NCBI GenBank assembly: GCA_033391075.1
Contig: JAWPMV010000001.1
Coordinates: 2,914,001-2,978,000, forward strand
Reading direction: 5' to 3'
From: Bacteroidia bacterium
GTDB lineage: Bacteria; Bacteroidota; Bacteroidia; J057
DNA length: 64,000 bases
Below, one piece after another: positions 1 through 64,000 of this stretch. Positions within the stretch are counted from its first letter, which is position 1; every line of letters starts with the position of its first letter. A program made the translations under genes and the position numbers. The notes below the pieces were generated by a model. The model was not told the DNA's origin. It worked only from the letters and a program-made list of their open reading frames with translations, and made no database searches.

Positions 1-1436
1 AATATCTCCTTGACCACATTTCCATGCACATCAGTCAAGCGATAACGCCTTCCCTGATGTTTAAAAGTCAGGCGTTCATGGTCCATCCCCATAAGGTGGA
101 GCAAGGTAGCCTGAAAGTCATGTACGTGAACAGGATCCTGTATGATGTTATAGCCAAAGTCATCAGTCATGCCATAGCTAAAGCCTTTTTTCACTCCGGC
201 TCCTGCCATAAAGAGCGTATAGCATTTGGGATGATGGTCGCGACCGTAATTGGTTTTGGTGAGTTTACCTTGGGAGTAGGCAGTTCGCCCGAATTCTCCG
301 CCCCATATGACAAGGGTATCGTCTAAAAGGCCTCTTTGCTTAAGGTCTCTAATCAAAGCAGCGCTGGCCTGGTCGGTTTCTTTCGCTTGATTCTTAATTG
401 CACTGGGGAGATTTCCATGTTGGTCCCATCCCTGGTGGTAAAGCTGTATGAATTTCACTCCGCGTTCTGCCAATCTTCTTGCCAATAGACAGTTAGCGGC
501 AAATGTACCCGGCTGGCGACTATCTTCCCCATACATATCATAGATATAATCCGGCTCTTCATTTGTATCCATGATCTCAGGGACGGAAGTTTGCATACGA
601 AAGGCCATTTCATATTGAGCCATTCTTGCCAGAATTTCCGGATCTCCTAATTCCTCATGATTGAGTTCTTCGAGCTGTTTCAGGTATTGCAATTGCTCCT
701 GACGACTTTCTTCACTCACCCCTGGAGGATTACTTAAGTACAAAACCGGATTTTTACCAGCCCTGAACTGAACTCCCTGGTGTTGAGAAGGCAGAAAGCC
801 ATTGCCCCAAAGCCTTGAGTATAAGGGTTGTCCGAACTTATTTTTGGTAACCAGAACTACAAATGAGGGAAGATTCTCATTATCAGACCCCAATCCATAA
901 CTCAACCAGGAACCTATGGAAGGTCTGCCTGGAAATTGTGAACCGGTTTGAATAAAGGTAGCCGCCGGGTCGTGGTTGATTGCCTCGGTATGCATACTTT
1001 TGATGAAGCAAAGCTCATCCACTATTTTGGCCGTATGGGGCATCAATTCACTTACCCAGGCTCCACTTTTCCCATGTCGCTTAAAATCAAAAACTGAACC
1101 AGCAAGCGGAAATCGGGTTTGTCCTGCCGACATACCCGTAAGCCTTTGGCCCTTGCGAATACTTTCCGGAAGATCATCCCCGTTCATTTTTTGTAGCAGG
1201 GGTTTATGATCAAAGAGATCATGCTGTGAAGGCCCACCACTCTGAAAGAGATAGATCACTCTTTTTACTTTAGGAGAAAAATGGGGCCCGATCGGATCGG
1301 CAGCCGTCATAGGATTCGCTCCCATCAAAGACTGGGGGTTCATTAAACCCGCTAGTGAAATCGCTCCCAGTCCCAGAGAAGTTTTCGTTAGAAAATCCCT
1401 TCTTGAATAGTTCTTTTTTTCGTTTCCGCAGTTCAT
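1..1436 (-). CDS. DUF1501 family exported protein (C-terminus cut by window edge)
   Basis: Read by hand on the minus strand; the frame is open from an ATG at 1434-1436 to the left edge, giving 478 codons without a stop. The N-terminus carries a Tat-type signal (SRRDFL followed by TKTSLGLGAISLAGL), so folded export is expected. The body matches DUF1501, a sulfatase/alkaline-phosphatase-fold family: SGGPSQHDLFDHKP near residue 70, a GGEFGRT segment and a GRDHHPKCYTLFMAG segment near the C-terminus. The gene lies 87 bp downstream of a PSCyt1/DUF1549/DUF1553 gene on the same strand, the usual partner of this family in Planctomycetes, Verrucomicrobia and some Bacteroidota. The biochemical function of the pair is not established; polysaccharide or sulfated-substrate use is a common guess. 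Only a few C-terminal residues are probably missing. Confidence 0.88.
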   Translation of the reverse strand, partial: MNCGNEKKNYSRRDFLTKTSLGLGAISLAGLMNPQSLMGANPMTAADPIGPHFSPKVKRVIYLFQSGGPSQHDLFDHKPLLQKMNGDDLPESIRKGQRLTGMSAGQTRFPLAGSVFDFKRHGKSGAWVSELMPHTAKIVDELCFIKSMHTEAINHDPAATFIQTGSQFPGRPSIGSWLSYGLGSDNENLPSFVVLVTKNKFGQPLYSRLWGNGFLPSQHQGVQFRAGKNPVLYLSNPPGVSEESRQEQLQYLKQLEELNHEELGDPEILARMAQYEMAFRMQTSVPEIMDTNEEPDYIYDMYGEDSRQPGTFAANCLLARRLAERGVKFIQLYHQGWDQHGNLPSAIKNQAKETDQASAALIRDLKQRGLLDDTLVIWGGEFGRTAYSQGKLTKTNYGRDHHPKCYTLFMAGAGVKKGFSYGMTDDFGYNIIQDPVHVHDFQATLLHLMGMDHERLTFKHQGRRYRLTDVHGNVVKEI

Positions 1437-1444
1437 AGGGAAAA

Positions 1445-1517
1445 GTTTTGTAGTGTTGTAGTTCTGCAGTTTTGTGGTTTCATTTTACTCCCAACTTCCA
1501 AACTACAACACTAAAAC
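1445..1517. repeat. Imperfect inverted repeat between DUF1501 and PSCyt1 genes
   Basis: The arm at 1445-1463 (gttttgtagtgttgtagtt) is nearly complementary to 1501-1517 (aactacaacactaaaac), differing by a 2-nt bulge, with about 37 nt between. It sits in the 87-bp spacer of a two-gene minus-strand unit. The right arm has the low-complexity GTAGT/GTTGT look of intergenic minisatellites. It could form a hairpin in the transcript and set the ratio of the two products, but there is no T-tract to call it a terminator. Confidence 0.4.
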
Positions 1518-1523
1518 ACATAA

Positions 1524-4500
1524 TTATCTTTTCATATAAGCCTCATCATGATTGAGGATGGTACTTGACACTACTGCTAATGCAGCAGTCTTCGGTATTT
1601 CCAGCTTTGTATTGCCGGCATATTCACCATAAGCAAGCAATTCTTTTGCTTTGGAGGGATCGTTTTGGAAGCGATCCAATTGTTTCTCATACAACTCTTT
1701 GAGCAATTTGATTTCTTCAGGCTTTGCTTTGCGGCCTGTGCTCAGTCTAAAAGCATATAAAATCTGTTCCTCCAGATCGCCTTCTTTTTCCAGTTGAATT
1801 CGCTCGGCGAGCACGCGAGCAGCTTCAACAAATTGGGGGTCATTAAGTAACACCAATGCCTGCAAGGGTGTATTGGTATTTTCTCTCTTGACTACACAAA
1901 TATCTCTGTTAGGAGCATCGAAAGCTGTCATGGATGGATGTGGAGAGGTACGCTTGACAAAGGTGTATAAACTCCGTCGATACAGACTATCTCCCCTGGT
2001 AACTTTGTATCGAAGCAGGCGATAAGAGAAATTGCCTTTTTCTATCCAAAGGCCTTCCGGTTGGTAAGGCTTTACACTTTCGCCCCCAACTTTCTGCACC
2101 AAAAGACCGCTGGCTGCCAATGCATTATCTCTAATCATCTCCGCCGGCAATCGGTAGCTGGAACCCCGAGCCAACCATATATTCGATGGATCAATTTCTT
2201 TTGCCTTTTCTCTAATTTCGGATGATTGCTGATAGGTATGAGACATGTATATTTTCTTCAATAAAGCCTTCAGATCCCATCCGTTTTCCATAAAATCTAC
2301 CGCCAACCAATCCAAAAGTTCCGGATGTGTGGGTAAAGCTCCCTGTACCCCAAAATCCTGGGGTGTATTAACCAGGCCCTGCCCAAAAATCATTTGCCAG
2401 TATCGATTAACGGTAACCCGGGCCGTTAGCGGGTTATCATTTGTAAATATCCACTTTGCCAGCCCCAATCTGTTTTGTAATTCCTCGGTTGAAAAGGCAG
2501 GTAGTACTTCGGGAGTACCCATTCCAACTTCATACATAGGATCATCATATTCTCCCCGGTTATAGGCGAAGGTAGTCCGAGCTTCGGGCATTTCCTCCAT
2601 TACCATCACTTCCGGAATTTCATTGCTCAATTCCAGCCATTCATCTCTCAGGGCTTTCAACTTCTTTTTTTGAGCCACTACTTCCCTTTCTTTCCCAAGC
2701 CAATACACAGCTAAAAGATCTTTAGGTTCATCTGCACTTTCAATTCCGGCTATTTTTGATACTTCTATTTCTGCCAACTCTCTTCCATAAATTACCAATT
2801 CATCCATCAGGCCTTTGTAGGCTCCAATTTCCCCGGTAAAAGCTCTTCCGCTCAAGCCCACCCGTACACTCCTGATCTGGACAACATGTGAACCACCCGC
2901 TACGCTTTTTGCGGATTTATACAATTGATCAAAGACCACTTCGCCCTTCATTTTTTTCCCATCTTTGAACAAACTAAAGCCCTTTGCTTTGCCCGATCCA
3001 TTATAGCTAAAAGCCAAATGCTTCCAGCTATTGATTTTTATGGAATCCTGGCTGCGAAAATGAAGGTAGTTGTGTGGGGGTGAATGAATGATTCGAGCAT
3101 TCAGTCTATTTAAGGTATCCAGGTAAAAATCCCATCCCCGCCAATAGCTATTTTTCTCACTACTGGTTCCCATCAGGGTCTGGGTTTCCCCTTTCTTTCT
3201 TTTAGAAGTATTCGCCCATAATCCCGCAGAAAAAGCATCCGTCCATTCAAAATTGGGGATGTTTTGCAGGTAAATCTCATCATAGTTTCCGCTCAGCTCC
3301 AATGCATTTCCATTTTTTCCTTTTACTACTGAGGCTTTTCCATTGGAGACACTGACCGTCGAATTGTCAATCACATATTTAGCATTGCCATCTGTGATTC
3401 CATTTGAAAACTTTCTTTTCCCATCAGATTTTTTTCGCTCCCGAATGGAATTGAACGGATAATAGCCTACACGAGCTTCTTTGGCATGAGACTTTGGCAA
3501 TTTTTTGAGGTATTCTTTGGTCGAAAGAAGCTTTGATTCTAAAGCCTTCAAAACTGCCTCTTCTTTCTCTATCTCAATTTTTAGTTGAGTCCTCTTTGTT
3601 TCTGTTTCATCATCTGCCACAGAAAGCATAGGCCCATAGTTCCCATCATCTCCCGTCATCCCCAATTCTTTTACATTATTGAAGAAAGCGGTGAGTTGAT
3701 AGTATTCTTTTTGAGAAATCGGATCAAATTTGTGATCATGACAGCGCGCACAGCCTACGGTCAATCCCAAAAAAGCAGTTGATACTGTTTCCGTTCTATC
3801 AAATACGTAGCCCAGGCGAAATTCTTCATCTATCACTCCGCCTTCTGCTGTCATGGGGTGATTTCGATTGAAAGCGGTGGCCAGTTTTTGATCACGACTT
3901 GCATTCGGCATGAGGTCTCCCGCCAATTGCCAGGTGGCAAATTGATCATAGGGCATATTTTCCTGAAAAGCCTTAATCACCCAATCTCTCCAGGGCCACA
4001 TCATCCGCCAACCATCTGCATGCATCCCATGTGAATCCGCATAACGTGAAATATCCATCCACTCCATTGCCATCCTTTCGGCATAAGCATCCGAATTTAA
4101 AAACTCATCTACCCTTTTCTCATAGGCTTGTGGATCCTCATCCTTCAGGAAATTTTCCATTTCCTCAACACTAGGAGGCAAACCCCTTACATCCATGCTC
4201 AATCTTCTGAGGAGTCGTTCCTTATCCGCTTTCTCTGCAGGCTCAAGACCTACTTGAGGCAAAGCATGCTGCACAAAGACATCAATCTCATTTTCGACTA
4301 AAGCTGCGTTTTTTTCATGAGCAGGAAGCGCAGATTTTTCAGGTGGAATAAAAGCCCAATGCTCTTTCCATTCAGCTCCTTCTTCTATCCATTTAAATAA
4401 AATGGCTTTTTCTCTTTCACTCAGAACCAAATTTGAGGTCGGAGGAGGCATTTGAAATTCAGGGTCATCACTAAGTATGCGTTCGATACTTTGGCTTTTC

Positions 4501-4787
4501 CCAGCCTTTCCAGCTACAAAAGCATAGCCATTACCTGAGGAAAGGGCCTTGAAAGCTTCATCTTCCAGGTCCAGCCTTAGGCCTGCTTCACGCGTATTTT
4601 CATCCGGACCATGGCAAGAATAGCATCTATCAGATAAGATAGGCCGCACATGGAAATTAAAATCAATTTTCTCCGGAAGCTCTGAATATGCCTCTTCCAG
4701 CTTTGCAGGAACCTTATCTCCACAAGCAGTGAAAAAGAAGAAAAATATGAAGGAAAGAAATGGTAGTAGTTTATAGCAAGTACGCAT
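1524..4787 (-). CDS. PSCyt1/DUF1549/LamG/DUF1553 lipoprotein (planctomycete-type cytochrome c protein)
   Basis: This 1087-residue protein starts with a lipoprotein signal (hydrophobic run ending FTAC, Cys22), so it should be anchored to a membrane. A haem c motif CYSCH lies at residues 55-59 in the PSCyt1 domain. DUF1549 follows (about 160-370) and holds a second CxxCH-like motif (CARCH, near 345). A concanavalin/LamG-like domain is inserted at about 450-690, and DUF1553 occupies about 780-1030. The order is typical of large PSCyt1-DUF1549-LamG-DUF1553 proteins. It is the first gene of a probable two-gene unit with the DUF1501 gene downstream. Known families only: the haem motif implies a redox or electron-transfer role, perhaps in breakdown of complex substrates, but the reaction is unknown. 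The identification is firm, the function is not. Confidence 0.92.
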   Translation of the reverse strand: MRTCYKLLPFLSFIFFFFFTACGDKVPAKLEEAYSELPEKIDFNFHVRPILSDRCYSCHGPDENTREAGLRLDLEDEAFKALSSGNGYAFVAGKAGKSQSIERILSDDPEFQMPPPTSNLVLSEREKAILFKWIEEGAEWKEHWAFIPPEKSALPAHEKNAALVENEIDVFVQHALPQVGLEPAEKADKERLLRRLSMDVRGLPPSVEEMENFLKDEDPQAYEKRVDEFLNSDAYAERMAMEWMDISRYADSHGMHADGWRMMWPWRDWVIKAFQENMPYDQFATWQLAGDLMPNASRDQKLATAFNRNHPMTAEGGVIDEEFRLGYVFDRTETVSTAFLGLTVGCARCHDHKFDPISQKEYYQLTAFFNNVKELGMTGDDGNYGPMLSVADDETETKRTQLKIEIEKEEAVLKALESKLLSTKEYLKKLPKSHAKEARVGYYPFNSIRERKKSDGKRKFSNGITDGNAKYVIDNSTVSVSNGKASVVKGKNGNALELSGNYDEIYLQNIPNFEWTDAFSAGLWANTSKRKKGETQTLMGTSSEKNSYWRGWDFYLDTLNRLNARIIHSPPHNYLHFRSQDSIKINSWKHLAFSYNGSGKAKGFSLFKDGKKMKGEVVFDQLYKSAKSVAGGSHVVQIRSVRVGLSGRAFTGEIGAYKGLMDELVIYGRELAEIEVSKIAGIESADEPKDLLAVYWLGKEREVVAQKKKLKALRDEWLELSNEIPEVMVMEEMPEARTTFAYNRGEYDDPMYEVGMGTPEVLPAFSTEELQNRLGLAKWIFTNDNPLTARVTVNRYWQMIFGQGLVNTPQDFGVQGALPTHPELLDWLAVDFMENGWDLKALLKKIYMSHTYQQSSEIREKAKEIDPSNIWLARGSSYRLPAEMIRDNALAASGLLVQKVGGESVKPYQPEGLWIEKGNFSYRLLRYKVTRGDSLYRRSLYTFVKRTSPHPSMTAFDAPNRDICVVKRENTNTPLQALVLLNDPQFVEAARVLAERIQLEKEGDLEEQILYAFRLSTGRKAKPEEIKLLKELYEKQLDRFQNDPSKAKELLAYGEYAGNTKLEIPKTAALAVVSSTILNHDEAYMKR

Positions 4788-4950
4788 ATTCTGAAATTAA
4801 AAAAGACTGCCCTTAGTTCCAATTGTGGTCGGAATGAACAGAAGTATATTTTTCAATTTTACGGTTTATAGATGCAACCCAAACCCTTGTTTAAACATCT
4901 GCCCCAGTATAGTTCATCAAATTTTGTCATTCTAATACACGTCTAAACAC

Positions 4951-5403
4951 ATGAAAAAATCTCGTTTTATTCTAGCTGCCCTTCTTTCGATATGCCTGTT
5001 TATTCCACAATTGAGTCAGGCCACAAATCCAGAATCAGAAGAAGTAGTTCAAAAATCGCTGGAAACCAAACAGCTTGAAAAGATTCTGGAGACAGATGAA
5101 AGTGGAAAATTTTTGCCCATCCAATTGGTGAGTAATGGTCTGGTAGACAAAGGAGCAGAATTCCGGAGAGATGGTAGCAAGATTTATGTTTTTGATAGTT
5201 CTGATGCCCAGGGCTTGAATCAAGACCAGAAGTATCTGGAGTTAAAAAGCATGAAGATCAAAAAGAAAAAATCGATCCTGAAATATGAGTATGCAGGAAA
5301 GAAGGTAAGAATCGCATTAAAGAAATTGGAAGGAGACTGGAATTATCGATCTATCTACATCAAAAAAGGTAAAGGGAGTTATTACCTGGATGTTACTACC
5401 TAA
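4951..5403 (+). CDS. Small exported protein of unknown function
   Basis: 150 residues with a clear Sec signal peptide (MKKSRFILAALLSICLFIPQ, cleavage probably after LSQA). The mature part is charged and lysine-rich, with alternating short strands (KSMKIKKKKSILKYEYAGKKV) suggesting a small beta-rich periplasmic protein. It has a normal start and stop and no overlap with neighbours. It lies divergent from the PSCyt1 gene and 160 bp upstream of the marR gene. I do not recognise the family. Confidence 0.75.
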   Translation: MKKSRFILAALLSICLFIPQLSQATNPESEEVVQKSLETKQLEKILETDESGKFLPIQLVSNGLVDKGAEFRRDGSKIYVFDSSDAQGLNQDQKYLELKSMKIKKKKSILKYEYAGKKVRIALKKLEGDWNYRSIYIKKGKGSYYLDVTT

Positions 5404-5500
5404 CTAAGCATTTAATCCGTCATATTTATACAATCGTGTCCGGATGGTTCCCAGCCATTCGGGCATTTTTTTAATGAAGAAAAAATGAATTAGAAATAAA

Positions 5501-5533
5501 TTTGATTTTTCCCGAACAATTATCATACCTTCG
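5501..5533 (+). promoter_or_regulatory. Bacteroidota-type promoter of the marR gene
   Basis: A -33-like TTTG at 5501-5504 and a -7-like TACCTTCG at 5526-5533 (consensus TAnnTTTG) are separated by 21 bp. The expected start is about 5540, on top of the inverted repeat at 5540-5553. The spacing is good; the -7 box departs at one consensus base. Confidence 0.5.
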
Positions 5534-5539
5534 CGTTTA

Positions 5540-5553
5540 GTTACAAGTGTAAC
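5540..5553. promoter_or_regulatory. MarR operator O1 (GTTACAAGTGTAAC)
   Basis: A 14-bp inverted repeat with 6-bp arms GTTACA/TGTAAC, lying at the predicted transcription start and 9 bp before the marR ATG. A near-identical copy precedes the adaptor gene. MarR dimers typically bind such palindromes and repress their own gene, so autoregulation is inferred. Confidence 0.65.
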
Positions 5554-5562
5554 CAATTTTCT

Positions 5563-6066
5563 ATGCAAGAAAATCCAAAAATATTTCAGAGTCTGGGTGC
5601 TTATCTGGGGAAAGCAGGTAAAGTTATGGGGAAGAGATTGAGCGAAAATTTTGCAGCTGCCGGATACGACATCAATTTGGAACACTGGATCATTCTTGTT
5701 CACCTCTGGGCACAGGATGGTTTGAATCAAAAATCCCTGTGTGATTTCGCCGGACAGCATAAAACAGCCATTACCCGAGCGATCAATAGTCTTGAAAAAC
5801 TGGGCTTTGTAGTTAGGATTCCTGATAAATTGGATAAAAGGAACAAATTGATATACCTCACCCATCAAGGGAAAGAGGTTCGGGAAGGACTGGTTGAGCA
5901 AATGCAAAAAACCATAGGCGAAGCAACCAAAGGTATAGCAGCAGAGGATATCGAAACTTGCAAACAGGTATTGGGCAAAGTTTTCCTAAACCTGGCTGAC
6001 GAAGAACATATACAATTTTCATCATATAATAGTTACAATCGTAACGAAACTAATAGTAACTCCTAA
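5563..6066 (+). CDS. MarR family transcriptional regulator of RND efflux operon
   Basis: A 167-residue winged-helix protein. The recognition-helix region (LNQKSLCDFAGQHKTAITRA, about residues 65-85) and the wing with the conserved D-K-R motif (PDKLDKRNKLIYLT) are typical MarR elements, flanked by dimerisation helices. It is the first gene of a set continuing with an RND adaptor (24 bp gap), pump and outer-membrane channel. MarR repressors often sit before the pumps they control and release DNA on binding small lipophilic compounds. Paired operators (5540-5553 and 6032-6045, the second inside the 3' end of this gene) suggest control both of itself and of the pump genes. Confidence 0.92.
   Translation: MQENPKIFQSLGAYLGKAGKVMGKRLSENFAAAGYDINLEHWIILVHLWAQDGLNQKSLCDFAGQHKTAITRAINSLEKLGFVVRIPDKLDKRNKLIYLTHQGKEVREGLVEQMQKTIGEATKGIAAEDIETCKQVLGKVFLNLADEEHIQFSSYNSYNRNETNSNS
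6032..6045. promoter_or_regulatory. MarR operator O2 (GTTACAATCGTAAC)
   Basis: An inverted repeat with 5-bp arms GTTAC/GTAAC and a 4-nt centre, matching the operator before marR at 11 of 14 positions. It lies inside the last codons of marR, 46 bp before the adaptor ATG, where it could control a second internal promoter for the pump genes or roadblock transcription. No clear -33/-7 pair was found beside it. Confidence 0.55.
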
Positions 6067-6090
6067 CAATTTCACGCAAACACTAGCGAG

Positions 6091-7203
6091 ATGAGTAGAA
6101 ATATCACAGTTGCACTGGCCGTTGGATTCCTGATCCTTTCTGGGGTAGGATTTTCGGTAATCAGCGGTATGAAAAAACCGGCTGAACTAAAAGAAGTCAG
6201 TAAAGTAATCAAACAGGTAAAAGGCCTGGAAGTCAAAAATACCAGCCTAAATACCCAATTAGAAATAACCGGCCGCTTACAAGCTGCCAAGAAAATCGAG
6301 GTATTTACAGAAGTCGGAGGAACCCTGCTTCCAAATGGCAATCGTTTTAGGGAAGGAAATTTCTTTAAAAAAGGTTCTGTTCTCGTAAGGGTAGACAATA
6401 GCGAACAATTGTTGGGTCTGCTGGCTCAAAAGAGTTCGCTGATGAATCAAATTACCCTCATGCTCCCCGACCTCAAATCAGATTATCCGCAAAGTTTCCC
6501 CAATTGGCAGAAATACCTGGATCAAATGGATGTAAATAAAGCGCTGGAACCCCTTCCAGAAGCTGTTTCAGATCAGGAAAAGTATTTTGTTTCTGCCAGA
6601 AACCTTTACAATCTCTTTTACAATATTCAGAGCCAGGAGAAAAGAATGAGCAAGTTCACTGTTCATGCCCCCTTTAATGGAGCCTTATCTCAGGCGATGA
6701 TTACAGAGGGAACCCTGGTACGAGCCGGTCAAAAACTCGGAGAGTTTATGAACACCTATACTTTCGAACTTGAAGCTTCAATAAACGAAGGAGATATCAA
6801 TCTACTCAGAAGGGGAAATAAGGTAGAACTTTTCTCTGATGACAAAAGCAAAAGCTGGAAAGGTACCGTATTGCGCATCAGCAACACCATCGATCCGGCA
6901 ACTCAAACCGTCAAAGTTTTCATTAGTGTTTCAGGAGAAGGCCTTAGAGAAGGTATGTATTTGAGCGGAACAGCAAATGGACGGAAACTGGATAATGTCT
7001 TTGAAATCTCAAGGAACCTCCTGATTGATCAGGATAAAGTATATGTCATAGAAGATTCCGCTCTGAAGATAGTCCAAATAAATCCCCTCTATCTAACCTC
7101 CCAAAATGCCATTGTTTCCGGTTTGCCAGAAAATAGCATCATGATGAACGAAGCCTTGATTGGTGCCTATGAAGGTCTGAAGGTTAACACCTATTTCGAA
7201 TAA
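6091..7203 (+). CDS. RND efflux periplasmic adaptor subunit (HlyD/MFP family)
   Basis: 370 residues with an N-terminal membrane anchor (about residues 6-24), then the membrane-fusion fold: a split lipoyl/barrel-sandwich domain (LEITGRLQAAKKIEVFTEVG near 55 and FTVHAPFNGALSQ near 190) flanking a helical hairpin, then a beta-barrel domain. It joins the inner-membrane pump to the TolC-like channel. The gene is 36 bp before the pump gene with a good ribosome site between them. The hairpin is short, as in other Bacteroidota adaptors. Substrate cannot be read from sequence. Confidence 0.92.
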   Translation: MSRNITVALAVGFLILSGVGFSVISGMKKPAELKEVSKVIKQVKGLEVKNTSLNTQLEITGRLQAAKKIEVFTEVGGTLLPNGNRFREGNFFKKGSVLVRVDNSEQLLGLLAQKSSLMNQITLMLPDLKSDYPQSFPNWQKYLDQMDVNKALEPLPEAVSDQEKYFVSARNLYNLFYNIQSQEKRMSKFTVHAPFNGALSQAMITEGTLVRAGQKLGEFMNTYTFELEASINEGDINLLRRGNKVELFSDDKSKSWKGTVLRISNTIDPATQTVKVFISVSGEGLREGMYLSGTANGRKLDNVFEISRNLLIDQDKVYVIEDSALKIVQINPLYLTSQNAIVSGLPENSIMMNEALIGAYEGLKVNTYFE

Positions 7204-7239
7204 TCAATCCCTAAATCACCTAAAGGAACAAAAGGAATT

Positions 7240-10200
7240 ATGAAAAATATCATTTCCTATTTTATCAGACATGCGATATCTGCGGATGTGCTTGTCATCT
7301 TGATTCTCCTCTTTGGGGTTCTGGGATTGTCGAGTATGCGAAGTACCTTCTTCCCCGAAACGGATACGAAACTGATTAGCATAAACATCCCTTTTCCTGG
7401 AGCTTCACCAGAAGAAATGGAAGAAGGCGTAATCCTGAAAATTGAAGATAACCTCAGTGGAATTTCAGGAATTGAAACCATCACTTCTCTATCTCAGGAA
7501 AACTCAGGAAGCGTAAGGGTACAGATCAAAGATGGTTATGACATAGATGAAGTACTTACAGATGTAAAGAATGCTGTTGACAGAATCAACTCATTTCCTG
7601 CGGGAATGGAACCCGCTGTTATTTCAAAATCCGAAGTTTTAACGCTGGCAATTACCTTTGCGATTAGCGGAGATATTGATCTGCGAACCTTGAAACAGTT
7701 TGCGGATGAAGTGGAAGATGACTTGCTGGCGAGTTCTAATATTTCCAAGGTATCTGTGGCAGGATTTCCGGCAGAAGAAGTTCTTATTAGTGTAAGGGAA
7801 AATGATCTGCGGAAATTTAACCTCACTTTTGATCAGGTTTCAAATGCCGTTCGAGCTGCTAACATCGAAATCTCCGGTGGAACGATCAAAGGTAGCACAG
7901 AAGATCTCCTCATCAGATCCAAGAATAAAAGATATTATGCGAAGGATTTTGAGGACTTTGTAGTTGCTACCAATCCTGATGGCAGGCAGGTAAAATTGTA
8001 TGAAGTCGCAGATGTCAAAGATGCCTGGGCCGAAGCAACGAATCGAGTATATGTAAATAGAAAACCAGCGGCATACATCAATGTAAACAATACTTCTGAT
8101 GAAAACCTGCTTACGATTTCAGAAGAGGTTGGAGAATATATCGCCAGCTTTAATGAGAAAAACTCCGTCGTACAAGCAGAGATTATCAATGATGGTGCGG
8201 TAGAATTGAGGGAAAGGGTAAACCTGCTTTCCGAAAATGGAATTGTCGGTTTTACACTGGTTGTAATAATTCTGGCAATGTTCCTCCAAATCCGATTGGC
8301 TTTCTGGGTAGCCCTGGCCATTCCGGTTTCCTTTATGGGAATGTTTATTCTGGCTCCGCTCTTTGGGGTTAGTATCAATATGCTTTCTCTATTCGGTATG
8401 ATCCTGGTAATCGGGATTCTGGTGGATGATGGAATTGTGATCAGTGAGAATATCTATCGGCATTTTGAGATGGGGAAAAGCAGACATCAGGCAGCTTTAG
8501 ATGGGACCATGGAAGTGCTTCCCGCTGTTACAGGAGCCATCCTTACAACCATAGTCGCATTTGCTGTATTCTTTTTCATTGATGGAACAGTTGGGGATTT
8601 CTTCTCAGAAATCAGTGTTGTCGTAATTCTGACCCTGGCCTTCTCCTTATTGGAAGGAGCCTTTGTCTTACCTGCTCACGTTTCTCATTCCAAAGCCTTA
8701 ACTCCTCCGGAAGAAAAAGTTGAAGAAAAAACACTAATCGGAAAATGGTTTCAGAAATTGCAGCAAAGCTTATGGGATGCAATGGAATGGATGAAAACCA
8801 GATTTTATGAACCCATTCTTCTTTTCTTCTTAAGAAATACCGTCCTGGGAATAGCCATTCCTATTGGCCTATTGGTATTAAGCGTCAGCTTGTTTTTCGG
8901 TGGATTTGTGGAAGGAACTTTTTTCCCAAATATAGAATCCAATTTTGTTACAGTAAGCCTGAAAATGCCTGCGGGTACACCAGAATCAGTAACACAAAAA
9001 GGATTAGATCAAATTGAAACCGCCGTTTGGAAGGTAAATCAGAATTACAAAGAAGAGCGGGCAGACAAAAAGGATGTCGTGCTTATTCTTTCCAAAAACC
9101 TGGGTGCTTCCAGCGGAGCAGGGGTAGCAGCTCCACAGGATGGTGCAATAGCAGCAACAGGAGGTGCCAATTCAGGTAGTGTCCTTGTCAACCTCATGAA
9201 GGGCGAAGACAGAAATCTCAAAGCTATTGAGCTTGTAGATGCCTTCAGAAAAGAAACGGGAACTATATTCGGAGCTGAACAGCTTTCATTTTCGACTGCT
9301 ACTCCTTTCGGTGATCCGGTTTCTATTTCCGTAAGAGGACAGGATCTGGAGGAGCTTACTTCGGCAGTAAATGAAATCAAAGGCGAAATGGCAAAAATGC
9401 CGGACCTGGTTGATGTGAGGGATAACAATCAGGTAGGCCTGAAAGAGATCAACATAAAGCTAAAGGACAAAGGCTACCTACTGGGATTAACTCCCCAGTT
9501 TGTAATAGCTCAAATCCGACAGGGATTCTTTGGTGCAGAAGTTCAACGATTGCAAAGAGGGAAAGATGAAGTAAAAGTATGGGTACGATATTCCAAAGCT
9601 GATCGGTCATCAATCGGAAAATTGGAGAATATGCGAATCCGGACGGCAAACGGTCAGGCCTATCCTCTGAAAGAATTGGTGGACCTGGATTTTAGTCGGG
9701 GAATCATAGCCATCAATCACCTGGATGGAGATCGGGAAATTAGAATTATTTCTGATTTAGTCTCAGATGATGTTCAGTCTTCCGTTGCCAATGCTACGAT
9801 AGAATCTCAAATCATTCCGGCTGTATTGTCAAAATATCCCAGTGTCCGATATTCTATGGAAGGACAGGTAAAAGAGTCTGCGAAAACTGCGTCTTCAGCA
9901 GGTAGAATCATGCCCTTTGCCTTTATCCTGATTATGACCATCATTATCGTAACCTTCAGATCATGGTCTCAGACGATAGCAGTAGGCTTGACATTGCCCT
10001 TTGGTTTCATCGGAGTAATAGTGGGTCATGCAATCATGGGTAAGCCTATCAGTATGCTATCCATGATGGGAGTATTTGCACTGGTTGGAGTGATGGTAAA
10101 TGATGCCCTGGTATTGGTCAATGCATTTAATCAATTAATAAAAGAAGGCAAGCCATTCAAAGAAGCCTTGCATGAAGCAGCCCTCTCACGTTTCCGACCT

Positions 10201-10539
10201 ATTTTCCTTACCTCATTGACTACCATAGCAGGTCTTACGCCTTTGCTGTTTGAAACCAGTTTCCAGGCACAGTTCCTGATTCCGGTTGCGATTTCTATCG
10301 CATTTGGCTTAGCAGTAGCCACTTTCATTATCCTGGTTACCCTTCCGGTTATCATGGTGATGTTTAATCAATACAAAAGCTTTGTCATCTGGCTATGGAA
10401 AGGAGAATGGTGGGACCCAACCGTCATCGAACCAGCATATGAAGGGCGTAAGAACCAATTTGGACTTTGGCTCTCAACTTCTTTAGCCTTTGTGTCTTTA
10501 TTATTCCTCTTGTCAAAAATACCGGCATTGTTTAGCTAG
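7240..10539 (+). CDS. RND family efflux pump permease (AcrB/HAE1-like)
   Basis: 1099 residues with the duplicated RND layout: TM1 near 12-30, a large periplasmic loop, a TM cluster around 330-470, then a second half starting with a TM segment near 530 and a cluster around 890-1090. The TM4 motif LVDDGIVISENI (about 393-404) carries the paired Asp of the proton relay seen in AcrB-type pumps. It works as a trimer with the adaptor (upstream) and the TolC-like channel (12 bp downstream) to export drugs, detergents or lipids using the proton gradient. A glycine/alanine-rich stretch in the second periplasmic loop (about 625-645) is family-typical. Full length; substrate unknown. Confidence 0.95.
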   Translation: MKNIISYFIRHAISADVLVILILLFGVLGLSSMRSTFFPETDTKLISINIPFPGASPEEMEEGVILKIEDNLSGISGIETITSLSQENSGSVRVQIKDGYDIDEVLTDVKNAVDRINSFPAGMEPAVISKSEVLTLAITFAISGDIDLRTLKQFADEVEDDLLASSNISKVSVAGFPAEEVLISVRENDLRKFNLTFDQVSNAVRAANIEISGGTIKGSTEDLLIRSKNKRYYAKDFEDFVVATNPDGRQVKLYEVADVKDAWAEATNRVYVNRKPAAYINVNNTSDENLLTISEEVGEYIASFNEKNSVVQAEIINDGAVELRERVNLLSENGIVGFTLVVIILAMFLQIRLAFWVALAIPVSFMGMFILAPLFGVSINMLSLFGMILVIGILVDDGIVISENIYRHFEMGKSRHQAALDGTMEVLPAVTGAILTTIVAFAVFFFIDGTVGDFFSEISVVVILTLAFSLLEGAFVLPAHVSHSKALTPPEEKVEEKTLIGKWFQKLQQSLWDAMEWMKTRFYEPILLFFLRNTVLGIAIPIGLLVLSVSLFFGGFVEGTFFPNIESNFVTVSLKMPAGTPESVTQKGLDQIETAVWKVNQNYKEERADKKDVVLILSKNLGASSGAGVAAPQDGAIAATGGANSGSVLVNLMKGEDRNLKAIELVDAFRKETGTIFGAEQLSFSTATPFGDPVSISVRGQDLEELTSAVNEIKGEMAKMPDLVDVRDNNQVGLKEINIKLKDKGYLLGLTPQFVIAQIRQGFFGAEVQRLQRGKDEVKVWVRYSKADRSSIGKLENMRIRTANGQAYPLKELVDLDFSRGIIAINHLDGDREIRIISDLVSDDVQSSVANATIESQIIPAVLSKYPSVRYSMEGQVKESAKTASSAGRIMPFAFILIMTIIIVTFRSWSQTIAVGLTLPFGFIGVIVGHAIMGKPISMLSMMGVFALVGVMVNDALVLVNAFNQLIKEGKPFKEALHEAALSRFRPIFLTSLTTIAGLTPLLFETSFQAQFLIPVAISIAFGLAVATFIILVTLPVIMVMFNQYKSFVIWLWKGEWWDPTVIEPAYEGRKNQFGLWLSTSLAFVSLLFLLSKIPALFS

Positions 10540-10551
10540 AAAATCAGACCA

Positions 10552-11862
10552 ATGAAAAAAATATTCATATACATACTGGGAATCTTTGTAGCTGGTATTC
10601 AGCTACAAGCCCAGGATACCTTAAACCTGGATGAAGCCATTCAGATTGCTTTGGAAAATAATTACGGCATCCTGATCGCCAAGAATGATGCTCAGGTAAG
10701 CAAGAACAATGCTCACCAGGGTGCAGCAGGTCTCTTGCCTGTAATCAGCCTGAGTGGAAGTGGAACCTATCAGAATAGTGCCACAAAACTTGAATTTGCC
10801 AGTCCTGAGATTCCGAATATTGATGCAAGTGGAGCTCAAAGCACCACATATCAAGCCGGGATAAATGCGAATTACACCCTTTATAGCGGAGGACGTAATA
10901 AGAATAATTTTCAGGTTCTGAAAACCAGTGCTTTGCTAAGCGAAACCCAAAGTAAAGCGACCATAGAAGCTACGATTACCCAGGTAGCCAATGCATATTA
11001 TACCATCGCTCGTTTGGCCTTGAGCTATAAGACGCTGCAGGAGAACCTCGATATTTCTCAGAAACGCTTGAGTCGTGCCCAAAATCAGCAGGAATTTGGG
11101 AGTGCAAATAAGCTGATTGTGCTGAATGCTGAGGTAGATATCAATACCGATAGCACCAATCTTCTCAGCAGTTTTTACAATTTAGAGAATGCAAAAAGGA
11201 GTTTCAATCGTCTAATTGGCAGACCTATAGATACTCCATTTAGCCTGGACATCTTTTTGGGATTTGAAGAAATGATTTCTCTGGAAGCTTTGATGGATAA
11301 TGCATTGGCGAATAATGTTCAAATGAGGCTAGCCGAATACAATCAGCAGATTTCAGAGTTAAACCTGAATATTGCGAAAGGAGCTTATAAGCCAAGTCTA
11401 TCTTTGAATGCAGGCTATAATTACTCCTTGACGGAAAATGATGCAAGCTTTATCATTAGCCAAAGAGCCCTCGGTTTAACAGCCGGAGCCAGTCTGAATT
11501 TTGATATTTTTGCGGGTAATACGAGAAAAGTTAATGAGCAAAACGCCAAGATCAATCTTGAAAATAGTCGCTATCAAATGGAGGATACACGGCTAAATCT
11601 GGAGCGGGATCTCAGCAATGCCTTCTATACCTACCAAAACAACCTCAGTCAATTAAGATTGGAAGAGAAAAGTCTGAATGCTGCAGAAGAGAATTTCCGC
11701 AGAACAGAAGAAGCTCTAAAACTCGGGCAATCCAATTCGCTCCAGTTTAGAGAAGCCCAATTGAATCTTCAGAGAGCTAAAGATCGATTGGATGATTTAA
11801 AATATACTGCGAAGCTTAGCGAAATTGAAGTCCTCAGATTGAGTGGCAAATTGGTCGACTAA
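10552..11862 (+). CDS. TolC-family outer membrane efflux channel
   Basis: 436 residues, signal peptide cleaved near residue 20 (GIQLQAQ), then two outer-membrane efflux (OEP) repeats with long amphipathic helices and short beta segments. Examples are LNLDEAIQIALENNYGI at the start of repeat one and the coiled AEENFRRTEEALKLGQSNS in repeat two, both hallmark OEP sequences. It is the last gene of the MarR/RND unit, 12 bp after the pump gene, and is followed by a strong bidirectional terminator. It forms the trimeric exit duct. Confidence 0.94.
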   Translation: MKKIFIYILGIFVAGIQLQAQDTLNLDEAIQIALENNYGILIAKNDAQVSKNNAHQGAAGLLPVISLSGSGTYQNSATKLEFASPEIPNIDASGAQSTTYQAGINANYTLYSGGRNKNNFQVLKTSALLSETQSKATIEATITQVANAYYTIARLALSYKTLQENLDISQKRLSRAQNQQEFGSANKLIVLNAEVDINTDSTNLLSSFYNLENAKRSFNRLIGRPIDTPFSLDIFLGFEEMISLEALMDNALANNVQMRLAEYNQQISELNLNIAKGAYKPSLSLNAGYNYSLTENDASFIISQRALGLTAGASLNFDIFAGNTRKVNEQNAKINLENSRYQMEDTRLNLERDLSNAFYTYQNNLSQLRLEEKSLNAAEENFRRTEEALKLGQSNSLQFREAQLNLQRAKDRLDDLKYTAKLSEIEVLRLSGKLVD

Positions 11863-11877
11863 GACTCGCATACTTCT

Positions 11878-11909
11878 AAAAAAGCGGAGCCTCTGGTTCC
11901 GCTTTTTTT
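11878..11909. terminator. Bidirectional terminator between tolC-like and TSUP genes
   Basis: Stem AAAGCGGAGCC (11881-11891), loop TCT, GGTTCCGCTTT (11895-11905), with an A-run before and a T-run after. It sits between converging genes and should end both transcripts. Confidence 0.85.
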
Positions 11910-12774
11910 ATGACTCATAATTAAAGAAAACACTCACAAGCATGGCAATGCCAATCAAGAGGAATACCAGGCTGATCCCTTGCTCCATTTTTTGTTGATT
12001 GAATTTCCCCTGCAAGGCCGGTCCTATTTGTCCTCCTATGATAACTCCGGGCACAGTATATACTACTAAATGCCAGGGTACAGAGAGCATGCCACCCTCA
12101 TTGACCATCAATAAAACATGGGCGATTGCAGCGCTCATAACCGTACAAATTACAATCAAAACTGAGGTAGCTGCTGCTACTTGAAAAGGGATATTGCCCC
12201 TTTTCAATAATTGGGGCATCACCATTTCACCTATCCCCACAGAAACCAAACCTGTGAGGAAAGCGCCCATGGATGTCATGCCTGCATGAGCCATATAAAA
12301 GGGATAGGAATAAGTATTTCCCGCTTTATCTGTTAAGCTTCTTCCCTTTTCTTTACTCACCTTCTTTTCTGACTTCATCCACTTTTCTTCAAACAAAATA
12401 AATGCTGATATCATCAACATCAGCAAGCCATAAAATAGAATTACCATTTCGCCCGAAAAAAGCCTGACTGCAAATACTCCCAGAAGCGCAAAAGGGAGTG
12501 CCAGTCTGAGAAAAGAGATACTAAGAGAATAATCAATTAAGCCTTTGCGATAGTAGCCCACAAAACCCGATGCAAAACCAAAGGAGGTCGTAAGTAAGGC
12601 TGCTGTAATAGCTGTCAGAGGATCTTCCAGTAAATACTCATCTCCCAAAAGCGGAAAAAGCAACAAAAAAACCGGCGTAAAAATCGCAGCTCCCCCAATA
12701 CCACACAGCATGGCTATACATGCTATCAGGATTGCTATGGGAAACATAAACCAATAAAGGCTAAAATCCATCAA
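11908..12774 (-). CDS. TSUP family transporter (TauE/SafE, sulfite/anion exporter)
   Basis: 288 residues, about eight hydrophobic segments in two related halves. The glycine-rich start (IACIAMLCGIGGAAIFTPVF) and the second-half signature (GAFLTGLVSVGIGEMVMPQL) match the TauE/SafE repeats. A charged cytoplasmic loop (KWMKSEKKVSKEKGRS) separates the halves. The family moves sulfite, sulfoacetate or other organosulfur anions. A split YeeE/YedE sulfur transporter lies 2 kb away, but on the opposite strand with an unrelated gene between, so a shared role is only suggestive. Confidence 0.9.
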   Translation of the reverse strand: MMDFSLYWFMFPIAILIACIAMLCGIGGAAIFTPVFLLLFPLLGDEYLLEDPLTAITAALLTTSFGFASGFVGYYRKGLIDYSLSISFLRLALPFALLGVFAVRLFSGEMVILFYGLLMLMISAFILFEEKWMKSEKKVSKEKGRSLTDKAGNTYSYPFYMAHAGMTSMGAFLTGLVSVGIGEMVMPQLLKRGNIPFQVAAATSVLIVICTVMSAAIAHVLLMVNEGGMLSVPWHLVVYTVPGVIIGGQIGPALQGKFNQQKMEQGISLVFLLIGIAMLVSVFFNYES

Positions 12775-12854
12775 AGAAAATTCTCTATTTTGATGCAGTT
12801 TAGGTCTGCATCATTCGCGAAAAGGCCAAGAAGACGACAATTTCAATAATTTTT

Positions 12855-13877
12855 ATGAAAGCTATACGGCTAGACAAACCCTTCGACTTCCATTTGATAG
12901 AAACAGCAGAACCTAAAGGCCCGATGCCAGATGAGATCATTGCCAAAGTTCATCGAATTGGAATCTGTGGAACAGATTTGCATGCATTTACCGGAAATCA
13001 ACCTTTCTTTTCCTATCCGAGAATATTGGGTCATGAATTGGGAGTGGAGATTTTGGAAAAGGGTAGCGAAGTAAATCATCTGCAAATTGGAGATAAATGC
13101 ACGCTCGAACCTTATCGAAATTTGACAAATGATCAGGCAGTTCGAAATGGAAAGCCCAATTGTGGAGAGCAGATTCGAGTATTTGGAGTGCATGAAGACG
13201 GAGGCATGCAGGAATACATCAAGTACAAAGCCAGTAATTTGCATCCTTCCCCCCTACTCGACTATGATCAATTAGCTCTGGTAGAACCTCTAGGAATAGG
13301 ATTTCACGCTGTAAACAGAGCACAATTGCATGCAGATGATTTGGTGCTTGTTATAGGAGCCGGTCCCATTGGATTAGGGACTATGGAAGCGGTAAAACTG
13401 AAGGGCTGCAAATTTATCGCTATGGATATAAATCATGAGCGCCTGGAAGTATGTCAAAAACATTTGTCTCCTACGGCCTGTGTTCTTGCCAATCAGGATC
13501 AAACAGAAGAAGCAATCAGAGAAGCTTTTGAGGGAGATCTCCCAACAGTCATTTTTGATGCGACGGGAAATAAGTCATCTATGGAAAACTCCCTGAAATA
13601 TGCAGCCCATGGAGGGAAGATCGTTTTCATTGGTTTGTTTCAAGGAGAATTCAGTTTTCATGATCCCTATTTCCATAAAAAAGAATTGAGCTTGCTCGCC
13701 AGCCGGAATGCTTTGGCCAGCGATTTCAAGGAAATAATTCAGCATATGGAATCCGGCAAACTGGATGTGTCTTATTGGATCAGCCAAGTCGTTGATTTTG
13801 AACAAATGCCCCAACTTTTTCCTCAATGGACCCAATCCCCAAAGGGAATCATCAAAAGTGTACTAAAATTTTCATAA
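12855..13877 (+). CDS. Zinc-type medium-chain dehydrogenase lacking the structural zinc site
   Basis: 340 residues, GroES-like domain then a Rossmann domain (VLVIGAGPIGLGTMEAVKLKG, about 165-185) for NAD(P). The catalytic zinc ligands are visible: Cys in GICGTDLHAF (about 38) and the GHE motif (ILGHELGVEI). The structural zinc lobe is different: the usual four spaced cysteines are replaced by YRNLTNDQAVRNGKPNCGEQ, which keeps only one Cys. This matches a sorbitol/threonine-dehydrogenase-like Bacteroidota subgroup acting on sugar acids or polyols. Divergent from the TSUP gene (80 bp gap). Substrate unknown. Confidence 0.85.
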   Translation: MKAIRLDKPFDFHLIETAEPKGPMPDEIIAKVHRIGICGTDLHAFTGNQPFFSYPRILGHELGVEILEKGSEVNHLQIGDKCTLEPYRNLTNDQAVRNGKPNCGEQIRVFGVHEDGGMQEYIKYKASNLHPSPLLDYDQLALVEPLGIGFHAVNRAQLHADDLVLVIGAGPIGLGTMEAVKLKGCKFIAMDINHERLEVCQKHLSPTACVLANQDQTEEAIREAFEGDLPTVIFDATGNKSSMENSLKYAAHGGKIVFIGLFQGEFSFHDPYFHKKELSLLASRNALASDFKEIIQHMESGKLDVSYWISQVVDFEQMPQLFPQWTQSPKGIIKSVLKFS

Positions 13878-13993
13878 GGGAAGCAGAGCAAGACTTCATA
13901 TATTTCTTCCAAAATGTAAGCTTCATTACAATTTTATTATTTTTAGGCTAGAATTTTTGCAATTCAATTAATGCATTACAATCTTCTTGTTCT

Positions 13994-14611
13994 ATGCTAC
14001 CTAAGAATATTTTGCTCCTCAATGTCCAGGATGTAGGACTTTGGGAGTTGTTTACCGGGCCCTGGCACTGGGCTTTCTCTGGATTTATGATTACCCTGGT
14101 CCTTTTCCTCCTTGTCTGGATGGGTAAAAGTTTTGGGGTCTCCTCTTCTTTCAAAGATCTTTGTAATCTGGCGGGAGCAGGAAAAAAAGTTCCCTATTTC
14201 GACTTCAATATCAAGGAAGAATACTGGCGCCTGAGCTTTGTCGCAGGGGGCCTTATAGGGGGTTTTATTGCCTTCCAATTTATGCAAAGTCCGAATCCGG
14301 TTGACATATCCGTTGACACCCGAAATTTCCTGGCAACATTGGGAATGGGCTATCCGGAATCTGACTTGAGCGGACAGGGCTTTGTGCCAACGGAAATCTT
14401 CAATTTCTCAAGCTGGAAGGGCATCCTTCTCGCCTTAATTGGAGGAGTCTTGGTAGGGTTTGGAACTCGATATGGTAAAGGTTGTACCTCTGGCCATGCA
14501 ATCACAGGATTGGCCCATTTACAACTACCTTCCCTTATCACTGTTATCGGATTTTTTATCGGAGGCTTGATAATGACCCATTTAATCCTTCCTTATCTCA
14601 TTGTTCTATAA
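13994..14611 (+). CDS. YeeE/YedE family transporter, N-terminal half (TsuA-like)
   Basis: 205 residues with about five hydrophobic segments. The conserved cysteine motif GKGCTSGHAITG near residue 165 is the signature of YeeE/YedE proteins; in the E. coli thiosulfate importer TsuA such cysteines line the permeation path. Bacteroidota often encode this transporter as two short proteins, and the second half follows 3 bp downstream, so the two probably form one transporter. Thiosulfate or another small sulfur anion is the likely substrate, by family only. Confidence 0.88.
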   Translation: MLPKNILLLNVQDVGLWELFTGPWHWAFSGFMITLVLFLLVWMGKSFGVSSSFKDLCNLAGAGKKVPYFDFNIKEEYWRLSFVAGGLIGGFIAFQFMQSPNPVDISVDTRNFLATLGMGYPESDLSGQGFVPTEIFNFSSWKGILLALIGGVLVGFGTRYGKGCTSGHAITGLAHLQLPSLITVIGFFIGGLIMTHLILPYLIVL

Positions 14612-14614
14612 TAT

Positions 14615-15043
14615 TTGCCCTCAATCATTATGAAAAATATAGCCTACGCATTGGTCGGAATCGTTTTTGGGATTACCATGACCAAATCAGAAGCAATCTC
14701 CTGGTACAGAATCATAGAAATGTTTCGCTTTGAAAGCTTTCATATGTATGGAATTATTGGAGTCGCCGTCGGATTGAGTGCTTTACTTCTATTCATCCTG
14801 AAACGAAATAAATTCACTACCCTGGAAGGAGGACTTATTGAGCATGAAAGCATGCAACTCAGGCCGAAACGACATCTTCTGGCCGGTTCTATTTTTGGAT
14901 TAGGATGGGCCCTCCTGGGCGCTTGTCCGGGCCCTATTTATGTCCTCATAGGTAATGGATTTCTCATAATGGGAGTGGTTCTGATCGGAGCAGTATTGGG
15001 GACCTATTTATATGGGATTTGGATGGATAAATTGCCTCATTAA
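14615..15043 (+). CDS. YeeE/YedE-related transporter, C-terminal half (DUF6691)
   Basis: 142 residues, about four membrane segments, with the second cysteine motif of the family (LLGACPGPIYVL, near residue 105). The start is three bases after the stop of the first half, so the two are translated together. DUF6691 proteins accompany short YeeE/YedE halves. The predicted role is completing the sulfur-anion channel. Confidence 0.87.
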   Translation: MPSIIMKNIAYALVGIVFGITMTKSEAISWYRIIEMFRFESFHMYGIIGVAVGLSALLLFILKRNKFTTLEGGLIEHESMQLRPKRHLLAGSIFGLGWALLGACPGPIYVLIGNGFLIMGVVLIGAVLGTYLYGIWMDKLPH

Positions 15044-15045
15044 AT

Positions 15046-15297
15046 TTGGACTTACTCCCGTATATACAAAGGATTCCTGCTGGTTATTCAGAAGCATTTT
15101 ATAAAGGGAAAAAATATGGATTGAGTAAAGAAATATTCAACCAGGGCAAATCTTTTAAAATTTTTGCAGAAGAATTAGGAGGCAATGATTTCATCAGCTT
15201 CAACTATTACCTGAGCAGCAAAAAGGAATACTTAAAACCCTGTGAAATGCCTGCAGAGAAGGTTATAGCCTTCCTAAAAGAAGCAAAAGTTAAGTAA
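15046..15297 (+). CDS. Small conserved cytosolic protein with TTG start
   Basis: 83 residues with no signal or membrane segment. GYSEAFYKGKKYGLSKEIFN and the GGNDFISFNYY / KPCEMPAEKVIAFL segments recall a small Bacteroidota family sometimes labelled peptide methionine sulfoxide reductase, though it lacks the MsrA/MsrB catalytic motifs, so I do not adopt that name. The start is a TTG two bases after the upstream stop; no ATG is available in the N-terminal part. The tight spacing argues for translational coupling to the YeeE/YedE pair, and a single conserved Cys (in KPCEMP) could be redox- or sulfur-reactive. Confidence 0.7.
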   Translation: MDLLPYIQRIPAGYSEAFYKGKKYGLSKEIFNQGKSFKIFAEELGGNDFISFNYYLSSKKEYLKPCEMPAEKVIAFLKEAKVK

Positions 15298-15347
15298 ACG
15301 CACTTACATTCAACATAAAAATTTCATTCCATTAAATCCCCTTTTAT

Positions 15348-15381
15348 ATTGTAGCCTAAGCCCTTAATTAACTGCTACAAT
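15348..15381. promoter_or_regulatory. Inverted repeat overlapping the aldolase start codon
   Basis: ATTGTAGC (15348-15355) and GCTACAAT (15374-15381) are perfectly complementary, 18 nt apart; the right arm ends inside the ATG at 15380. It could be a repressor site or an RNA hairpin masking the start codon. Confidence 0.35.
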
Positions 15382-16150
15382 GGAACTCCCCAGGAACAGA
15401 CTCAAAGAAAAATTACAATCCGGATATGTCAGTTATGGCATATGGCATGGAATGGTAGATACCTATGCTGCTGAAATATGTGCTGGCGCAGGTTTCGACT
15501 GGGTGATGATAGATGGGGAACATACTCCCTTTGATTTCAGGTCCATGTTGATTCATGCCCAGGTAATGGCAGCCCACGAAAGTGCAGTTTTTGTTCGGCC
15601 CCCTATAGGTGATCCCGTAATGCTTAAGCAATTATTGGATGCAGGCATTCAGAACTTCCTGATCCCCATGGTCGAAAGTGCAGAACAGGCAAAAGAATTA
15701 GTTGCTGCCATTCATTATCCTCCCAAAGGGAAAAGAGGAGTTGGAGCAGCCCTGGGTAGAGCTTCCCAATGGGCAAGAATTCCAGACTATATAAAAACAG
15801 CCGCAAAAGAGCTATGCCTGATTCTTCAAGTGGAATCCGTAAAAGGCATGAAGGAGCTGGAAAACATTTGCCAACTGGATGGAGTTGATGGGGTATTCAT
15901 TGGGCCCGCAGATTTGGCAGCTTCTATGGGGTATCCGGGGGAACAAGTACGAGATGAAGTGAGAGAAGAAGTCAAAAGAGGGCTGCATATCATCAAATCG
16001 CATAATAAAATCACCGGAGTCCTTGCTTTCTCAGAACCCTATATTCAGGAATATACAGAAGCTGGCGCCAATTATATTGCCATTTGTTCTGATTCCTTGA
16101 TGCTAGCGGAAAGTAGTTCAAATATGGCCCGGAAATATGTAAAGGAATAA
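15380..16150 (+). CDS. HpcH/HpaI aldolase family protein
   Basis: 256 residues, close to the usual length. Class II pyruvate-type aldolase motifs are in place: DGEHTPFD (acid/base His near 48), the VRPP arginine near 73, LQVES with a metal-binding Glu near 150, and GPADLAASMG with the metal-binding Asp near 176. The family reversibly cleaves 4-hydroxy-2-oxo acids to pyruvate plus an aldehyde, with a divalent metal. It opens a plus-strand run with an FAD oxidoreductase and an AMACR-like CoA transferase. Exact substrate unknown. Confidence 0.9.
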   Translation: MELPRNRLKEKLQSGYVSYGIWHGMVDTYAAEICAGAGFDWVMIDGEHTPFDFRSMLIHAQVMAAHESAVFVRPPIGDPVMLKQLLDAGIQNFLIPMVESAEQAKELVAAIHYPPKGKRGVGAALGRASQWARIPDYIKTAAKELCLILQVESVKGMKELENICQLDGVDGVFIGPADLAASMGYPGEQVRDEVREEVKRGLHIIKSHNKITGVLAFSEPYIQEYTEAGANYIAICSDSLMLAESSSNMARKYVKE

Positions 16151-16171
16151 GTCTTAGCTGGGATTAACTCC

Positions 16172-17629
16172 ATGGAGAAATACGATGCAGTAGTCATAGG
16201 ATCAGGACCCAACGGATTGGCAGCAGCCATAGAAATGGCTCGTCATCAATTGAAAGTCCTGGTACTTGAGATGTCGGAGGAAATTGGGGGAGGAACCCGA
16301 ACGGCAGAACTGACTCTGCCCGGTTTCAAACATGACTTCTGTTCCGCTGTACACCCCACAGGCATTCTTTCTCCTTATCTAAAAGAATTACCCCTCGAAA
16401 AACATGGCTTGAAATGGCTTTTTCCCGAGCTATCTGTCGCTCATCCCCTGGATGATGAAGCTGCTGTTCTTTTATCTAAAGATCTGGATGCAACTGCTGC
16501 CGGATTGGGAAAGGATGCCAAATACTGGAAAAGACTGTTCGGCTATCTGAGTAAAAATGGAGAAGAAATACTAAAAGACAGCTTCAAAGCTTTAGGGGTG
16601 CCAAAGAATCCTGTTTCATTGGCAAGATTTGGACTCAATGCTTTTCTCCCCGCAAATGCCTATGCAAAATTCGTCCTGAAAGAAAAGAGAAGCAGGGCTC
16701 TTTTTGCAGGTTGCGCCGCCCATAGTTTATTGCCTTTTGATTTTCTATTTAGCTCCGCACTTGGGATCATGTTTGCCATGAGTGCTCATATGGTAGACTG
16801 GCCGGTCGCAGAAGGAGGATCGCATAGCATCACGAAAGCAATGGCTGCCTACCTCAAAGAATTGGGAGGCGAGATTCAGACCGGTATAAAAGTCGAGCAT
16901 TGGAAACAATTGCCCGAAGCCAAAGCATATTTGTTCAATACCGATCCCTATCAATTGGCCCATATTGCAGAGGAGAAATTACCGAAGAGCTATACCAAAA
17001 GACTCAGAAAATACAATTTTGGAATGGGCTCCTTTAAACTGGATTGGGCATTGGATGGACCGATTCCCTGGAAGGATCCCAATTGCCTGAAAGCTTCGAC
17101 TGTTCACATCGGGGGAACGATAGAAGAAATTGCATACGGAGAAAAAATGGCCTGGCAAGGCAAATATGTAGATCAACCCTATGTCCTCCTTTGCCAACAA
17201 AGTCAAATAGATCCCAGCAGAGCCCCGGAAGGCAAACATACCGGCTATGCCTATATCCATGTTCCCCAAGGATCGGATAAAGACTGCACAGAAATCATTG
17301 AAAATCAAGTTGAACGATTTGCACCCGGATTTAAAGATATTATCCTTGCCCGGCACAAGACCTTCCCCTCCGATTTTCACCAATACAATCCCAATTATTT
17401 CGGAGGAGCAATTGCCGGAGGGGCTGCCGATATCAGTCAATTATTCAGCCGTCCCATAGCCAGACTCAATCCGTATACGACTCCCAATCCCAGTATTTAT
17501 ATTTGCAGTGCTTCTACCCCACCCGGAGGCGGAGTTCATGGCATGTGCGGATACTGGGCAGCAAGAGCAGCTTTACAAAAACAATTTAATATCAAGACCA
17601 AACACATATGGGACCACTCGCAGGAATAA
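16172..17629 (+). CDS. Phytoene-desaturase-like / PYROXD2-like FAD oxidoreductase
   Basis: 485 residues. The N-terminal dinucleotide-binding motif VVIGSGPNGLAAAIEMARHQ (residues 6-25), followed by EMSEEIGGGTRT and a C-terminal FAD motif with a glycine-rich GGGVHGMCGYWAARAAL, places it in the CrtI/PYROXD2 superfamily of amine oxidase-fold enzymes. No carotenoid genes are nearby, so a desaturase of small acids or lipids is as likely as a carotenoid enzyme. It is 21 bp after the aldolase and overlaps the following CoA transferase by 22 bp, which indicates a shared transcript. Confidence 0.88.
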   Translation: MEKYDAVVIGSGPNGLAAAIEMARHQLKVLVLEMSEEIGGGTRTAELTLPGFKHDFCSAVHPTGILSPYLKELPLEKHGLKWLFPELSVAHPLDDEAAVLLSKDLDATAAGLGKDAKYWKRLFGYLSKNGEEILKDSFKALGVPKNPVSLARFGLNAFLPANAYAKFVLKEKRSRALFAGCAAHSLLPFDFLFSSALGIMFAMSAHMVDWPVAEGGSHSITKAMAAYLKELGGEIQTGIKVEHWKQLPEAKAYLFNTDPYQLAHIAEEKLPKSYTKRLRKYNFGMGSFKLDWALDGPIPWKDPNCLKASTVHIGGTIEEIAYGEKMAWQGKYVDQPYVLLCQQSQIDPSRAPEGKHTGYAYIHVPQGSDKDCTEIIENQVERFAPGFKDIILARHKTFPSDFHQYNPNYFGGAIAGGAADISQLFSRPIARLNPYTTPNPSIYICSASTPPGGGVHGMCGYWAARAALQKQFNIKTKHIWDHSQE

Positions 17630-18696
17630 AGATCATTGAAATAGCCGGTTTAGGGCCAGGCCCCTTTGCAGGCATGATGCTGGCCGATATGGGAGCTGAT
17701 GTGATATTGGTTGAAAGAAGGCTGGATACGAGTAAGACTCGGATTCCAGATTGCAACCGACGAGGGAAAAAATCTATTGCCATCAATCTCAAAGATCCTG
17801 AAGGAGTGGAAACCCTATTGAAGTTGGTGGAAAAAGCAGATGCTCTGCTGGAAGGATTTCGTCCGGGAGTAATGGAAAGGCTGGGCATAGGGCCAGATGT
17901 CTGTATGCAAAGAAATCCCAAATTAGTGTATGGCAGGATGACAGGTTGGGGTCAATATGGGCCCTTGTCGCATGCTGCAGGACATGACATCAACTACATT
18001 TCCCTAACGGGTGCACTTGGAGCCATTGGAAATGCAGGAAGCAAACCAGTCCCTCCCCTGAATTTGGTGGGCGATTATGGAGGGGGAGCTATGTTTTTGG
18101 TTTGTGGAATGCTCGCGGCCCTCTTAGAGTCCCAAAAATCTGGAAAAGGCCAGGTAATCGATGTAGCCATGACAGATGGATCAGCTGTATTGATGTCCAT
18201 TTTCAATTCCCTCCATAAAATGGGCCTTTGGAAAGCTGAAAGAGGCATCAATATGTTGGATTCAGGCGCTCATTATTATGATACCTATGAATGCAAAGAC
18301 GGAAAGTTTGTTTCCATCGGTTCTATAGAACCGCAGTTCTATGCCTTACTTATGCAAAAGGCAGAACTTTCGCCCGAAGACTTCAAATCCCAAAATAACT
18401 CCTCGAAATGGCCGGAACAGAAAGAAAAATTGGTTGCGATATTTAAAGCAAAGACCCAGGCAGAATGGTGTGAGATCATGGAAGGGAGTGATGTATGCTT
18501 CGCGCCAGTGTTGGATTTTATTGAGGCACAAAGTCATCCGCATAATGTAGCCCGCGAAACCTATATCGAAGTAGATGGCTTCATGCAACCCGCGCCTGCT
18601 CCCAGATTTAGTAGAACTCCCTCTGAGGTAAAGCATGGTTCCAGGGCATCTGGAGAAGACACAGAAGAAGTCCTTAGTTCCTGGGGAATCAGTTAA
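17608..18696 (+). CDS. CaiB/BaiF CoA transferase, alpha-methylacyl-CoA racemase-like
   Basis: 362 residues, the short length of racemase-type members. Family features include IIEIAGLGPGPFAGMMLADM at the N-terminus, the GRMTGWGQYGPLSHAAGHD block (about 111-129) typical of AMACR, and AMTDGSAVLMS near 190, whose Asp-Gly matches the catalytic Asp region. It probably epimerises or transfers CoA on a branched acyl-CoA. The start overlaps the previous gene by 22 bp; this ATG gives the full family N-terminus. A distant CaiB paralogue lies at 43213-44394. Confidence 0.9.
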   Translation: MGPLAGIKIIEIAGLGPGPFAGMMLADMGADVILVERRLDTSKTRIPDCNRRGKKSIAINLKDPEGVETLLKLVEKADALLEGFRPGVMERLGIGPDVCMQRNPKLVYGRMTGWGQYGPLSHAAGHDINYISLTGALGAIGNAGSKPVPPLNLVGDYGGGAMFLVCGMLAALLESQKSGKGQVIDVAMTDGSAVLMSIFNSLHKMGLWKAERGINMLDSGAHYYDTYECKDGKFVSIGSIEPQFYALLMQKAELSPEDFKSQNNSSKWPEQKEKLVAIFKAKTQAEWCEIMEGSDVCFAPVLDFIEAQSHPHNVARETYIEVDGFMQPAPAPRFSRTPSEVKHGSRASGEDTEEVLSSWGIS

Positions 18697-18857
18697 TGCG
18701 TACTCTTTTACCGTCCTTTTAGCAAACCATTAACTATTCAGCATCAATCCTTTAGCCCTCATGATCAAGGAATTCCAAAAGTCCTTTTCTCTGCCAAGAC
18801 ATTCAAACTCTCAGTCAAATCCTTCGTTTCTTAGGGTGAATCAAAAATGAAAACCCT

Positions 18858-19136
18858 ATGAGTTCGAATGTAAAAAATCAACACACAGCAGCCTGGAGAT
18901 TTCAAGTCTGGGCCTCCTTTCTAATTTCAGGAGGACTTACCCTCGGAGGTATTTTCTATTTGCCGGTAGACTTTTGGATTAAAGGTTATCTCGCTATGGG
19001 AATTCTCTTTCTGATCGGTTCCTGTTTTTCTCTTGCGAAAACATTGCGAGATGATCATGAAGCCACAGACTTTGTCAATCGGGTTCAGAAAGCAAAGACG
19101 GAAAAGATATTGAGTGAGTTTGAGCCGGGAGGATAA
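18858..19136 (+). CDS. YiaA/YiaB two-helix membrane protein
   Basis: 92 residues with two hydrophobic segments (about 14-38 and 45-65) linked by a short turn (PVDFWIKGY), matching the YiaAB two-helix domain. Inner-membrane location; function unknown. A strong terminator follows at 19165, so it is probably a separate unit or the end of the metabolic run. Confidence 0.82.
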   Translation: MSSNVKNQHTAAWRFQVWASFLISGGLTLGGIFYLPVDFWIKGYLAMGILFLIGSCFSLAKTLRDDHEATDFVNRVQKAKTEKILSEFEPGG

Positions 19137-19164
19137 AAGATTGAAGTATTTAGCTGAATGGATG

Positions 19165-19196
19165 AGGCTTTCATGATAAAAATGAAAGCCTTTTTC
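19165..19196 (+). terminator. Rho-independent terminator after YiaAB gene
   Basis: Stem AGGCTTTCAT (19165-19174), loop GATAAAA, ATGAAAGCCT (19182-19191), then a T-run. It separates the YiaAB gene from the TRAP receptor gene. Confidence 0.85.
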
Positions 19197-19260
19197 CTTT
19201 GTCCAGTTTTTGTTGACTTTAAAAAGCCTGGTTTTTTTGAGGAATTTTTAAATTGGGTAT

Positions 19261-20262
19261 ATGCGAAAGCCCATCTCTACAATATCAAGCTGGATATTCC
19301 TTTTTCTGCTATTTTCCCTCCATATCCAATGCACGGAAAGAGCCGAGCCGGAGTATCTTTTTCGCGTCAGCCTCTGGGCGAATGAGCAGCATACCTGGGC
19401 AAAGGCTTTTCATCATTTTGCAGAAACCGTCCAGCAGGCTTCGGATGGTAGAATGAAAATAGAGATTTATTTATCCGAACAGCTAGCCAAAGAAAATGAA
19501 TCCATTCGCCTCATACAGGCAGACATCATTGATATGACCGTCACGGGTTCTGTCCTTAGCAATTGGATTGAAATTGCCACCTTTTGTGAATTGCCCTTTC
19601 TCCTAAAGGATTCCACCGAGATGAAAGAGCTGATTGAAGGCCCTATCGGAAAGCGCATTGAACAAGAAATTCTGGAGAAAACCGGCCTCAGGCCCTTGAC
19701 CTATTTTTCAAGAGGTCCCAGGCATTTGACCTCCAATCGTCCTATCAAACATCCGGATGACCTAAACGGTCTGATTCTTCGAGTTCCCAGTGTTCCTTCT
19801 TTTGTTACCGCCTGGAATGCGATCGGAGCGAAAGTCACTCCTATGGCTTTTTCGGAAGTCTTTACAGCCCTTCAACAAGGAACCATAGAAGCTCAGGAAA
19901 ATCCCTTTGACCTCATTCAGAATGGGAGCCTATATGAAGTTCAAAAGTATATCAATTTGACGGGACATGTGATTAGCTGGAGCTATCCGGTAGTGGGCGA
20001 AAAGCAGTTCCAAAGACTACCGCCAGATTTGCAGCAAATCTTCCTGGAAGCTGCTCAGGAAATGCATGATTACGAACATGCCCTATTCCTCGAAAATGAG
20101 AAAACGATTCAGGACAAACTCAAGGAAAGAGGCATGGAATTTATTGAAGTTGACAAAGCAGCTTTTCAGGCAAAATGTGAGAAGGTGATTTATGAAAGCC
20201 TTTCGGATGAGATGAAAGAAGTGTATCAGAGCTTGTTGGATGGAAGGGAGAAAGCTAAATGA
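19261..20262 (+). CDS. TRAP transporter solute-binding lipoprotein (DctP family), orphan
   Basis: 333 residues with a lipoprotein signal ending LHIQC (Cys near 24), then a DctP-type periplasmic-binding fold. Typical elements are LRVPSVPSFVTAWNAIGAKVTPMAFSEV (split by a short loop) near 175-205, which includes the carboxylate-binding Arg, and ALQQGTIEAQENPFDLI, the dimer/ligand-lid segment. TRAP systems import organic acids with DctQ/DctM membrane subunits; none is present in the window, so this receptor must act with a distant partner or another system. The gene sits after the aldolase/CoA-transferase run but behind a terminator. Confidence 0.9.
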   Translation: MRKPISTISSWIFLFLLFSLHIQCTERAEPEYLFRVSLWANEQHTWAKAFHHFAETVQQASDGRMKIEIYLSEQLAKENESIRLIQADIIDMTVTGSVLSNWIEIATFCELPFLLKDSTEMKELIEGPIGKRIEQEILEKTGLRPLTYFSRGPRHLTSNRPIKHPDDLNGLILRVPSVPSFVTAWNAIGAKVTPMAFSEVFTALQQGTIEAQENPFDLIQNGSLYEVQKYINLTGHVISWSYPVVGEKQFQRLPPDLQQIFLEAAQEMHDYEHALFLENEKTIQDKLKERGMEFIEVDKAAFQAKCEKVIYESLSDEMKEVYQSLLDGREKAK

Positions 20263-20337
20263 TTGGCTTTGCTTGACACAAAAAGCCCGGATAATTGCTG
20301 GGATATATTCAAAATCCAATATTATAGAAACACTTAC

Positions 20338-22449
20338 TTATAAATCCCTAATATATTGTTCTCCTTCTGAATCTGTGATTATTGCAAGAGCTGCTTTAGC
20401 TCTCGAAACACCAACATACAAATTTTCCTTTAGGTTGGCATGGCTGCCTTGATGAATCAATATTACCCCATCAGCCTCTAAACCTTTATACTGTGACACA
20501 TCATAAACCCTATATGTCTTGGAATTATTGGTAATTGGCGTATTGAAATTGATTACAGTTTCCGTATATAGTCCTTCTGCCCAATTTTCATCCTGAAAAA
20601 ACAAAACAATTTCAGAGCCCCACAAACCTAAATCCCGTCTCCGATATAACATTTTCATTTTCCCATTCATATTTTTCCAATAAATTCTATTGGCTCTTTC
20701 AGTAAATGAAATGGGAGCAGAATGATTATTTATATCTAAACCAATTGAATTCGCCAGTTCAATAACTGATTCAATGTCTTTATTTGATGGCAATTCATCA
20801 GAACTCAAACCTAAGTTTTCAAATTTATGCTTTATCCAATCGCTGTTATAGCCTTTCTTGATTAGTTTTCCATTATTTACAGCCTCAAGCAATCGAAGGT
20901 ATAATTCATCTTTCCAACCGCTTCCCTTAGGCTTTCTAATAAGAATTTGATTCAAGTCCCAGTCTTTTACCCTTAATGAACCCGAAAGGAGAATTGCTAT
21001 TTCATTTAGGCCTTCAAATTTTTCAATCCAGCGAACGGCATTTGGTAAAAGCTCGTTAAATACCCTTTCAATTTCTTTATAGGAATATAGTTTCACTTCC
21101 CCTAATCCTACAAGATCTTCAGAAGCCAGTGGTGCATTGAAGTGGAAGTTTTTCCTCATGAAATTAAAAATCTCGCCTCCATTTCTACAATTTCTTGACA
21201 AATCAATGACAGGTGATTCAATGGGATATTTACCTCTAAATGGCAAAAGTGCCTGGTTATCATCATGAAAAATGTAAAAGAAGCTGTTAGTAGAATTTTC
21301 TAATAACAATTCCAGAATCGTCCACCATTTTTCTCTAAAATCCTGTCCCTCATCGACAATTATTGCCCCATAAGTTTTCTGTCCATGATCAATTTTTTCA
21401 AATGCACTTTCTAATTCTGAATCAGTCGGTTCATATATATTGGTCCATTCCTTACCATAATCAATGGGCGGTTTCCCATTTAGCGAATTAATCCAATTCC
21501 CAAAAGAAAATACTTCCACACCAGAACCGGCAACTAGTCTCTCTAACTTATCAGCCAAATACGGATTATGGCAAAGGAGTAAAGTATCAATGCCTACATT
21601 TGATAATCGAATAGCTTTTTCGGCTGCTACAAGGGTTTTACCAGATCCAGCACAACCACTTATACGAACCCTTTTATTCACCCTTATCATCCTTAGCGTA
21701 CGATATTGATCGTCAGTAAGGTTTTTAACCTTTTGCCGTAATAAGGCCATGGTCGAGCTGATAGATTCTGTGAAATTGTTAGTCTTAATTGAATACCCAT
21801 CCCTAAGTTTCCAGGAAAGCATAGAATCGTCTGCTACGTAGAGACCCCATTCCAATTCATCTTCCAGCTTTTCTTCTTCCTCTCCAAAATACAAACTTCT
21901 AAATACTCGTTGATTTTCTGCTCCCGGTTCAATTACCGCTTTCGCTTTATTAAAGGCTTCTTCCAGTGTATCTCCGGCAACGAAGGAGCCATAAAAACTC
22001 TTAGAAAATTCAGCTGCTTTGTAATCATTTACTTCATGGCTAGTAGCTATGATAGCAGGAATGCCAGAATAAAGAAGAGATTCAACATGATCAAGGGTTT
22101 TACATGCATTTAAGAAAACCAATTGCAAATTTGGAGCGGCCTGCAAGAAGTCTTTTAAGGAGGTAGTATTGAATGCTATGTTTTTATTTTCTGCCGTCTG
22201 AAAATTGAGTTTATTACCATCATTGTGCCCTGAAAAATGAAAAACCAGTAACTGAGTCTTAAATTCATTCAAGTCTCGTAAAAGTTTATCGGGTTCAGTA
22301 GTTGCCGATGAATAAAAACTCCCCCATCCTTTCTTTTGATATCTTATCAAAATTGACTGAATGGCATCCTTTTCGGGAATTAGGGCATTGAGGAATACGC
22401 CTTCCTCATCATTAGCAAAAGTTAGAAATATTAAGGGTGCGTCTTTCAA
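20338..22449 (-). CDS. CHAT protease domain fused to SF1 (UvrD/Rep-like) helicase
   Basis: 703 residues. The N-terminal third (about 1-215) is a CHAT caspase-like domain with the catalytic pair in FHFSGH (His75) and VFLNAC (Cys116), clearly paralogous to the N-terminus of the WD40 protein upstream (LIFLTFAND versus VVFLTFAND; EEAFNKAKAVI versus ETAFNQAKTVI). A helicase core follows: Walker A GCAGSGKT (265-272), Walker B IIVDEGQD (363-370), motif IV-like LSRNCRN, motif V-like YKGLEADGVIL and motif VI LYVGVSRAKAAL. The start must be TTG at 22447-22449: a stop lies five codons upstream and no in-frame ATG occurs before residue ~233. The product could use nucleic-acid state to control proteolysis. 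It is 281 bp from the tRNA-fragment junction. Confidence 0.9.
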   Translation of the reverse strand: MKDAPLIFLTFANDEEGVFLNALIPEKDAIQSILIRYQKKGWGSFYSSATTEPDKLLRDLNEFKTQLLVFHFSGHNDGNKLNFQTAENKNIAFNTTSLKDFLQAAPNLQLVFLNACKTLDHVESLLYSGIPAIIATSHEVNDYKAAEFSKSFYGSFVAGDTLEEAFNKAKAVIEPGAENQRVFRSLYFGEEEEKLEDELEWGLYVADDSMLSWKLRDGYSIKTNNFTESISSTMALLRQKVKNLTDDQYRTLRMIRVNKRVRISGCAGSGKTLVAAEKAIRLSNVGIDTLLLCHNPYLADKLERLVAGSGVEVFSFGNWINSLNGKPPIDYGKEWTNIYEPTDSELESAFEKIDHGQKTYGAIIVDEGQDFREKWWTILELLLENSTNSFFYIFHDDNQALLPFRGKYPIESPVIDLSRNCRNGGEIFNFMRKNFHFNAPLASEDLVGLGEVKLYSYKEIERVFNELLPNAVRWIEKFEGLNEIAILLSGSLRVKDWDLNQILIRKPKGSGWKDELYLRLLEAVNNGKLIKKGYNSDWIKHKFENLGLSSDELPSNKDIESVIELANSIGLDINNHSAPISFTERANRIYWKNMNGKMKMLYRRRDLGLWGSEIVLFFQDENWAEGLYTETVINFNTPITNNSKTYRVYDVSQYKGLEADGVILIHQGSHANLKENLYVGVSRAKAALAIITDSEGEQYIRDL

Positions 22450-22681
22450 TTGGCAAGGGGGTTACAACAAATTGCTTAACCAGGAATTATTCGCAAACCT
22501 AAAGTATAAAACTTTCTGAAAGTTTCCTCTTTAAGCAAAAAGCATAGTTGCCTTTCATATCAGTATTTTAAAGTAAAAGTATGCTGGATAGAGTATACAC
22601 ATCCAGAGAAACTATATTCTGGAGAACAATAATTTTCTGGAAAACCAGAGAAAATAAAAGAGTATTTATTGTTTTTGGCAC

Positions 22682-22713
22682 AAAAAAAAACGCGACTTGC
22701 AAATAGTCGCGTT
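22682..22713 (-). terminator. Terminator hairpin beside displaced tRNA 3' end
   Basis: On the minus strand, stem AACGCGACT, loop ATTTGCA, AGTCGCGTT, followed by a run of eight or more T. It lies just past the tRNA 3'-end fragment at 22731-22752 and probably was the terminator of the original tRNA gene; today it could end the CHAT-WD40 transcript. Confidence 0.8.
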
Positions 22714-22730
22714 GTAATTTGATTTTCAGT

Positions 22731-22752
22731 GTGGGCCCACCCGAAATAGAAC
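22731..22752 (-). other. Displaced tRNA 3'-end fragment (candidate attachment site)
   Basis: The first 13 bases (GTGGGCCCACCCG) are identical to the 3' acceptor/T-arm end of the tRNA gene at 27850-27923, and 19 of 22 positions match overall. No other part of the tRNA is present. This is the pattern left when an element integrates at a tRNA 3' end and pushes the old end away. Confidence 0.6.
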
Positions 22753-22808
22753 ACTTTTTATAAGCTTTTGAAATACAGATACTTACAAGTGAATAATATC
22801 ATTTCGTG

Positions 22809-22826
22809 TTGCAGGCGTGCCTGCAA
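22809..22826. repeat. Perfect 8-bp-arm inverted repeat 3' of the WD40 gene
   Basis: TTGCAGGC, GT, GCCTGCAA. It lies within the 463-bp gene-free stretch 22450-22912, which otherwise holds the tRNA fragment and its terminator plus AT-rich sequence. There is no T-tract; it may be a weak terminator or protein site. Confidence 0.4.
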
Positions 22827-22912
22827 AGCAAAGAACGATCATGCATGTGTTATGCAGAGATTGATGATTCCAAATATTTAATAGTGCAAATAAATGCATC
22901 CAGGTTTCCTTT

Positions 22913-25900
22913 TTAGTAGCCTTTTCGATAGGCTTTAGGAATGCCATATTCCTCTTTTTCCTGATCCGAAAGAGGAGCTATGGGTACAGTTCTGAGGTAC
23001 TTAAATAATGCTTCAGGTGTCAGCCAAATTCTAATCTTCCCATCCTCTGACCAGCTGAGGATCTTATCTTCCCCCTGGCTAAAGACAGCGCCGTAGATAT
23101 AACTCTCATGCTCCATAGTGGCCAGCTCTTTGCCCGAGACATCCCAGAGCTTGACAGAGCCATTTTCTGACCAGCTGAGGATCTTATCTTCCCCCTGGCT
23201 AAAGACAGCCTCCCCTAGGACACTCCTCTCATGCTCCATAGTGGCCAGCTCTTTGCCCGAGACATCCCAGAGCTTGACAGAGCCATCCTCTGACCAGCTG
23301 AGGATCTTATCTTCCCCCTGGTTAAAGATAGCCCCTAGGACAATGCTCTCATGCTCCATAGCAGCCAGCTCTTTGCCCAAGACATCCCAGAGCTTAACAG
23401 AGCCATCAAATGACCAGCTGAGGATCTTATCTTCCCCCTGGCTAAAGACAGCGCCATCGACATAACTCTCATGCTCCATAGCAGCCAATTCTTTGCCCAA
23501 GACATCCCAGAGCTTAACAGAGCCATCCTCTGACCAGCTGAGGATCTTATCTTCCCCCTGGCTAAAGACCGCCCCTCGGACACTCCTCTCATGCTCCATA
23601 GCAGCCAGCTCTTTGCCCGAGACATCCCAGAGTTTGACTGAGCCATCAGAAGACCAGCTGAGGATCTTATCTTCCCCTTGGCTAAAGACCGCCCTAAGGA
23701 CAAGTCTCTCATGCTCCATTGCAGCCAGCTCTTTGCCCGAGACATCCCAGAGCTTGACAGAGCCATTTTCTGACCAGCTGAGGATCTTATCTTCCCCCTG
23801 GCTAAAGACAGCCCCTAGGACACTCCTCTCATGCTCCATAGCAGCCAGCTCTTTGCCCAAGACATCCCAGAGCTTGACAGAGCCATCAGATGACCAGCTG
23901 AGGATCTTATCTTCCCCCTGGCTAAAGACAGCCCCTTGGACACTGTTCTCATGCTCCATAGCAGCCAATTCTTTGCCCGAGACATCCCAGAGCTTGACAG
24001 AGCCATCAAATGACCAGCTGAGGATCTTATCTTCCCCCTGGCTAAAGACAGCCCCTAGGACATCACTCTCATGCTCCATAGCAGCCAGCTCTTTGCCCGA
24101 GACATCCCAGAGCTTGACAGAGCCCTTGCTTCCAAACCCCTTCCCAGACCAACTGAGGATCTTATCTTCCCCCTGGTTAAAGACAGCCCCTTGGACAATG
24201 TTCTCATGCTCCATAGTAGCCAGTTCTTTGCCCGAGACATCCCAGAGCTTGACAGAGCCATCAGATGACCAGCTGAGGATCTTATCTTCCCCCTGGCTAA
24301 AGACAGCGCCATCGACATAACTCTCATGCTCCATAGCAGCCAGCTCTTTGCCCAAGACATCCCAGAGCTTAACAGAGCCATCAATTGACCAGCTGAGGAT
24401 CTTATCTTCCCCCTGGCTAAAGACAGCCCCTAGGACACTCCTCTCATGCTCCATAGCAGCCAGCTCTTTGCCCGAGACATCCCAGAGCTTGACAGAGCCA
24501 TCAGATGACCAGCTGAGGATCTTATCTTCCCCCTGGCTGAAGACCGCCCCTTGGACAATGCTCTCATGCTCCATAGCGGCCAATTCTTTGCCCAAGACAT
24601 CCCAGAGCTTGACAGAGCCATCATATGACCAGCTGAGGATCTTATCTTCCCCCTGGCTAAAGACAGCCCCTAGGACACTCCTCTCATGCTCCATAGCAGC
24701 CAGCTCTTTGCCCGAGACATCCCAGAGCTTGACAGAGCCATCATATGACCAGCTGAGGATCTTATCTTCCCCCTGGCTAAAGACAGCCCCTAGGACACTG
24801 TTCTCATGCTCCATAGCAGCCAGCTCTTTGCCCAAGACATCCCAGAGCTTGACAGAGCCATCATCTGACCAGCTGAGGATCTTATCTTCTCCCTGGCTAA
24901 AGACAGCCCCTTGGACATCACTCTCATGCTCCATAGCAGCCAGCTCTTTGCCCGATACACCCCAGAGCTTGACAGTGCCATCATCTGACCAGCTGAGGAT
25001 CTTATCTTCCCCCTGGCTAAATACAGCCCCTTGGACATCACTCTCATGCTCCATAGCAGCCAGCTCTTTGCCCGAGACATCCCAGAGCTTGACAGTGCCA
25101 TCATCTGACCAGCTGAGGATCTTATCTTCCCCCTGGCTAAAGACAGCCCCTTGGACATAACTCTCATGCTCCATAGTAGCCAGCTCTTTGCCCGAGACAT
25201 CCCAGAGCTTGATAGAGCCCTTCTTACCTTCAAAACGATCCCTGGACCAGCTGAGGATCTTATCTTCCCCCTGGCTAAAGACCGCCCCTTGGACTCTACT
25301 CTCATGCTCCGTAGCAGCCAGCTCTTTGCCCGAGACATCCCAGAGCTTGACAGAGCCATCATATGACCAGCTCAGTACCTTATCTTCCCCCTGGCTGAAG
25401 ACCGCCCCTTGGACAGGCTCCGCATGAATAAAGTTTACCTCTGCAAACTTTTTCTTGTGCAAGAGCGGTTGATAATAGGCTGAAAACAGGTTTGTCACCA
25501 CTTTAGGATCAGGACTCAGACTATCAGCGGCGTAGGCCGCCTCAGCCAATCTTAAAGATCTGGTAGAGTTGATAGATCTCTGATCTTTTGAATTTGCCGC
25601 TAGAAGTGCCGAGGCTCCATCCTTCCCTCTCTCTATCCCATCTACTCCTAGAAAAGCGGCTACTCCTGAAATGGATAAAATGACAATAATAGCAGCAATG
25701 CCTAAACCCAGAATGATTCGATTTCGTTTTTTTCTTTTTTCTCGGGCTGTTTGGCTATCTGTAATTAAGCGCTCTTCCTCCTTCATCCATGCCCTCATGC
25801 CTGTTTTGCCTGCTTCTACGGTAGACAAATCTTCCTCATCCAGGATACCTGTTTCCTCAGTGGAATTGAGCATTTTACTTTCCAAAATCCTGTAGGCTCT

Positions 25901-27730
25901 TTGACCGGGTTTATCCGAATCTTTATGTTCTTTTTGGATGATGGGTGCAAGAGTGTCATGACTCAAGCTTCTACGGGACTTTACTTTATCGGTCAATAAG
26001 TAGAGGTTTTCCAATTCTTTCAGCAAAGCATCCATTTTATTTCCCAGATGAGGGTATGTCTCTTTGAGCTTATGGTCTTCATGGCTAGTCGCTGTTCCGA
26101 GTTTAGTTGTATAGGCATAGAGCACATCCAGAGCAAGGCCCGATTGTACAGCTTCTGGATTTTTGGTCTCGAGGGTTTCCATCTGTTGATGGAAGAAATC
26201 TTGCAGGAGATAGCCTTCTTTTTTTAAATCCTGGTATAAGGCGATTGAGAATTCTGCATTTTTTGCTTCCTTCCACATACGACTGAGCAATATCTGGAGG
26301 GCAGGAGCCAGCGCACTTTCTGCATCTTCCAGGAGATCATCTGCTATAATTCCGCCTAAGTCTCCCTCAGCAGTATCCAGAATTTGTAAGCCGTACTTTT
26401 CCTGAGTAAAGCTATTTTCCGTGATGCCTTCTATGGCCTCTACGATACCTGCCCGGGAAAGTCTTTTCAAGAATAGCTCGGTAAAAGTCAGATTGAACTC
26501 ATAGGCCAATTCCTCTATCTCGGGATGATATTCTTTTCTATAGGAAAGAATGATTTTCCCCTTAGGTTTTTCAGTCTCTCCATCGAAGCATTCAGCAAGG
26601 ATTCTGAAGAGTTCATTGAGTTCGGCCTGAGCTTTCGGAAGATTCTTTTTGGTAAAGGTCTCTTCCAATTGATCTAAAATTATGATCAAGGCTTTGCCCT
26701 GATCTTTTTCATGCTTGATCCAGGCATCATAAATTCCCTCTGCAGTTTCGAGTTTAAAAATAGCTTGTAAGGATTCTATAGCTCCCTCTTCAGCTCTTCT
26801 AACATACTGGAGTTGGTATTCTTCCTCCAGTCTGGGTAAAAGGCCTGCTTCCAGAAGCGAAGATTTTCCTACGCCCGTCTGTCCGTGAAAAAGAATGATG
26901 GGATGTTCACCTTCGATCTTTTGGTATAGCTCTGCGATTTCCTGCCCTCGGCCAAAGAAGATCCCTGCATGTTCTTTTTTAAAATGCCTGAGGTTGATGA
27001 AGGGTTCTTTGGGAAGTTTGAGATAATACTTTTGGGGAACATCTGGCAAATCGGCCAAAGGATCCTTACCCATAATTTTCCACCTCAAGACCTTTTCGTC
27101 TTGTATGTGTAAGCCCCAGGGAATCCCTTCCTTTTTTTTCCCTTTCTTAAGATAAGCCAGATCAATCTTCCTAAATACCTGGGATTTTGTATCCTTAGTA
27201 GAAATGACCGTCTTTGCCTGGTTGAAGGCCGTCTCCAGGGTATTGCCTGAAGCCAGGGAGCGATACAGCGCTATGGAAAACTGTTTAGCTTGTCTATCAG
27301 GAATAGCTTCATCCGTTAGGATAACTGCAGGAACTTTGATTGCTTTCAGTGCTTCCAAGATTCCATCGGAATTGCAAGCGTTCAGAAAGACCAATTTTAG
27401 TTTAGGTGCTGACTGGACTTCTTCTTTCAGAATCGAAATCAAATCATTCCCTTGTAACATCTCCTTATCACTGCCTTCTAATTGAAGGCTTTCTCCGTCT
27501 GAATGGCCCGAAAAATGGAAAATGGAGATTTGTCCTTTAAATGCATTGAGTCCTTCCATGATCTCATCGATGCCTGATCCGGCATTGTGGACGATACCTC
27601 CTTCTTTTTGAAAGCTGGCTAGTTTGGAATTGATGCCGTTTTGTTCGGGTTTGAGGGCTTCGAGGAAGGCTCCTTTGGAGTCATTGGCAAATGTGAGAAA
27701 AACAACTGGACTAGGCGTATTCTTAGGCAT
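22913..27730 (-). CDS. CHAT-nSTAND-TM-WD40 receptor-like protease
   Basis: 1605 residues. Domain order: CHAT caspase-like protease (about 1-215; His76 in FHFSGH, Cys119 in VFLNAC); nSTAND-type NTPase (about 255-620; Walker A GQTGVGKS 283-290, Walker B ALIIILDQLEE 347-357); a charged linker; one transmembrane helix (about 672-696); and a beta-propeller of 20 WD40 blades (about 765-1573) ending in a short charged tail. STAND proteins usually switch from closed to oligomeric on ligand binding by the repeat sensor; here the predicted output is CHAT proteolysis. Nineteen of the blades follow the same 40-residue unit, with variation focused on residues 4, 5, 7 and 23 of the unit. The gene fills a tRNA-bounded cassette. 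Immune or cell-death function is inferred, not shown. Confidence 0.92.
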   Translation of the reverse strand: MPKNTPSPVVFLTFANDSKGAFLEALKPEQNGINSKLASFQKEGGIVHNAGSGIDEIMEGLNAFKGQISIFHFSGHSDGESLQLEGSDKEMLQGNDLISILKEEVQSAPKLKLVFLNACNSDGILEALKAIKVPAVILTDEAIPDRQAKQFSIALYRSLASGNTLETAFNQAKTVISTKDTKSQVFRKIDLAYLKKGKKKEGIPWGLHIQDEKVLRWKIMGKDPLADLPDVPQKYYLKLPKEPFINLRHFKKEHAGIFFGRGQEIAELYQKIEGEHPIILFHGQTGVGKSSLLEAGLLPRLEEEYQLQYVRRAEEGAIESLQAIFKLETAEGIYDAWIKHEKDQGKALIIILDQLEETFTKKNLPKAQAELNELFRILAECFDGETEKPKGKIILSYRKEYHPEIEELAYEFNLTFTELFLKRLSRAGIVEAIEGITENSFTQEKYGLQILDTAEGDLGGIIADDLLEDAESALAPALQILLSRMWKEAKNAEFSIALYQDLKKEGYLLQDFFHQQMETLETKNPEAVQSGLALDVLYAYTTKLGTATSHEDHKLKETYPHLGNKMDALLKELENLYLLTDKVKSRRSLSHDTLAPIIQKEHKDSDKPGQRAYRILESKMLNSTEETGILDEEDLSTVEAGKTGMRAWMKEEERLITDSQTAREKRKKRNRIILGLGIAAIIVILSISGVAAFLGVDGIERGKDGASALLAANSKDQRSINSTRSLRLAEAAYAADSLSPDPKVVTNLFSAYYQPLLHKKKFAEVNFIHAEPVQGAVFSQGEDKVLSWSYDGSVKLWDVSGKELAATEHESRVQGAVFSQGEDKILSWSRDRFEGKKGSIKLWDVSGKELATMEHESYVQGAVFSQGEDKILSWSDDGTVKLWDVSGKELAAMEHESDVQGAVFSQGEDKILSWSDDGTVKLWGVSGKELAAMEHESDVQGAVFSQGEDKILSWSDDGSVKLWDVLGKELAAMEHENSVLGAVFSQGEDKILSWSYDGSVKLWDVSGKELAAMEHERSVLGAVFSQGEDKILSWSYDGSVKLWDVLGKELAAMEHESIVQGAVFSQGEDKILSWSSDGSVKLWDVSGKELAAMEHERSVLGAVFSQGEDKILSWSIDGSVKLWDVLGKELAAMEHESYVDGAVFSQGEDKILSWSSDGSVKLWDVSGKELATMEHENIVQGAVFNQGEDKILSWSGKGFGSKGSVKLWDVSGKELAAMEHESDVLGAVFSQGEDKILSWSFDGSVKLWDVSGKELAAMEHENSVQGAVFSQGEDKILSWSSDGSVKLWDVLGKELAAMEHERSVLGAVFSQGEDKILSWSENGSVKLWDVSGKELAAMEHERLVLRAVFSQGEDKILSWSSDGSVKLWDVSGKELAAMEHERSVRGAVFSQGEDKILSWSEDGSVKLWDVLGKELAAMEHESYVDGAVFSQGEDKILSWSFDGSVKLWDVLGKELAAMEHESIVLGAIFNQGEDKILSWSEDGSVKLWDVSGKELATMEHERSVLGEAVFSQGEDKILSWSENGSVKLWDVSGKELATMEHESYIYGAVFSQGEDKILSWSEDGKIRIWLTPEALFKYLRTVPIAPLSDQEKEEYGIPKAYRKGY
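23010..25438 (-). repeat. Array of 20 near-identical 120-bp WD40 repeats
   Basis: Unit in protein: EHExxVxGAVFSQGEDKILS then WSxDGSVKLWDVSGKELAAM, 40 residues or 120 bp. Variable sites are unit residues 4 (S/N/R), 5 (Y/D/S/I/L/R), 7 (Q/L/D/R/Y) and 23 (D/Y/S/I/F/E/G/R), with two-state S/L at 33 and A/T at 39. Two blades (the second and eleventh) carry a few extra residues before the GS-V/I-KLW strand. Long open frames on the opposite strand arise only from the repetition. Confidence 0.95.
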
Positions 27731-27800
27731 GGGCTTCTGTTATTTCATACTAAATAACAGAATAGCGAAATATTTTGATATACGGAAAACCGTAGGTGGG

Positions 27801-27841
27801 GAAAAGAAAAATCGGTTTATGCATAGTGCATAAACCGATTT
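27801..27841 (-). terminator. Terminator downstream of the CAT tRNA
   Basis: A 15-bp perfect stem (AAATCGGTTTATGCA / TGCATAAACCGATTT) with a 3-nt loop, followed on the minus strand by a T-rich run. It ends the tRNA transcript 8 bp after the tRNA 3' end. Confidence 0.85.
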
Positions 27842-27849
27842 GTAGAAGG

Positions 27850-27923
27850 TGGGCCCACCCGGACTCGAACCAGGGACCACCTGATTATGAGTCAGGTGCT
27901 CTAACCAACTGAGCTATAGGCCC
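27850..27923 (-). tRNA. tRNA with CAT anticodon (Ile2 or elongator Met)
   Basis: A full cloverleaf on the minus strand: acceptor stem GGGCCTA/TGGGCCC (one G-U pair), D-arm AGCTCAGTTGGTTAGAGC, anticodon stem CCTGA/TCAGG around loop CTCATAA, T-arm with GGTTCGAGTCC, discriminator A. The 3' CCA is not encoded. CAT can be elongator Met or, if C34 is modified to lysidine by TilS, Ile for AUA codons; the sequence alone does not decide. Its 3' end is the target of the putative insertion at 22731-27861. Confidence 0.95.
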
Positions 27924-28062
27924 GATTAGGATGCAAATATAGATATTTTCTACGATTGCAAAACAGCTTTGTTATATTTTTTGAAGGTTTTTGTTTTCGA
28001 TTCGGTTATTTCTCCTTTTATCTGTTTTGAATTCTGGTTAATTGCTTGTCTTTCCTACTTTT

Positions 28063-28345
28063 TGACAGCAAAAAGTAGGCAAAAACTGGCAAGATTTTAA
28101 AGCAGCCCCGCAATCCGCCCCGACCACCAAATCTTGCGGTCCAGCATAGGAAGAGGTGTTAGCGTGTTAGTATGTTAGCGTATAGGTGTAAGGAATACCT
28201 TTATCATCCTGCACCTTCCCTTCCATACCCATTACCTAAGCGGGTTGGCCCTGCAGAGCCCATCGGGAGAAGGGGCGGCATTGCGGCTGGCTTTGGGCTC
28301 TGCGATTTTTTGCCAAACTTTTTTCTAAAAAAAGTTTGAATCCCC
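28063..28345. repeat. Putative dispersed non-coding element with hairpin ends
   Basis: This lies in the 492-bp gene-free stretch 27924-28415. The left end is a perfect hairpin (CCTACTTTTTG ACAG CAAAAAGTAGG) followed by GGCAAAAA; the right end, read on the other strand, is a hairpin (CAAACTTTTTT / AAAAAAGTTTG) also followed by GGCAAAAA. Between are GC-rich blocks and a short tandem (GTGTTAGC repeated imperfectly, about 28157-28185). Hairpin-flanked non-coding inserts of this kind are widespread in Bacteroidota intergenic DNA. No ORF. Confidence 0.5.
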
Positions 28346-28351
28346 ACAAAA

Positions 28352-28401
28352 GAAAACACAAAAAGAGAAAGCCCGAATCAAAATTGATCCGGGCTTTCTC
28401 T
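28352..28401 (-). terminator. Terminator after BON-LysM gene
   Basis: A 16-bp stem with one mismatch, AGAGAAAGCCCGRATC/GATYCGGGCTTTCTCT (28364-28401), loop about 6 nt, followed on the minus strand by TTTTTGTGTTTTC. It ends the minus-strand BON-LysM transcript. Confidence 0.85.
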
Positions 28402-28415
28402 AATCATTTATTTCC

Positions 28416-28796
28416 TTAAGGATTCGGAATAATCAATTCCTGTCCTGGATGAATCAAGTTAGGATCTTTCAGGATATGCGTATTCGCCTGGAAGATGTCA
28501 TTGTATTTCATCGGATCACCGTAGATGGCTTTGGCAATTTTGCTCAAAGAATCACCACCTTTAACGGTATACTTTCCGTAGATCTCTGTGTTTTCTACTG
28601 CGATGTCAGCTTCAAGATCAGCAGGAGCGTCTCCTCCGATTTTCTTGATCTTATCCCAAAGCGCATCCTTATCCATTTGTGTAGCAGCTGTACCTTTGAT
28701 CTTCAGTTTTCCATCAACCTCTTGTACATCACCGTCTTTAACACCAAGCTCTTCGCCTAGTTTGAGTACATCATTGTATTTAGCCTGTAAGCTCAT
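28416..28796 (-). CDS. BON-LysM domain protein (YgaU/Kbp-like)
   Basis: The chosen start at 28796 gives 126 residues beginning MSLQAKYND, preceded by AGAAAG 6 bp upstream; a longer start at 28826 would add ten unrelated residues. A BON-like domain (about 1-70, DGKLKIKGTAATQMDKDALW) is followed by a LysM motif (about 78-126, YTVKGGDSLSKIAKAIYGD ... IHPGQELIIP). The E. coli relative Kbp binds potassium and is cytoplasmic or periplasm-linked; no signal peptide is present here, so cytoplasmic is likely. A strong terminator follows. Confidence 0.9.
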   Translation of the reverse strand: MSLQAKYNDVLKLGEELGVKDGDVQEVDGKLKIKGTAATQMDKDALWDKIKKIGGDAPADLEADIAVENTEIYGKYTVKGGDSLSKIAKAIYGDPMKYNDIFQANTHILKDPNLIHPGQELIIPNP

Positions 28797-28920
28797 AATT
28801 CTTTCTAAAATTTGTGTGTTAAACAATATCGTCTTCGGCTCAAGATATAATTAAAGTGCCAAAAATCACAATTATGATGGACAAGAAGCCCCAAGGTCAC
28901 AGGGAAATGAAAATTCCTTG

Positions 28921-30225
28921 CTATTCCGTCCCTAAAGGCGCTTCTGCAGATGTCTTATCTACCAACAATTTCAAGCCTGCATCCTCCTGAATTGCATCCA
29001 GCCTGGCCAGCATTTTATCTCTATATGCCATAAAAGCCGTGCAGTATTCATCTTTGACCGGATTGGAGGAAGGAGGATCTACTTTGAGCGGGTCAACCGG
29101 AACGCCATTCTTGTAAAAACGAAAATCCAGGTGAGGCCCTGTTGAAAGACCCGTACTTCCTACATAGCCAATGATTTGTCCCTGCTCTACTTTAGTTCCA
29201 GCGCGTATATCTTTTCCGTAGCGGTACAAATGTAAATATGCAGTTGTGTAATTGCTGTTGTGGCGGATCTTAACCATTTTTCCAGCACCTCCACTATACG
29301 CGGCTTTTAATACCACTCCACTTCCCACTGCCAGGACAGGTGTTCCTCTGGGTGCCGCATAATCTACCCCATGATGAGGGCGGCGAATTTTCAATACAGG
29401 ATGCAGCCTGCTATGTGAAAAACGGGAGCTAATTCGGGAAAACTGTAAAGGAGCCTTCAAGAAGGTCTTTCTCAAGCTATTTCCGTACAAATCAAAATAT
29501 TCTCTGCCATCCCCCTGATTATAGGCGAAAGCATGTCGGTTTTTTCCTAAATGATAAAAAGAAGCCGCTTTGATCTCACCAAATCCTGCCTGCTGGCCAT
29601 CTACTTCATAGGTAGTATATAATACCTTAAAGCAATCTCCGGCCTGTAAACCAAAGAAGTCAATCTCCCAGGCATATACATCAGCCAGTTTACTTACCAA
29701 AGCAGGAGTTCCTCCAGCTTCTAAAATCGCATTATACAGAGAACTACTGATCGTCCCACTCAGGCTCCTCTCCAGGGTATCCACAGGCCTTTGCCCATGT
29801 GAAATAGAAAGGGAATCAGAGAATTCCAATACCGTATAATCTATGGCATTGGGTTCATACACAAAACAGAGGGGAGTTTTGCTGGTATCCTTAGGTCTGA
29901 TGACTGTATAAGGCTTATTGGCTTGCAGCCGCCTCACATCAAAATCCTCTCGGGGAACCTGGCCAATGGCGGCTATATAAGAATGAGGAACATTAAAACG
30001 GTTAAGCACTTCTCCCAAACTTTCATTCTTGACAAATTTTGCCCGAATGACCTCCATGGAATCAATTGTATATCCAAAGAGTGTTTTTGAAGAATGATTT
30101 GTAATTTTGTCCTCGGTTAAAGTAGAAGATGCAGCATGTTGGGGGGAATCCATCTTGCATGAATAAATCAGCAAGCATGCTAATAGCAAGACGGAAGAAC
30201 GAAAGAGCAGAAGGCGGTGTCGCAT
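28921..30225 (-). CDS. M23 family lipoprotein metallopeptidase
   Basis: 434 residues. The signal ends IYSC (Cys23), so it is a lipoprotein. An OapA/LysM-like N-terminal region leads to an M23/LytM peptidase domain (about 265-390). Zinc ligands HHGVDYAAP (His, Asp near 288-292) are present, but the third ligand motif reads HLD (GPHLDFRFYKNG), not the usual HLH, so metal binding may be altered or use Asp. The family cleaves peptidoglycan cross-links during cell-wall remodelling; degenerate members can activate amidases. It is divergent from trhO by 90 bp. Confidence 0.9.
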   Translation of the reverse strand: MRHRLLLFRSSVLLLACLLIYSCKMDSPQHAASSTLTEDKITNHSSKTLFGYTIDSMEVIRAKFVKNESLGEVLNRFNVPHSYIAAIGQVPREDFDVRRLQANKPYTVIRPKDTSKTPLCFVYEPNAIDYTVLEFSDSLSISHGQRPVDTLERSLSGTISSSLYNAILEAGGTPALVSKLADVYAWEIDFFGLQAGDCFKVLYTTYEVDGQQAGFGEIKAASFYHLGKNRHAFAYNQGDGREYFDLYGNSLRKTFLKAPLQFSRISSRFSHSRLHPVLKIRRPHHGVDYAAPRGTPVLAVGSGVVLKAAYSGGAGKMVKIRHNSNYTTAYLHLYRYGKDIRAGTKVEQGQIIGYVGSTGLSTGPHLDFRFYKNGVPVDPLKVDPPSSNPVKDEYCTAFMAYRDKMLARLDAIQEDAGLKLLVDKTSAEAPLGTE

Positions 30226-30315
30226 TACTTTAGATAACTATGTTCAGATATTATGAACGTAGCGCGAAGATAGTAATTTCATTTTTCGAAAAAAACAGAT
30301 TTACAGAAAGCAGGA

Positions 30316-31329
30316 ATGGCACTATATAATAAAAGGAACGGAGAGGAATTGAAAGCAGAAATGCTCAATAGTACCGAAGAAAGGACAACCTTATCCTTTT
30401 ATAGATACCGCAAGATTGAAGATCCTCATAAATTTAGAGATGATCTGTTTAAGGTATGGGATGAATTAGGAGTTAAAGGCCGTGTTTATGTAGCCTATGA
30501 AGGAATCAATGCTCAGATTAGCTTGCCTTCTGAAAATTTCGAAGCTTTCAAGACACATTTATACGGGATACAGGGTTTTGAAGGCTTAAGACTAAATATT
30601 GCGGTTGAGGACGATGGCAAATCTTTCTTTAAGCTAAAGATCAAAGTACGACCCAAAATCGTAGCGGATGGCCTGGATGACAGTAGTTTCGATGCAGGCA
30701 ATGGAGGGAAACACCTCAATGCAGAAGAATTCAATCAGCTGACCAGCCAGGATGATACGGTGATTGTAGATATGAGAAATCACTATGAATCGGAGGTTGG
30801 GCATTTTAAAGGAGCCATTTTGCCGGATGTAGATACTTTCAGAGATTCTTTACCCATCGTAGAGGATATCCTGGATGAGCATAGAGAAAAGCATATCGTC
30901 ATGTATTGCACAGGCGGGATACGATGCGAGAAAGCCAGTGCGTATTTTAAGCATAAAGGCTTCGAAAAAGTTTACCAACTGGACGGAGGCATTATCAAAT
31001 ATGCCCATGATGTAAAGGAGAAAGGCCTGGAAAATAAATTCCGCGGAAAGAATTTCGTATTTGATGAGCGTTTGGGCGAAAGAATCTCCGATGAGGTCAT
31101 TGCCAGTTGTCATCAATGCGGCAAACCTTGTGACAGCCATGTCAATTGCAAGAACGTGACTTGCAACTTACTCTTTATCCAATGCGAGGAATGCGCCAGG
31201 GAAAATGAAGGCTGCTGTTCAGATGAATGCCAGGAGTTCATCCACCTTCCGGCAGAAGAGCAGATTCAAGCCCGAAAAGGTAAGGATTCGGGAATCCGAA
31301 TTTTCTCTAAAGGAAGAATGAAGTCCTGA
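30316..31329 (+). CDS. trhO: tRNA uridine(34) hydroxylase TrhO (rhodanese-related)
   Basis: 337 residues. An N-terminal acylphosphatase-like domain (about 20-115) and a rhodanese domain (about 135-235) with the active-site loop MYCTGGIRCEKASAYF (catalytic Cys near 199), then a cysteine-rich C-terminal zinc-like region (SCHQCGKPCDSHVNC, ECARENEGCCSDEC). This is the TrhO/YceA layout: oxygen-dependent hydroxylation of U34 in tRNA. A ribosome site (AGCAGGA) precedes the ATG. It converges with the C25 protease gene with almost no gap. Confidence 0.93.
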   Translation: MALYNKRNGEELKAEMLNSTEERTTLSFYRYRKIEDPHKFRDDLFKVWDELGVKGRVYVAYEGINAQISLPSENFEAFKTHLYGIQGFEGLRLNIAVEDDGKSFFKLKIKVRPKIVADGLDDSSFDAGNGGKHLNAEEFNQLTSQDDTVIVDMRNHYESEVGHFKGAILPDVDTFRDSLPIVEDILDEHREKHIVMYCTGGIRCEKASAYFKHKGFEKVYQLDGGIIKYAHDVKEKGLENKFRGKNFVFDERLGERISDEVIASCHQCGKPCDSHVNCKNVTCNLLFIQCEECARENEGCCSDECQEFIHLPAEEQIQARKGKDSGIRIFSKGRMKS

Positions 31330-31330
31330 T

Positions 31331-33886
31331 TTAGTTTCTAATCATCAGCTTTTGGCTTAGGCTTTTTCCCTCAATTTGAAACTGAATAAAGTAGATCCCC
31401 TCTACAAGCTTTTTATCCCGCAGATCAAAAGTAATAGTATGTGGTCCGGGAGCATTTTTTCCTTGAGAAAGGAATAAAGCTCTGCCCTGCATATCCAGCA
31501 ATCGAATCTGTACATCTGCATATTCTTCCAACTCATAATTAAGGCTAAGTTGATCCTTTGCCGGATTTGGAAAAAGCTTGAGTCCAAGTGCTGCCAATTC
31601 CTCATCTACTGAAGTATTGTTTCCTGAAGCCGGAATCCAAAGCAAACTGGGGTCTCCCTGAAGATTGAACTGCAGGGCATGATTGACATATTGAATTCCA
31701 CGGAGAGAATCCATGGAAGTTTTGATCGCTGTATTGATAGCCGTTCCCAATCTTGTATGATTGGCAGCATAAAGCTCCCGATACAAAAACTTGCCTAAAT
31801 CTCTTAAAGGATTCAGATAAGCACTGGCTGAGGTACCTAAATAAGCAATTGCCCCTCGATTGGGTTCAACCATCCACCTTTCTCCAAAACTCCAGTCTCT
31901 GCTAAAATCGGCGCCATTACATCCCATCGCTATCATAACAGGATATCGACCATAGTTTTGATAGTCTGTTGCTTCGCCGATTTCAATGTCCTGGATATTA
32001 GCCGTTGAATGTCCGAAGAAATGAATCAGGCCCACGCCATTATCGATTTCATCATAACAAAGTTGATTGGGATCTGCACTGCTATCAATCAGGCAGAAAT
32101 TATTGCTGCGCAAAGCATTTCCGCTGTCAAAGATATTTCTGAAATTTTCTAAAGAAGCACGAATAGCTGATTGTTCTCCCGCACTTGCTCCTCCTCCCAG
32201 AAAAACTGCCTTATGAATCCATGAACTATCAGCCGCCTGCTCGTATTCAATTACCTTATTCAGGTAGTTCATCCCGTCCTGATTGTTACGAATATTGACC
32301 CTGCCGATAGGAATTTGAGGAATGACAGAATCCCTGTCCGGAGCCTCCAGTTTACTCACAAAAATGTAATCACTGACCGGATTCCCATAAGAAGGAAGTA
32401 AATTTTCTGCCTGGTCTCTAATCTCATTTTTAGCATTTCCCCACAGCAATATATACTCAGGAGCCAATTGCCAATTATCTAAGGCATAATTGCAAAACCT
32501 CTGAATTGCCAGAGGACTTGGAGTACCATACCCAAACTCATCATAAATATTATCTACATAAACAATTTGAGTGGACAAGGAATTGATCGGATTGTTTTCC
32601 CGATAACTTTGATAGGATTCGGCTGATTGCTGGAGATCTCTATGAGTAATGATGACTAATTCTTCTCCCTGGGAGACATCGGATAGATTCTGAAATTGAG
32701 CTACAGAAATTGTAGCTGTATTGATTGATCTATCACTCGCTATATATAAATCTCTTTTCTCCGGAAAGCCTTTAACAATCACCTGCCCGGTATCCTGAGA
32801 AATAAGGCCTACATTCCGAATACCAGTTGACAGATCATATACAAATACGGTATCCCTGCCATCCAAGTCTTCGAATTGAAAATAGGCATCTGCATTCTTT
32901 TCCCAGGCAGAAATCTTCATATGAGACGCTCCCGCAAGATTCGGCAATCTGTTATAAGTCAAAGATGCTCTTGACAAATGATTTAGGTCTCCCGAAAAAA
33001 GCAGTGCTCTTAATTCCAGCTTCGTTTGAGGACCTATGAGTGTAGAAGCTGAGAGTTTTCGACTATATGATTTTTGATAAATGGAGGAAATATTGATCGT
33101 TGTATCCAAAAAGGGATTAGCAGTATCTCCGTTTATAGCAGCATTTACATGGTGCCGGGTTCGGGATCCCCCAAAAATCCGAAAATCAACTGCTACTGCA
33201 GGCGTATCGCTTCGGGCAGAAGGTGTATCGAAATTTAGAGATAATGGAGTCCCGGTTCCATATGCGGGTCCTAGATATCCTTCCCCTATCCCATATAAAG
33301 GGTTCAAGGTATAAAATGGCTCATAGGGCCCTCCTCCTCCTAATACTAAGCTCGTTTCAGATTTAGCAGGATCGAAAAGAATGAGCGACTCATACCTGAA
33401 ATGTGGTTCTGCAATAAAGGCGCCATAGGCATCATTGAAATAGGTCTGATATCTAGAAGAGGAAGCTTGCTGATCCCAAGTCAGATAAAATACGGAGCTA
33501 TCTGAAAAGAGGCTGAATTCCGGATGCGGCTGAAGGCCAGGATCTTTCCTTCCCTGCGAAGCATCCCGGTATAAACCTGCATCATCTTTTCCATCGAGGC
33601 GATCTGCAAAAAATTCTACTCCTTGTACTTCTCCATTGCTATTTTGATAAAGGAATATTTTCTGTTCCTCTCCTCTGAAATATAAATGGAAATTATCTGC
33701 GGGAATACTGCTTATATCAATACCGACAGCTTGAAACTCCTCCATATCTATGCGATAAATCCCTCTTTCTGCAGTTTCAATTTTGATATAGGTTTGATTC
33801 GGATTGATCCAGTCGTTGCCGTAATTCTGGGAAATTAGATTGTAAGAATACAGACAAAAAATGAGGGATAGGATCGTGTATTTCAT
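31331..33886 (-). CDS. C25 (gingipain-like) cysteine protease with T9SS sorting domain
   Basis: 851 residues. Signal peptide (MKYTILSLIFCLYSYNLIS), a beta-rich N-terminal region, then the caspase-like C25 catalytic domain with His in GLIHFFGHST and Cys in MIAMGCNGADF, about residues 415-740. The last 75 residues are a type A T9SS sorting domain (LFPNPAKDQLSLNYELEE ... GIYFIQF), so it is exported through the type IX system and attached or released at the surface. Secreted protein digestion is the likely role. Full-length relative to C25 proteins of this type. Confidence 0.92.
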   Translation of the reverse strand: MKYTILSLIFCLYSYNLISQNYGNDWINPNQTYIKIETAERGIYRIDMEEFQAVGIDISSIPADNFHLYFRGEEQKIFLYQNSNGEVQGVEFFADRLDGKDDAGLYRDASQGRKDPGLQPHPEFSLFSDSSVFYLTWDQQASSSRYQTYFNDAYGAFIAEPHFRYESLILFDPAKSETSLVLGGGGPYEPFYTLNPLYGIGEGYLGPAYGTGTPLSLNFDTPSARSDTPAVAVDFRIFGGSRTRHHVNAAINGDTANPFLDTTINISSIYQKSYSRKLSASTLIGPQTKLELRALLFSGDLNHLSRASLTYNRLPNLAGASHMKISAWEKNADAYFQFEDLDGRDTVFVYDLSTGIRNVGLISQDTGQVIVKGFPEKRDLYIASDRSINTATISVAQFQNLSDVSQGEELVIITHRDLQQSAESYQSYRENNPINSLSTQIVYVDNIYDEFGYGTPSPLAIQRFCNYALDNWQLAPEYILLWGNAKNEIRDQAENLLPSYGNPVSDYIFVSKLEAPDRDSVIPQIPIGRVNIRNNQDGMNYLNKVIEYEQAADSSWIHKAVFLGGGASAGEQSAIRASLENFRNIFDSGNALRSNNFCLIDSSADPNQLCYDEIDNGVGLIHFFGHSTANIQDIEIGEATDYQNYGRYPVMIAMGCNGADFSRDWSFGERWMVEPNRGAIAYLGTSASAYLNPLRDLGKFLYRELYAANHTRLGTAINTAIKTSMDSLRGIQYVNHALQFNLQGDPSLLWIPASGNNTSVDEELAALGLKLFPNPAKDQLSLNYELEEYADVQIRLLDMQGRALFLSQGKNAPGPHTITFDLRDKKLVEGIYFIQFQIEGKSLSQKLMIRN

Positions 33887-34086
33887 AGTTCGAGGCTTTT
33901 ATTGTGTGTTTGGGGAATGGAACTTTAATATAATTATTTGCTCAGTAGCGACAAAGTATTTGCATAAATAGGAGACTTAGCCAAGGATTCCCCGTTTTTG
34001 TTATCATCTTACTCAAAAACTTAAGGGTATTTTTTAGCTGTGTTGTAAAATAGGTGTAGCTTAATTCCGTTTAAAGAGTAGATGTG

Positions 34087-34094
34087 TAAATTTG
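34087..34094 (+). promoter_or_regulatory. -7 promoter element (TAAATTTG)
   Basis: A perfect match to TAnnTTTG, 26 bp before the ATG at 34121. No strong -33 TTTG partner is seen about 20 bp upstream. It supports the start at 34121, because the longer alternative start at 34082 would lie upstream of this element. Confidence 0.45.
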
Positions 34095-34120
34095 CACTTG
34101 TATACCCAAGAACCAATTGT

Positions 34121-35344
34121 ATGAAATTTTTTCAGTTAATTATTTGTTTAGGATTATGCTTCGGCATCCTGAATCCCACGTTTGCTGAACAGTCCCTGGA
34201 AGACATAGAAACAGAACTCGCCACCCTGGCAGAAGATATCCTTTTACACGATTCCCTTTCCTATAAAATCAAGCAGAATAAGAAATTTGCTACCCTTTTA
34301 AGGAAAACACTTCAAAGATCGGATAGCTACAATTACGAATTCAAAAAGTTAAAAACCATATCCATCCTGAAATCAGAAGATGATGCTTTCCGCATATTCA
34401 CCTGGTTTATCGTGGACAAAAATTACCGTGAATATTATGGTGAACAGTTCCACTACTTCTTTGGCTTTGTTCAGCGCAAATACCAGGAAGCAGGAAATAC
34501 AGAATATGTAGTTATTCCTTTACTGGAAATGAATCGAATACCTCAAGGAGTAGAAAATATGGTTCTGGACAATGGAAATTGGCTGGGAGCTCTTTACTAC
34601 AAGCCTCAAAATGGAGATAAAATTCCTAATCTGAAGTTGAAATATTACGACAGACAATTGAGCAAAGGAGGTAAGCAAAAGAAGGTTAAAAAAGACTTCT
34701 ATGTTTTGCTAGGCTGGAATGGAAATGACAACCGCAGCAATTATAAAATGGTTGAAGTCATGTCCTTTGATCCGGAAGATAAAAACCGGGTAATATTCGG
34801 GGCAGATGTTTTTTACTTCAGTGCCATTCCCAAATTCCGGGCGATTTTCAATTATTCTGAATATTCTCCTTTTAGCCTCAATTATAATTGGGTGAAAGTA
34901 GGTCCGGTTAAAAAAGCCAATATGATCGTCTATGATCACCTGGGAACTCCAAAAGGAAAGAAAGCAGAAATGAAGGAGGTATGGGAACTGGGTTCTGATG
35001 GTTCTCTGGATGGCCTTTATTTCTATAAACGAAAAGGCATCTTTGAATGGCATAGGGATGTTCGCTTAGCAGAGAAATATATCAGTAAGCAACATAGAAA
35101 AGCCATTGCAGAGGTAAGGGATAACAGAGATAGAATACAGTCAGACCGCAATGATGCGATTGACAGTTATACAGTGGATGGGAAAAAATTTGTGAGATCT
35201 GGAGAAAATGGAGAGAAAGTTGACCGATTGAGCAAAAAAGCCCACAAAGAATTCTTAAAGAAACAACGAGAACTCAAAAAGGCCGAAGAAGCGAAGCTCA
35301 AAGAGGCCGGAATCAAGCCAAAAAAGATAGAAAACAATAATTAG
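34121..35344 (+). CDS. Exported protein of unknown function
   Basis: The start at 34121 (407 residues) gives a clean signal peptide (MKFFQLIICLGLCFGILNPT, cleavage near FAEQ). An upstream in-frame ATG at 34082 would add 13 residues without signal features and lies before a -7 box. The body is beta-rich with many Tyr/Lys and an acidic/basic C-terminal helix (LKKQRELKKAEEAKLKEAG). The region KKDFYVLLGWNGNDNRSNYK is notable. It resembles unannotated Bacteroidota outer-compartment proteins; no named domain recognised. Confidence 0.82.
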   Translation: MKFFQLIICLGLCFGILNPTFAEQSLEDIETELATLAEDILLHDSLSYKIKQNKKFATLLRKTLQRSDSYNYEFKKLKTISILKSEDDAFRIFTWFIVDKNYREYYGEQFHYFFGFVQRKYQEAGNTEYVVIPLLEMNRIPQGVENMVLDNGNWLGALYYKPQNGDKIPNLKLKYYDRQLSKGGKQKKVKKDFYVLLGWNGNDNRSNYKMVEVMSFDPEDKNRVIFGADVFYFSAIPKFRAIFNYSEYSPFSLNYNWVKVGPVKKANMIVYDHLGTPKGKKAEMKEVWELGSDGSLDGLYFYKRKGIFEWHRDVRLAEKYISKQHRKAIAEVRDNRDRIQSDRNDAIDSYTVDGKKFVRSGENGEKVDRLSKKAHKEFLKKQRELKKAEEAKLKEAGIKPKKIENNN

Positions 35345-35434
35345 GCCTCCTATCCGAAAAAGTTTTTTGGGAGGTTCTACATAAATTCATATTTTTGGCT
35401 AGAAACATAAAAAACTAGGATAATAAAAGAAGCT

Positions 35435-35878
35435 ATGCAAGGGAGAGATGAAGTGTACTCGGAAAAGATAAGGGCAGGAAAGAGAACCTATTTTTTCGAT
35501 GTAAGATCGACGCGCTCCAATGATTATTACATCACGATCACAGAAAGCAAGCGTCGTTTTAATGGAAGAGGGTATGACAAGCACAAAATTTTCCTTTATA
35601 AGGAAGATTTTAACAAATTCCTCGCTTCCTTAAACAAAACCGTAGATCACGTAAAGACGGAATTACTTCCTGATTACGACTACGATGAGTTCGACCGCAA
35701 AAGAGAATGGGATTCTGAAATGGGAGAAGGCGAAAGCGGCTCCTCTGATTCAGAAACAGTAACACCCGTAGAAGAAGAAGTTGCAGCAGCTGCTGCAGAA
35801 GTTGAGGAGGAGGCAGCCACAGAAGAGGTTGAAGCCGATGATACTGAAACAAGCCTTTCCACCAGTTGGGAAGATTAA
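35435..35878 (+). CDS. PUR-alpha/DUF3276 nucleic-acid-binding protein
   Basis: 147 residues. Residues 1-85 form the DUF3276 PUR-like domain (EVYSEKIRAGKRTYFFDVRS, then KIFLYKEDFNKFLASLN), known from Bacteroidota as a single-stranded nucleic-acid binder; the rest is a low-complexity acidic tail (EEEVAAAAAEVEEEAATEEV). Ends 21 bp before a strong terminator. The acidic tail could tune binding or dimerisation. Conserved across the phylum, hence a taxonomic marker. Confidence 0.93.
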   Translation: MQGRDEVYSEKIRAGKRTYFFDVRSTRSNDYYITITESKRRFNGRGYDKHKIFLYKEDFNKFLASLNKTVDHVKTELLPDYDYDEFDRKREWDSEMGEGESGSSDSETVTPVEEEVAAAAAEVEEEAATEEVEADDTETSLSTSWED

Positions 35879-35899
35879 ATACAAAAGCATACAATGCAC

Positions 35900-35931
35900 G
35901 AAAGCTCTACCAATCGGTAGAGCTTTTTTTT
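35900..35931 (+). terminator. Terminator after PUR/DUF3276 gene
   Basis: Stem AAAGCTCTACC, loop AATC, GGTAGAGCTTT, then T-run (35901-35931). Confidence 0.9.
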
Positions 35932-36016
35932 ATGCCCGGGAATAAACAAAGTACAAAGCTTGTCAAATGGGCAAATGACTCGCGAGGCCATTTCAACAAC
36001 AAATACTTATTAAACA

Positions 36017-36973
36017 ATGAAAGTAAATATTCTAAATAGCCTCATCATTCTGAGCCTGCTGCTCCTCACCGGAAACCTCAGTGCTCAACACAAAAAAGAA
36101 ATGAATCCTGAGCAAAAAGCAGAAATGCAAACGCTCAAAAAGGAATTGAAATCCTATTCAGACAATAACATCAAGCCGGTAATTACCGCCCAAAGAAATA
36201 AATTGGATAGCTACCTAAGCAATTCTGAACAGAAGGAAATCGCTAGTTTGAGAGAAAAAACAAAAGCTCAGAAAATAGCTTCCAGGAAATTCAGAATGGA
36301 GTTGAGAGAATCCGGAGCAGGCAGAGGCGAGATGAGCGAAGAGCAGATGGCAACTTCCAGAGAACTTCGAAAGCAACAAAGACATTTGCATACAGAGGCA
36401 TGGGCCATCGTTGATGCGCATGAAGATGAGATCAACAGCCTATTGGATGAACTCAAACCCAAGATAGAAGTGTGGAGGAAGGAAATGAGAGATATAAAGG
36501 CTAAGCATATGCCAGAAGGCAGAAGAGATAGAGGAGATTGGAATAAAATGGGCACAAGTCCGGGTAAAGAAAGAATGAAAAGAGGGGGACATTCTGGAAA
36601 AGGAAGAAGTGGATTCAGACCAGGACGTGGCGGAATGGGAAATATTTCTTCTCTTCGGAATCCAGTAGCCTTTCTCCTACATAGTCCTGAGGCCGATCTT
36701 CCTTTCGAAGAAGCAGCTTCCGAACTGAGTGTTTTCCCTAATCCTACTTCCGCTCCCAATAGTTTGAAGTTCGATTTGAAAGAAGCTGGCTCTGTCCAAA
36801 TAAATCTGCTCGATAGCCAGGGAAATACGATAAAATCTCTGGTGAATGAAAAAATGGAAGCTGGAACCCACCTTAGGAAATTTGATTTAGGAGAACTGGA
36901 AGAAGGGGTGTACATCTATCAAATCAAAACAGCCACCGGAATAAGCACAAAAAAGCTAATAATTGAGAAGTAG
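36017..36973 (+). CDS. Secreted coiled-coil protein with T9SS sorting domain
   Basis: 318 residues. Signal peptide (MKVNILNSLIILSLLLLTGN), a charged helical/coiled-coil region (about 30-150, rich in E/K/Q), a Gly/Arg-rich linker (GGHSGKGRSGFRPGRGGMGN), then a type A T9SS sorting domain (LSVFPNPTSAPNSLKFDLKE ... GVYIYQIKTATGISTKKL). Probably surface-displayed and possibly adhesive or scaffold-like; the helical part is not a recognised domain. The following gene starts directly behind a terminator. Confidence 0.88.
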   Translation: MKVNILNSLIILSLLLLTGNLSAQHKKEMNPEQKAEMQTLKKELKSYSDNNIKPVITAQRNKLDSYLSNSEQKEIASLREKTKAQKIASRKFRMELRESGAGRGEMSEEQMATSRELRKQQRHLHTEAWAIVDAHEDEINSLLDELKPKIEVWRKEMRDIKAKHMPEGRRDRGDWNKMGTSPGKERMKRGGHSGKGRSGFRPGRGGMGNISSLRNPVAFLLHSPEADLPFEEAASELSVFPNPTSAPNSLKFDLKEAGSVQINLLDSQGNTIKSLVNEKMEAGTHLRKFDLGELEEGVYIYQIKTATGISTKKLIIEK

Positions 36974-37007
36974 ATTATTAGGGTTTTATTGTAATCGTGA
37001 TTAACAT

Positions 37008-37034
37008 GGCAGAAGTTTTCTTCTGCCTTTTTTT
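37008..37034 (+). terminator. Terminator abutting the HAD gene start
   Basis: Stem GGCAGAAG (37008-37015), loop TTTT, CTTCTGCC (37020-37027), then seven T (37028-37034); the ATG of the next gene is the very next base. Confidence 0.85.
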
Positions 37035-37727
37035 ATGCAAATATCTCAACTGGACATAGAGAAAGTACAAGCGATTTTATTCGATTTGGATGGAACTTTA
37101 TATGATCTGAAAGCCATGCAGAAGATCATGAGAAAGAAGATTCTGTTCCATCTTCTCACAAAGCCCTGGAAGTGGAAGGAGATTCTGATTGTTTACTATT
37201 TCAGGAAGGATCGGAAGGATGCTGCAGGAGCTTATGTGCCGGATTTGAAAATTACGCAATACAGATGGCTGCAAAGGAGGTTTGACCTTTCCCTGAAAAA
37301 CTTGGAGTCCATTATTGAAAAATGGATGTATGAGCTACCCGCCAAACAGCTCGCAGACTTAGCTTTTCCCAATTTGTATTCCTTCCTCGATGTCCTTAAA
37401 GCCAAAGCTATTCCTTTCGGCATTCACTCTGATTTGCAGATCGGGAAGAAACTCGAGTGCTTGAACATTCAACCCGACTGTCAATCCGATGCAACGGATG
37501 CAGACATAAATTCCTTAAAGCCACATCCGGGAGGAATTTTTGCTTTTGCAAAAAAGCTGGAAATCAAGGAGGAAAACATCTTGGTCCTGGGAGATAAAGA
37601 AAAATTGGATGGAAGAATGGCCCGAGAAGGGGGCTCCCTCTTCGTTCACATACAAAATCATAGAGCCAATCAACAGTATCAAATGCTTACAGATTTATTT
37701 GAGCAGAAAGTCGATCCTGAGAAATAA
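37035..37727 (+). CDS. HAD-superfamily hydrolase
   Basis: 230 residues. The first HAD motif ILFDLDGTLYD gives the nucleophile Asp near 18; a cap insert follows, and motif IV is ILVLGDKEKLDGRMA (about 181-195). It is probably a small-molecule phosphatase (phosphoglycolate phosphatase-like). The start codon immediately follows the T-tract of a terminator, so no Shine-Dalgarno sequence is possible on a read-through transcript; either the mRNA is nearly leaderless or expression depends on read-through. Confidence 0.88.
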   Translation: MQISQLDIEKVQAILFDLDGTLYDLKAMQKIMRKKILFHLLTKPWKWKEILIVYYFRKDRKDAAGAYVPDLKITQYRWLQRRFDLSLKNLESIIEKWMYELPAKQLADLAFPNLYSFLDVLKAKAIPFGIHSDLQIGKKLECLNIQPDCQSDATDADINSLKPHPGGIFAFAKKLEIKEENILVLGDKEKLDGRMAREGGSLFVHIQNHRANQQYQMLTDLFEQKVDPEK

Positions 37728-37782
37728 TTATTTCAGCTTCTCCAAGCTTTCATCTTAATCGAATTTCCGTAAATTCGAGGCC

Positions 37783-38598
37783 ATGAAGAACTTGCCAGAA
37801 TTCCTCAATCTATATACAGTCGCTGCCTTCCTGTCCGGGATTTTTCTCCACTGGCTTTGGAGTACATACCTTTGGCCTTATCGACATAAAGTATATACCT
37901 GGATTTTTACCAAGCGAAATTATGATCGCCTGGGTGACATTACCAAAACTGATAAAGAACTCAATCGAAATGGGTATTCCCTGGGATATAGCTATCGATA
38001 CAAAGCTCCCCTTTGGGTTTCTTATATCATCTCCAGGGCCTCAAAAAATATCGACTGGGAAAGAGATGGCGATTTTGAAGAAGATCAGGCTATCCCGGAA
38101 GAACATAGAGTAAAGCCCTCAGATTTTACGAATTCTGGCTATGACAAAGGCCACCTGGCCCCGAGTTCGGCCATCGACTTCAGCAAGAAAACCAATCGGG
38201 AAACTTTCCTGATGAGCAATATAGCCTTGCAGCATCCCCAACTCAATAGACAAGCCTGGCGTTCACTTGAGAATCAGGTACAGGATTGGGTGCAGGAAAG
38301 GGGAAGGATGTTCGTTGTAACAGGTCCACTATATGGAGATCGACTTTCAAGGATCAATGGGATTCCTATTCCCCGAACCTTTTACAAAGTCATTTACAGT
38401 CCCAAGCACATAAGAGGTATCGCCTTCCTTTTCCCAAACAAAGCTACCAAAGCCAGCCAACTCTGGAATCATGTCCTGGCCGTTTCCGAATTGGAGGAAC
38501 TCTGCGGCTATAATTTCTTCCATAAATTCAGCAATAGAAAACAAAGACTGGCCAAAGAGCTTGATCTTGAATGGTGGCAGAATCCTTTTGAGGATTGA
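37783..38598 (+). CDS. Membrane-anchored DNA/RNA non-specific endonuclease (NUC family)
   Basis: 271 residues. A hydrophobic N-terminal segment (about 10-28) acts as an anchor, then a beta-beta-alpha-Me nuclease domain with the catalytic motif YDKGHLAPSSAI (His near 124, the DRGH-type motif) and Asn metal ligand in MSNIALQHPQLN. Degrades nucleic acid outside the cytoplasm or in the envelope, likely for nutrient or phosphate recovery. It does not show toxin-type modules. Ends before the palindromic repeat at 38642-38738. Confidence 0.9.
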   Translation: MKNLPEFLNLYTVAAFLSGIFLHWLWSTYLWPYRHKVYTWIFTKRNYDRLGDITKTDKELNRNGYSLGYSYRYKAPLWVSYIISRASKNIDWERDGDFEEDQAIPEEHRVKPSDFTNSGYDKGHLAPSSAIDFSKKTNRETFLMSNIALQHPQLNRQAWRSLENQVQDWVQERGRMFVVTGPLYGDRLSRINGIPIPRTFYKVIYSPKHIRGIAFLFPNKATKASQLWNHVLAVSELEELCGYNFFHKFSNRKQRLAKELDLEWWQNPFED

Positions 38599-38641
38599 GT
38601 AGCTGAGGGGAAAAAATTTCACAAAGAAAAGCCTCAGAAGA

Positions 38642-38738
38642 CTGTCATTGCGAACGTAGTGAAGTAATCCCCTTGTATCCAAATATTATTCATTTTCAAG
38701 GGGATTACTTCGCCGATGATAGCGGCTCGTAATGACAG
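38642..38738. repeat. 97-bp palindromic repeat element
   Basis: Left arm 38642-38675 (CTGTCATTGCGAACGTAGTG then AAGTAATCCCCTTG) pairs with right arm 38697-38738 (CAAGGGGATTACTTC ... GTAATGACAG); the middle has a few mismatches and a short extra insert in the right arm. This long-hairpin form resembles dispersed palindromic repeats found in many bacterial genomes (MITE/REP-like). It lies between converging transcription units and may act as a terminator or a mobile palindrome. Confidence 0.75.
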
Positions 38739-38780
38739 CATTGCTGTATGTCAGTAAATAAAGTTCATCTCGATAGGGAT

Positions 38781-40370
38781 CTATTGCTCCTTAAACTGAG
38801 GAACAATTCTTTTCTGAGTTCCCTGCTCAAAGGCATACGCAATCTCTATCAACAGAGGCTCTGTCCAGGCCTGCCCAAAGAAAGATAAGCCAACTGGCAA
38901 ACCATCAATATCTCCCATAGGAACCGTAATATTGGGATAACCGGCTCGAGCTGCAGGCGTAGAACTTCCCAAACCAAAAGAATCTCCATTGATCCAATCG
39001 GTCTTCCAGGCTGGCCCACCTGTAGGAGCAATGATCGCATCTAGCTCATGCTCTTCCATTACCCGGTCTATCCCATTTTCCTGATAGGCCTTTTGCATGG
39101 AAGCTACAGCTTCTATGTAGGTTTCATCAGAAAGATCTCCCTTCTCAGCTGCCTTTATCACCAGGTCCTGATCGTAATACCTGAGTTCTATGGAATCCTT
39201 TTCATTGAACTCGATTAAATCATCAATGGTTTTGATGGGTGCATTTTCTCCCAATGAAGCAAAGTACTTATTCAGGCCATCTTTAAATTCATATAATAAG
39301 ACATCAAAACTTTCTCTCCCCACATTGCTATTAGCGATTTGATCAATTTCAATGATTTCTACTCCCTGACTTTTGAGATACTCTATAGTTTCATCCATCA
39401 AGGCATCGACTTTAAAATTTCTCCCAAGAGGTCTTTTAAACAAGCCTATTCTTTTTCCCGTTAATCCATCTGCCTTAAGAAAAGTCGAATAGTCCGTATA
39501 GGATTTATTTTCACTTGCAGCCGTTTTACTGTCTGCTGGATCGATTCCCACCATGGTCCCAAGAGCGATAGCTGCATCTCTAACAGTCCTTGCCATAGGT
39601 CCGGGCGTATCCTGGGTAAATGAGATCGGAACGATTCCTGATCGACTAAGGAGGCCCACAGTAGGTTTGATCCCAACGATTCCATTGGAAGTACTGGGGC
39701 AAACAATAGAACCATTGGTTTCTGTCCCTATAGCAAACATGCATAGATTGGCGGATACAGAAGCACCTGAACCCGCACTTGAACCACAAGGGTTTCTATC
39801 CAGGAAATAAGGATTTTTTGTTTGTCCCCCTACTCCACTCCAACCGCTGGAAGACATATTGCCTCTGAAGTTTGCCCATTCGGAAAGATTGGCTTTCCCA
39901 AGAATAACTGCACCAGCTTCTCTGAGCTTAGCGGCTATGTAACTATCCTGCAAAGGCTTTGAGCCCATGAGCGCCCTCGATCCTGCAGTTGTACTCATTT
40001 TATCGTGGGTATCTATATTATCTTTAAGCAGAACAGGAATCCCATGTAAGGGGCCTCTTTTTTTGCCCTCCTTTAGTTCAGTATCCAATTCTTTGGCTAT
40101 TGCTATCGCATCAGGATTGGTCTCAATCACTGAGTTTATCATCGGTCCATCCTTATCAATGGCTGCAATTCGATCCAGATAAGCCTGAACCAAATCCTGC
40201 ACACTAAAGTCTCCTTTATCAAAGCCTTCCTGGACCTGATCAATGGTATATTCCTCAAAGGCAAAGCTTTGAGCTGCTTGACTTCCCCGGGAAGTTGATG
40301 CCGGGCCGGCACAAGCAAGAAGCAGAGATAGGCTTATTGCCAGCATTAAAAAATGGTGGTAGTTTTTCAT
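38781..40370 (-). CDS. Amidase-signature family lipoprotein
   Basis: 529 residues. Lipoprotein signal ([10 protein letters not shown], Cys near 20). The Ser-cisSer-Lys triad is visible: Lys in [12 protein letters not shown] (about 117), cis-Ser in [12 protein letters not shown] (about 196-200) and the nucleophile in [16 protein letters not shown] (about 218-222). It hydrolyses amide bonds, here in the periplasm or at the outer membrane. There is no neighbouring GatB/GatC, so it is not a tRNA amidotransferase subunit. Substrate unknown. Confidence 0.9.
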
Positions 40371-40388
40371 AGCTAGTAGGGTTATGTT

Positions 40389-41393
40389 TTAGGCCTCAAG
40401 TACTATTCTAAATCGAGGTTTTCCGTTTCTCAAATGTTCCATTGCTTCATTTACATCTTTCATCTTAAACTTCTCTACCATGGGATGAATCTGATGACGA
40501 GCCGCGAAATCCAGCATGTTTCTGATAGAAGCAGGACTTCCTGTTGGAGATGCAGAAATGGATCTTTGTTTACCCATAAGAAGTCCAATACGAGCTGTAA
40601 GCTCAGGAGCTACCCCAACCATGTGAAATACTCCTTTCGGCCTGAGAGTTCCCAGATAGGAATTCCAATCCAGGGGTACATTGACCGTATTAAGGACCAT
40701 ATCCAGACTTCCTCTGATTTTCTTTAGGGCATCGGCATCATGGGTAGAAACAAAATTATGTGCTCCCAAAGTCCGGGCTTCTTCTTCCTTTTCAGGACTG
40801 GTAGAAAATGCAGTCACCTCGCAGCCCCAGGCTTTTAAGAAAGCTAGTGCCATATGTCCCAGGCCACCTATTCCAATCACTCCTACTCGATCAAGGGGAC
40901 TGATATTATTTTGGAGAATGGGATTAAAAACGGTTATTCCCCCACAAAATAAGGGACCTACCATAGAAGCATCTAAATCTTCCGGAATGGGAAAGGCCCA
41001 CATGCCCTGTACACGAACTTTATCCGCAAAACCTCCATGTCTCCCTGTTATTACTCCTAAAGAACTGGAACAAAGATTATGATCTCCTCCTACACATTGA
41101 TCACAAGTCATACAGGTATTTGCAATCCAGCCTACTCCAACCCTTTGTCCAATCTCCAGATGTTTTACTTCCGGACCTTTAGCGATTACCTTACCCACAA
41201 TTTCATGACCGGGCACCAGCGGGTATTGGGTAAATCTCCAATCATTGTTGAGCATACTCAAATCGCTGTGGCAAATTCCGCAGTATTCAACTTCTATATC
41301 AACATTATCTGAAGCTATTGGCCCCAGTTCATATTGAAATTCCTTTAACTCTTCTCCGGGACCGAAAGCAGCATAAGCATTAACCGTACTCAT
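40389..41393 (-). CDS. Zinc alcohol dehydrogenase (YahK/AdhA-like, NADPH-type)
   Basis: 334 residues. The catalytic site C-G-I-C-H-S-D-L with GHE (VPGHEIVGKV), the four-Cys structural zinc lobe (TCMTCDQCVGGDHNLC) and the GxGxxG Rossmann motif (VGVIGIGGLGHMAL) are complete. Broad aldehyde reduction is the usual role for this group. It precedes the amidase gene on the minus strand (18 bp), so they may be co-transcribed. It keeps the structural zinc that the dehydrogenase at 12855 has lost. Confidence 0.92.
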   Translation of the reverse strand: MSTVNAYAAFGPGEELKEFQYELGPIASDNVDIEVEYCGICHSDLSMLNNDWRFTQYPLVPGHEIVGKVIAKGPEVKHLEIGQRVGVGWIANTCMTCDQCVGGDHNLCSSSLGVITGRHGGFADKVRVQGMWAFPIPEDLDASMVGPLFCGGITVFNPILQNNISPLDRVGVIGIGGLGHMALAFLKAWGCEVTAFSTSPEKEEEARTLGAHNFVSTHDADALKKIRGSLDMVLNTVNVPLDWNSYLGTLRPKGVFHMVGVAPELTARIGLLMGKQRSISASPTGSPASIRNMLDFAARHQIHPMVEKFKMKDVNEAMEHLRNGKPRFRIVLEA

Positions 41394-41473
41394 ATAGGCT
41401 TGTATATTTTTAATAGGTGAATATTAAAACTAAGGCTGAGAAGTCAGAATCCCTAACATTTAGGCCGCTTAAT

Positions 41474-42382
41474 TTATGAGCAATGGTTTTCTTTGCAGGC
41501 CTCAGATCTAAGTTCTAATTCAAGGGTTGCATGCTGTATTCCCATATGAAAAAGTTCATGTTTAATTTCTTCCTTAACGGAAGCCCATTTGCTGAGGTCT
41601 TTTTCCAGCAAGGCCACATGAGCGGTTAGTGCATTTTCGAGGCTACTGATGGCGCGAATGTGTAAGTGATGAATGCAAGCAATACCTTTCATTTGTTTCA
41701 ACTTGCTTTTCACCTGCTGATAATCAATATGTCGGGGTACCCCATCAAGGAGCAAAACCCAACTTTCCTTGAGTAAGCTCCAACTGCTGAAAAGAATTAC
41801 TCCAGCAATGAGTAAACTGATCAGAGGATCTATCCAAAGCCACTTAAAATAGTAGATCAAAAGGCCTGAAAGCACAACCCCAAATGAAACCAAAGCATCA
41901 GCAAGCAAATGTAAAAAGGCTCCTCGGATATTTACATCCTCACTGCCCAAACGAAAAAATAACCAGGCTGAAAAACTATTAATAATAATGCCGATTCCCG
42001 CTATCCAAACGCTACTCAATGCATCAATATTGAGAGGTGCTTGAAGGCGTTCAAAAACCTCATAGAGGATTCCGAATGCGATTGCGACCAATAAGAGTGA
42101 ATTGAAAAACGAAGCCAGGAGAGAAGCTCTCTTATAGCCATAAGTCAGTAATTGAGTGGGAAGCTTCTTTGTAAGTTGATGAGCAGAAAAAGCAAGCAAT
42201 AAACTTGCGACATCTCCCAGATTATGAGCAGCATCAGAAAAGAGCGCGAGGGAGTTGTATAGATAAGCGAATAAAAATTCGAGAAGGGTAAAGACCAGAT
42301 TGAGTCCTATTCCTAAAGCAAAAGCCCAACTCAGTTCTGAAAACTGGGTCGGGCCGTGATGATGATCATGATGATGTCCCAT
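41474..42382 (-). CDS. Cation diffusion facilitator transporter (CzcD/ZitB-like)
   Basis: The chosen start at 42382 gives 302 residues beginning with a His-rich metal-binding tail (MGHHHDHHHG). A longer open frame extends 21 residues upstream with no supporting signal. Six TM helices with the paired metal motifs SDAAHNLGD (TM2) and HLLADALVSFG (TM5), plus a C-terminal cytoplasmic domain. It exports Zn, Co or Cd against protons. It is just downstream of the azurin gene on the same strand (about 98 bp gap). Confidence 0.92.
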   Translation of the reverse strand: MGHHHDHHHGPTQFSELSWAFALGIGLNLVFTLLEFLFAYLYNSLALFSDAAHNLGDVASLLLAFSAHQLTKKLPTQLLTYGYKRASLLASFFNSLLLVAIAFGILYEVFERLQAPLNIDALSSVWIAGIGIIINSFSAWLFFRLGSEDVNIRGAFLHLLADALVSFGVVLSGLLIYYFKWLWIDPLISLLIAGVILFSSWSLLKESWVLLLDGVPRHIDYQQVKSKLKQMKGIACIHHLHIRAISSLENALTAHVALLEKDLSKWASVKEEIKHELFHMGIQHATLELELRSEACKENHCS

Positions 42383-42480
42383 AAATATCTTTCTAATTTT
42401 GGGACAAGATACATGCCTAAGGCTGCAAGTATGATGCAGGTACAACTTGCTTGCAGCTGCAATATCATTGCAGAAAGTCT

Positions 42481-43014
42481 TTATTCTACGATAAACTTCC
42501 CTTGCATTACCGCGAAGTGTCCTGGGAAGGTACAGAGGAAATCATAGGTTCCGGCTTCTGGAGTATCAAAGGTAATCGTTACTTCTTCACCTCCTCCGAT
42601 CAATTTCGTGCTGGCGATAATTGCATCGCTATTTGCAGGAACATAATCTGTATCAATTGCACTCATAGCTTCTACGGCAAAAGCAGACAAATCCGTATCT
42701 GCTTTGAGCAGTACAAAGTTGTGTCCCATAACCTGCTTGGCCATAGAACCTGTATGCTTTAGGGTAAGGCTAACTGTACCACCTGCTTTTACTTTGATCT
42801 CAGATTGATCGTATTTCATTTGGTCATTAGAAGAAAGTACAACTACATTTCCGTCAGCAGAGGCGGGAGTTTCTTCCGCAGCAGGAGCTGCTCTCTCTTC
42901 TGAAGCCATTTCTTTCTTGGCCATTTCCTTAGCATCTTCTTTTGCCTCTTTAGCTCCACCTCCGCAGGCGGTCATGATGAAAGCCAATAAGGCGATGCTT
43001 GCAATCTTTTTCAT
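42481..43014 (-). CDS. Azurin-like blue copper lipoprotein
   Basis: 177 residues. A lipoprotein signal (MKKIASIALLAFIMTACGGG, Cys17) is followed by a long Glu/Lys/Ala linker, then a cupredoxin domain (about 60-177). Copper ligands are the His in VMGHNFVLL and the Cys-His-Met set in FLCTFPGHFAVM. It likely shuttles electrons in the periplasm. The charged linker would hold the domain away from the membrane. Neighbouring CDF transporter suggests metal context, weakly. Confidence 0.92.
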   Translation of the reverse strand: MKKIASIALLAFIMTACGGGAKEAKEDAKEMAKKEMASEERAAPAAEETPASADGNVVVLSSNDQMKYDQSEIKVKAGGTVSLTLKHTGSMAKQVMGHNFVLLKADTDLSAFAVEAMSAIDTDYVPANSDAIIASTKLIGGGEEVTITFDTPEAGTYDFLCTFPGHFAVMQGKFIVE

Positions 43015-43212
43015 TTTATTTAGTTTTCGATTTTTTAATAGGTTTCAAGTGCAAATTAAAACAAAGCCAAATTAGACACTACTTATTTGCAGAATTTTTC
43101 GGCCATTTCTTCCATTTTATCAAATTTTCAGTAGCTGCCTTAGCAATTCCGAAATCAAGCGCAAGGCAATGGATATTTTCATAGGTTTATAACTGATTAA
43201 AATACTAAAGAA

Positions 43213-44394
43213 ATGGATCAATTGTTTTCTGGAATACGTGTGATAGAATTGGCAAATGTCTTAGCCGGCCCAAGTGTCGGCATGTTTTTCGCCGAACTGG
43301 GTGCTGAATTAATTAAGGTGGAAAATGTAAGGACCCATGGGGATGTAACTCGATCCTGGCGATTGCCTACAGAAACAAAAGAAGGAGATATCTCGGCCTA
43401 TTTCACTTCGATCAATTGGGGGAAAAAGTCCATTGCCCTGGATCTAAAAAAAGAAGAAGGAAGAGAAATTGTATATAGGCTTGTGAAAAATGCCGATATG
43501 GTGATATCCAGTTATTTGCCAGGAAAGGATAAAAAGTTGGGCGTCGATCCTGAAAGCCTCCTTCAGGTCAAAAAGGATTTGATTGTAGGGGAAATTAGCG
43601 GCTATGGTCCGGAGATCCAAAAGGCAGCATTTGACGCAATTATACAAGCAGAAGCTGGTTTTATCTATATGAATGGAGAAAAGCAGCAAACCTACAAAAT
43701 GCCTGTTGCATTGATGGATGTTATGGCCGGACATCAGTTAAAACAAGGCATGCTGCTAGCCTATATTCACAAACTTAAAACAGGAAAAGGAAGCATCGTC
43801 CATTCATCTCTGCTGAAGTCCGGCATTTCTGCTTTGGTAAATCAAGCGAGCAATTATCTCAATATCGGGCATATGCCAGAGCCCATAGGCTCAGAGCATC
43901 CCAATATTGTTCCATATGGGACGCAATATGCTTGTAATGACGGAAGCAAAATTATATTGGCTATTGGAAATGATGTGCAATTTAAACGCTTGTGCAATCA
44001 CTGTCTGGGAGTAGCGGTTCCTGAATCCTTTCAAAGAAATGAGCAAAGGGTTGCGCAAAGAGCCGGCGTCCATAAATTCCTTTCCCATTTGATCAGTCAA
44101 AAATCACCCATAACACTGTTAGAAAAAATATCAGAACACAAAATACCTGCCTCTCGAGTTAGAAATATGAAAGAGGTTTTTGAAGATCAATTGACAGAGG
44201 ATGTTTTGTTAAGGGGAGAACACTTCAAAGGAGTAAAAAGCATGATATCCGAAGGGAGCTTCCTCCCTTCGGATATCAATTTATCTGAACCTCCAAACTT
44301 ATCAGAGCATGCCCAAGAGATCTTGAAAGACTTGAATTATTCTGATCAGAAGATTACAGAATTGGCAAATCAGCAAGTTATTCTATTGCCTTAA
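43213..44394 (+). CDS. CaiB/BaiF family CoA transferase
   Basis: 393 residues. Family features include VIELANVLAGPSVGMFFAEL at the N-terminus, the GPEIQKAAFDAIIQAEAG block and LMDVMAGHQLKQGMLLA near 175-190, the region around the catalytic Asp. It moves CoA between organic acids. It is a stand-alone gene here, a distant paralogue of 17608-18696. Its 3' end overlaps the convergent membrane-protein gene by 12 bp. Confidence 0.9.
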   Translation: MDQLFSGIRVIELANVLAGPSVGMFFAELGAELIKVENVRTHGDVTRSWRLPTETKEGDISAYFTSINWGKKSIALDLKKEEGREIVYRLVKNADMVISSYLPGKDKKLGVDPESLLQVKKDLIVGEISGYGPEIQKAAFDAIIQAEAGFIYMNGEKQQTYKMPVALMDVMAGHQLKQGMLLAYIHKLKTGKGSIVHSSLLKSGISALVNQASNYLNIGHMPEPIGSEHPNIVPYGTQYACNDGSKIILAIGNDVQFKRLCNHCLGVAVPESFQRNEQRVAQRAGVHKFLSHLISQKSPITLLEKISEHKIPASRVRNMKEVFEDQLTEDVLLRGEHFKGVKSMISEGSFLPSDINLSEPPNLSEHAQEILKDLNYSDQKITELANQQVILLP

Positions 44395-44793
44395 GCTTTT
44401 CTCTTCTTCCCCAAACTCTTTCAGGGAACTCAGGAGAATGCCTATGCCTCCAACGAAAAGGACCAGAATGATTATTAACTCCAGGGCTGTCATCCGTTCA
44501 AATCGAAAATGAGTATTACTTATGACTCCAAAGATCAGGCCCACCATAGAGCCTGCACTCAATAACCATCCGATGATGCTTTTTCCATCATAGAAGACCA
44601 TCCCTATTCCTATCATGAATGGGATCATGATGATTCCTGAGCTAACGCCCATACCTCCAATATTGAATAAGGTATGTCCAAAGCCCCAACTACTGACCTG
44701 GATAGAGCTTAATAATAAGTAAGCTCCCCCAATTGTCATGATTATTCCGAGAAGAAATCTGGCTGAACCGCCTTTTGTACCACCTGCGCCCAT
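44383..44793 (-). CDS. Small four-helix membrane protein
   Basis: 136 residues, about four hydrophobic segments (LLGIIMTIGGAYLLLSSIQV, IIMIPFMIGIGMVF, IGWLLSAGSMVGLIFGVI, LIIILVLFVGGIGILLSSL) with an acidic C-terminal tail. Unrecognised family; inner membrane. The gene is read toward and overlaps the CoA transferase end by 12 bp. Confidence 0.75.
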   Translation of the reverse strand: MGAGGTKGGSARFLLGIIMTIGGAYLLLSSIQVSSWGFGHTLFNIGGMGVSSGIIMIPFMIGIGMVFYDGKSIIGWLLSAGSMVGLIFGVISNTHFRFERMTALELIIILVLFVGGIGILLSSLKEFGEEEKSLRQ

Positions 44794-45185
44794 ATTATTT
44801 TTTGTGTTTTGTGTGTTGAATAAAAAATTTTATTGCTGGATTTGCAAATTATGATTGATAGTTGCGAAATTACAGCCAATTCATTCTAAAGACAGTTTGG
44901 GGTCGAATGAGTTGGAAAAATTTGTAGAAACAAAAAAAGAGCCCTTGCCTTCCACGGAACAAGAACTCTTGCCAAGCTTTACTATGTGTTTCTGTTTATA
45001 TAGAGGGAGGAACTTTGTAATAGTTGGAAAATATCTTCGAAATTTTTCATTTTTTTCATTCTGGAGAGGTTTAAAATCTTTGTATGCTAAAAAATCCTAG
45101 ACAAATGATATGGTTACTAACTTAAATATTCGTTATTTCATATCTGATTGAATGGTTATCCTAAAATAATTCTTATACGAAAAAT

Positions 45186-45203
45186 ATAAGGCATATGCCT
45201 TAT
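45186..45203. repeat. 18-bp perfect palindrome
   Basis: ATAAGGCATATGCCTTAT is its own reverse complement, suitable for a dimeric regulator, 35 bp before the orphan terminator. Confidence 0.55.
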
Positions 45204-45237
45204 CAACGATAAATAGATGTTAGATAGATCTTTGTTA

Positions 45238-45275
45238 GATCCCCGGGACGCTCGTCCTTGGGGGTCTTTTTTTGG
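45238..45275 (+). terminator. Orphan terminator-like hairpin
   Basis: Outer stem AGATCCCC / GGGGGTCT (one G-U) with an inner GGAC-GCTC-GTCC hairpin, then seven or more T. No plus-strand gene precedes it within 800 bp, suggesting a small RNA. Confidence 0.65.
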
Positions 45276-45567
45276 GGGAGAAAATATTTAATAAGATTTA
45301 AGCCGTCGAAAGGATTATTTTTCATTCTACAAATCTGAATTTTATCCCTAAAAAACTACTATTTATCTATTCAGATAAACTTTTTTACCAAAATCCCTAC
45401 ATTCAAGGCCTACAAATCATATTTTCCATTCACAAAAACATTGTAATTTTACACATAAAGCATTGCATACCTATTGGTACTGTTTTAGATAAAAAACTAA
45501 TTATCAGCTACTTAAAAAATTCAACCCTCTTTTCTTTTCATTCATTCAAACTCCTTACCTTTATGAA

Positions 45568-46488
45568 ATGAGTTCTAAAGTTCTGGTAATTGGTAGTTCG
45601 AATGTAGATCTGATTATGCAGATAGACCGTCTTCCGCGCCCTGGTGAGACGATTACGGGTGGTGTATTCACCCAGGTAATGGGAGGCAAGGGAGCAAATC
45701 AAGCCGTTGCCGCGGTACGTGCAGGAGCTTCTACGGCTTTCATTTCCTGCCTGGGAAATGATGACTTCGGAAATAGCATGGAAGCAGCTTTCAAAAAAGA
45801 TGGACTTGACATTAGTTGTATATCCAGAAGTAATTCTTCCTCTGGTACGGCCTTAATTAGCATAGACAAACAAGGGGAAAACTCAATCAGTGTTGCTCCG
45901 GGAGCAAATTTCGACCTAAGTCCTGATGACATAGATCGTGCAGAAGAACTTATCAATTCTGCGGAATTGGTTCTTTTTCAATGTGAGATCCATCCACGAA
46001 GCCTGGAATATGCCATTGATTTTTGCTATCAGCGCGGCAAAAAAATTTTACTAAATCTCGCTCCGGCCATTTCCCTGACAGAAGAAAGCCTGAAAAAGGT
46101 TGACATTTTGATTCTCAATGAAACTGAAGCAGAATTCCTCTCTGGCATGAAAGTTACTAAGCTTCAGGAGGCCCAGGAATCTGCACTTATCCTCAAAAAA
46201 TACTCCGATACCATAATTATCACCCTGGGTACAAAGGGAGCTTATATTAACGGAGAAAGCTTTTCAGGGCATATTCCTGCCTTCAAGGTAACTGCAATCG
46301 ATACAACCGCAGCAGGAGATGTTTTTTGTGGTGCATTTGCAGCAGCGCTCACTTCTGGTCTGAATCTGCAGGAATCCGTCCAATTTGCTGCAGCAGCCTC
46401 TGCCCTATCTGTTACCAAATTGGGTGCTCAACCCTCCATTCCCAAAAAATCAGAAATAGACACTTTTTTGTCAAATCAAACTATCTAA
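45568..46488 (+). CDS. rbsK: Ribokinase
   Basis: 306 residues. PfkB signatures: first GGKGANQAVAAVRAGA (about 38-53) and second DTTAAGDVFCGAFAAAL (about 246-262), with the catalytic Asp in AAGD. It phosphorylates D-ribose to ribose-5-phosphate using ATP. No ribose transporter is adjacent. It has a 700-bp AT-rich upstream region and overlaps the end of the converging amidohydrolase by 8 bp. Confidence 0.92.
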   Translation: MSSKVLVIGSSNVDLIMQIDRLPRPGETITGGVFTQVMGGKGANQAVAAVRAGASTAFISCLGNDDFGNSMEAAFKKDGLDISCISRSNSSSGTALISIDKQGENSISVAPGANFDLSPDDIDRAEELINSAELVLFQCEIHPRSLEYAIDFCYQRGKKILLNLAPAISLTEESLKKVDILILNETEAEFLSGMKVTKLQEAQESALILKKYSDTIIITLGTKGAYINGESFSGHIPAFKVTAIDTTAAGDVFCGAFAAALTSGLNLQESVQFAAAASALSVTKLGAQPSIPKKSEIDTFLSNQTI

Positions 46489-47623
46489 TCTCAATTCCCT
46501 CACGGAAAATCTGTTTGGGCTGCTTTAGCTGCTCAAGATCTTCCAAAGGTTTGCCATCCACCAACATAAAGCTGGCCTGGGCACCTGCTTCAAGTTTTTG
46601 AAAGGAAGACAGATTAAAAGCTTTGTAAGCATTTAGGCTAGCAGCTTTTAAAGCATCTCCTTTGCTTAATCCAGATTTATGTAAAAGAATAATCTCATCA
46701 AATAAGGCTGTATCGTAATTCAAATTCAAATTGGGAGAATCAGTACCTGCTAATATGGGAATGCCTCTTCTATGTGCTTCTAGTACTTCTTCCATCATTT
46801 TTTCTATCCCCATATACTTATTCTCTATTCCTTGCTTCTCTCTTTGTTCGAATAAACTTTTATACACCAGCAAAGTAGGAACTATAAACAAATCCGCCTC
46901 TACCATAGTATCCCACTCTTCTTTTTCGGCCTTACGGTCAAGCCACATATGAACAAAACCTCCTATCCCTTGCTCGGCGAGGAGAGCGGCATCTCCTGCC
47001 TTTGAAACATGGGATACCGGCATCAAGCCTACTTCTCGGGCCGTTTTTATAATATCCGCGGTATGGGCTTCCGTTACAGTGGGTCTGCCAGGTTCTTTAA
47101 GGATTTTGATATAATCGGCTCCCTGAGCTGCGCGATCTCTTACAAACTGTTTTGCACTAAGTGTATCATTGATAGTAGGAACTGGAATTCCAAATTGGGT
47201 GCCATGTCCACCGGGCACAGTAGCTCCGGCATTAGATCCATAATAATGTGCATAATTCAGGGAATCATTAAAACGTCTCATGACATTGGCATAATAGTCG
47301 CTGCTATGCATATCCAGCAAAGCAAATACCCCTTCATTTAATGCTCCTTTTAAGTTCTGGGCAAACCACACATGAACATGCGCATTGACCAAAGGAGGAA
47401 TTACCGTCTTTCCGGAACCTTTGATTAGACGATCCCCTACCCGCTCCGGTTTTCCTTTAGCAATTTTCAGGATCTTGCCCTTATGGAAAAGAACGTTCAC
47501 GTTTTTATGAAGTTTCTCCCCGTCAAAGACATCTGTATTGACAATCATGGTTCTTTGTTCCTGGGCAAAAAGACTGGAAGAAATCAGGAAGAAGAAGAAG
47601 CAGTATACATATTTCATCATCAC
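46481..47623 (-). CDS. Exported amidohydrolase-family enzyme
   Basis: 380 residues. Signal peptide (MKYVYCFFFFLISSSLFAQE), then an imidazolonepropionase/dipeptidase-like amidohydrolase fold. The metal motif VNAHVHVWF (near 80) and later residues His (VMPVSHVS), GTDSPNLN (Asp near 320) fit a mononuclear/binuclear TIM barrel. A C-terminal beta part (FMLVDGKPLEDL) completes the composite domain. It follows the ABC operon by 12 bp on the same strand, so it may be co-transcribed. Confidence 0.88.
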   Translation of the reverse strand: MMMKYVYCFFFFLISSSLFAQEQRTMIVNTDVFDGEKLHKNVNVLFHKGKILKIAKGKPERVGDRLIKGSGKTVIPPLVNAHVHVWFAQNLKGALNEGVFALLDMHSSDYYANVMRRFNDSLNYAHYYGSNAGATVPGGHGTQFGIPVPTINDTLSAKQFVRDRAAQGADYIKILKEPGRPTVTEAHTADIIKTAREVGLMPVSHVSKAGDAALLAEQGIGGFVHMWLDRKAEKEEWDTMVEADLFIVPTLLVYKSLFEQREKQGIENKYMGIEKMMEEVLEAHRRGIPILAGTDSPNLNLNYDTALFDEIILLHKSGLSKGDALKAASLNAYKAFNLSSFQKLEAGAQASFMLVDGKPLEDLEQLKQPKQIFREGIEIR

Positions 47624-47635
47624 TTATTTACGGAA

Positions 47636-48349
47636 TTATTGATAGTGTTTTTGAGTAAAGCGTTTAGTCAGAATAAGAATGATAGTCATACAAAATGCAA
47701 AGCCAAGAACTGCAGAGAATAAGACATCCAGATCCAGACTACTTTGATAAAGAAGCTGGAAGGGCCAAAAAGTTGGAAGGAATCCAAGAATGGCTTTGGT
47801 GCCGGGGAAGAAAAAGGCCAGCAAGGGAAGGTTGACAAAAAGGTTTATAATCTTGAACCAGGTAAGTCCCTGTATTTTATTTTTTGAAAGTATAGCCACC
47901 AGCAAACCAAGAATGGGAGCAATCAAAGCAGAGAGTATGCTCACCAGGATATTCTCAAATAAGCTTATCGAGATAAAAGACTGAAGACTCAACAAAAGGA
48001 TATTAAACAGACTGGAATAAAGGACAGGAAAAGCAAGCCTTACCAACATAAAGGCAATCTTATTCAAGGGCAGTATGCCATAGACTTTGGCAACTCCTGT
48101 ATCCTTTTCATCAATAAAAACCATGCAGTAAATAAATCCAAACATGGTTGAGCACTGCATCAAGGCCGCCATCAGAATGTAGACTGTATATTCGTCTACG
48201 ATAGGGTATTTTTCTATTAAATAGGGAACCAATAAAAAGACAAGAAGCAATACGAGAATGGGAACTCCCAGAAATATCCGCAAAGCTGGATTTCTAAATA
48301 TGAGTTTCACATCACTAAGGGAAGCCTGAAACAGTTTTTTAGTATTCAT
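47636..48349 (-). CDS. ABC transporter permease (ABC-2 type, second)
   Basis: The start at 48349 gives 237 residues (MNTKKLFQASLSDVKLIFRN). An upstream start would overlap the preceding gene by 91 bp; this one forms an ATGA overlap with its stop. Six hydrophobic segments. It probably partners with the permease and ATPase upstream as a heterodimeric exporter. Confidence 0.87.
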   Translation of the reverse strand: MNTKKLFQASLSDVKLIFRNPALRIFLGVPILVLLLVFLLVPYLIEKYPIVDEYTVYILMAALMQCSTMFGFIYCMVFIDEKDTGVAKVYGILPLNKIAFMLVRLAFPVLYSSLFNILLLSLQSFISISLFENILVSILSALIAPILGLLVAILSKNKIQGLTWFKIINLFVNLPLLAFFFPGTKAILGFLPTFWPFQLLYQSSLDLDVLFSAVLGFAFCMTIILILTKRFTQKHYQ

Positions 48350-49047
48350 AATCCTCGTGCCCAGCGGCTTTTCATAAAACGATATAAAATCCCGTATGCC
48401 AATCCTAACCAAATCAGGCTGCGCAGGTATTCCCAAACAAACTGATTTGCCGTTGATTCTGTATCGTAAGAAGCTGTGATCAGCTTTAAGGGACCTTGTA
48501 TAGGGAAGAATTCAAAAAGCTCACTATCAAAGAGTTGATAGTAGCCAATTAAAGGTAAACTCATAAGGATCAGCACGGGAATGGAACGAAGCAGAAACAA
48601 AAGGAATTCATTACTATAAACAGCTACTCCTATTCCCAGCATACAAAAAAGTCCGCTTGTGATAAATACTCCCAGAAAGAAATTGAGGATATTAAAATTC
48701 AGCCCCAAAACCGCAAAGGCCATCCCCAGCGCACAGAAACTACCAATCAGAGAAAGGGGAATAATACGGGCAAGCAAATAAATATGCAGACTCTGTGGAC
48801 TTACTATCAATGCTCCTAAAATCAATTGCTTCCTTTCCATCAAAAAGCCCAATCCCATAAAGAACATACCGATGATGGCAGGGTCATTATAAATAAACAA
48901 AGTAAGCAAGCCATCCATATTGGGAAAGTCTTTCAATAGAAAGAAGATTCCGACATAGATCACAGTCACAGCTATACTAATCAAAATCAGATTATTTCTA
49001 TGCAGGATTTTAAACTGCCATAAGATTTGTTGGAGTAGGATTTTCAT
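48346..49047 (-). CDS. ABC transporter permease (ABC-2 type, first)
   Basis: 233 residues, six membrane segments with short loops (AIIGMFFMGLGFLMERKQLI, GMAFAVLGLNFNILNFFLGV). It overlaps the ATPase gene by ATGA (49044-49047) and the next permease likewise (48346-48349), indicating coupled translation. Substrate unknown; drug or lipid export is typical. Confidence 0.87.
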   Translation of the reverse strand: MKILLQQILWQFKILHRNNLILISIAVTVIYVGIFFLLKDFPNMDGLLTLFIYNDPAIIGMFFMGLGFLMERKQLILGALIVSPQSLHIYLLARIIPLSLIGSFCALGMAFAVLGLNFNILNFFLGVFITSGLFCMLGIGVAVYSNEFLLFLLRSIPVLILMSLPLIGYYQLFDSELFEFFPIQGPLKLITASYDTESTANQFVWEYLRSLIWLGLAYGILYRFMKSRWARGL

Positions 49048-49895
49048 GGGGTCAATGAAGTTCCGGTTACTTTGATAAATACTTCTTCCAAACTAGCTTC
49101 CTGACTTTGGATATAGGAAATTTCGCCTTGTTGAATAAAGGCCAGAAAGTCTGGATTTTGCCCCAGTCCTTTCATATTAAACTCGCCTTTTTCTCCACCG
49201 ACCAGCCCTACTTTCACCATATTTTTTCCGTAGGCTTTTTTCAAATCAAAAGGTACATCTGTAATTCTTATCTTCCCCTCCACGATAAATGAAACCCTGT
49301 CACAAAGTTCATCAGCAGTCATCATATTGTGGGTAGTGATAAAAATTGTCTTGCCTCTGGACCTCAATTCTTTTATCAGGTCTTTGATCTTATGAGCATT
49401 TACCGGATCAAGGCCGGCAGTCGGTTCATCAAAAAAGAGTATTTCAGGATCATGCATTATAGCTCGCATAAAATTGAGCCGCATCTTCATCCCTTTCGAA
49501 TAAGTCTCTACGCGATCATCCATACTTTCCCGCATGCCCATCAATTCAAACAATTCCTCTGCAGGGCGTAACTTTTCTTTGGGATAAAAAGAGCCAAATA
49601 ATGCCAGGTTTTCCTTACCACTCAATTTTTGATAGTGATTGGGCAATTCAAATCCCACCCCTATTTTCTCAAAAAAGGTCTTGTCCCAGGCATTTATGTC
49701 TTTGCCTTCAATCTTTACATCTCCCCCAAAATCGCTTAGAATTCGATATAAAATTTTCTGAGTTGTACTTTTACCCGCTCCAGATGGTCCCAGAAAACCA
49801 AAAATTTCCCCTTTATCAATTTCAAAATCCAGGGCATGTAAAACCTCAGAAGATGAATTTGGGTACGTATATGAAAGTGATTTTGCCTGAATCAT
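49044..49895 (-). CDS. ABC transporter ATP-binding protein
   Basis: 283 residues. Walker A GPSGAGKST (about 36-44), signature-like YSKGMKMRL (about 133-141), Walker B ILFFDEPTAGLDP (about 152-164) and switch His in ITTHNM. It energises export via the two downstream permeases. First gene of a three-to-four-gene minus-strand operon ending with the amidohydrolase. Confidence 0.93.
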   Translation of the reverse strand: MIQAKSLSYTYPNSSSEVLHALDFEIDKGEIFGFLGPSGAGKSTTQKILYRILSDFGGDVKIEGKDINAWDKTFFEKIGVGFELPNHYQKLSGKENLALFGSFYPKEKLRPAEELFELMGMRESMDDRVETYSKGMKMRLNFMRAIMHDPEILFFDEPTAGLDPVNAHKIKDLIKELRSRGKTIFITTHNMMTADELCDRVSFIVEGKIRITDVPFDLKKAYGKNMVKVGLVGGEKGEFNMKGLGQNPDFLAFIQQGEISYIQSQEASLEEVFIKVTGTSLTP

Positions 49896-49998
49896 GAAAT
49901 CTTTATTGATATTAAGTTAATAGTCTCAATTGGGAATTCAATATGAGGCTTCTATAGAATCGTGCAGCGATCAAAAGACTGATCTCGTTTTACAGATA

Positions 49999-52476
49999 AT
50001 GAAAGCTTTGAAACTCGAACAAATACATATATACATTTTCCTCCTGGGCATTGCATTTTTGCTCAATTCCTCCACAGGCTTTTCACAATTGATTTATAGC
50101 GGTCATATCTCTGATGTGGCAACTACCAAAGATCTCCAGGAAGTAAGCATTACCAATCTCAATAGAGGCAATAGCGTTAGCTCTAATGCTTTTGGAAATT
50201 TCTTATTAAAAAACGGCGTTTACTATCCTGCCCCTCGCCCGGAGGACAGTTATTCATTTTTCCATAACTCCCTCATTTGGCCCTATGAACTCGATCTAGG
50301 AATCAGGATTTATACCCTGGATGGGAGAGAAATAGTAAAACAAGAACTCGATCCCTCTGCAGGTTCTTTTATTTTTCCCAGACTTGCCTATGGGATGTAT
50401 GTCATTCAGGTCAGACAAGGCAAAGATTTTAACGCATATAAAGCATTCTCTAATTCCTCTCAAACCTTTATCGTAGATAAAAGGGCGGATCGAAGAGTGA
50501 TAGATTCAAAAACGGGCAGGGATACCCTTTTGCTTGAAAAGGAAGGTTATTTCGACAGAAAGATTGTTATCCCACGGCAGGATACTATCATGGAATTGAA
50601 AATGATGAAGGGTTCCTATGAGAATCTGGATTATTTTACCGAGTTGATCGATCCTATAGCCTTTGAACTTATCCAAAGCAGTCCATCAAGAAGCAATGTC
50701 GGAGGTATTCAATCCGTGAAGTTTATCGATGATCGCAAAAGCGGGATTATGTATTATATGAATACAAAACTTCACAAACTCCACTTTAGCTTTGCTCAGG
50801 AATTTCTGAATTTCCGCCAGGGGAATGCCATATTTAACCAGACTCAATATCGGGAAGGACCAGAGCGGTATATGTATCCGGGCAGTATCAATTACTATGA
50901 AGAAATTGATAAATATGTTTTGCAGCTGGTTAGCTTGAATGAAATGAGCTGCGAGAACCTCAAGCTCATGTATGAGAATATTCTCAAAACTTCCTATTTC
51001 GGAGATAAGTTGGTTTTCTTTTCCAATAAAAGTGATTGGGATAATTGTGAGGGAATCCCCAAAATAAGTTTCGAAGAATTATATGCAGGCCAAAATTATC
51101 AGGCTCTGAATCTTGAAAAGAATTATGGATATCTGAATAAGCTTCGGCTGGCAGATTTAGAGGACACTTATCTGGGTAGACATGATATCGTTTTGCTGGA
51201 TGGCATTCCCAATGATGTTTCTGTGGTCGCAGGGATTATCACTACCGAATTTCAAACGCCGCTTAGCCACATCAATGTACTAAGCAATAGCAGAGGAACT
51301 CCTAATATGGCCTTAAGAGATGGATGGGAAAATCCCAAGCTTGATAGCCTGATTGGGGAGCTGGTTTATCTAGAAGTACAGGCAGATTCTTTCATTATTC
51401 GAAAGGCAGATATAGAGGAAGCCATAAACTTTTGGAGTCAAACCGAGCCACAGGATACGGTTTATCTAGCCAAAAATACGACGACCAGCGGCCTGATTGA
51501 ATTGAGAAATGCGGGATATGCAGATGTAGGTCTTATCGGAGGAAAGGCAGCCAACTTTGCAGAGTTGATGAAAATTCGAGTAGGAAGCAATCCTATTCCT
51601 TTGCCAGAAAATCCTTTTGCTATTCCTTTCTATTATTATCAACAGCATATCGAAGCAGCAGGATTGGATGTATTCATTCAGGATATGCTCAGAGATAATC
51701 GCTTTAATTCGGATCCGGCTTATAGAAAAGGACAATTGGAAATACTCAGAGACTCCATTCGCTCGGCCGCCCTCAATGCGACATTGCTTGAGCTTGTGAG
51801 AAATAAGATCCAGAATTTCGCTGAGTTTTCCTCTATCCGCTTCCGCTCCTCTACCAATGCAGAAGATCTGGAAGATTTTTCCGGAGCCGGTTTATATAGT
51901 TCTCATTCTGCAAAAAAGGATCATAACTCGAAAACCATAGAAAATGCCATAAGGAAAGTTTGGGCAAGCCTTTGGAACTGGAGAGCTTATGAGGAAAGGT
52001 CTTACTATAAGATCGACCACCTATCTTGTGCCATGGGAATTCTCGTACATCGATCTTTTCCCGATGAGGATGCCAATGGAGTTCTTATTACTCGCAACCT
52101 CTACAATTTCAATCATGGCTTTATCATCAATGTCCAATACAAAGAATATAGTATCGTAATCCCGGAGCCTGGCATACTCCACGATCAAATCATCCTCTTT
52201 GTCATGTCAAATGTTCCCATTCCAGGCGGAAGGTTCGCCATCGAATACCTCGGTTTTTCGAATGTGCCTGAATTGAATGGAGAAAGAGTTATGACAGATG
52301 CAGAATTGAATGAGTTGGGAGAATATGCTTTTGCCGTAAAAAGGCATTTCTATGACAATGTACCCAATAGCTGCAATTGCAATTTTGAGGACTTCGCCGT
52401 GGATATTGAGTTCAAAGTGGATTCAGAAATTAGTGCAAGGAAAGTTTATCTAAAACAGGCTCGCTTGTTTCGCTAA
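49999..52476 (+). CDS. Exported dikinase-like protein (phosphohistidine plus PPDK ATP-binding domain)
   Basis: The start at 49999 gives 825 residues and a signal peptide (FLLGIAFLLNSSTGFSQ); a TTG start 69 bp upstream is less likely. Order: a carboxypeptidase-regulatory-like beta domain (about 30-90), a stretch resembling a T9SS sorting domain but internal (RIYTLDGREIVKQELDPS ... GMYVIQVRQG, about 100-145), a phosphohistidine segment (TTEFQTPLSHINVLSNSRGT, about 415-434) and a C-terminal PPDK_N ATP-binding domain (LIGGKAANFAELM near 512; IRFRSSTNAEDLEDFSGAGL near 612; final DIEF...YLKQAR). The His-before-ATP order matches glucan water dikinases, the reverse of PEP synthase. Its export is odd because ATP is scarce outside the cytoplasm. 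Followed 35 bp later by an astacin gene. Confidence 0.82.
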   Translation: MKALKLEQIHIYIFLLGIAFLLNSSTGFSQLIYSGHISDVATTKDLQEVSITNLNRGNSVSSNAFGNFLLKNGVYYPAPRPEDSYSFFHNSLIWPYELDLGIRIYTLDGREIVKQELDPSAGSFIFPRLAYGMYVIQVRQGKDFNAYKAFSNSSQTFIVDKRADRRVIDSKTGRDTLLLEKEGYFDRKIVIPRQDTIMELKMMKGSYENLDYFTELIDPIAFELIQSSPSRSNVGGIQSVKFIDDRKSGIMYYMNTKLHKLHFSFAQEFLNFRQGNAIFNQTQYREGPERYMYPGSINYYEEIDKYVLQLVSLNEMSCENLKLMYENILKTSYFGDKLVFFSNKSDWDNCEGIPKISFEELYAGQNYQALNLEKNYGYLNKLRLADLEDTYLGRHDIVLLDGIPNDVSVVAGIITTEFQTPLSHINVLSNSRGTPNMALRDGWENPKLDSLIGELVYLEVQADSFIIRKADIEEAINFWSQTEPQDTVYLAKNTTTSGLIELRNAGYADVGLIGGKAANFAELMKIRVGSNPIPLPENPFAIPFYYYQQHIEAAGLDVFIQDMLRDNRFNSDPAYRKGQLEILRDSIRSAALNATLLELVRNKIQNFAEFSSIRFRSSTNAEDLEDFSGAGLYSSHSAKKDHNSKTIENAIRKVWASLWNWRAYEERSYYKIDHLSCAMGILVHRSFPDEDANGVLITRNLYNFNHGFIINVQYKEYSIVIPEPGILHDQIILFVMSNVPIPGGRFAIEYLGFSNVPELNGERVMTDAELNELGEYAFAVKRHFYDNVPNSCNCNFEDFAVDIEFKVDSEISARKVYLKQARLFR

Positions 52477-52511
52477 ATGAAAATTCTTATCGATCTTTAG
52501 AAAAAGCCTCT

Positions 52512-53735
52512 ATGCCTTACTTGCTCTTTATCATACTCACATCCTTTATTTCAATAAGCGCATTTGCCCAACTACCCAAAGATCAGATTCAATGTGGACT
52601 GGAGGTCGAACTCGCCAAGGGTTTTAAAACGGGCAGTGCTGAACTTTGGCCGAGTCAGATTATTCCCTACGATATTCTCTCTGATGCTGAACCGGCAAGA
52701 AATGCGATTCGGGCAGGAATTCTGGCTTTGAATGCTCGCACCAATGTCTGTCTGGTACCAAAAGGCCGTAGAGATGTAGGGGTTATCAAATTTATAGCCA
52801 GTAGTAATACGGTGAGCTCTTCCGGAATTGGGTACACGCCAAACGGAACAACCATCCGCATCAATATTCAGGGCGGGGGTTTCTCCGGAACTGTCATCCA
52901 TGAGGTCATTCATTCTTTAGGATTCTGGCATGAACACCAAAGGCCCGATCGGGATGATTTCATAGATATCAATTTTGACAACATTCAAAATGATTTCAAG
53001 CATAACTTTACTGTCAGGGCGGGAGATTTAGTAACTCCTTATGATTTCACTTCCATCATGCACTATCCTCCCGGAGCGTTCAATATCAATAGCAATATTG
53101 CGGTCATAGAAGGAAAAAATGGAGAGCAAATAGGTTCACAGGGAGTACTTACTCAAATAGACATAGACGATATCAATTATTACTATCCTAAGAATCTTGA
53201 TTGCGATTCCCTCTATGCTTTATTCCCTCCTATCCCTCGCTTCAATTTTGAGCATGAATATAGTGGATGGTGTAAGGGTTATAGGCTTAGTCTTAGCAAT
53301 CAAACCACAAATCGAGAACTGTATGATTCATTTTGGGAGATAAAAAGCGGAGGAAGAGTTGTGGCAAGTGGAGAAGCTCAGGATACGACCTTTTTTCTAG
53401 CTGATGGAGAATATTCGATAGCTCTCATTATTTCGAACCAGAGCGGGAGTAATAGTAGCAATCGAGACATAAGCCTGGATTCTCAGGATTTGGGGATCCG
53501 CATTAGCCCGAATCCTGTTGGAGAAACTCTTCTATTTAGAATTGATGGAGATTTCTCTCGATTGGATTATAGCATTTGGAATCTGGATGGAAAAAAAATG
53601 CTGGAGAAAGAGTTGGTAAACTTCCGCTGTGAATCTCAGGAGGAAATTGACCTTCAAGGCATCGGATCGGGCATGTATTTCATAAAAGTACATGCAGGGG
53701 AAGAAGTACTGGTTAAATCTTTTCTCAAGCAATAA
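52512..53735 (+). CDS. Astacin (M12A) metalloprotease with T9SS sorting domain
   Basis: 407 residues. Signal peptide (LLFIILTSFISISAFAQ), then the astacin catalytic domain with the zinc motif HEVIHSLGFWHEHQRPDRDD (about 130-149) and the Met-turn SIMHYPPGAF. The C-terminal 75 residues form a T9SS type A sorting domain (IRISPNPVGETLLFRI ... GSGMYFIKVHAGEEVLVKSF). Secreted protease. It lies 35 bp after the exported dikinase-like gene and is probably co-transcribed. Confidence 0.93.
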   Translation: MPYLLFIILTSFISISAFAQLPKDQIQCGLEVELAKGFKTGSAELWPSQIIPYDILSDAEPARNAIRAGILALNARTNVCLVPKGRRDVGVIKFIASSNTVSSSGIGYTPNGTTIRINIQGGGFSGTVIHEVIHSLGFWHEHQRPDRDDFIDINFDNIQNDFKHNFTVRAGDLVTPYDFTSIMHYPPGAFNINSNIAVIEGKNGEQIGSQGVLTQIDIDDINYYYPKNLDCDSLYALFPPIPRFNFEHEYSGWCKGYRLSLSNQTTNRELYDSFWEIKSGGRVVASGEAQDTTFFLADGEYSIALIISNQSGSNSSNRDISLDSQDLGIRISPNPVGETLLFRIDGDFSRLDYSIWNLDGKKMLEKELVNFRCESQEEIDLQGIGSGMYFIKVHAGEEVLVKSFLKQ

Positions 53736-53736
53736 A

Positions 53737-54054
53737 TTAGTCTTTGCCCAAATCTTCAATCTTATCTATTAGTCCATTTTGCTCCTGGATGCGATTTGCG
53801 TTGGCATGACTGTACAGAAGAAACAATCCCAGACTAAACAGGATCAGGAGCCCGGCAGATATAAAGGTATCATAAAGATGCAATCGGCTATTCCCTATCA
53901 GATTAGAATTCAATTGATCTTCATCTTCCAAAACCTGAGTCTCGGCAATCGAATTACATTGGGAAAGTCGATAATGATGGAATGCGGTACTTGCGGAGCT
54001 AATGAATATACCTGCCCAAAGACAGATCCGTAACCATTTAACACGTGTGTGCAT
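53737..54054 (-). CDS. Small two-TM membrane protein
   Basis: The start at 54054 (MHTRVKWLR) gives 105 residues with two hydrophobic segments (ICLWAGIFISSASTAF and FISAGLLILFSLGLFLLYS) and a short tail. A longer start at 54150 would read across a hairpin and overlap the upstream gene. Family unrecognised. Confidence 0.65.
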   Translation of the reverse strand: MHTRVKWLRICLWAGIFISSASTAFHHYRLSQCNSIAETQVLEDEDQLNSNLIGNSRLHLYDTFISAGLLILFSLGLFLLYSHANANRIQEQNGLIDKIEDLGKD

Positions 54055-54061
54055 ATATTCA

Positions 54062-54099
54062 AGAAAGCTTAATCCTTTATATAAAGGATTAAGCTTTCT
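54062..54099. repeat. 18-bp-arm perfect inverted repeat (54062-54099)
   Basis: AGAAAGCTTAATCCTTTA, 2-nt spacer, and its exact complement. It lies between the YiiX-like gene and the small TM-protein gene. No T-run follows on either strand, so transcript stabilisation or processing is as likely as termination. Confidence 0.7.
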
Positions 54100-54118
54100 C
54101 TTAATTCCATAAAAAACA

Positions 54119-54850
54119 TTATAATTTTTTATCTGCCCTGTTTTTGGCAATGATCTTATCCAGTTTTTCCTGCTTTACCGACTTGCTTTGAAAGGGAATG
54201 TCAAATTCTTCCGTAACAAAGTCATCTGGAATGATTGCATCTATTTTGGTAAAGAGGGCTTGTTTCTTTTTTAGGTAAACATTGTATTTACCGATATACT
54301 CCTCACAACAGTAAAAGACAAACTCCGTACAGGACATATTGTGATATTCGGAGAAATCAAATTTAAAGTCGTAGCCTTCTCCCAGACTTGCTAATGCCTT
54401 GGTAAAAATAGCGGGATTGTCTTTGGATAAATCGAGATCAGGTTCTGTTCTTTTATTTCGCCTGACAACAAGCAGGAAGTCACAGCGACAGAAATTGATA
54501 ACATCCTCCATAAAGACTCCTTCTGCCATAGAATGTATGACCATCTGTTCCCCTTCACGGTAAAACTCTTTTCCTTTTTCCGTCAAATGAAGATTGATAT
54601 CCTTTACTTCTCCCAGATACAAACCTGCATGAGAGAAATAACCGGGAATGAAATAGCCATCCAGATAATTTTTATAGCCACGGATCAGGATATCACCCGG
54701 CTCAAGCATACCAATCAATCTCCTGATATCATCTCCCTTTACCTGATAGGAACCGGGATCATAGAGAAGAAATAATGGATATGGAAAGACTTTGAGGTCT
54801 CCAAAGAATTTGAGAAATCCATTTCTAATACTTCCAAGAATGCTAGGCAT
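54119..54850 (-). CDS. YiiX-like NlpC/P60-superfamily hydrolase
   Basis: 243 residues. The permuted papain-like motifs are present: a His in the FSHAGLYLG segment (about 73) and a Cys in MSCTEFVFYC (about 168). No signal peptide, so cytoplasmic. YiiX/YebB members are amidase or lipid-acyl hydrolase-like. The next gene downstream on this strand is the two-TM protein. No gene lies in 54851-55051. Confidence 0.82.
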   Translation of the reverse strand: MPSILGSIRNGFLKFFGDLKVFPYPLFLLYDPGSYQVKGDDIRRLIGMLEPGDILIRGYKNYLDGYFIPGYFSHAGLYLGEVKDINLHLTEKGKEFYREGEQMVIHSMAEGVFMEDVINFCRCDFLLVVRRNKRTEPDLDLSKDNPAIFTKALASLGEGYDFKFDFSEYHNMSCTEFVFYCCEEYIGKYNVYLKKKQALFTKIDAIIPDDFVTEEFDIPFQSKSVKQEKLDKIIAKNRADKKL

Positions 54851-55051
54851 AGTGTAGGGTGTTTCTGTTATGTTCTATTTTCAATATCCGAATAATTCAA
54901 ATCTCAGCAAAACCTTTACCGCTCTTTCAATTTTATCCTTGAAATTTGAAAGAGGTGATTTCGGTTCTAATTCCGCTTTTTCAGGAAAAAGGGGAAAAAA
55001 TTCTAGCCGAAACAAAAACCATCTCCTGTTAAGGCTTAAAGTCCATGTACC

Positions 55052-57088
55052 CTAATTTCGATACTTATCAAACCAGGCTACAATGTGATCAATTTTGGTA
55101 ATTAATTGACTAGGTCGATTGGCAATGAAATGGAAAGCACCCGGAACTTCAACCAATGCTGTTTCGATTTTTCTAATCTTGAGGGCATGGTATAATTGCT
55201 TGGCCTCTGAGAGGGGCGTTCGCAAATCCGAAGTACCCACCATCACCATGGTTGGTGTTTCCACATTGCCGACCAAAGAAATCGGACTAAACTTCATATA
55301 GATCTCAGGATTTTCCCAGGGCTGACCGGGATAGCGACTATTGGCATATCCATAGTAATTATCCGCTGTCAGGGTTTTACTGATCCAGTTCATAACAGGC
55401 TTGATAACTGCCGAGGCTTTGAAGCGGTTGTTTTTACCTATGATCCAGGCTGTCATAATACCTCCTGCGCTACCTCCGGTAACAAAGAGATTGTCTTCAT
55501 CTATATAGCCTGTTTTAACCATAGCATCTACCCCACTCATTACATCATCGTAATCATTGCCGGGATAGTTATGATAAAGCAGGTTTCCAAATTCTTCACC
55601 ATAGCTGGTACTTCCTCGAGGATTGGGATAAAAAACCACATATCCGGCACTGGCATACAATTGCATTTCCGGCGAGAAGCGATCTCCATAGTTCGCTATT
55701 GGACCTCCATGATTTTCAACTATCAAAGGATATTTTTTATTAGGATCGAATTGAGGAGGTTTTACTATCCATCCCTGTACATCTCTTTCATCAAAAGAAG
55801 ATTTCCACCAGATTTCCTCCACCTGTCCCAATTCTCTATAGGGCAAAATATCTGCATTCAAATCACTCAACATCTTGCCTTCCCCTTTTCCTCTTTCTGT
55901 CAGGGCCAATTCTGAGGGATGGTAAGGAGTAGTATGAGTAAAGGCAATTTCACCTTCTTTGGATACACTAAATGATCCTCCTCCATAAGGACGGGCAACA
56001 CCAGTACCTCCTACATTGGAAGTAACGTCTTCTACTTTTCCGGATAAACTGGTGTAGGCGATTTTGGTATTCCCTTTATCATCGTACTGGAAATAGATCC
56101 CTTTTCCATCACTGGACCAGCTCGGATTTTGAATACTTCTGTCTAAGCCAGTCTTGACTTCCTTCTTTTTGGAGCCGTCTGTATTCATCACATATAGCCT
56201 GCTGATCTGATAAGTTTGAACTTTATCATCAAAGCCTGTATAGGCAATCATTTTTCCATTTGGGGAAACAGTGGGACTTCTATCCGGTCCTTTTCGATCT
56301 GTCAAGGCAACAGCGACTCCTGTATTCACATCCATTCTATATATCTCAGAATTTCTGAAGTCATAGGCCCAATCTTCGGCAAGGTTAGCCGCAAAGAACA
56401 TAGATCTTCCATCAGCTGACCATTTAGGCGCTCCATAGTTCCTATTTCCCATACTGATTTGGCGGGCTGTTCCTCCTTCGGCTGAAACCACAAATATATG
56501 CCGATACCCAGGCTCCATAAATCCAGCACCATCTGCTTCATGCTTCAGGCGGGTAGTTACACGGGGCGGATTGGCCCATTTAGCTCCCTTGGGTTTCTTG
56601 GGAGGTCGTACCATGGTCGGATTGGCTTCTGGCACATGCATAAGGAAAGCCAGATGCTTCCCATCCGGCGACCAGCTCATAGAGCGAGGAGAACGATCCA
56701 GCTGAGTTAAGCGAGCAATCTTGGCTGTTTCCACCCAATAAATATAAATCTCACTTCCCTGGCCCGCCGAACTTACAAAAGCGATCCTGCTACCGTCCGG
56801 AGACCAGGAAGGGTTGGACTCACGTACATCCTGACTGCTCAATTTTACATGATTGCTTCCATCGCTATCCATCAGCCATAAACGACTGATGCGACGGTCT
56901 GTCATAATGTCCATGCTTCTTCTCTCATAGACGATTTTTGAACCATCAGGAGAAATTTTGGGTTGAGTTACCCATTCCAGTTCGAATACATCCATACGAC
57001 TAAAGGCAGGCTTATTCTGGGCATATCCCAATTGAAGGAATAGGGTACTCAGTAATAGCAGAAGTAGGTTCTTTTTCATCTTATTCAT
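55052..57088 (-). CDS. S9 family peptidase (prolyl-oligopeptidase/acylaminoacyl-peptidase type)
   Basis: 678 residues. Signal peptide (KKNLLLLLLSTLFLQLGYAQ), a PD40-type beta-propeller with repeated SPDGSKIVY/SPDGKHLAF (about 30-400), then an alpha/beta hydrolase catalytic domain. Triad: Ser in VTGGSAGGIM (about 540), Asp in VGTSDLRTPL (about 620), His in PGAFHFIA (about 655). It releases short peptides or acyl-amino acids, in the periplasm. Confidence 0.93.
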   Translation of the reverse strand: MNKMKKNLLLLLLSTLFLQLGYAQNKPAFSRMDVFELEWVTQPKISPDGSKIVYERRSMDIMTDRRISRLWLMDSDGSNHVKLSSQDVRESNPSWSPDGSRIAFVSSAGQGSEIYIYWVETAKIARLTQLDRSPRSMSWSPDGKHLAFLMHVPEANPTMVRPPKKPKGAKWANPPRVTTRLKHEADGAGFMEPGYRHIFVVSAEGGTARQISMGNRNYGAPKWSADGRSMFFAANLAEDWAYDFRNSEIYRMDVNTGVAVALTDRKGPDRSPTVSPNGKMIAYTGFDDKVQTYQISRLYVMNTDGSKKKEVKTGLDRSIQNPSWSSDGKGIYFQYDDKGNTKIAYTSLSGKVEDVTSNVGGTGVARPYGGGSFSVSKEGEIAFTHTTPYHPSELALTERGKGEGKMLSDLNADILPYRELGQVEEIWWKSSFDERDVQGWIVKPPQFDPNKKYPLIVENHGGPIANYGDRFSPEMQLYASAGYVVFYPNPRGSTSYGEEFGNLLYHNYPGNDYDDVMSGVDAMVKTGYIDEDNLFVTGGSAGGIMTAWIIGKNNRFKASAVIKPVMNWISKTLTADNYYGYANSRYPGQPWENPEIYMKFSPISLVGNVETPTMVMVGTSDLRTPLSEAKQLYHALKIRKIETALVEVPGAFHFIANRPSQLITKIDHIVAWFDKYRN

Positions 57089-57129
57089 TGAGTTAATTTG
57101 GGGATAGAAATACCTGAGAATGCTTTTAT

Positions 57130-57165
57130 CTACAATTCACTACAGCTCTTCTACAATTCACTACA
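57130..57165. promoter_or_regulatory. Tandem direct repeats, 21-bp period
   Basis: CTACAATTCACTACA occurs at 57130-57144 and again at 57151-57165, exactly two helical turns apart, ending just upstream of the -33 box of the SDHY-protein promoter. LytTR regulators bind such spaced direct repeats, and a LytTR gene lies 3.7 kb away; but these bases do not closely fit the known LytTR consensus. Confidence 0.45.
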
Positions 57166-57172
57166 TTCAATT

Positions 57173-57202
57173 TTTGAAGCAATCCCGACTGATTCATATT
57201 TG
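57173..57202 (+). promoter_or_regulatory. Promoter of the SDHY-repeat gene
   Basis: TTTG at 57173-57176 and CATATTTG at 57195-57202 (consensus TAnnTTTG, one mismatch) are 18 bp apart; the start would be near 57208. Confidence 0.5.
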
Positions 57203-57227
57203 TATCAGAAAATCTAAAATAACTGTT

Positions 57228-58685
57228 ATGAGTCTTTCACACAAAATGAAGCTATTCTTTTTCAGAACCGGAATTTTGCTCCTGTTTTTGTTCCCGTTCC
57301 TGACATACGCCCAAACTTCCATCAGAACCTCCAGTTGGGAGAAAAATGGAAAGAAGACAATCAAATTAAAAAATGGTACCACCGAATATGACATAGAGTA
57401 TGAGGGGGATATCAGTGTAAATGATAGCGATACAGATATCACCGCTATTTCCAAAGGGGGATTTATCAAAATCAGCAAATCATCTTTTGGCAGTAAAAGA
57501 AGGGTAGAGATTTCTCCTGATGGAAATGGTCGCCTGGTGAAGAAATACTTTGTTGGAAGCTCAAAACAGGAATTTGAACCTGAAGGCAGAAAATGGCTGG
57601 CAGAGGTACTTCCTGATATTGTCCGTTCAACAACCATAGCTGCAAAGCAAAGAGTAGACAGGTTTTACAAAAAGGGGGGAACCTCAGGAGTCCTCACCGG
57701 AATAAAAGACCTAAATAGTGACTATGTAAAGGCAGCTTATTTCAGCTTGCTTATGGAGAAGAATCCCGCTTCTTCTGATATGCCACAAATCGCAAGAGTC
57801 GCCGGAGAAGAGATTGATTCAGATCACTACCTGGCACAGGTTTTAAGCAAAGGACAAGACGGATTTCTATCCAGCAGCCAGGGTACAGAAGCCTTCATAT
57901 CAGCAAGTAATCAACTAGAGTCTGACCATTATCAGGCACAGGTCCTCATGAAGGTTGTGAAGAATGGAAAAGTAAACGATAGCCAATTGAGTAAGATGTT
58001 GACTGCTGCTAAAGGTCTCGATTCAGATCACTACATGGCTCAAGTTCTGGGTGGAATGATTTCCGAAAGAAATTTAGACAATAGCAATCTCTCCTCTTTA
58101 GTAAAACTTACTGAAAGCATTCAATCAGATCATTATCGCGCTCAGGTTTTGGGGATGGCAATGAATGAAGGAGATTTATCTGAAGAGGCATTAAACACAG
58201 TACTCAATAGTATAGCCGAAATGGGATCTGACCATTATATCGTTCAGGTTTTTATGAAAATGTCCGAAGCAGATTTGAAAGGGAAAGATATGGGCATGCT
58301 TACCAATATCATCACGGAGAAAATGGGATCAGACCATTACCGACTCCAAAGTTTAAACCGCCTGATTAAGGTAAGTGATTTAAATGCTTCAGATTACAAC
58401 CATTTACTCAAGGCCGCTGCCAGCATGGGATCTGACCACTACCTGAAAGATTTCCTCATTCAGCTAAGTAATGTAAAAAGACCTTCTGAAAGTCAGTTAG
58501 TAAAGATATTGGAGTTGGCGGGCGAAAGAATAGGTTCAGATCATTACCTGACAGATATTTTGGTAAGGCTGGCTGGAAATGTAAACAGCTCTGGAAACAG
58601 TGCGAAAGAAGCTTATAAGGCAGCAGCCAAGAGCATCAGCTCAGAACACCATTACGGACGCGCCATGAAAGCACTCAAAGACTAA
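57228..58685 (+). CDS. Exported SDHY-repeat alpha-solenoid protein
   Basis: The start at 57228 gives 485 residues with a signal peptide (RTGILLLFLFPFLTYAQ); an open frame starting at 57120 would place the promoter inside the gene. An N-terminal beta-rich part is followed from about residue 155 by ten helical units of about 34-36 residues, most with the invariant SDHY motif and then x-A-Q-V-L/F (SDHYLAQVL, SDHYQAQVL, SDHYMAQVL, SDHYRAQVL, with SDYVKAAYF first and SEHHYGRAM last). This resembles a HEAT-like protein-binding solenoid in the periplasm. Function unknown; regulation by the nearby LytTR system is possible. Confidence 0.83.
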   Translation: MSLSHKMKLFFFRTGILLLFLFPFLTYAQTSIRTSSWEKNGKKTIKLKNGTTEYDIEYEGDISVNDSDTDITAISKGGFIKISKSSFGSKRRVEISPDGNGRLVKKYFVGSSKQEFEPEGRKWLAEVLPDIVRSTTIAAKQRVDRFYKKGGTSGVLTGIKDLNSDYVKAAYFSLLMEKNPASSDMPQIARVAGEEIDSDHYLAQVLSKGQDGFLSSSQGTEAFISASNQLESDHYQAQVLMKVVKNGKVNDSQLSKMLTAAKGLDSDHYMAQVLGGMISERNLDNSNLSSLVKLTESIQSDHYRAQVLGMAMNEGDLSEEALNTVLNSIAEMGSDHYIVQVFMKMSEADLKGKDMGMLTNIITEKMGSDHYRLQSLNRLIKVSDLNASDYNHLLKAAASMGSDHYLKDFLIQLSNVKRPSESQLVKILELAGERIGSDHYLTDILVRLAGNVNSSGNSAKEAYKAAAKSISSEHHYGRAMKALKD

Positions 58686-58786
58686 ACAATGACGTACCTG
58701 GTTCAGGTCGAATTTTCGGAAGGCCTCATACAGACGCGATTGAGGTAACATGGAATTCGACCACCTTCTTTCCAGGCTTTATTTTC

Positions 58787-58823
58787 CCCTCAGGTCTTAA
58801 AATCGTACCTTAAGATCTGAGGG
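58787..58823. repeat. Imperfect inverted repeat between SDHY gene and LytS gene
   Basis: CCCTCAGGTCTTAA (58787-58800) pairs with TTAAGATCTGAGGG (58810-58823) with one mismatch and a 9-nt loop, 20 bp before the histidine kinase ATG. The following A-rich/T run makes it a possible terminator or a leader structure. Confidence 0.5.
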
Positions 58824-58843
58824 AAAAATTTCTTTTCACACCT

Positions 58844-59857
58844 ATGCGAAAACAGCTCCTCCATATTCTGATTGGAATTTCTAGCGGACTTCTCACCTTC
58901 TTTTACTTAAACTTCGGGGGAGACTTTCTAAATGGAAGGCCAGAACTAAGAGATCTTTTATTTGTCTCACTATTAGGAGTCATTATTATGCAGACCATTT
59001 ATGGAATCAGAAGCTTGCTGGATTCCTATATTTCCTGGCAGGAAAGACCGGGCTTGAGGTTACTATCCGGAATATTTCTCAATTTCATAAGTAGCATCTC
59101 CCTGATCAAAATTGGGATGGGCTTATATGCTAGCTTTCGCCCGGAATTACTTCCCTTTCAAGAGACCTCCCATCCCGTATTTATCAAACTCATTATCCTC
59201 TCTTTTAGCTGGGTCCTAATGGGTTCCATCCTCTATTTTGCCTTTCATTCCTATTATCTCTATTCACAAGGACAGCTAAATGAGGTGAAACGCTCCCGTA
59301 AACAGATTGATTTACAATTGCGTGCACTTAAGGATCAACTGAGTCCCCACTATCTTTTCAATAACCTCAACACCATTTCATCGCTCATATATAAGGACAA
59401 AAATCTGGCGGAAGCTTATATCCGAAAATTGGCAGGCTCTTATCAATATACCCTTGAAACTTATGACAAAACCCTGGTAAGTCTACAAGAGGAAATGAAA
59501 TTTGTAAAGGCCTATGATTATATGTTAAAAACCCGATTTCAGGATCAGATAGAAATCGCATATTCAATCCCACAAGCACAAATGGAAAGCAAAGTCCCAC
59601 CCCTTTCTATACAGATGCTTGTTGAAAATGCTGCCAAACATAATCAACTCAGCAAAGAGGCTCCTCTCAAGATCGAAATTGGAGCTGATAGCAAATACTT
59701 ATGGGTAAAGAATAATAAAACCAAAAGTCCATCCGGAATTCAATCTTTCAAAATTGGGCTCAGCAATATTAATTCCCGTTTTAAACTACTCTCAGCAAAG
59801 GAAATCATTGTAGAAAACAAAGATGATTTCCTCGTAAAACTCCCAATAATTGCATGA
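58844..59857 (+). CDS. LytS/YehU-type sensor histidine kinase
   Basis: 337 residues. N-terminal membrane helices (about four to six, residues 5-140), then a His_kinase domain with phosphoacceptor His169 in DQLSPHYLFNNLNTI, and a degenerate-spacing HATPase (QMLVENAAKHN near 260; IGLSNINSRFKLL near 310). It senses a membrane or envelope signal and phosphorylates a LytTR regulator. Its stop overlaps the next gene's start (ATGA). Confidence 0.9.
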   Translation: MRKQLLHILIGISSGLLTFFYLNFGGDFLNGRPELRDLLFVSLLGVIIMQTIYGIRSLLDSYISWQERPGLRLLSGIFLNFISSISLIKIGMGLYASFRPELLPFQETSHPVFIKLIILSFSWVLMGSILYFAFHSYYLYSQGQLNEVKRSRKQIDLQLRALKDQLSPHYLFNNLNTISSLIYKDKNLAEAYIRKLAGSYQYTLETYDKTLVSLQEEMKFVKAYDYMLKTRFQDQIEIAYSIPQAQMESKVPPLSIQMLVENAAKHNQLSKEAPLKIEIGADSKYLWVKNNKTKSPSGIQSFKIGLSNINSRFKLLSAKEIIVENKDDFLVKLPIIA

Positions 59858-60924
59858 AAAAGGTTTTCCTCCATAATGCCCTTTTCAGAATTCTGAGTCC
59901 CTGCTTTAGCGGAGCTATGGCCTATGTGCTCATCTTATTGTTCAACAACAATGTTGAGCAAATATTTGAACAGTTTTTGGGAATCGAATTGGTGTTATGC
60001 ATTCTTCTTGCATATGGAGTACAGGAGATCAGCCGAGCTGTAATTTTGCTTTCAGATCGACTTACATTTTTCCGAAAAGAAAGATGGAGAGTTCTATTTC
60101 AGTTAGCCTTATCCAGCCTCTTTGTCCTATTGCTGGTAAGTAGTATCATTTATTACTTCTTTCTCAATTTCTCTGGCTACAGTCCTAATATGCGGGAACT
60201 CCTGATGTTTAACTCCATTTACCTCGTATTGGTCTTGATGTACCTTTCTTTATATACGAGCCATCATTTATTGTATAAAGAGAATAGTCGGAAACTGGAA
60301 CAGGAAATTGGCTTAAAGGAAAACCTGGATTTGGATTTTCAAAAGTTCAGGCAAGAGATCAATCCTCAATTACTATTCGAGAGTTTTGAAGCTTTGATTG
60401 TATTGATGCACAAGGAAGAAGTTAAAGCGGAAGACTTCCTGGACTATCTGGCTTCTCTTTATCGTTATATTTTGGCTGCGGAAAAAAAGGAATTGGTTCC
60501 ATTTCGGGAAGAAAGCCATGCATTGGAATCTTTCTTCAAACTCTTTGAGCATTTACCTCACAGAAAAATAAAGTTTATCCAAAAAACAGATATCCACTCT
60601 TTATTAATTCCCGGTACCTTGATCCACACCCTGGAAAAAATTATTCGTTCAAGTATCAGTTCAGATGATTTTCAATTAGAGATAGAATTGGCAGAAACCG
60701 AAGAAGGGGTTTGCCTGACTTATCAAAAAATGGAGAAACTCAATGAGACTCTGGAGGCCTCTGATCTTTTAGCAATAAATGAGTCCTATCAAATATATAG
60801 CGAATCAGGTATTCGCCTTACTGAAGAAGAAGGATACAAACGCATTTGCTTCCCCTTGCTTATTCCAGTAAATCCCAGCCAGGAAAGTTCCCCCCATGAA
60901 TCCCTAATTTCCCCCGAATCATGA
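59854..60924 (+). CDS. LytS-like pseudokinase (phosphoacceptor His lost)
   Basis: 356 residues, membrane helices in the first half (about residues 15-140) as in LytS. The H-box reads FRQEINPQLLFESFEAL: the phosphoacceptor His is replaced by Gln172. The N-box and G-box of the ATP-binding domain are not recognisable (LIHTLEKIIRSSISSDD in place of xxVENAxKH). It is probably a catalytically dead partner that could modulate the intact kinase upstream. It is translationally coupled on both sides (ATGA). Confidence 0.85.
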   Translation: MKKVFLHNALFRILSPCFSGAMAYVLILLFNNNVEQIFEQFLGIELVLCILLAYGVQEISRAVILLSDRLTFFRKERWRVLFQLALSSLFVLLLVSSIIYYFFLNFSGYSPNMRELLMFNSIYLVLVLMYLSLYTSHHLLYKENSRKLEQEIGLKENLDLDFQKFRQEINPQLLFESFEALIVLMHKEEVKAEDFLDYLASLYRYILAAEKKELVPFREESHALESFFKLFEHLPHRKIKFIQKTDIHSLLIPGTLIHTLEKIIRSSISSDDFQLEIELAETEEGVCLTYQKMEKLNETLEASDLLAINESYQIYSESGIRLTEEEGYKRICFPLLIPVNPSQESSPHESLISPES

Positions 60925-61679
60925 ACATACTGATTATAGAAGACGAAACTCCTGCTGCTGAAAAACTGGAACGCTACCTCCTTAAGCACGATCCTAAAAT
61001 AGAAATCAAAGCTTGTATCACTTCTATTAGTGAATCTGTAAACTACCTCCGGGAAAAGCAGGAAGAACTTGATCTTATTTTCATGGATATCCAACTATCA
61101 GATGGATTGAGTTTCGAGATTTTCTCTCAGCTTCAAATTAGAACTCCTGTGATATTTACCACTGCCTTTGATGAATATGCCATCGATGCATTCAAGGTGA
61201 ATGGAGTTGACTATTTGCTCAAGCCTATCAGGTTTACAGATCTTTCAAATTCCTTAAAAAAGCTGGATTTATTGAGAGAGCAATTGATTGGCAACAGGGA
61301 GGTAAAGCAATTGAGTCAGGGCTTTAAAAAGAAATCCTACAAGGAACGATTCATGGTCAAGATTGGCGCTCATATCAATACCATAGCTGTACAAGATGTA
61401 CTTTTCTTTCGGGCAGATGGACGAACCGCTTATCTCTACACCAAAGAAGGAAAACGCTATATCATAGACTACAAACTCGAAGATCTAATGGAGATCTTAA
61501 ATCCTGGTAATTTTTATCGGGTAAATCGCAGTTTTATTATCCAAATACATGCGATTCAGGATGTTCTTGTCTACTCAAATTCTCGACTAAAAATCATCCC
61601 TCCTATCAAACTGGATAAAGAGATCATAGTGAGTAGAGAAAAAGTTACTGACTTCAAGACCTGGCTCAAAGGCAACTAA
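60921..61679 (+). CDS. LytTR-type response regulator
   Basis: 252 residues. Receiver domain with acidic pocket IIEDE and phosphoacceptor Asp56 in FMDIQLSDG, then a LytTR DNA-binding domain (about 145-252, INTIAVQDVLFFRADGRTAY). Members bind spaced direct repeats to activate transcription. The third gene of a coupled operon with kinases at 58844 and 59854; candidate targets include the 21-bp-spaced repeats before the SDHY gene. Confidence 0.93.
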   Translation: MNILIIEDETPAAEKLERYLLKHDPKIEIKACITSISESVNYLREKQEELDLIFMDIQLSDGLSFEIFSQLQIRTPVIFTTAFDEYAIDAFKVNGVDYLLKPIRFTDLSNSLKKLDLLREQLIGNREVKQLSQGFKKKSYKERFMVKIGAHINTIAVQDVLFFRADGRTAYLYTKEGKRYIIDYKLEDLMEILNPGNFYRVNRSFIIQIHAIQDVLVYSNSRLKIIPPIKLDKEIIVSREKVTDFKTWLKGN

Positions 61680-61939
61680 TAAAATGACAGTTTCCCATTT
61701 TTTAGTTATTTTGTATAAACATTTAGTTTATTTTCTTCGGAGAAATATTTGCATTTTGCACAAAGATAATTTTTGGGGCTTTTTAGCTATCTATTTATAT
61801 TTTTTATACAACCATTCAAGATAAAGCACTGATAATCAACACAAAAAATACTAAGATTATAGTACATTTTAGTTGGTAAATTGTTATAATTCGGAAAATT
61901 CTTATAGTATTTATATCCCAAATCAAATCAATTAGCATT
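61680..61939. other. 260-bp leader region of the cold-shock gene
   Basis: AT-rich, no coding frame that I trust. A long leader is usual for cold-shock genes, where leader folding can sense temperature; I see no specific hairpin to prove it. Confidence 0.4.
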
Positions 61940-62134
61940 ATGCCATCCGGTACAGTTAAATTTTTTAACCGAAGAAAGGGTTTCGGGTTCATTATTCCTG
62001 ATGATGGAAGTAGAGATGTATTTGTGCATTATTCTGCTTCAGAGGAACAGTTGAATGAGGGCGACAAAGTGAATTACGAGCTCGAAGAAACCGACAAAGG
62101 CCTGAACGCAATAAACGTAACTTTCCAGGAATAA
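61940..62134 (+). CDS. Cold-shock protein (CspA family)
   Basis: 64 residues. The RNP1/RNP2 motifs KGFGFI and VFVHYS are present and the length is typical. It binds single-stranded RNA or DNA and melts structures at low temperature. It is followed by a strong terminator. Confidence 0.94.
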
Positions 62135-62161
62135 GCATTCCATGGAACAACAGGGAAAACA

Positions 62162-62190
62162 GGTCCGGAATTTTATTCCGGACCCTTTTT
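62162..62190. terminator. Terminator after the cold-shock gene, shared with the converging gene
   Basis: Stem GGTCCGGAAT, loop TTT, ATTCCGGACC, then eight T. It also lies just past the minus-strand stop at 62192. Confidence 0.9.
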
Positions 62191-62191
62191 T

Positions 62192-62389
62192 TTATCCTAT
62201 CTTTTCTTCTTCCTGATCTTTTTCTTCTTCCTCTTTTTCGACCATTTCCACATGGTTTTCTTCTGGCAATTGTTGCCGATGTTGGCTTTGAAAGGGAGCG
62301 GCTCCTGTAAGTCCAATTCCCGTACAAGCCAGCATAATAAGCAGGACGTATGCAATGATCTTGAGAATCCTCTTTATTTTTTTAAACAT
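62192..62389 (-). CDS. Small membrane-anchored acidic-tail protein
   Basis: 65 residues. A basic N-terminus (MFKKIKRILKII), one TM segment (AYVLLIMLACTGIGLTGA) and a highly acidic tail (EMVEKEEEEKDQEEEKIG). The composition and clean start are gene-like, but it is short and unrecognised. It converges on the cold-shock gene and ends next to the shared terminator. Confidence 0.6.
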   Translation of the reverse strand: MFKKIKRILKIIAYVLLIMLACTGIGLTGAAPFQSQHRQQLPEENHVEMVEKEEEEKDQEEEKIG

Positions 62390-62455
62390 ATCAGTAATAC
62401 CTTAAACTTCTGCCAAAGCAGAAATGAGAAATTAAGCCCACAGATGGGCGAAACT

Positions 62456-62866
62456 TTAGGAAATACTGATAAAGGGAATTTCCTCCGAGCTATAGAGGAT
62501 AAGGGGAAAGTTTCCTGTCTTAAGTTTACAGGAATTGAGAAAGTCTGAGATATAATTCTGCCTTTCCAGCTCAATCAAAGCCAGGCTTTGCTGGATCATT
62601 AGAGATCGCAGAAAATCTGTCCTAAGTGTTGGCCATGCGGCTGAGGCTGGATGAATATTGGGAGAAGATTTATCAACTTTTGTTAACTGTTCTTCTTGCT
62701 CAGCTTCCTGAGCCTGGGCTACCCATTCTATATAGGCAATCTCAGCATGCGAAAGCGGAGCTTCTGCCAGGCTTCCATTAAGATTGAATGAAGCGAGAAA
62801 CAGAAATACAAGCAATAGGTACTCCGGGAGCACCCTCAATCTGCCAATTTTTCTGAATTTCTTCAT
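62456..62866 (-). CDS. Small exported or membrane protein of unknown function
   Basis: 136 residues. N-terminal hydrophobic segment (PEYLLLVFLFLASFNLN) followed by a helical part (about 55-136). Same strand as 62192-62389, 66 bp upstream of it. Family not recognised. Plausible because the frame is open with normal codon usage. Confidence 0.55.
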   Translation of the reverse strand: MKKFRKIGRLRVLPEYLLLVFLFLASFNLNGSLAEAPLSHAEIAYIEWVAQAQEAEQEEQLTKVDKSSPNIHPASAAWPTLRTDFLRSLMIQQSLALIELERQNYISDFLNSCKLKTGNFPLILYSSEEIPFISIS

Positions 62867-63205
62867 ATAAATATATATACGCTTCCCTAGCTCCAGGGAT
62901 TCAATAAATCTTAATCTCCCTAATCAATAAAAACTTTTATTCGCTCTCAGGCAACTGATTCGCCATAAAATCCATTATATAGTTGACACACTAATTCGCT
63001 AAAACCAAAAATACACGTCTCCCTAAAACAAATCTTTCTTAAACCTTATTGTTCTCAATCTCATTCCTGAATAATACTTCAGGGAATGCCAAGATTTTTT
63101 TTCAAGCCTATTCTTAAAGAAGAATCAAGGATGGGAAATCTATGCCCAAAAAGTACTGTCAATCACGATAAAATTAAATAAACCACCTTAATCTAATCTA
63201 ACATT
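62867..63205. other. 339-bp intergenic region
   Basis: AT-rich, divergent promoters presumed for the flanking genes. I see no ORF, repeat or RNA I can support. Confidence 0.4.
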
Positions 63206-64000
63206 ATGAAGTTTCACATCTATTCTATCCTCTGCCTACTCCTATTTTCAATTAGCTCGTGCGAAGAGGATGCTCTTCCTGTTTTACAATCAACAAATTT
63301 GGTATCCAGCATAAAAGTTATAGACTATAACAATGATGGGAATGCAGCTGATCTGATCCTCCTTTTTAGCGTTGATAATCCGACAGAAGCGGATCAGGTT
63401 CAAATATTTTTAAGTAAAAGTCCAGACCTTTCTACTATAGATAGAGCGTTTGTCGATAATATTCCTGCAACTAGTCTTATGAGTGTAGATTTATCTGGAA
63501 CGGAGTATGATATTAGTCTTTCTGCAAATTTGACGGATATAGACGGAAATGCCATAGAAACCGATACAGAATACCTGCTGGGTTTCCTTGTTGTAGCAAA
63601 TGGGGAAAAACTGCTTAATCAGGAATTTGCCCAGACAAGTTTAATCAACCAACATTTTCTAAATGGTGATTATCAGGGAACCTGGAGAGACCAACTCTAT
63701 TCAGAATTTGTGGTAAGTGCAAAAATCCGTTTGAGCTTATCAGGCGGAAGAGCAGGAGGTGAATTTTTCTATCGAGCCAATTTTGAATCTTGCTGTGAAG
63801 GAACAAATGACGGAAGTATTTCTTTCACCTTAAAAGACGATGGCAGTCTGGAAAACTTCAGGTATTTACAGGAAGTTGTCAACTTCAATGGAGGCCCCTG
63901 CGATGGGACCTATACAGGAGAAGGCAGCATCAAAGATTATACTACCCTGGTTTTCGATTTCACAGGAGAAGACTGTGAAGGCCCTCATGGAGAAGGACAA
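63206..64000 (+). CDS. Exported lipoprotein, C-terminus cut by window edge
   Basis: Read by hand: ATG at 63206-63208, then an open frame of 265 codons to the right edge with no stop. A lipoprotein signal is clear (SILCLLLFSISSC, Cys19). The mature N-terminal part reads DYNNDGNAADLILLFS, a beta-sandwich-like start, then beta-rich sequence with four Cys (two in ESCCEG). I do not recognise a family. Truncated, so its length is unknown. Confidence 0.85.
   Translation, partial: MKFHIYSILCLLLFSISSCEEDALPVLQSTNLVSSIKVIDYNNDGNAADLILLFSVDNPTEADQVQIFLSKSPDLSTIDRAFVDNIPATSLMSVDLSGTEYDISLSANLTDIDGNAIETDTEYLLGFLVVANGEKLLNQEFAQTSLINQHFLNGDYQGTWRDQLYSEFVVSAKIRLSLSGGRAGGEFFYRANFESCCEGTNDGSISFTLKDDGSLENFRYLQEVVNFNGGPCDGTYTGEGSIKDYTTLVFDFTGEDCEGPHGEGQ

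Follow-up and report, generated by a model that had tools for sequence, protein, structure and literature searches.

Among the genes of the window, by which we mean the whole 64,000-nucleotide stretch of the Bacteroidia genome analysed here, one joins a CHAT protease and an SF1 helicase in a single polypeptide. As judged from sequence comparison, one and the same helicase is joined either directly to CHAT or, in a second genome, to Effector-Associated Domain 11 (EAD11), an adaptor that is also carried by CHAT proteases. We propose that the fusion is a conflict or immune protein in which the helicase senses aberrant nucleic acid and turns on the protease, a reading to which we give about an even chance.

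The gene and its CHAT domain

A sequence-only reading of this DNA had claimed a CHAT protease fused to an SF1 helicase, and the reading frame, Pfam and the predicted structure all bear this out. The coordinates of the gene were confirmed (Table 1): its 703 codons form a single uninterrupted frame, and the plus strand of the same interval is rich in stop codons. TTG is the sole in-frame start codon, and the N-terminus that it defines aligns with the N-termini of paralogous proteins. In the Pfam scan CHAT (PF12770) scores 33.8 bits, above the cut-off of 24, and the His75/Cys116 dyad is kept in 36 of the 37 aligned CHAT relatives; the domain is predicted to be an intact cysteine protease. Neither mutated catalytic residues nor a housekeeping context, which the earlier reading had named as arguments against itself, was encountered, the dyad being intact. 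No TPR, SAVED, NERD or EAD11 domain was matched in the fusion by the Pfam scan, and a local NERD profile likewise detected no NERD at the N-terminus, where CHAT is found instead.

Table 1. Features of the CHAT-helicase gene and of the adjacent CHAT gene (positions in the window)
Feature	Position	Strand	Evidence
CHAT-SF1 helicase gene, 703 aa, TTG start	20338..22449	-	frame, Pfam, predicted structure
CHAT protease domain (predicted), aa 1-216	21802..22449	-	Pfam PF12770, dyad alignment, fold match 8tl0
His75 of CHAT dyad	22225-22227	-	
Cys116 of CHAT dyad	22102-22104	-	
SF1 (UvrD/NERD-helicase-like) helicase, aa ~239-703	20341..21735	-	Pfam, library models, alignment, fold
Helicase motif I (Walker A) GCAGSGKT, aa 265-272	21634..21657	-	GxAGxGKT invariant in 8/8 aligned helicases
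Helicase motif II (Walker B) VDEGQD, aa 365-370	21340..21357	-	sequence, alignment
Helicase motif VI YVGVSRAK, aa 678-685	20395..20418	-	sequence, alignment
Insertion of ~125-135 aa (aa ~505-640)	20530..20937	-	alignment, tree comparison
Neighbour, CHAT-nSTAND1-WD40 protein, 1605 aa	22913..27730	-	Pfam; paralogous CHAT
Strong intrinsic-terminator-like hairpin between both CHAT genes, 9 pairs then T9	22689..22713	-	

The helicase domain and the predicted structure

The C-terminal part of the protein matches the Pfam family UvrD-helicase (PF00580) at 28.7 bits (cut-off 23) and UvrD_C_2 at 24.9 bits, slightly below the cut-off of 27.4, and the three motifs listed in Table 1 are in place as the earlier reading had described them. 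The closest library models are all defence proteins, namely RTasNERD-Hel, NERD+UvrD, AbiO and GajB, the first two being NERD-helicases of candidate defence systems. Most of the partial helicase matches elsewhere bear an N-terminal NERD nuclease; the helicase of the fusion has no nuclease domain. No gene for GajA (OLD/TOPRIM nuclease) lies beside the fusion, which is flanked by DctP and, on its 5' side, by a CHAT-STAND-WD40 gene, and no defence genes flank it within the window. A gingipain-like C25 peptidase that bears a sorting domain for type IX secretion is also encoded in the window (31331-33886, minus strand).

From a 10-row alignment, AlphaFold gave a model of moderate confidence (mean pLDDT 69, pTM 0.50); mixed CHAT and helicase alignments (55 rows, 22 rows) misaligned the helicases. 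Residues 3-216 of the model match the activated SAVED-CHAT protease 8tl0_A, the nearest solved CHAT structure (Z 19.2, rmsd 3.3 A, 183 aligned), and residues 242-703 match UvrD 2is6_B (Z 23.9, rmsd 3.2 A, 292 aligned), followed by human Schlafen-11 and other SF1 helicases. The placement of CHAT relative to the helicase in the model is unreliable at this pTM.

An EAD11-helicase and other EAD11 proteins

The only other full-length copy of the helicase found belongs to Saprospiraceae bacterium DHS20C18 (L145:2503-4167). It is 38% identical to the helicase of the fusion over aa 230-699 (E 1e-95), both fall in one clade with a support of 1.0, and the long insertion is common to these two helicases only, being missing in the NERD-helicases compared. 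The N-terminus of the DHS20C18 protein is EAD11, not CHAT (Pfam E 3.5e-11, 43.4 bits, cut-off 26). Beside its gene stands a pair encoding an AAA ATPase and RloB, whose transcription runs towards the helicase gene, and there is no CHAT-STAND neighbour at the locus.

EAD11-CHAT proteins are present in both genomes (L147, 333 aa, in DHS20C18; L049, 317 aa, in the genome of the window), and the further fusion partners of EAD11 in these genomes comprise SIR2-like, TIR, kinase and other domains, the three named being familiar as effectors and signallers in conflict systems. At L049 the EAD11-CHAT gene lies beside a divergent SIR2-like-EAD11 gene (3748-4701 and 5168-6286), and the two are likely an adaptor-linked effector pair. 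A search for the EAD11 partner of the DHS20C18 helicase by EAD11 similarity failed, these domains being too divergent: that of the helicase shares 22% identity with the EAD11 of the own-genome CHAT protein and 29% with the closest of 49.

As one comparative study describes them, EADs couple effectors to core components through homotypic contact: the core component bears one copy, effector proteins bear others, and effectors linked in this way can alternatively be fused straight to the core component (PMC7159879). Because EADs act as adaptors and EAD11-CHAT proteins occur in both genomes, the CHAT-helicase of the window and the EAD11-helicase of DHS20C18 resemble alternative wirings of a shared design, in which the EAD11-helicase may recruit CHAT.

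Distribution of the fusion and of its CHAT subfamily

The whole fusion had no orthologue in draws of genomes from relatives, family, order, class and phylum, which are overlapping samples covering a small share of known species. It was also absent from 299 Flavilitoribacter relatives, from 394 Pacificimonas relatives, and from the plasmids, phages, genome contigs and viral contigs searched, and is a singleton across everything searched. The homologue search that the sequence-only reading had called for thus returned the full-length helicase relative of DHS20C18, but neither an orthologue of the entire fusion nor co-occurrence with a CHAT-STAND gene. Its remark that the architecture has no known name holds: no library model matched a CHAT-SF1 helicase, and CHAT-helicase, CHAT-NERD and EAD-helicase proteins are undescribed in the literature searched, a scope that lay outside subscription papers and bioRxiv.

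CHAT itself is abundant in this large-genomed member of Bacteroidota, which, to judge by named relatives, stands near Saprospiria-type genomes. The query matches 24 sites in the 9.49-Mb genome, most of them an N-terminal CHAT with a differing partner, and about 20 encode similar CHAT proteins, whose partners are WD40, NB-ARC-TPR, protein kinase, nSTAND1-FGE-sulfatase, iSTAND (two), TPR and regions that Pfam does not name. Across 84,980 species genomes, a scan located 452 loci of the subfamily, belonging to Saprospiria, Alphaproteobacteria, Calditrichota, KSB1, Aminicenantes, Planctomycetes and others. A helicase is a rare partner of this CHAT, since none was found in the chain or flanks of the best 80 of the 452 loci.

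Within this genome, the nearest CHAT to the fusion's own belongs to a CHAT-NB-ARC-TPR protein (L051:5005-7893) on contig C2, which at 176 kb is plasmid-sized, and the second closest is that of the window neighbour; TPR proteins similar to the L051 protein reside on plasmids of Haliscomenobacter hydrossis. The same genome encodes two LRR-Roc-COR proteins with a C-terminal CHAT (bacterial ROCO-CHAT; L047:4527-8060 and L050:2993-5686) and a third ROCO protein with a weak CHAT-like match only (L048:6006-9833). Two CHAT-only proteins stand in tandem (L045:5406-6281 and 6506-7357), one of which has its catalytic His replaced by Glu and may be an inactive partner. Five further proteins (L037, L038, L040, L053, L054) combine CHAT with a Pfam-nameless C-terminal region of ~350-400 aa, and CHAT proteins of this size are common among the other loci.

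Comparison with known systems

NERD-helicases (PADLOC RTasNERD-Hel, C3a187 NERD+UvrD) are the closest proteins outside the two Saprospiria-type genomes. They likewise consist of an N-terminal effector followed by a helicase, but have a NERD nuclease in place of CHAT, lack the ~125-aa insertion and share a core only ~26-30% identical to that of the fusion. From the other end of the molecule, the proteins in this genome and at the ~450 loci elsewhere that join CHAT to varied domains possess the same N-terminal CHAT subfamily and His/Cys dyad.

Craspase TPR-CHAT and SAVED-CHAT are CHAT proteases turned on by a nucleic-acid-derived signal, the activators being gRAMP-crRNA and cyclic oligonucleotide filaments, respectively. 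They differ from the fusion in their TPR or SAVED domain, neither of which was detected in it. Such CRISPR-linked CHAT proteases provide, in the portions of the reports available, a precedent for nucleic-acid-controlled proteolysis (PMC10028731, PMC9729208). In Hachiman (HamAB), a sensor helicase is proposed to restrain and then activate an effector, as we propose for the fusion (PMC12278908); the Hachiman effector, however, is a nuclease on a separate chain, whereas the protease considered here shares its chain with a helicase of an unrelated subfamily.

Proposed function and alternative explanations

Unlike the architecture and motifs, which are observed, nucleic-acid sensing, gating of the protease, its substrate and a role in defence are what we infer. 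The CHAT-helicase would be a single-chain sensor-effector in a bacterial conflict network serving immunity or regulated cell death. The SF1 helicase would engage aberrant nucleic acid, such as single-stranded DNA or DNA ends arising from phage, plasmid or damage, and its ATP-driven movement would free the N-terminal CHAT cysteine protease from inhibition; the freed protease would then cleave a cellular or partner protein in order to signal or kill. In DHS20C18, the EAD11-helicase would reach its effectors, CHAT included, by EAD-EAD contacts, and the fusion of the window would wire the protease directly. That helicase engagement could release the protease had already been suggested in the sequence-only reading; it still stands as a proposal, now strengthened by the occurrence of the same helicase with EAD11, an adaptor found on CHAT proteases as well.

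This sensor-effector reading is supported because the CHAT dyad and the helicase motifs are intact and both folds are recognised, because the full-length helicase relative bears EAD11 and EAD11-CHAT proteins exist in both genomes, because the nearest helicase models are defence proteins, and because Hachiman offers a precedent for gating by a helicase. It is weakened because the fusion was found once, no defence genes flank it in the window and the cognate EAD11 partner was not matched.

It is equally conceivable that the helicase is the effector arm. With the polarity reversed, CHAT would be a constant regulatory protease which, once activated, cuts its own chain or a partner, and the released helicase would attack nucleic acid or transcription. 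EACC1-caspase and EAD systems (Kaur et al. 2020, 2021) resemble this arrangement: as described in the accessible parts of these papers, they likewise combine a constant caspase-superfamily domain with variable partners and show adaptor-based modularity in large-genomed bacteria (PMC7159879, PMC8195603). The same parts of the first paper report up to 50 alternative C-terminal domains, suggest autoproteolytic deployment, propose such a release for EACC1-caspase systems, and list SF1 helicases, together with PIN, among the effectors (PMC7159879); neither a CHAT-helicase nor an EAD-helicase was found in them. A constant N-terminal CHAT with highly varied C-terminal domains, as in EACC1-caspase systems, is what is seen throughout the present genome. 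Against this, many of the other CHAT partners here are of sensor types (WD40, TPR, NB-ARC, iSTAND) and not toxic enzymes, the helicase is devoid of a nuclease domain, and a search of the genome with PF19953 (EACC1) gave no match, though control genomes were silent as well. We regard the reversed polarity, the main alternative, as unlikely.

That the fusion arose by accident, or that the gene is decaying or inert, with no joint function under selection, would agree with the singleton status, with the rare TTG start and with a composition indicative of recent arrival: the GC3 of the gene is 0.30, compared with 0.51 for its CHAT neighbour and 0.35-0.47 for the other window genes measured. Yet 703 codons are open, neither active site nor any aligned helicase motif is damaged, the N-terminus starts exactly where those of the paralogues do, and an independent homologue has an adaptor domain at the same position. 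The two halves of the gene are, moreover, equal in composition (GC3 0.315 and 0.297), which suggests that this low-GC gene arrived from outside as a single unit. An explanation by accident or decay appears improbable.

The neighbouring CHAT gene

The CHAT domains of the two adjacent genes had been called paralogous, and they are indeed 40% identical over 215 residues (E 4e-45). The suggestion that the genes form a pair fared worse. Pairing is doubtful because of the terminator, the gap in GC3 and the existence of about 20 CHAT proteins with unrelated partners, the last of which makes the neighbour one among many paralogues and not an evident special partner. Moreover, CHAT-nSTAND1-WD40 proteins are encoded without a helicase elsewhere in the genome (L042, L044), and the DHS20C18 relative has no CHAT-STAND neighbour. 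The fusion and the neighbour are probably not one system, the latter being a separate unit. A two-component system, in which CHAT-STAND-WD40 would detect protein and the CHAT-helicase nucleic acid, would suit two adjacent same-strand genes whose CHAT domains are so similar, but is very improbable given the terminator and 463 bp that separate them, their unlike GC3, the equally close CHAT-NB-ARC-TPR protein on a different contig and the helicase-free copies.

The WD40 part of the neighbour (23021-25408, minus strand) consists of ~20 near-identical 40-aa repeats, with a mean DNA identity of 87% among the 15 in register. Differences cluster at five repeat positions (16, 26, 37, 38 and 40), a variation that resembles the hypervariable WD40 repeats of the fungal HET-D/HET-E receptors and suggests a recognition surface under diversification.

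Significance

Bacterial defence already has helicase sensors that control nucleases. If the proposal is true, helicase sensing would reach further, to signalling by proteolysis and to regulated cell death, through a helicase in control of a caspase-like protease, much as in the RIG-I pathways of animals. A bacterial counterpart of RIG-I-like receptors, in which a helicase sensor reaches a caspase-like protease through an EAD11 adaptor or by direct fusion, is a tentative idea that we hold to be possible, though on the doubtful side; it would place proteolysis gated by nucleic acid among the helicase-based immune pathways of bacteria. The exchange of CHAT and EAD11 on one helicase constitutes a natural domain-fusion test, from which one would expect EAD11 effectors, CHAT proteases among them, to be recruited by EAD11-helicases. 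The swap suggests that a nucleic-acid alarm may here be coupled to a protease with a signalling or killing role.

What the first reader, a model, noticed from the sequence alone, without database searches (positions are those of the whole stretch)
22913..27730. CHAT-nSTAND-TM protease receptor with a 20-blade, near-clonal WD40 sensor
Seen: a caspase-like CHAT domain with His76/Cys119, an nSTAND NTPase with Walker A and B, one membrane helix, and 20 WD40 blades of 40 residues. Almost all variation is at unit residues 4, 5, 7 and 23. Known: WDSP work places interaction hot spots of WD40 proteins on the top face at positions R1-2, R1 and D-1; these correspond well to unit residues 5, 7 and 23. 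Known: fungal NWD (HET-E-like) proteins show concerted evolution of blades with hypervariable top-face residues. Inferred: this gene is a self-diversifying immune or conflict receptor whose ligand-triggered output is CHAT proteolysis.
Basis: partly seen in the sequence, partly recalled or inferred. Interest (0 to 1): 0.85.

Follow-up and report, generated by a model that had tools for sequence, protein, structure and literature searches.

The report
Membrane protease receptor with hypervariable propeller
A large environmental bacterium carries a probably membrane-spanning, caspase-like protease receptor whose 20 nearly identical sensor blades differ mainly at four exposed residues, sites that also diversify in fungal self/non-self receptors, so it looks like a bacterial recognition receptor built to change specificity.

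Summary
The ORF at 27730-22913 (-), 1605 aa, encodes a CHAT protease domain (His76/Cys119), an nSTAND1 NTPase, one membrane helix and 20 WD40 blades. Minimum events at these codons are 20 replacement and 3 silent, against 10 and 17 at the other 36 (Fisher p = 4e-4). Bottom-face loops are nearly invariant. All four residues fall in the set used for Podospora HET-D/E repeats. A good model supports the CHAT and STAND folds; the catalytic pair is kept in 75 of the 75 relatives that cover it. The genome has no reverse-transcriptase match, which argues against a diversity-generating retroelement. Highly repetitive WD40 receptors with variable hotspots are already described in bacteria and fungi, so this is a variant, not a new kind. 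Strain-level blade turnover, ligand and proteolysis remain untested. A 7-blade register in the array is only suggestive.

The parts
22913..27730 (-). whole gene, 1605 aa CHAT-nSTAND1-TM-WD40(20) receptor, ATG start
27071..27712 (-). CHAT caspase-like protease domain, residues about 7-220
   Evidence: CHAT profile 34.5 bits over cut-off 24; AlphaFold2 model with a 50-row alignment, mean pLDDT 89.0; SAVED-CHAT 8tl0 Z 25.0, rmsd 2.3, 198 aligned
27503..27505 (-). His76 codon, presumed catalytic His
   Evidence: invariant in A2, 50 rows; aligns to the His of the 8tl0 GH motif
27374..27376 (-). Cys119 codon, presumed catalytic Cys
   Evidence: invariant in A2; aligns to the first Cys of the 8tl0 NACC motif
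25949..27004 (-). nSTAND1 NTPase, residues 243-594
   Evidence: Pfam PF20703 E 1.3e-29; structural matches to ORC/Cdc6, plant NLR NB-ARC and other AAA+ NTPases
26858..26884 (-). Walker A, residues 283-291 (GQTGVGKSS)
   Evidence: sequence; G283, G288, K289, S290, S291 invariant in A2
26660..26689 (-). Walker B, residues 348-357 (LIIILDQLEE)
   Evidence: sequence; D353 and E356 invariant in A2
25661..25717 (-). membrane helix, residues 672-690; seven K/R in the 15 residues before it and two in the 15 after
   Evidence: hydropathy scan
23021..25423 (-). 20 WD40 blades, residues about 770-1570, unit of 40 residues (120 bases)
22916..23020 (-). C-terminal tail after blade 20, residues 1571-1605
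22689..22713 (-). terminator-like hairpin after the gene and before the next CHAT gene, so the two may not share a transcript
   Evidence: 5 terminator-like sites found in the stretch, 6.4 expected in shuffles, so weak

Best explanation
This is a single-span inner-membrane STAND receptor. Shown by sequence and model: an N-terminal CHAT cysteine-protease fold with an intact His/Cys pair, an nSTAND1 switch with intact Walker motifs, one hydrophobic helix, and a C-terminal 20-blade WD40 array. Shown by statistics within the gene: the blade framework is held nearly uniform (purifying selection, with a pattern that fits exchange of tracts between blades), while codons 2, 3, 5 and 21 carry an excess of replacements. 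Inferred: CHAT and STAND lie in the cytoplasm and the propellers in the periplasm; the propellers' top faces bind a variable, probably non-self or rival-derived, ligand; binding lets the NTPase oligomerise and brings CHAT domains together, which activates them to cut one or more cytoplasmic substrates, most likely stopping growth or killing the cell. New specificities arise by point mutation in many equivalent blades followed by reshuffling, not by a retroelement.
For: Folds: the CHAT part matches SAVED-CHAT 8tl0 (Z 25.0, rmsd 2.3, 198 aligned), caspase-8 and caspase-11 at Z 15.0 and 14.4; the STAND part matches ORC/Cdc6 (16.6), NRC1/NRC2 (15.4) and 8bob of the maltose system (14.1) (model). 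The pair is in register with 8tl0, invariant in 50 rows and kept in 75 of 75 loci that cover it. Selection: minimum events at the four codons 20 replacement and 3 silent, elsewhere 10 and 17, Fisher p 0.00044; pN/pS 1.84 against 0.19; mean residue difference 0.502 in top-face loop columns, 0.047 in bottom-face ones. Exchange: 40 of 105 pairs of informative sites show all four combinations. Columns 21, 1, 5, 3 and 2 have the highest mean entropy rank in the 14 next most repetitive arrays of this receptor family. Topology: of 64 proteins with a mid-protein helix (one contig counted twice), 62 have more K/R before it than after and 2 are equal; among 15 relatives scanned, L126 carries CHASE2 and L133 a beta-lactamase-family domain after the helix, and a split version carries OmpA (L083). 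No RVT_1 match in the genome.
Against: No strain comparison was possible, so turnover of blades is inferred from one allele. The event counts come from one gene with probable recombination, so the p value is approximate, and four-combination pairs can also come from recurrent mutation. Top-face loops are among the most variable parts of other WD40 arrays too, so part of the pattern is generic; ranks in single arrays are mixed (in L161 column 23 leads and column 2 is 19th). Bottom-face column 31 does vary (Ser/Leu). The WD40 model failed (mean pLDDT 38.2), so face assignment rests on register with published propellers. 24 of 88 examined proteins show no helix in the window scanned (some are cut by contig ends), so the family is not all membrane-spanning; the charge rule was applied with a simple hydropathy scan. 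Of 15 relatives scanned only two carry a domain that I call typically extracytoplasmic; others carry FGE-sulfatase, Lcl_C, TPR or WD40, which do not decide the side, or nothing recognised. His conservation is biased by the search pattern. The 10 neighbouring genes tested by Pfam are not recognisable defence genes; the CHAT-helicase gene next door is a separate case.
Confidence: 0.5

Rival explanations
1. Same receptor but wholly cytoplasmic, like fungal HET-E or bacterial Avs proteins; the helix only anchors it to the membrane and the propellers sense an intracellular target such as a phage protein.
For: Characterised STAND sensors bind phage proteins and fungal NLRs are described as intracellular (passages). 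24 of 88 proteins show no helix in the window scanned.
Against: 62 of 64 helix-bearing proteins obey the positive-inside rule for an outside C-terminus, 2 are equal. CHASE2 and beta-lactamase-family domains (2 of 15 relatives scanned) and OmpA in one split version occupy the sensor place.
Confidence: 0.25
2. A recently amplified propeller whose exposed loops drift freely; the variable residues have no recognition role.
For: New propellers are amplified from single blades continuously, including in a bacterial STAND protein (PMC9218822, passages). Silent differences are modest.
Against: Bottom-face loops are nearly invariant (0.047 against 0.502). Replacements per site at the four codons exceed silent changes per site over the unit 2.6-fold; drift predicts about 1 or less.
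Confidence: 0.15
3. The blades are targets of a diversity-generating retroelement, because variable codons 3 and 21 are mostly NNT.
For: 17 of 18 internal blades have T at the third base of codon 3 and 12 of 18 at codon 21. Such elements diversify STAND-linked sensors in other multicellular bacteria (PMC10907252, passages).
Against: 0 RVT_1 matches in the 9.49 Mb genome, 99.2% complete. A 601-base blade query finds DNA matches only inside this gene, so no separate template repeat is seen.
Confidence: 0.02
4. A housekeeping membrane sensor-protease (for example of envelope stress or cell contact in a multicellular lifestyle) whose propellers bind several different partners, one per blade face.
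For: The scaffold carries several alternative C-terminal domains. The genome holds 36 CHAT matches.
Against: A conserved sensor should not show replacement excess at the presumed contact positions. The gene is absent from the conserved neighbourhood in three genomes of the same family.
Confidence: 0.15

Closest known systems
Podospora anserina HNWD receptors HET-D/HET-E/HET-R
   Same: STAND NTPase with a C-terminal array of nearly identical WD40 blades; concerted evolution; positive selection at codons 7, 9, 25 and 27 of the repeat (PMC1805685, passages), and positions 10, 11, 12, 14, 30, 32, 39 used in a later numbering (PMC12222747, passages). By the shared spacing of 18 I map these to unit residues 3, 5, 21, 23, and 1, 2, 3, 5, 21, 23, 30 here; all four variable columns fall in the second set, three in the first.
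   Different: HET effector and NACHT in place of CHAT and nSTAND1; fungal; residue 23, variable there, is invariant Gly here; a membrane helix separates switch and sensor here; 20 blades instead of 10-12.
Bacterial Highly-Repetitive WD40 proteins and WRAP-type STAND proteins (for example Npun_R6612)
   Same: Near-identical WD40 blades; WRAP is fused to a STAND ATPase and suspected in innate immunity (PMC9218822, passages); hotspot sites in highly repetitive WD40s noted as diverse (PMC5587647, passages).
   Different: The WRAP domain has no silent differences, here pS is 0.137; the passages read describe no CHAT domain on it; no per-codon test of the hotspots in the passages that I read.
SAVED-CHAT (8tl0), caspases
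   Same: CHAT fold, and His and Cys in register with 8tl0.
   Different: SAVED-CHAT carries a SAVED sensor rather than a STAND domain (its place in a cyclic-nucleotide cascade is recalled, not looked up).
Prokaryotic metacaspase-NACHT-WD40 and metacaspase-TM-CHASE2 proteins
   Same: Caspase-like protease, NTPase and WD40 in one protein; a membrane-spanning protease with an external CHASE2 receptor was proposed (PMC3501461, passages).
   Different: Peptidase C14 and NACHT rather than CHAT and nSTAND1; the WD40 version is not described as membrane-spanning in the passages that I read.

Membership tests
CHAT protease | CHAT profile over its cut-off | tested here: met
   34.5 bits, cut-off 24, own-genome search
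CHAT protease | catalytic His and Cys | tested here: met
   H76 and C119, invariant in 50 rows, kept in 75 of 75 covering loci, in register with 8tl0
CHAT protease | proteolytic activity | not testable with these tools
   needs purified protein
nSTAND1 STAND NTPase | nSTAND1 profile and Walker A/B | tested here: met
   PF20703 104.5 bits, cut-off 27.1; invariant G283, GKSS 288-291, D353, E356
Highly-Repetitive WD40 (internal identity at least 0.7) | high identity between contiguous blades | tested here: met
   median pairwise identity 0.85 over 20 blades; my measure, not the published pipeline
HNWD-like diversifying receptor | replacement excess at particular codons of the repeat | tested here: met
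   approximate statistics on one allele
HNWD-like diversifying receptor | HET effector plus NACHT | tested here: not met
   CHAT and nSTAND1 instead; it may work like one but is not a member
HNWD-like diversifying receptor | repeat-number polymorphism between strains | not testable with these tools
   only one genome of the genus is held
HNWD-like diversifying receptor | exchange of blades between paralogous genes | tested here: not met
   a 601-base blade query matched only inside this gene in its genome
Diversity-generating retroelement target | reverse transcriptase in the genome | tested here: not met
   0 RVT_1 matches
Outward-facing single-span receptor | positive-inside charge and extracytoplasmic sensor | tested here: inconclusive
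   7 K/R before, 2 after; 62 of 64 agree, 2 equal; extracytoplasmic-type domains in 2 of 15 relatives scanned and one split version; no experiment
Known anti-phage system in PADLOC | match to a named system | tested here: not met
   2 families hit: HEAT-ARM_XIII, E 3.1e-29, over the WD40 blades, probably repeat-driven, and weak SAVED_CHAT, E 0.0019

The most novel reading that the evidence does not exclude
A bacterial, outward-facing counterpart of the fungal HET-E type receptor: hypervariable periplasmic propellers that read rival, kin or phage molecules and pass the signal through the membrane to a caspase-like protease, with specificity renewed by blade shuffling. Each 7-blade block may be a propeller copy that keeps its own set of contact residues while the framework is homogenised across all 20 blades.
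Probability: 0.25. Interest if true: 0.82.

Novelty: new variant of a known kind. Interest (0 to 1): 0.6.

Why it matters
It offers one bacterial gene in which framework homogenisation and focused diversification can be seen codon by codon, at positions that also diversify in fungal self/non-self receptors. If the topology holds, it is a membrane-spanning, caspase-like receptor with an evolvable external sensor, which would make the question of how multicellular bacteria recognise rivals, kin or phages before entry directly testable. The CHAT-nSTAND scaffold is widespread: 79 loci, the best of at least 202, in records named for Bacteroidota, Planctomycetes, Calditrichia, KSB1, Caldilineaceae, Anaerolineae, Acidobacteriota and others.

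Tried and rejected
Retroelement diversification: rejected for lack of a reverse transcriptase match and of blade DNA outside the gene.

Recent amplification with neutral drift: disfavoured.

Seven-blade register: blades seven apart are more alike in codons 1-22 (6.54 differences against 8.57 on average; single-lag p 0.0014; 0.015 over all lags), and in residues 2-3 of blades 3-19 (single 0.0019, all lags 0.012). Against it: residues 2-3 over blades 1-20 or 2-20 give 0.10 and 0.13 over all lags; all four residues give 0.35, 0.48 and 0.12 (blades 1-20, 2-20, 3-19); residues 5 and 21 show no lag-7 signal; the framework shows none (p 0.33); and I noticed the lag by eye first. Kept as suggestive only.

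WD40 model: AlphaFold2 without alignment gave mean pLDDT 38.2; not used. The number and grouping of propellers is therefore unknown.

Blade array in other genomes: the 280-residue blade query at E 1e-45 hit only the own genome among 395 genomes of the phylum; an exact 29-base blade pattern hit 0 viral contigs. Plasmids: 26 records with weak matches to residues 1-700, none covering 80%.

Operon with the neighbouring CHAT-helicase gene: a terminator-like hairpin lies between (not above chance number), and the helicase part had no match in loci L071 and higher except stretches of the own locus.

Genomic island at the tRNA-Met: one search searched two stretches each within itself and could not answer this; one search found no exact match of 14 or more bases of the tRNA in window 10000-27847 or beyond 27923. 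The block 28416-31329 is shared with three family members that lack this gene there, so insertion or loss is possible but not shown.

Full report
WHAT IS THERE. The finding's coordinates are exact. The minus-strand ORF 22913..27730 encodes 1605 residues. A CHAT domain lies at the N-terminus (profile 34.5 bits, cut-off 24), nSTAND1 at 243-594, one hydrophobic helix at 672-690, and 20 WD40 blades from 770 on. The DNA shows the same array with a 120-base period.

THE BLADES. In my register the unit is ESxVxGAVFSQGEDKILSWSxDGSVKLWDVSGKELAAMEH. Columns 3, 21, 5 and 2 have the highest entropy. Twenty blades show 18 different four-residue combinations at these columns. Among the 18 internal blades the four codons have pN 0.488 and pS 0.265, the other 36 codons pN 0.027 and pS 0.137. 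Counted as minimum events, the four codons need 20 replacement and 3 silent changes, the rest 10 and 17, Fisher p 0.00044; replacements per site at the four codons are 2.6 times silent changes per site over the whole unit. A within-gene control: mean pairwise residue difference is 0.502 in top-face loop columns (1, 2, 3, 5, 21, 23) and 0.047 in bottom-face loop columns (11-15, 30-34), where column 31 is the one that varies. The faces are assigned from the published WD40 register, not from a model of this protein. Of 105 pairs of informative sites 40 show all four combinations, as expected if tracts are exchanged between blades, though recurrent mutation can also do this.

COMPARISON WITHIN THE FAMILY. 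Among 84 proteins (the focal one, 79 named loci, and 4 from genomes of the own family), 35 had six or more recognisable blades. The focal protein has by far the most uniform array: median blade identity 0.85, the next 0.55, 0.50, 0.47 and 0.47. In the 14 next most repetitive arrays, columns 21, 1, 5, 3 and 2 have the highest mean entropy rank (0.88 to 0.80); single arrays are mixed. So the sites of variation are largely shared by the family, while the sharp contrast with an invariant framework is particular to this gene. Part of the shared pattern will be general to WD40 blades.

FOLD AND ACTIVE SITE. A model of residues 1-700 with a 50-row alignment has mean pLDDT 89.0. Its CHAT part matches the SAVED-CHAT filament 8tl0 with Z 25.0, rmsd 2.3 over 198 residues, and caspases at Z 14-15. 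Its STAND part matches ORC/Cdc6, plant NLR NB-ARC domains and 8bob (maltose system; MalT, recalled) at Z 14-17, with many other AAA+ NTPases close behind. The profile alignment to 8tl0 puts His76 and Cys119 on the His of its GH motif and the first Cys of its NACC motif. Both residues are invariant in the 50 rows and kept in 75 of the 75 loci that cover them; 4 of the 79 loci do not cover both. The His count is biased, because one of the two search patterns contains it.

TOPOLOGY. Seven K/R precede and two follow the helix. Of 88 proteins scanned, 64 have a helix in the middle, and 62 of these have more K/R before than after, 2 equal; 24 have none in the window scanned. Fifteen relatives, picked mostly for tails without recognised WD40 arrays, were scanned with Pfam: after the helix stand CHASE2 (L126), a beta-lactamase-family domain (L133), Lcl_C (L093, L130), FGE-sulfatase (L121), weak TPR (L107) or WD40-type matches (L095, L101, L120, L136); L096, L104, L116, L144 and L156 show nothing recognised there. 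In the own genome the same parts occur as separate neighbouring genes: CHAT, nSTAND1, and a third protein with a helix followed by WD40 (L079, where the order differs, L081, and weakly L082) or OmpA (L083). CHASE2 and OmpA domains are extracytoplasmic by established knowledge. I therefore place the sensor outside, as inference. A metacaspase with an external CHASE2 receptor was proposed in the same sense in 2012 (PMC3501461, passages).

MECHANISM. Shown: intact protease and NTPase motifs, hydrophobic helix, focused replacement excess, no reverse transcriptase match in the genome, blade DNA confined to this gene. Inferred: exchange between blades, outward sensor, variable non-self ligand, NTP-driven assembly, CHAT activation by proximity, and cell arrest or death. 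The gene lies alone between a tRNA-Met (27848-27923) with a hairpin behind it (27809-27841) and a terminator-like hairpin at 22713-22689 (sites not above the chance number), which fits a stand-alone receptor.

WHAT IS KNOWN. HET-D/E repeats: codons 7, 9, 25 and 27 under positive selection (PMC1805685, passages); seven positions in a later numbering (PMC12222747, passages). The common spacing of 18 puts these on unit residues 3, 5, 21, 23 and 1, 2, 3, 5, 21, 23, 30 here; residue 23 does not vary in this gene. Highly repetitive WD40 proteins are known in bacteria, with diverse hotspot sites (PMC5587647, passages). A STAND protein with a freshly amplified WD40 propeller is known from a cyanobacterium (PMC9218822, passages). 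Retroelement-diversified STAND and CHAT proteins are known from multicellular bacteria (PMC10907252, passages). nSTAND1 was named in PMC8195603 (passages). My searches did not show a paper on a CHAT-nSTAND-TM protein with a hypervariable WD40 array; they cover only the held open library, and only listings and passages were seen.

LIMITS. One allele, one genome of the genus. The WD40 model failed.

VERDICT. A real and well-described feature, partly as interpreted. It is a new variant of known highly repetitive STAND-WD40 receptors, of interest for its clean codon-level signature and its probable outward orientation.

Noticed in passing
20338-22449 (-): Neighbouring gene with a CHAT domain (33.8 bits; 40% identical to the focal CHAT) fused to a UvrD-like SF1 helicase resembling NERD-helicase parts of defence models.
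   Followed up: partly
own genome, G000 (9.49 Mb): 36 CHAT matches in one genome, all over the curated cut-off.
   Followed up: partly
L079, L081, L082, L083: Multi-gene versions of the same receptor: separate CHAT, nSTAND1 and membrane-helix sensor genes, the sensor being WD40 (weak in L082) or, in L083, OmpA; L079 also has Peptidase_C14 and an amidase gene next to it.
   Followed up: partly
L076 5005-7893 (contig C2, 176 kb): CHAT 52% identical to the focal one, followed by what reads by eye as an NB-ARC-like NTPase and TPRs; two Haliscomenobacter plasmids match the CHAT part at 29-30% identity under genes annotated as tetratricopeptide repeat proteins.
   Followed up: no
L126, L133, L093, L130, L121: The CHAT-nSTAND scaffold carries CHASE2, beta-lactamase, Lcl_C or FGE-sulfatase in the sensor place.
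   Followed up: partly
blades 2 and 11 (residues about 830-839 and 1196-1204): Two blades nine apart carry similar Lys/Gly/Phe-rich insertions in the b-c hairpin on the presumed binding face.
   Followed up: no
31331-33886 (-): Gingipain-type Peptidase_C25 with a type IX secretion sorting tail.
   Followed up: no
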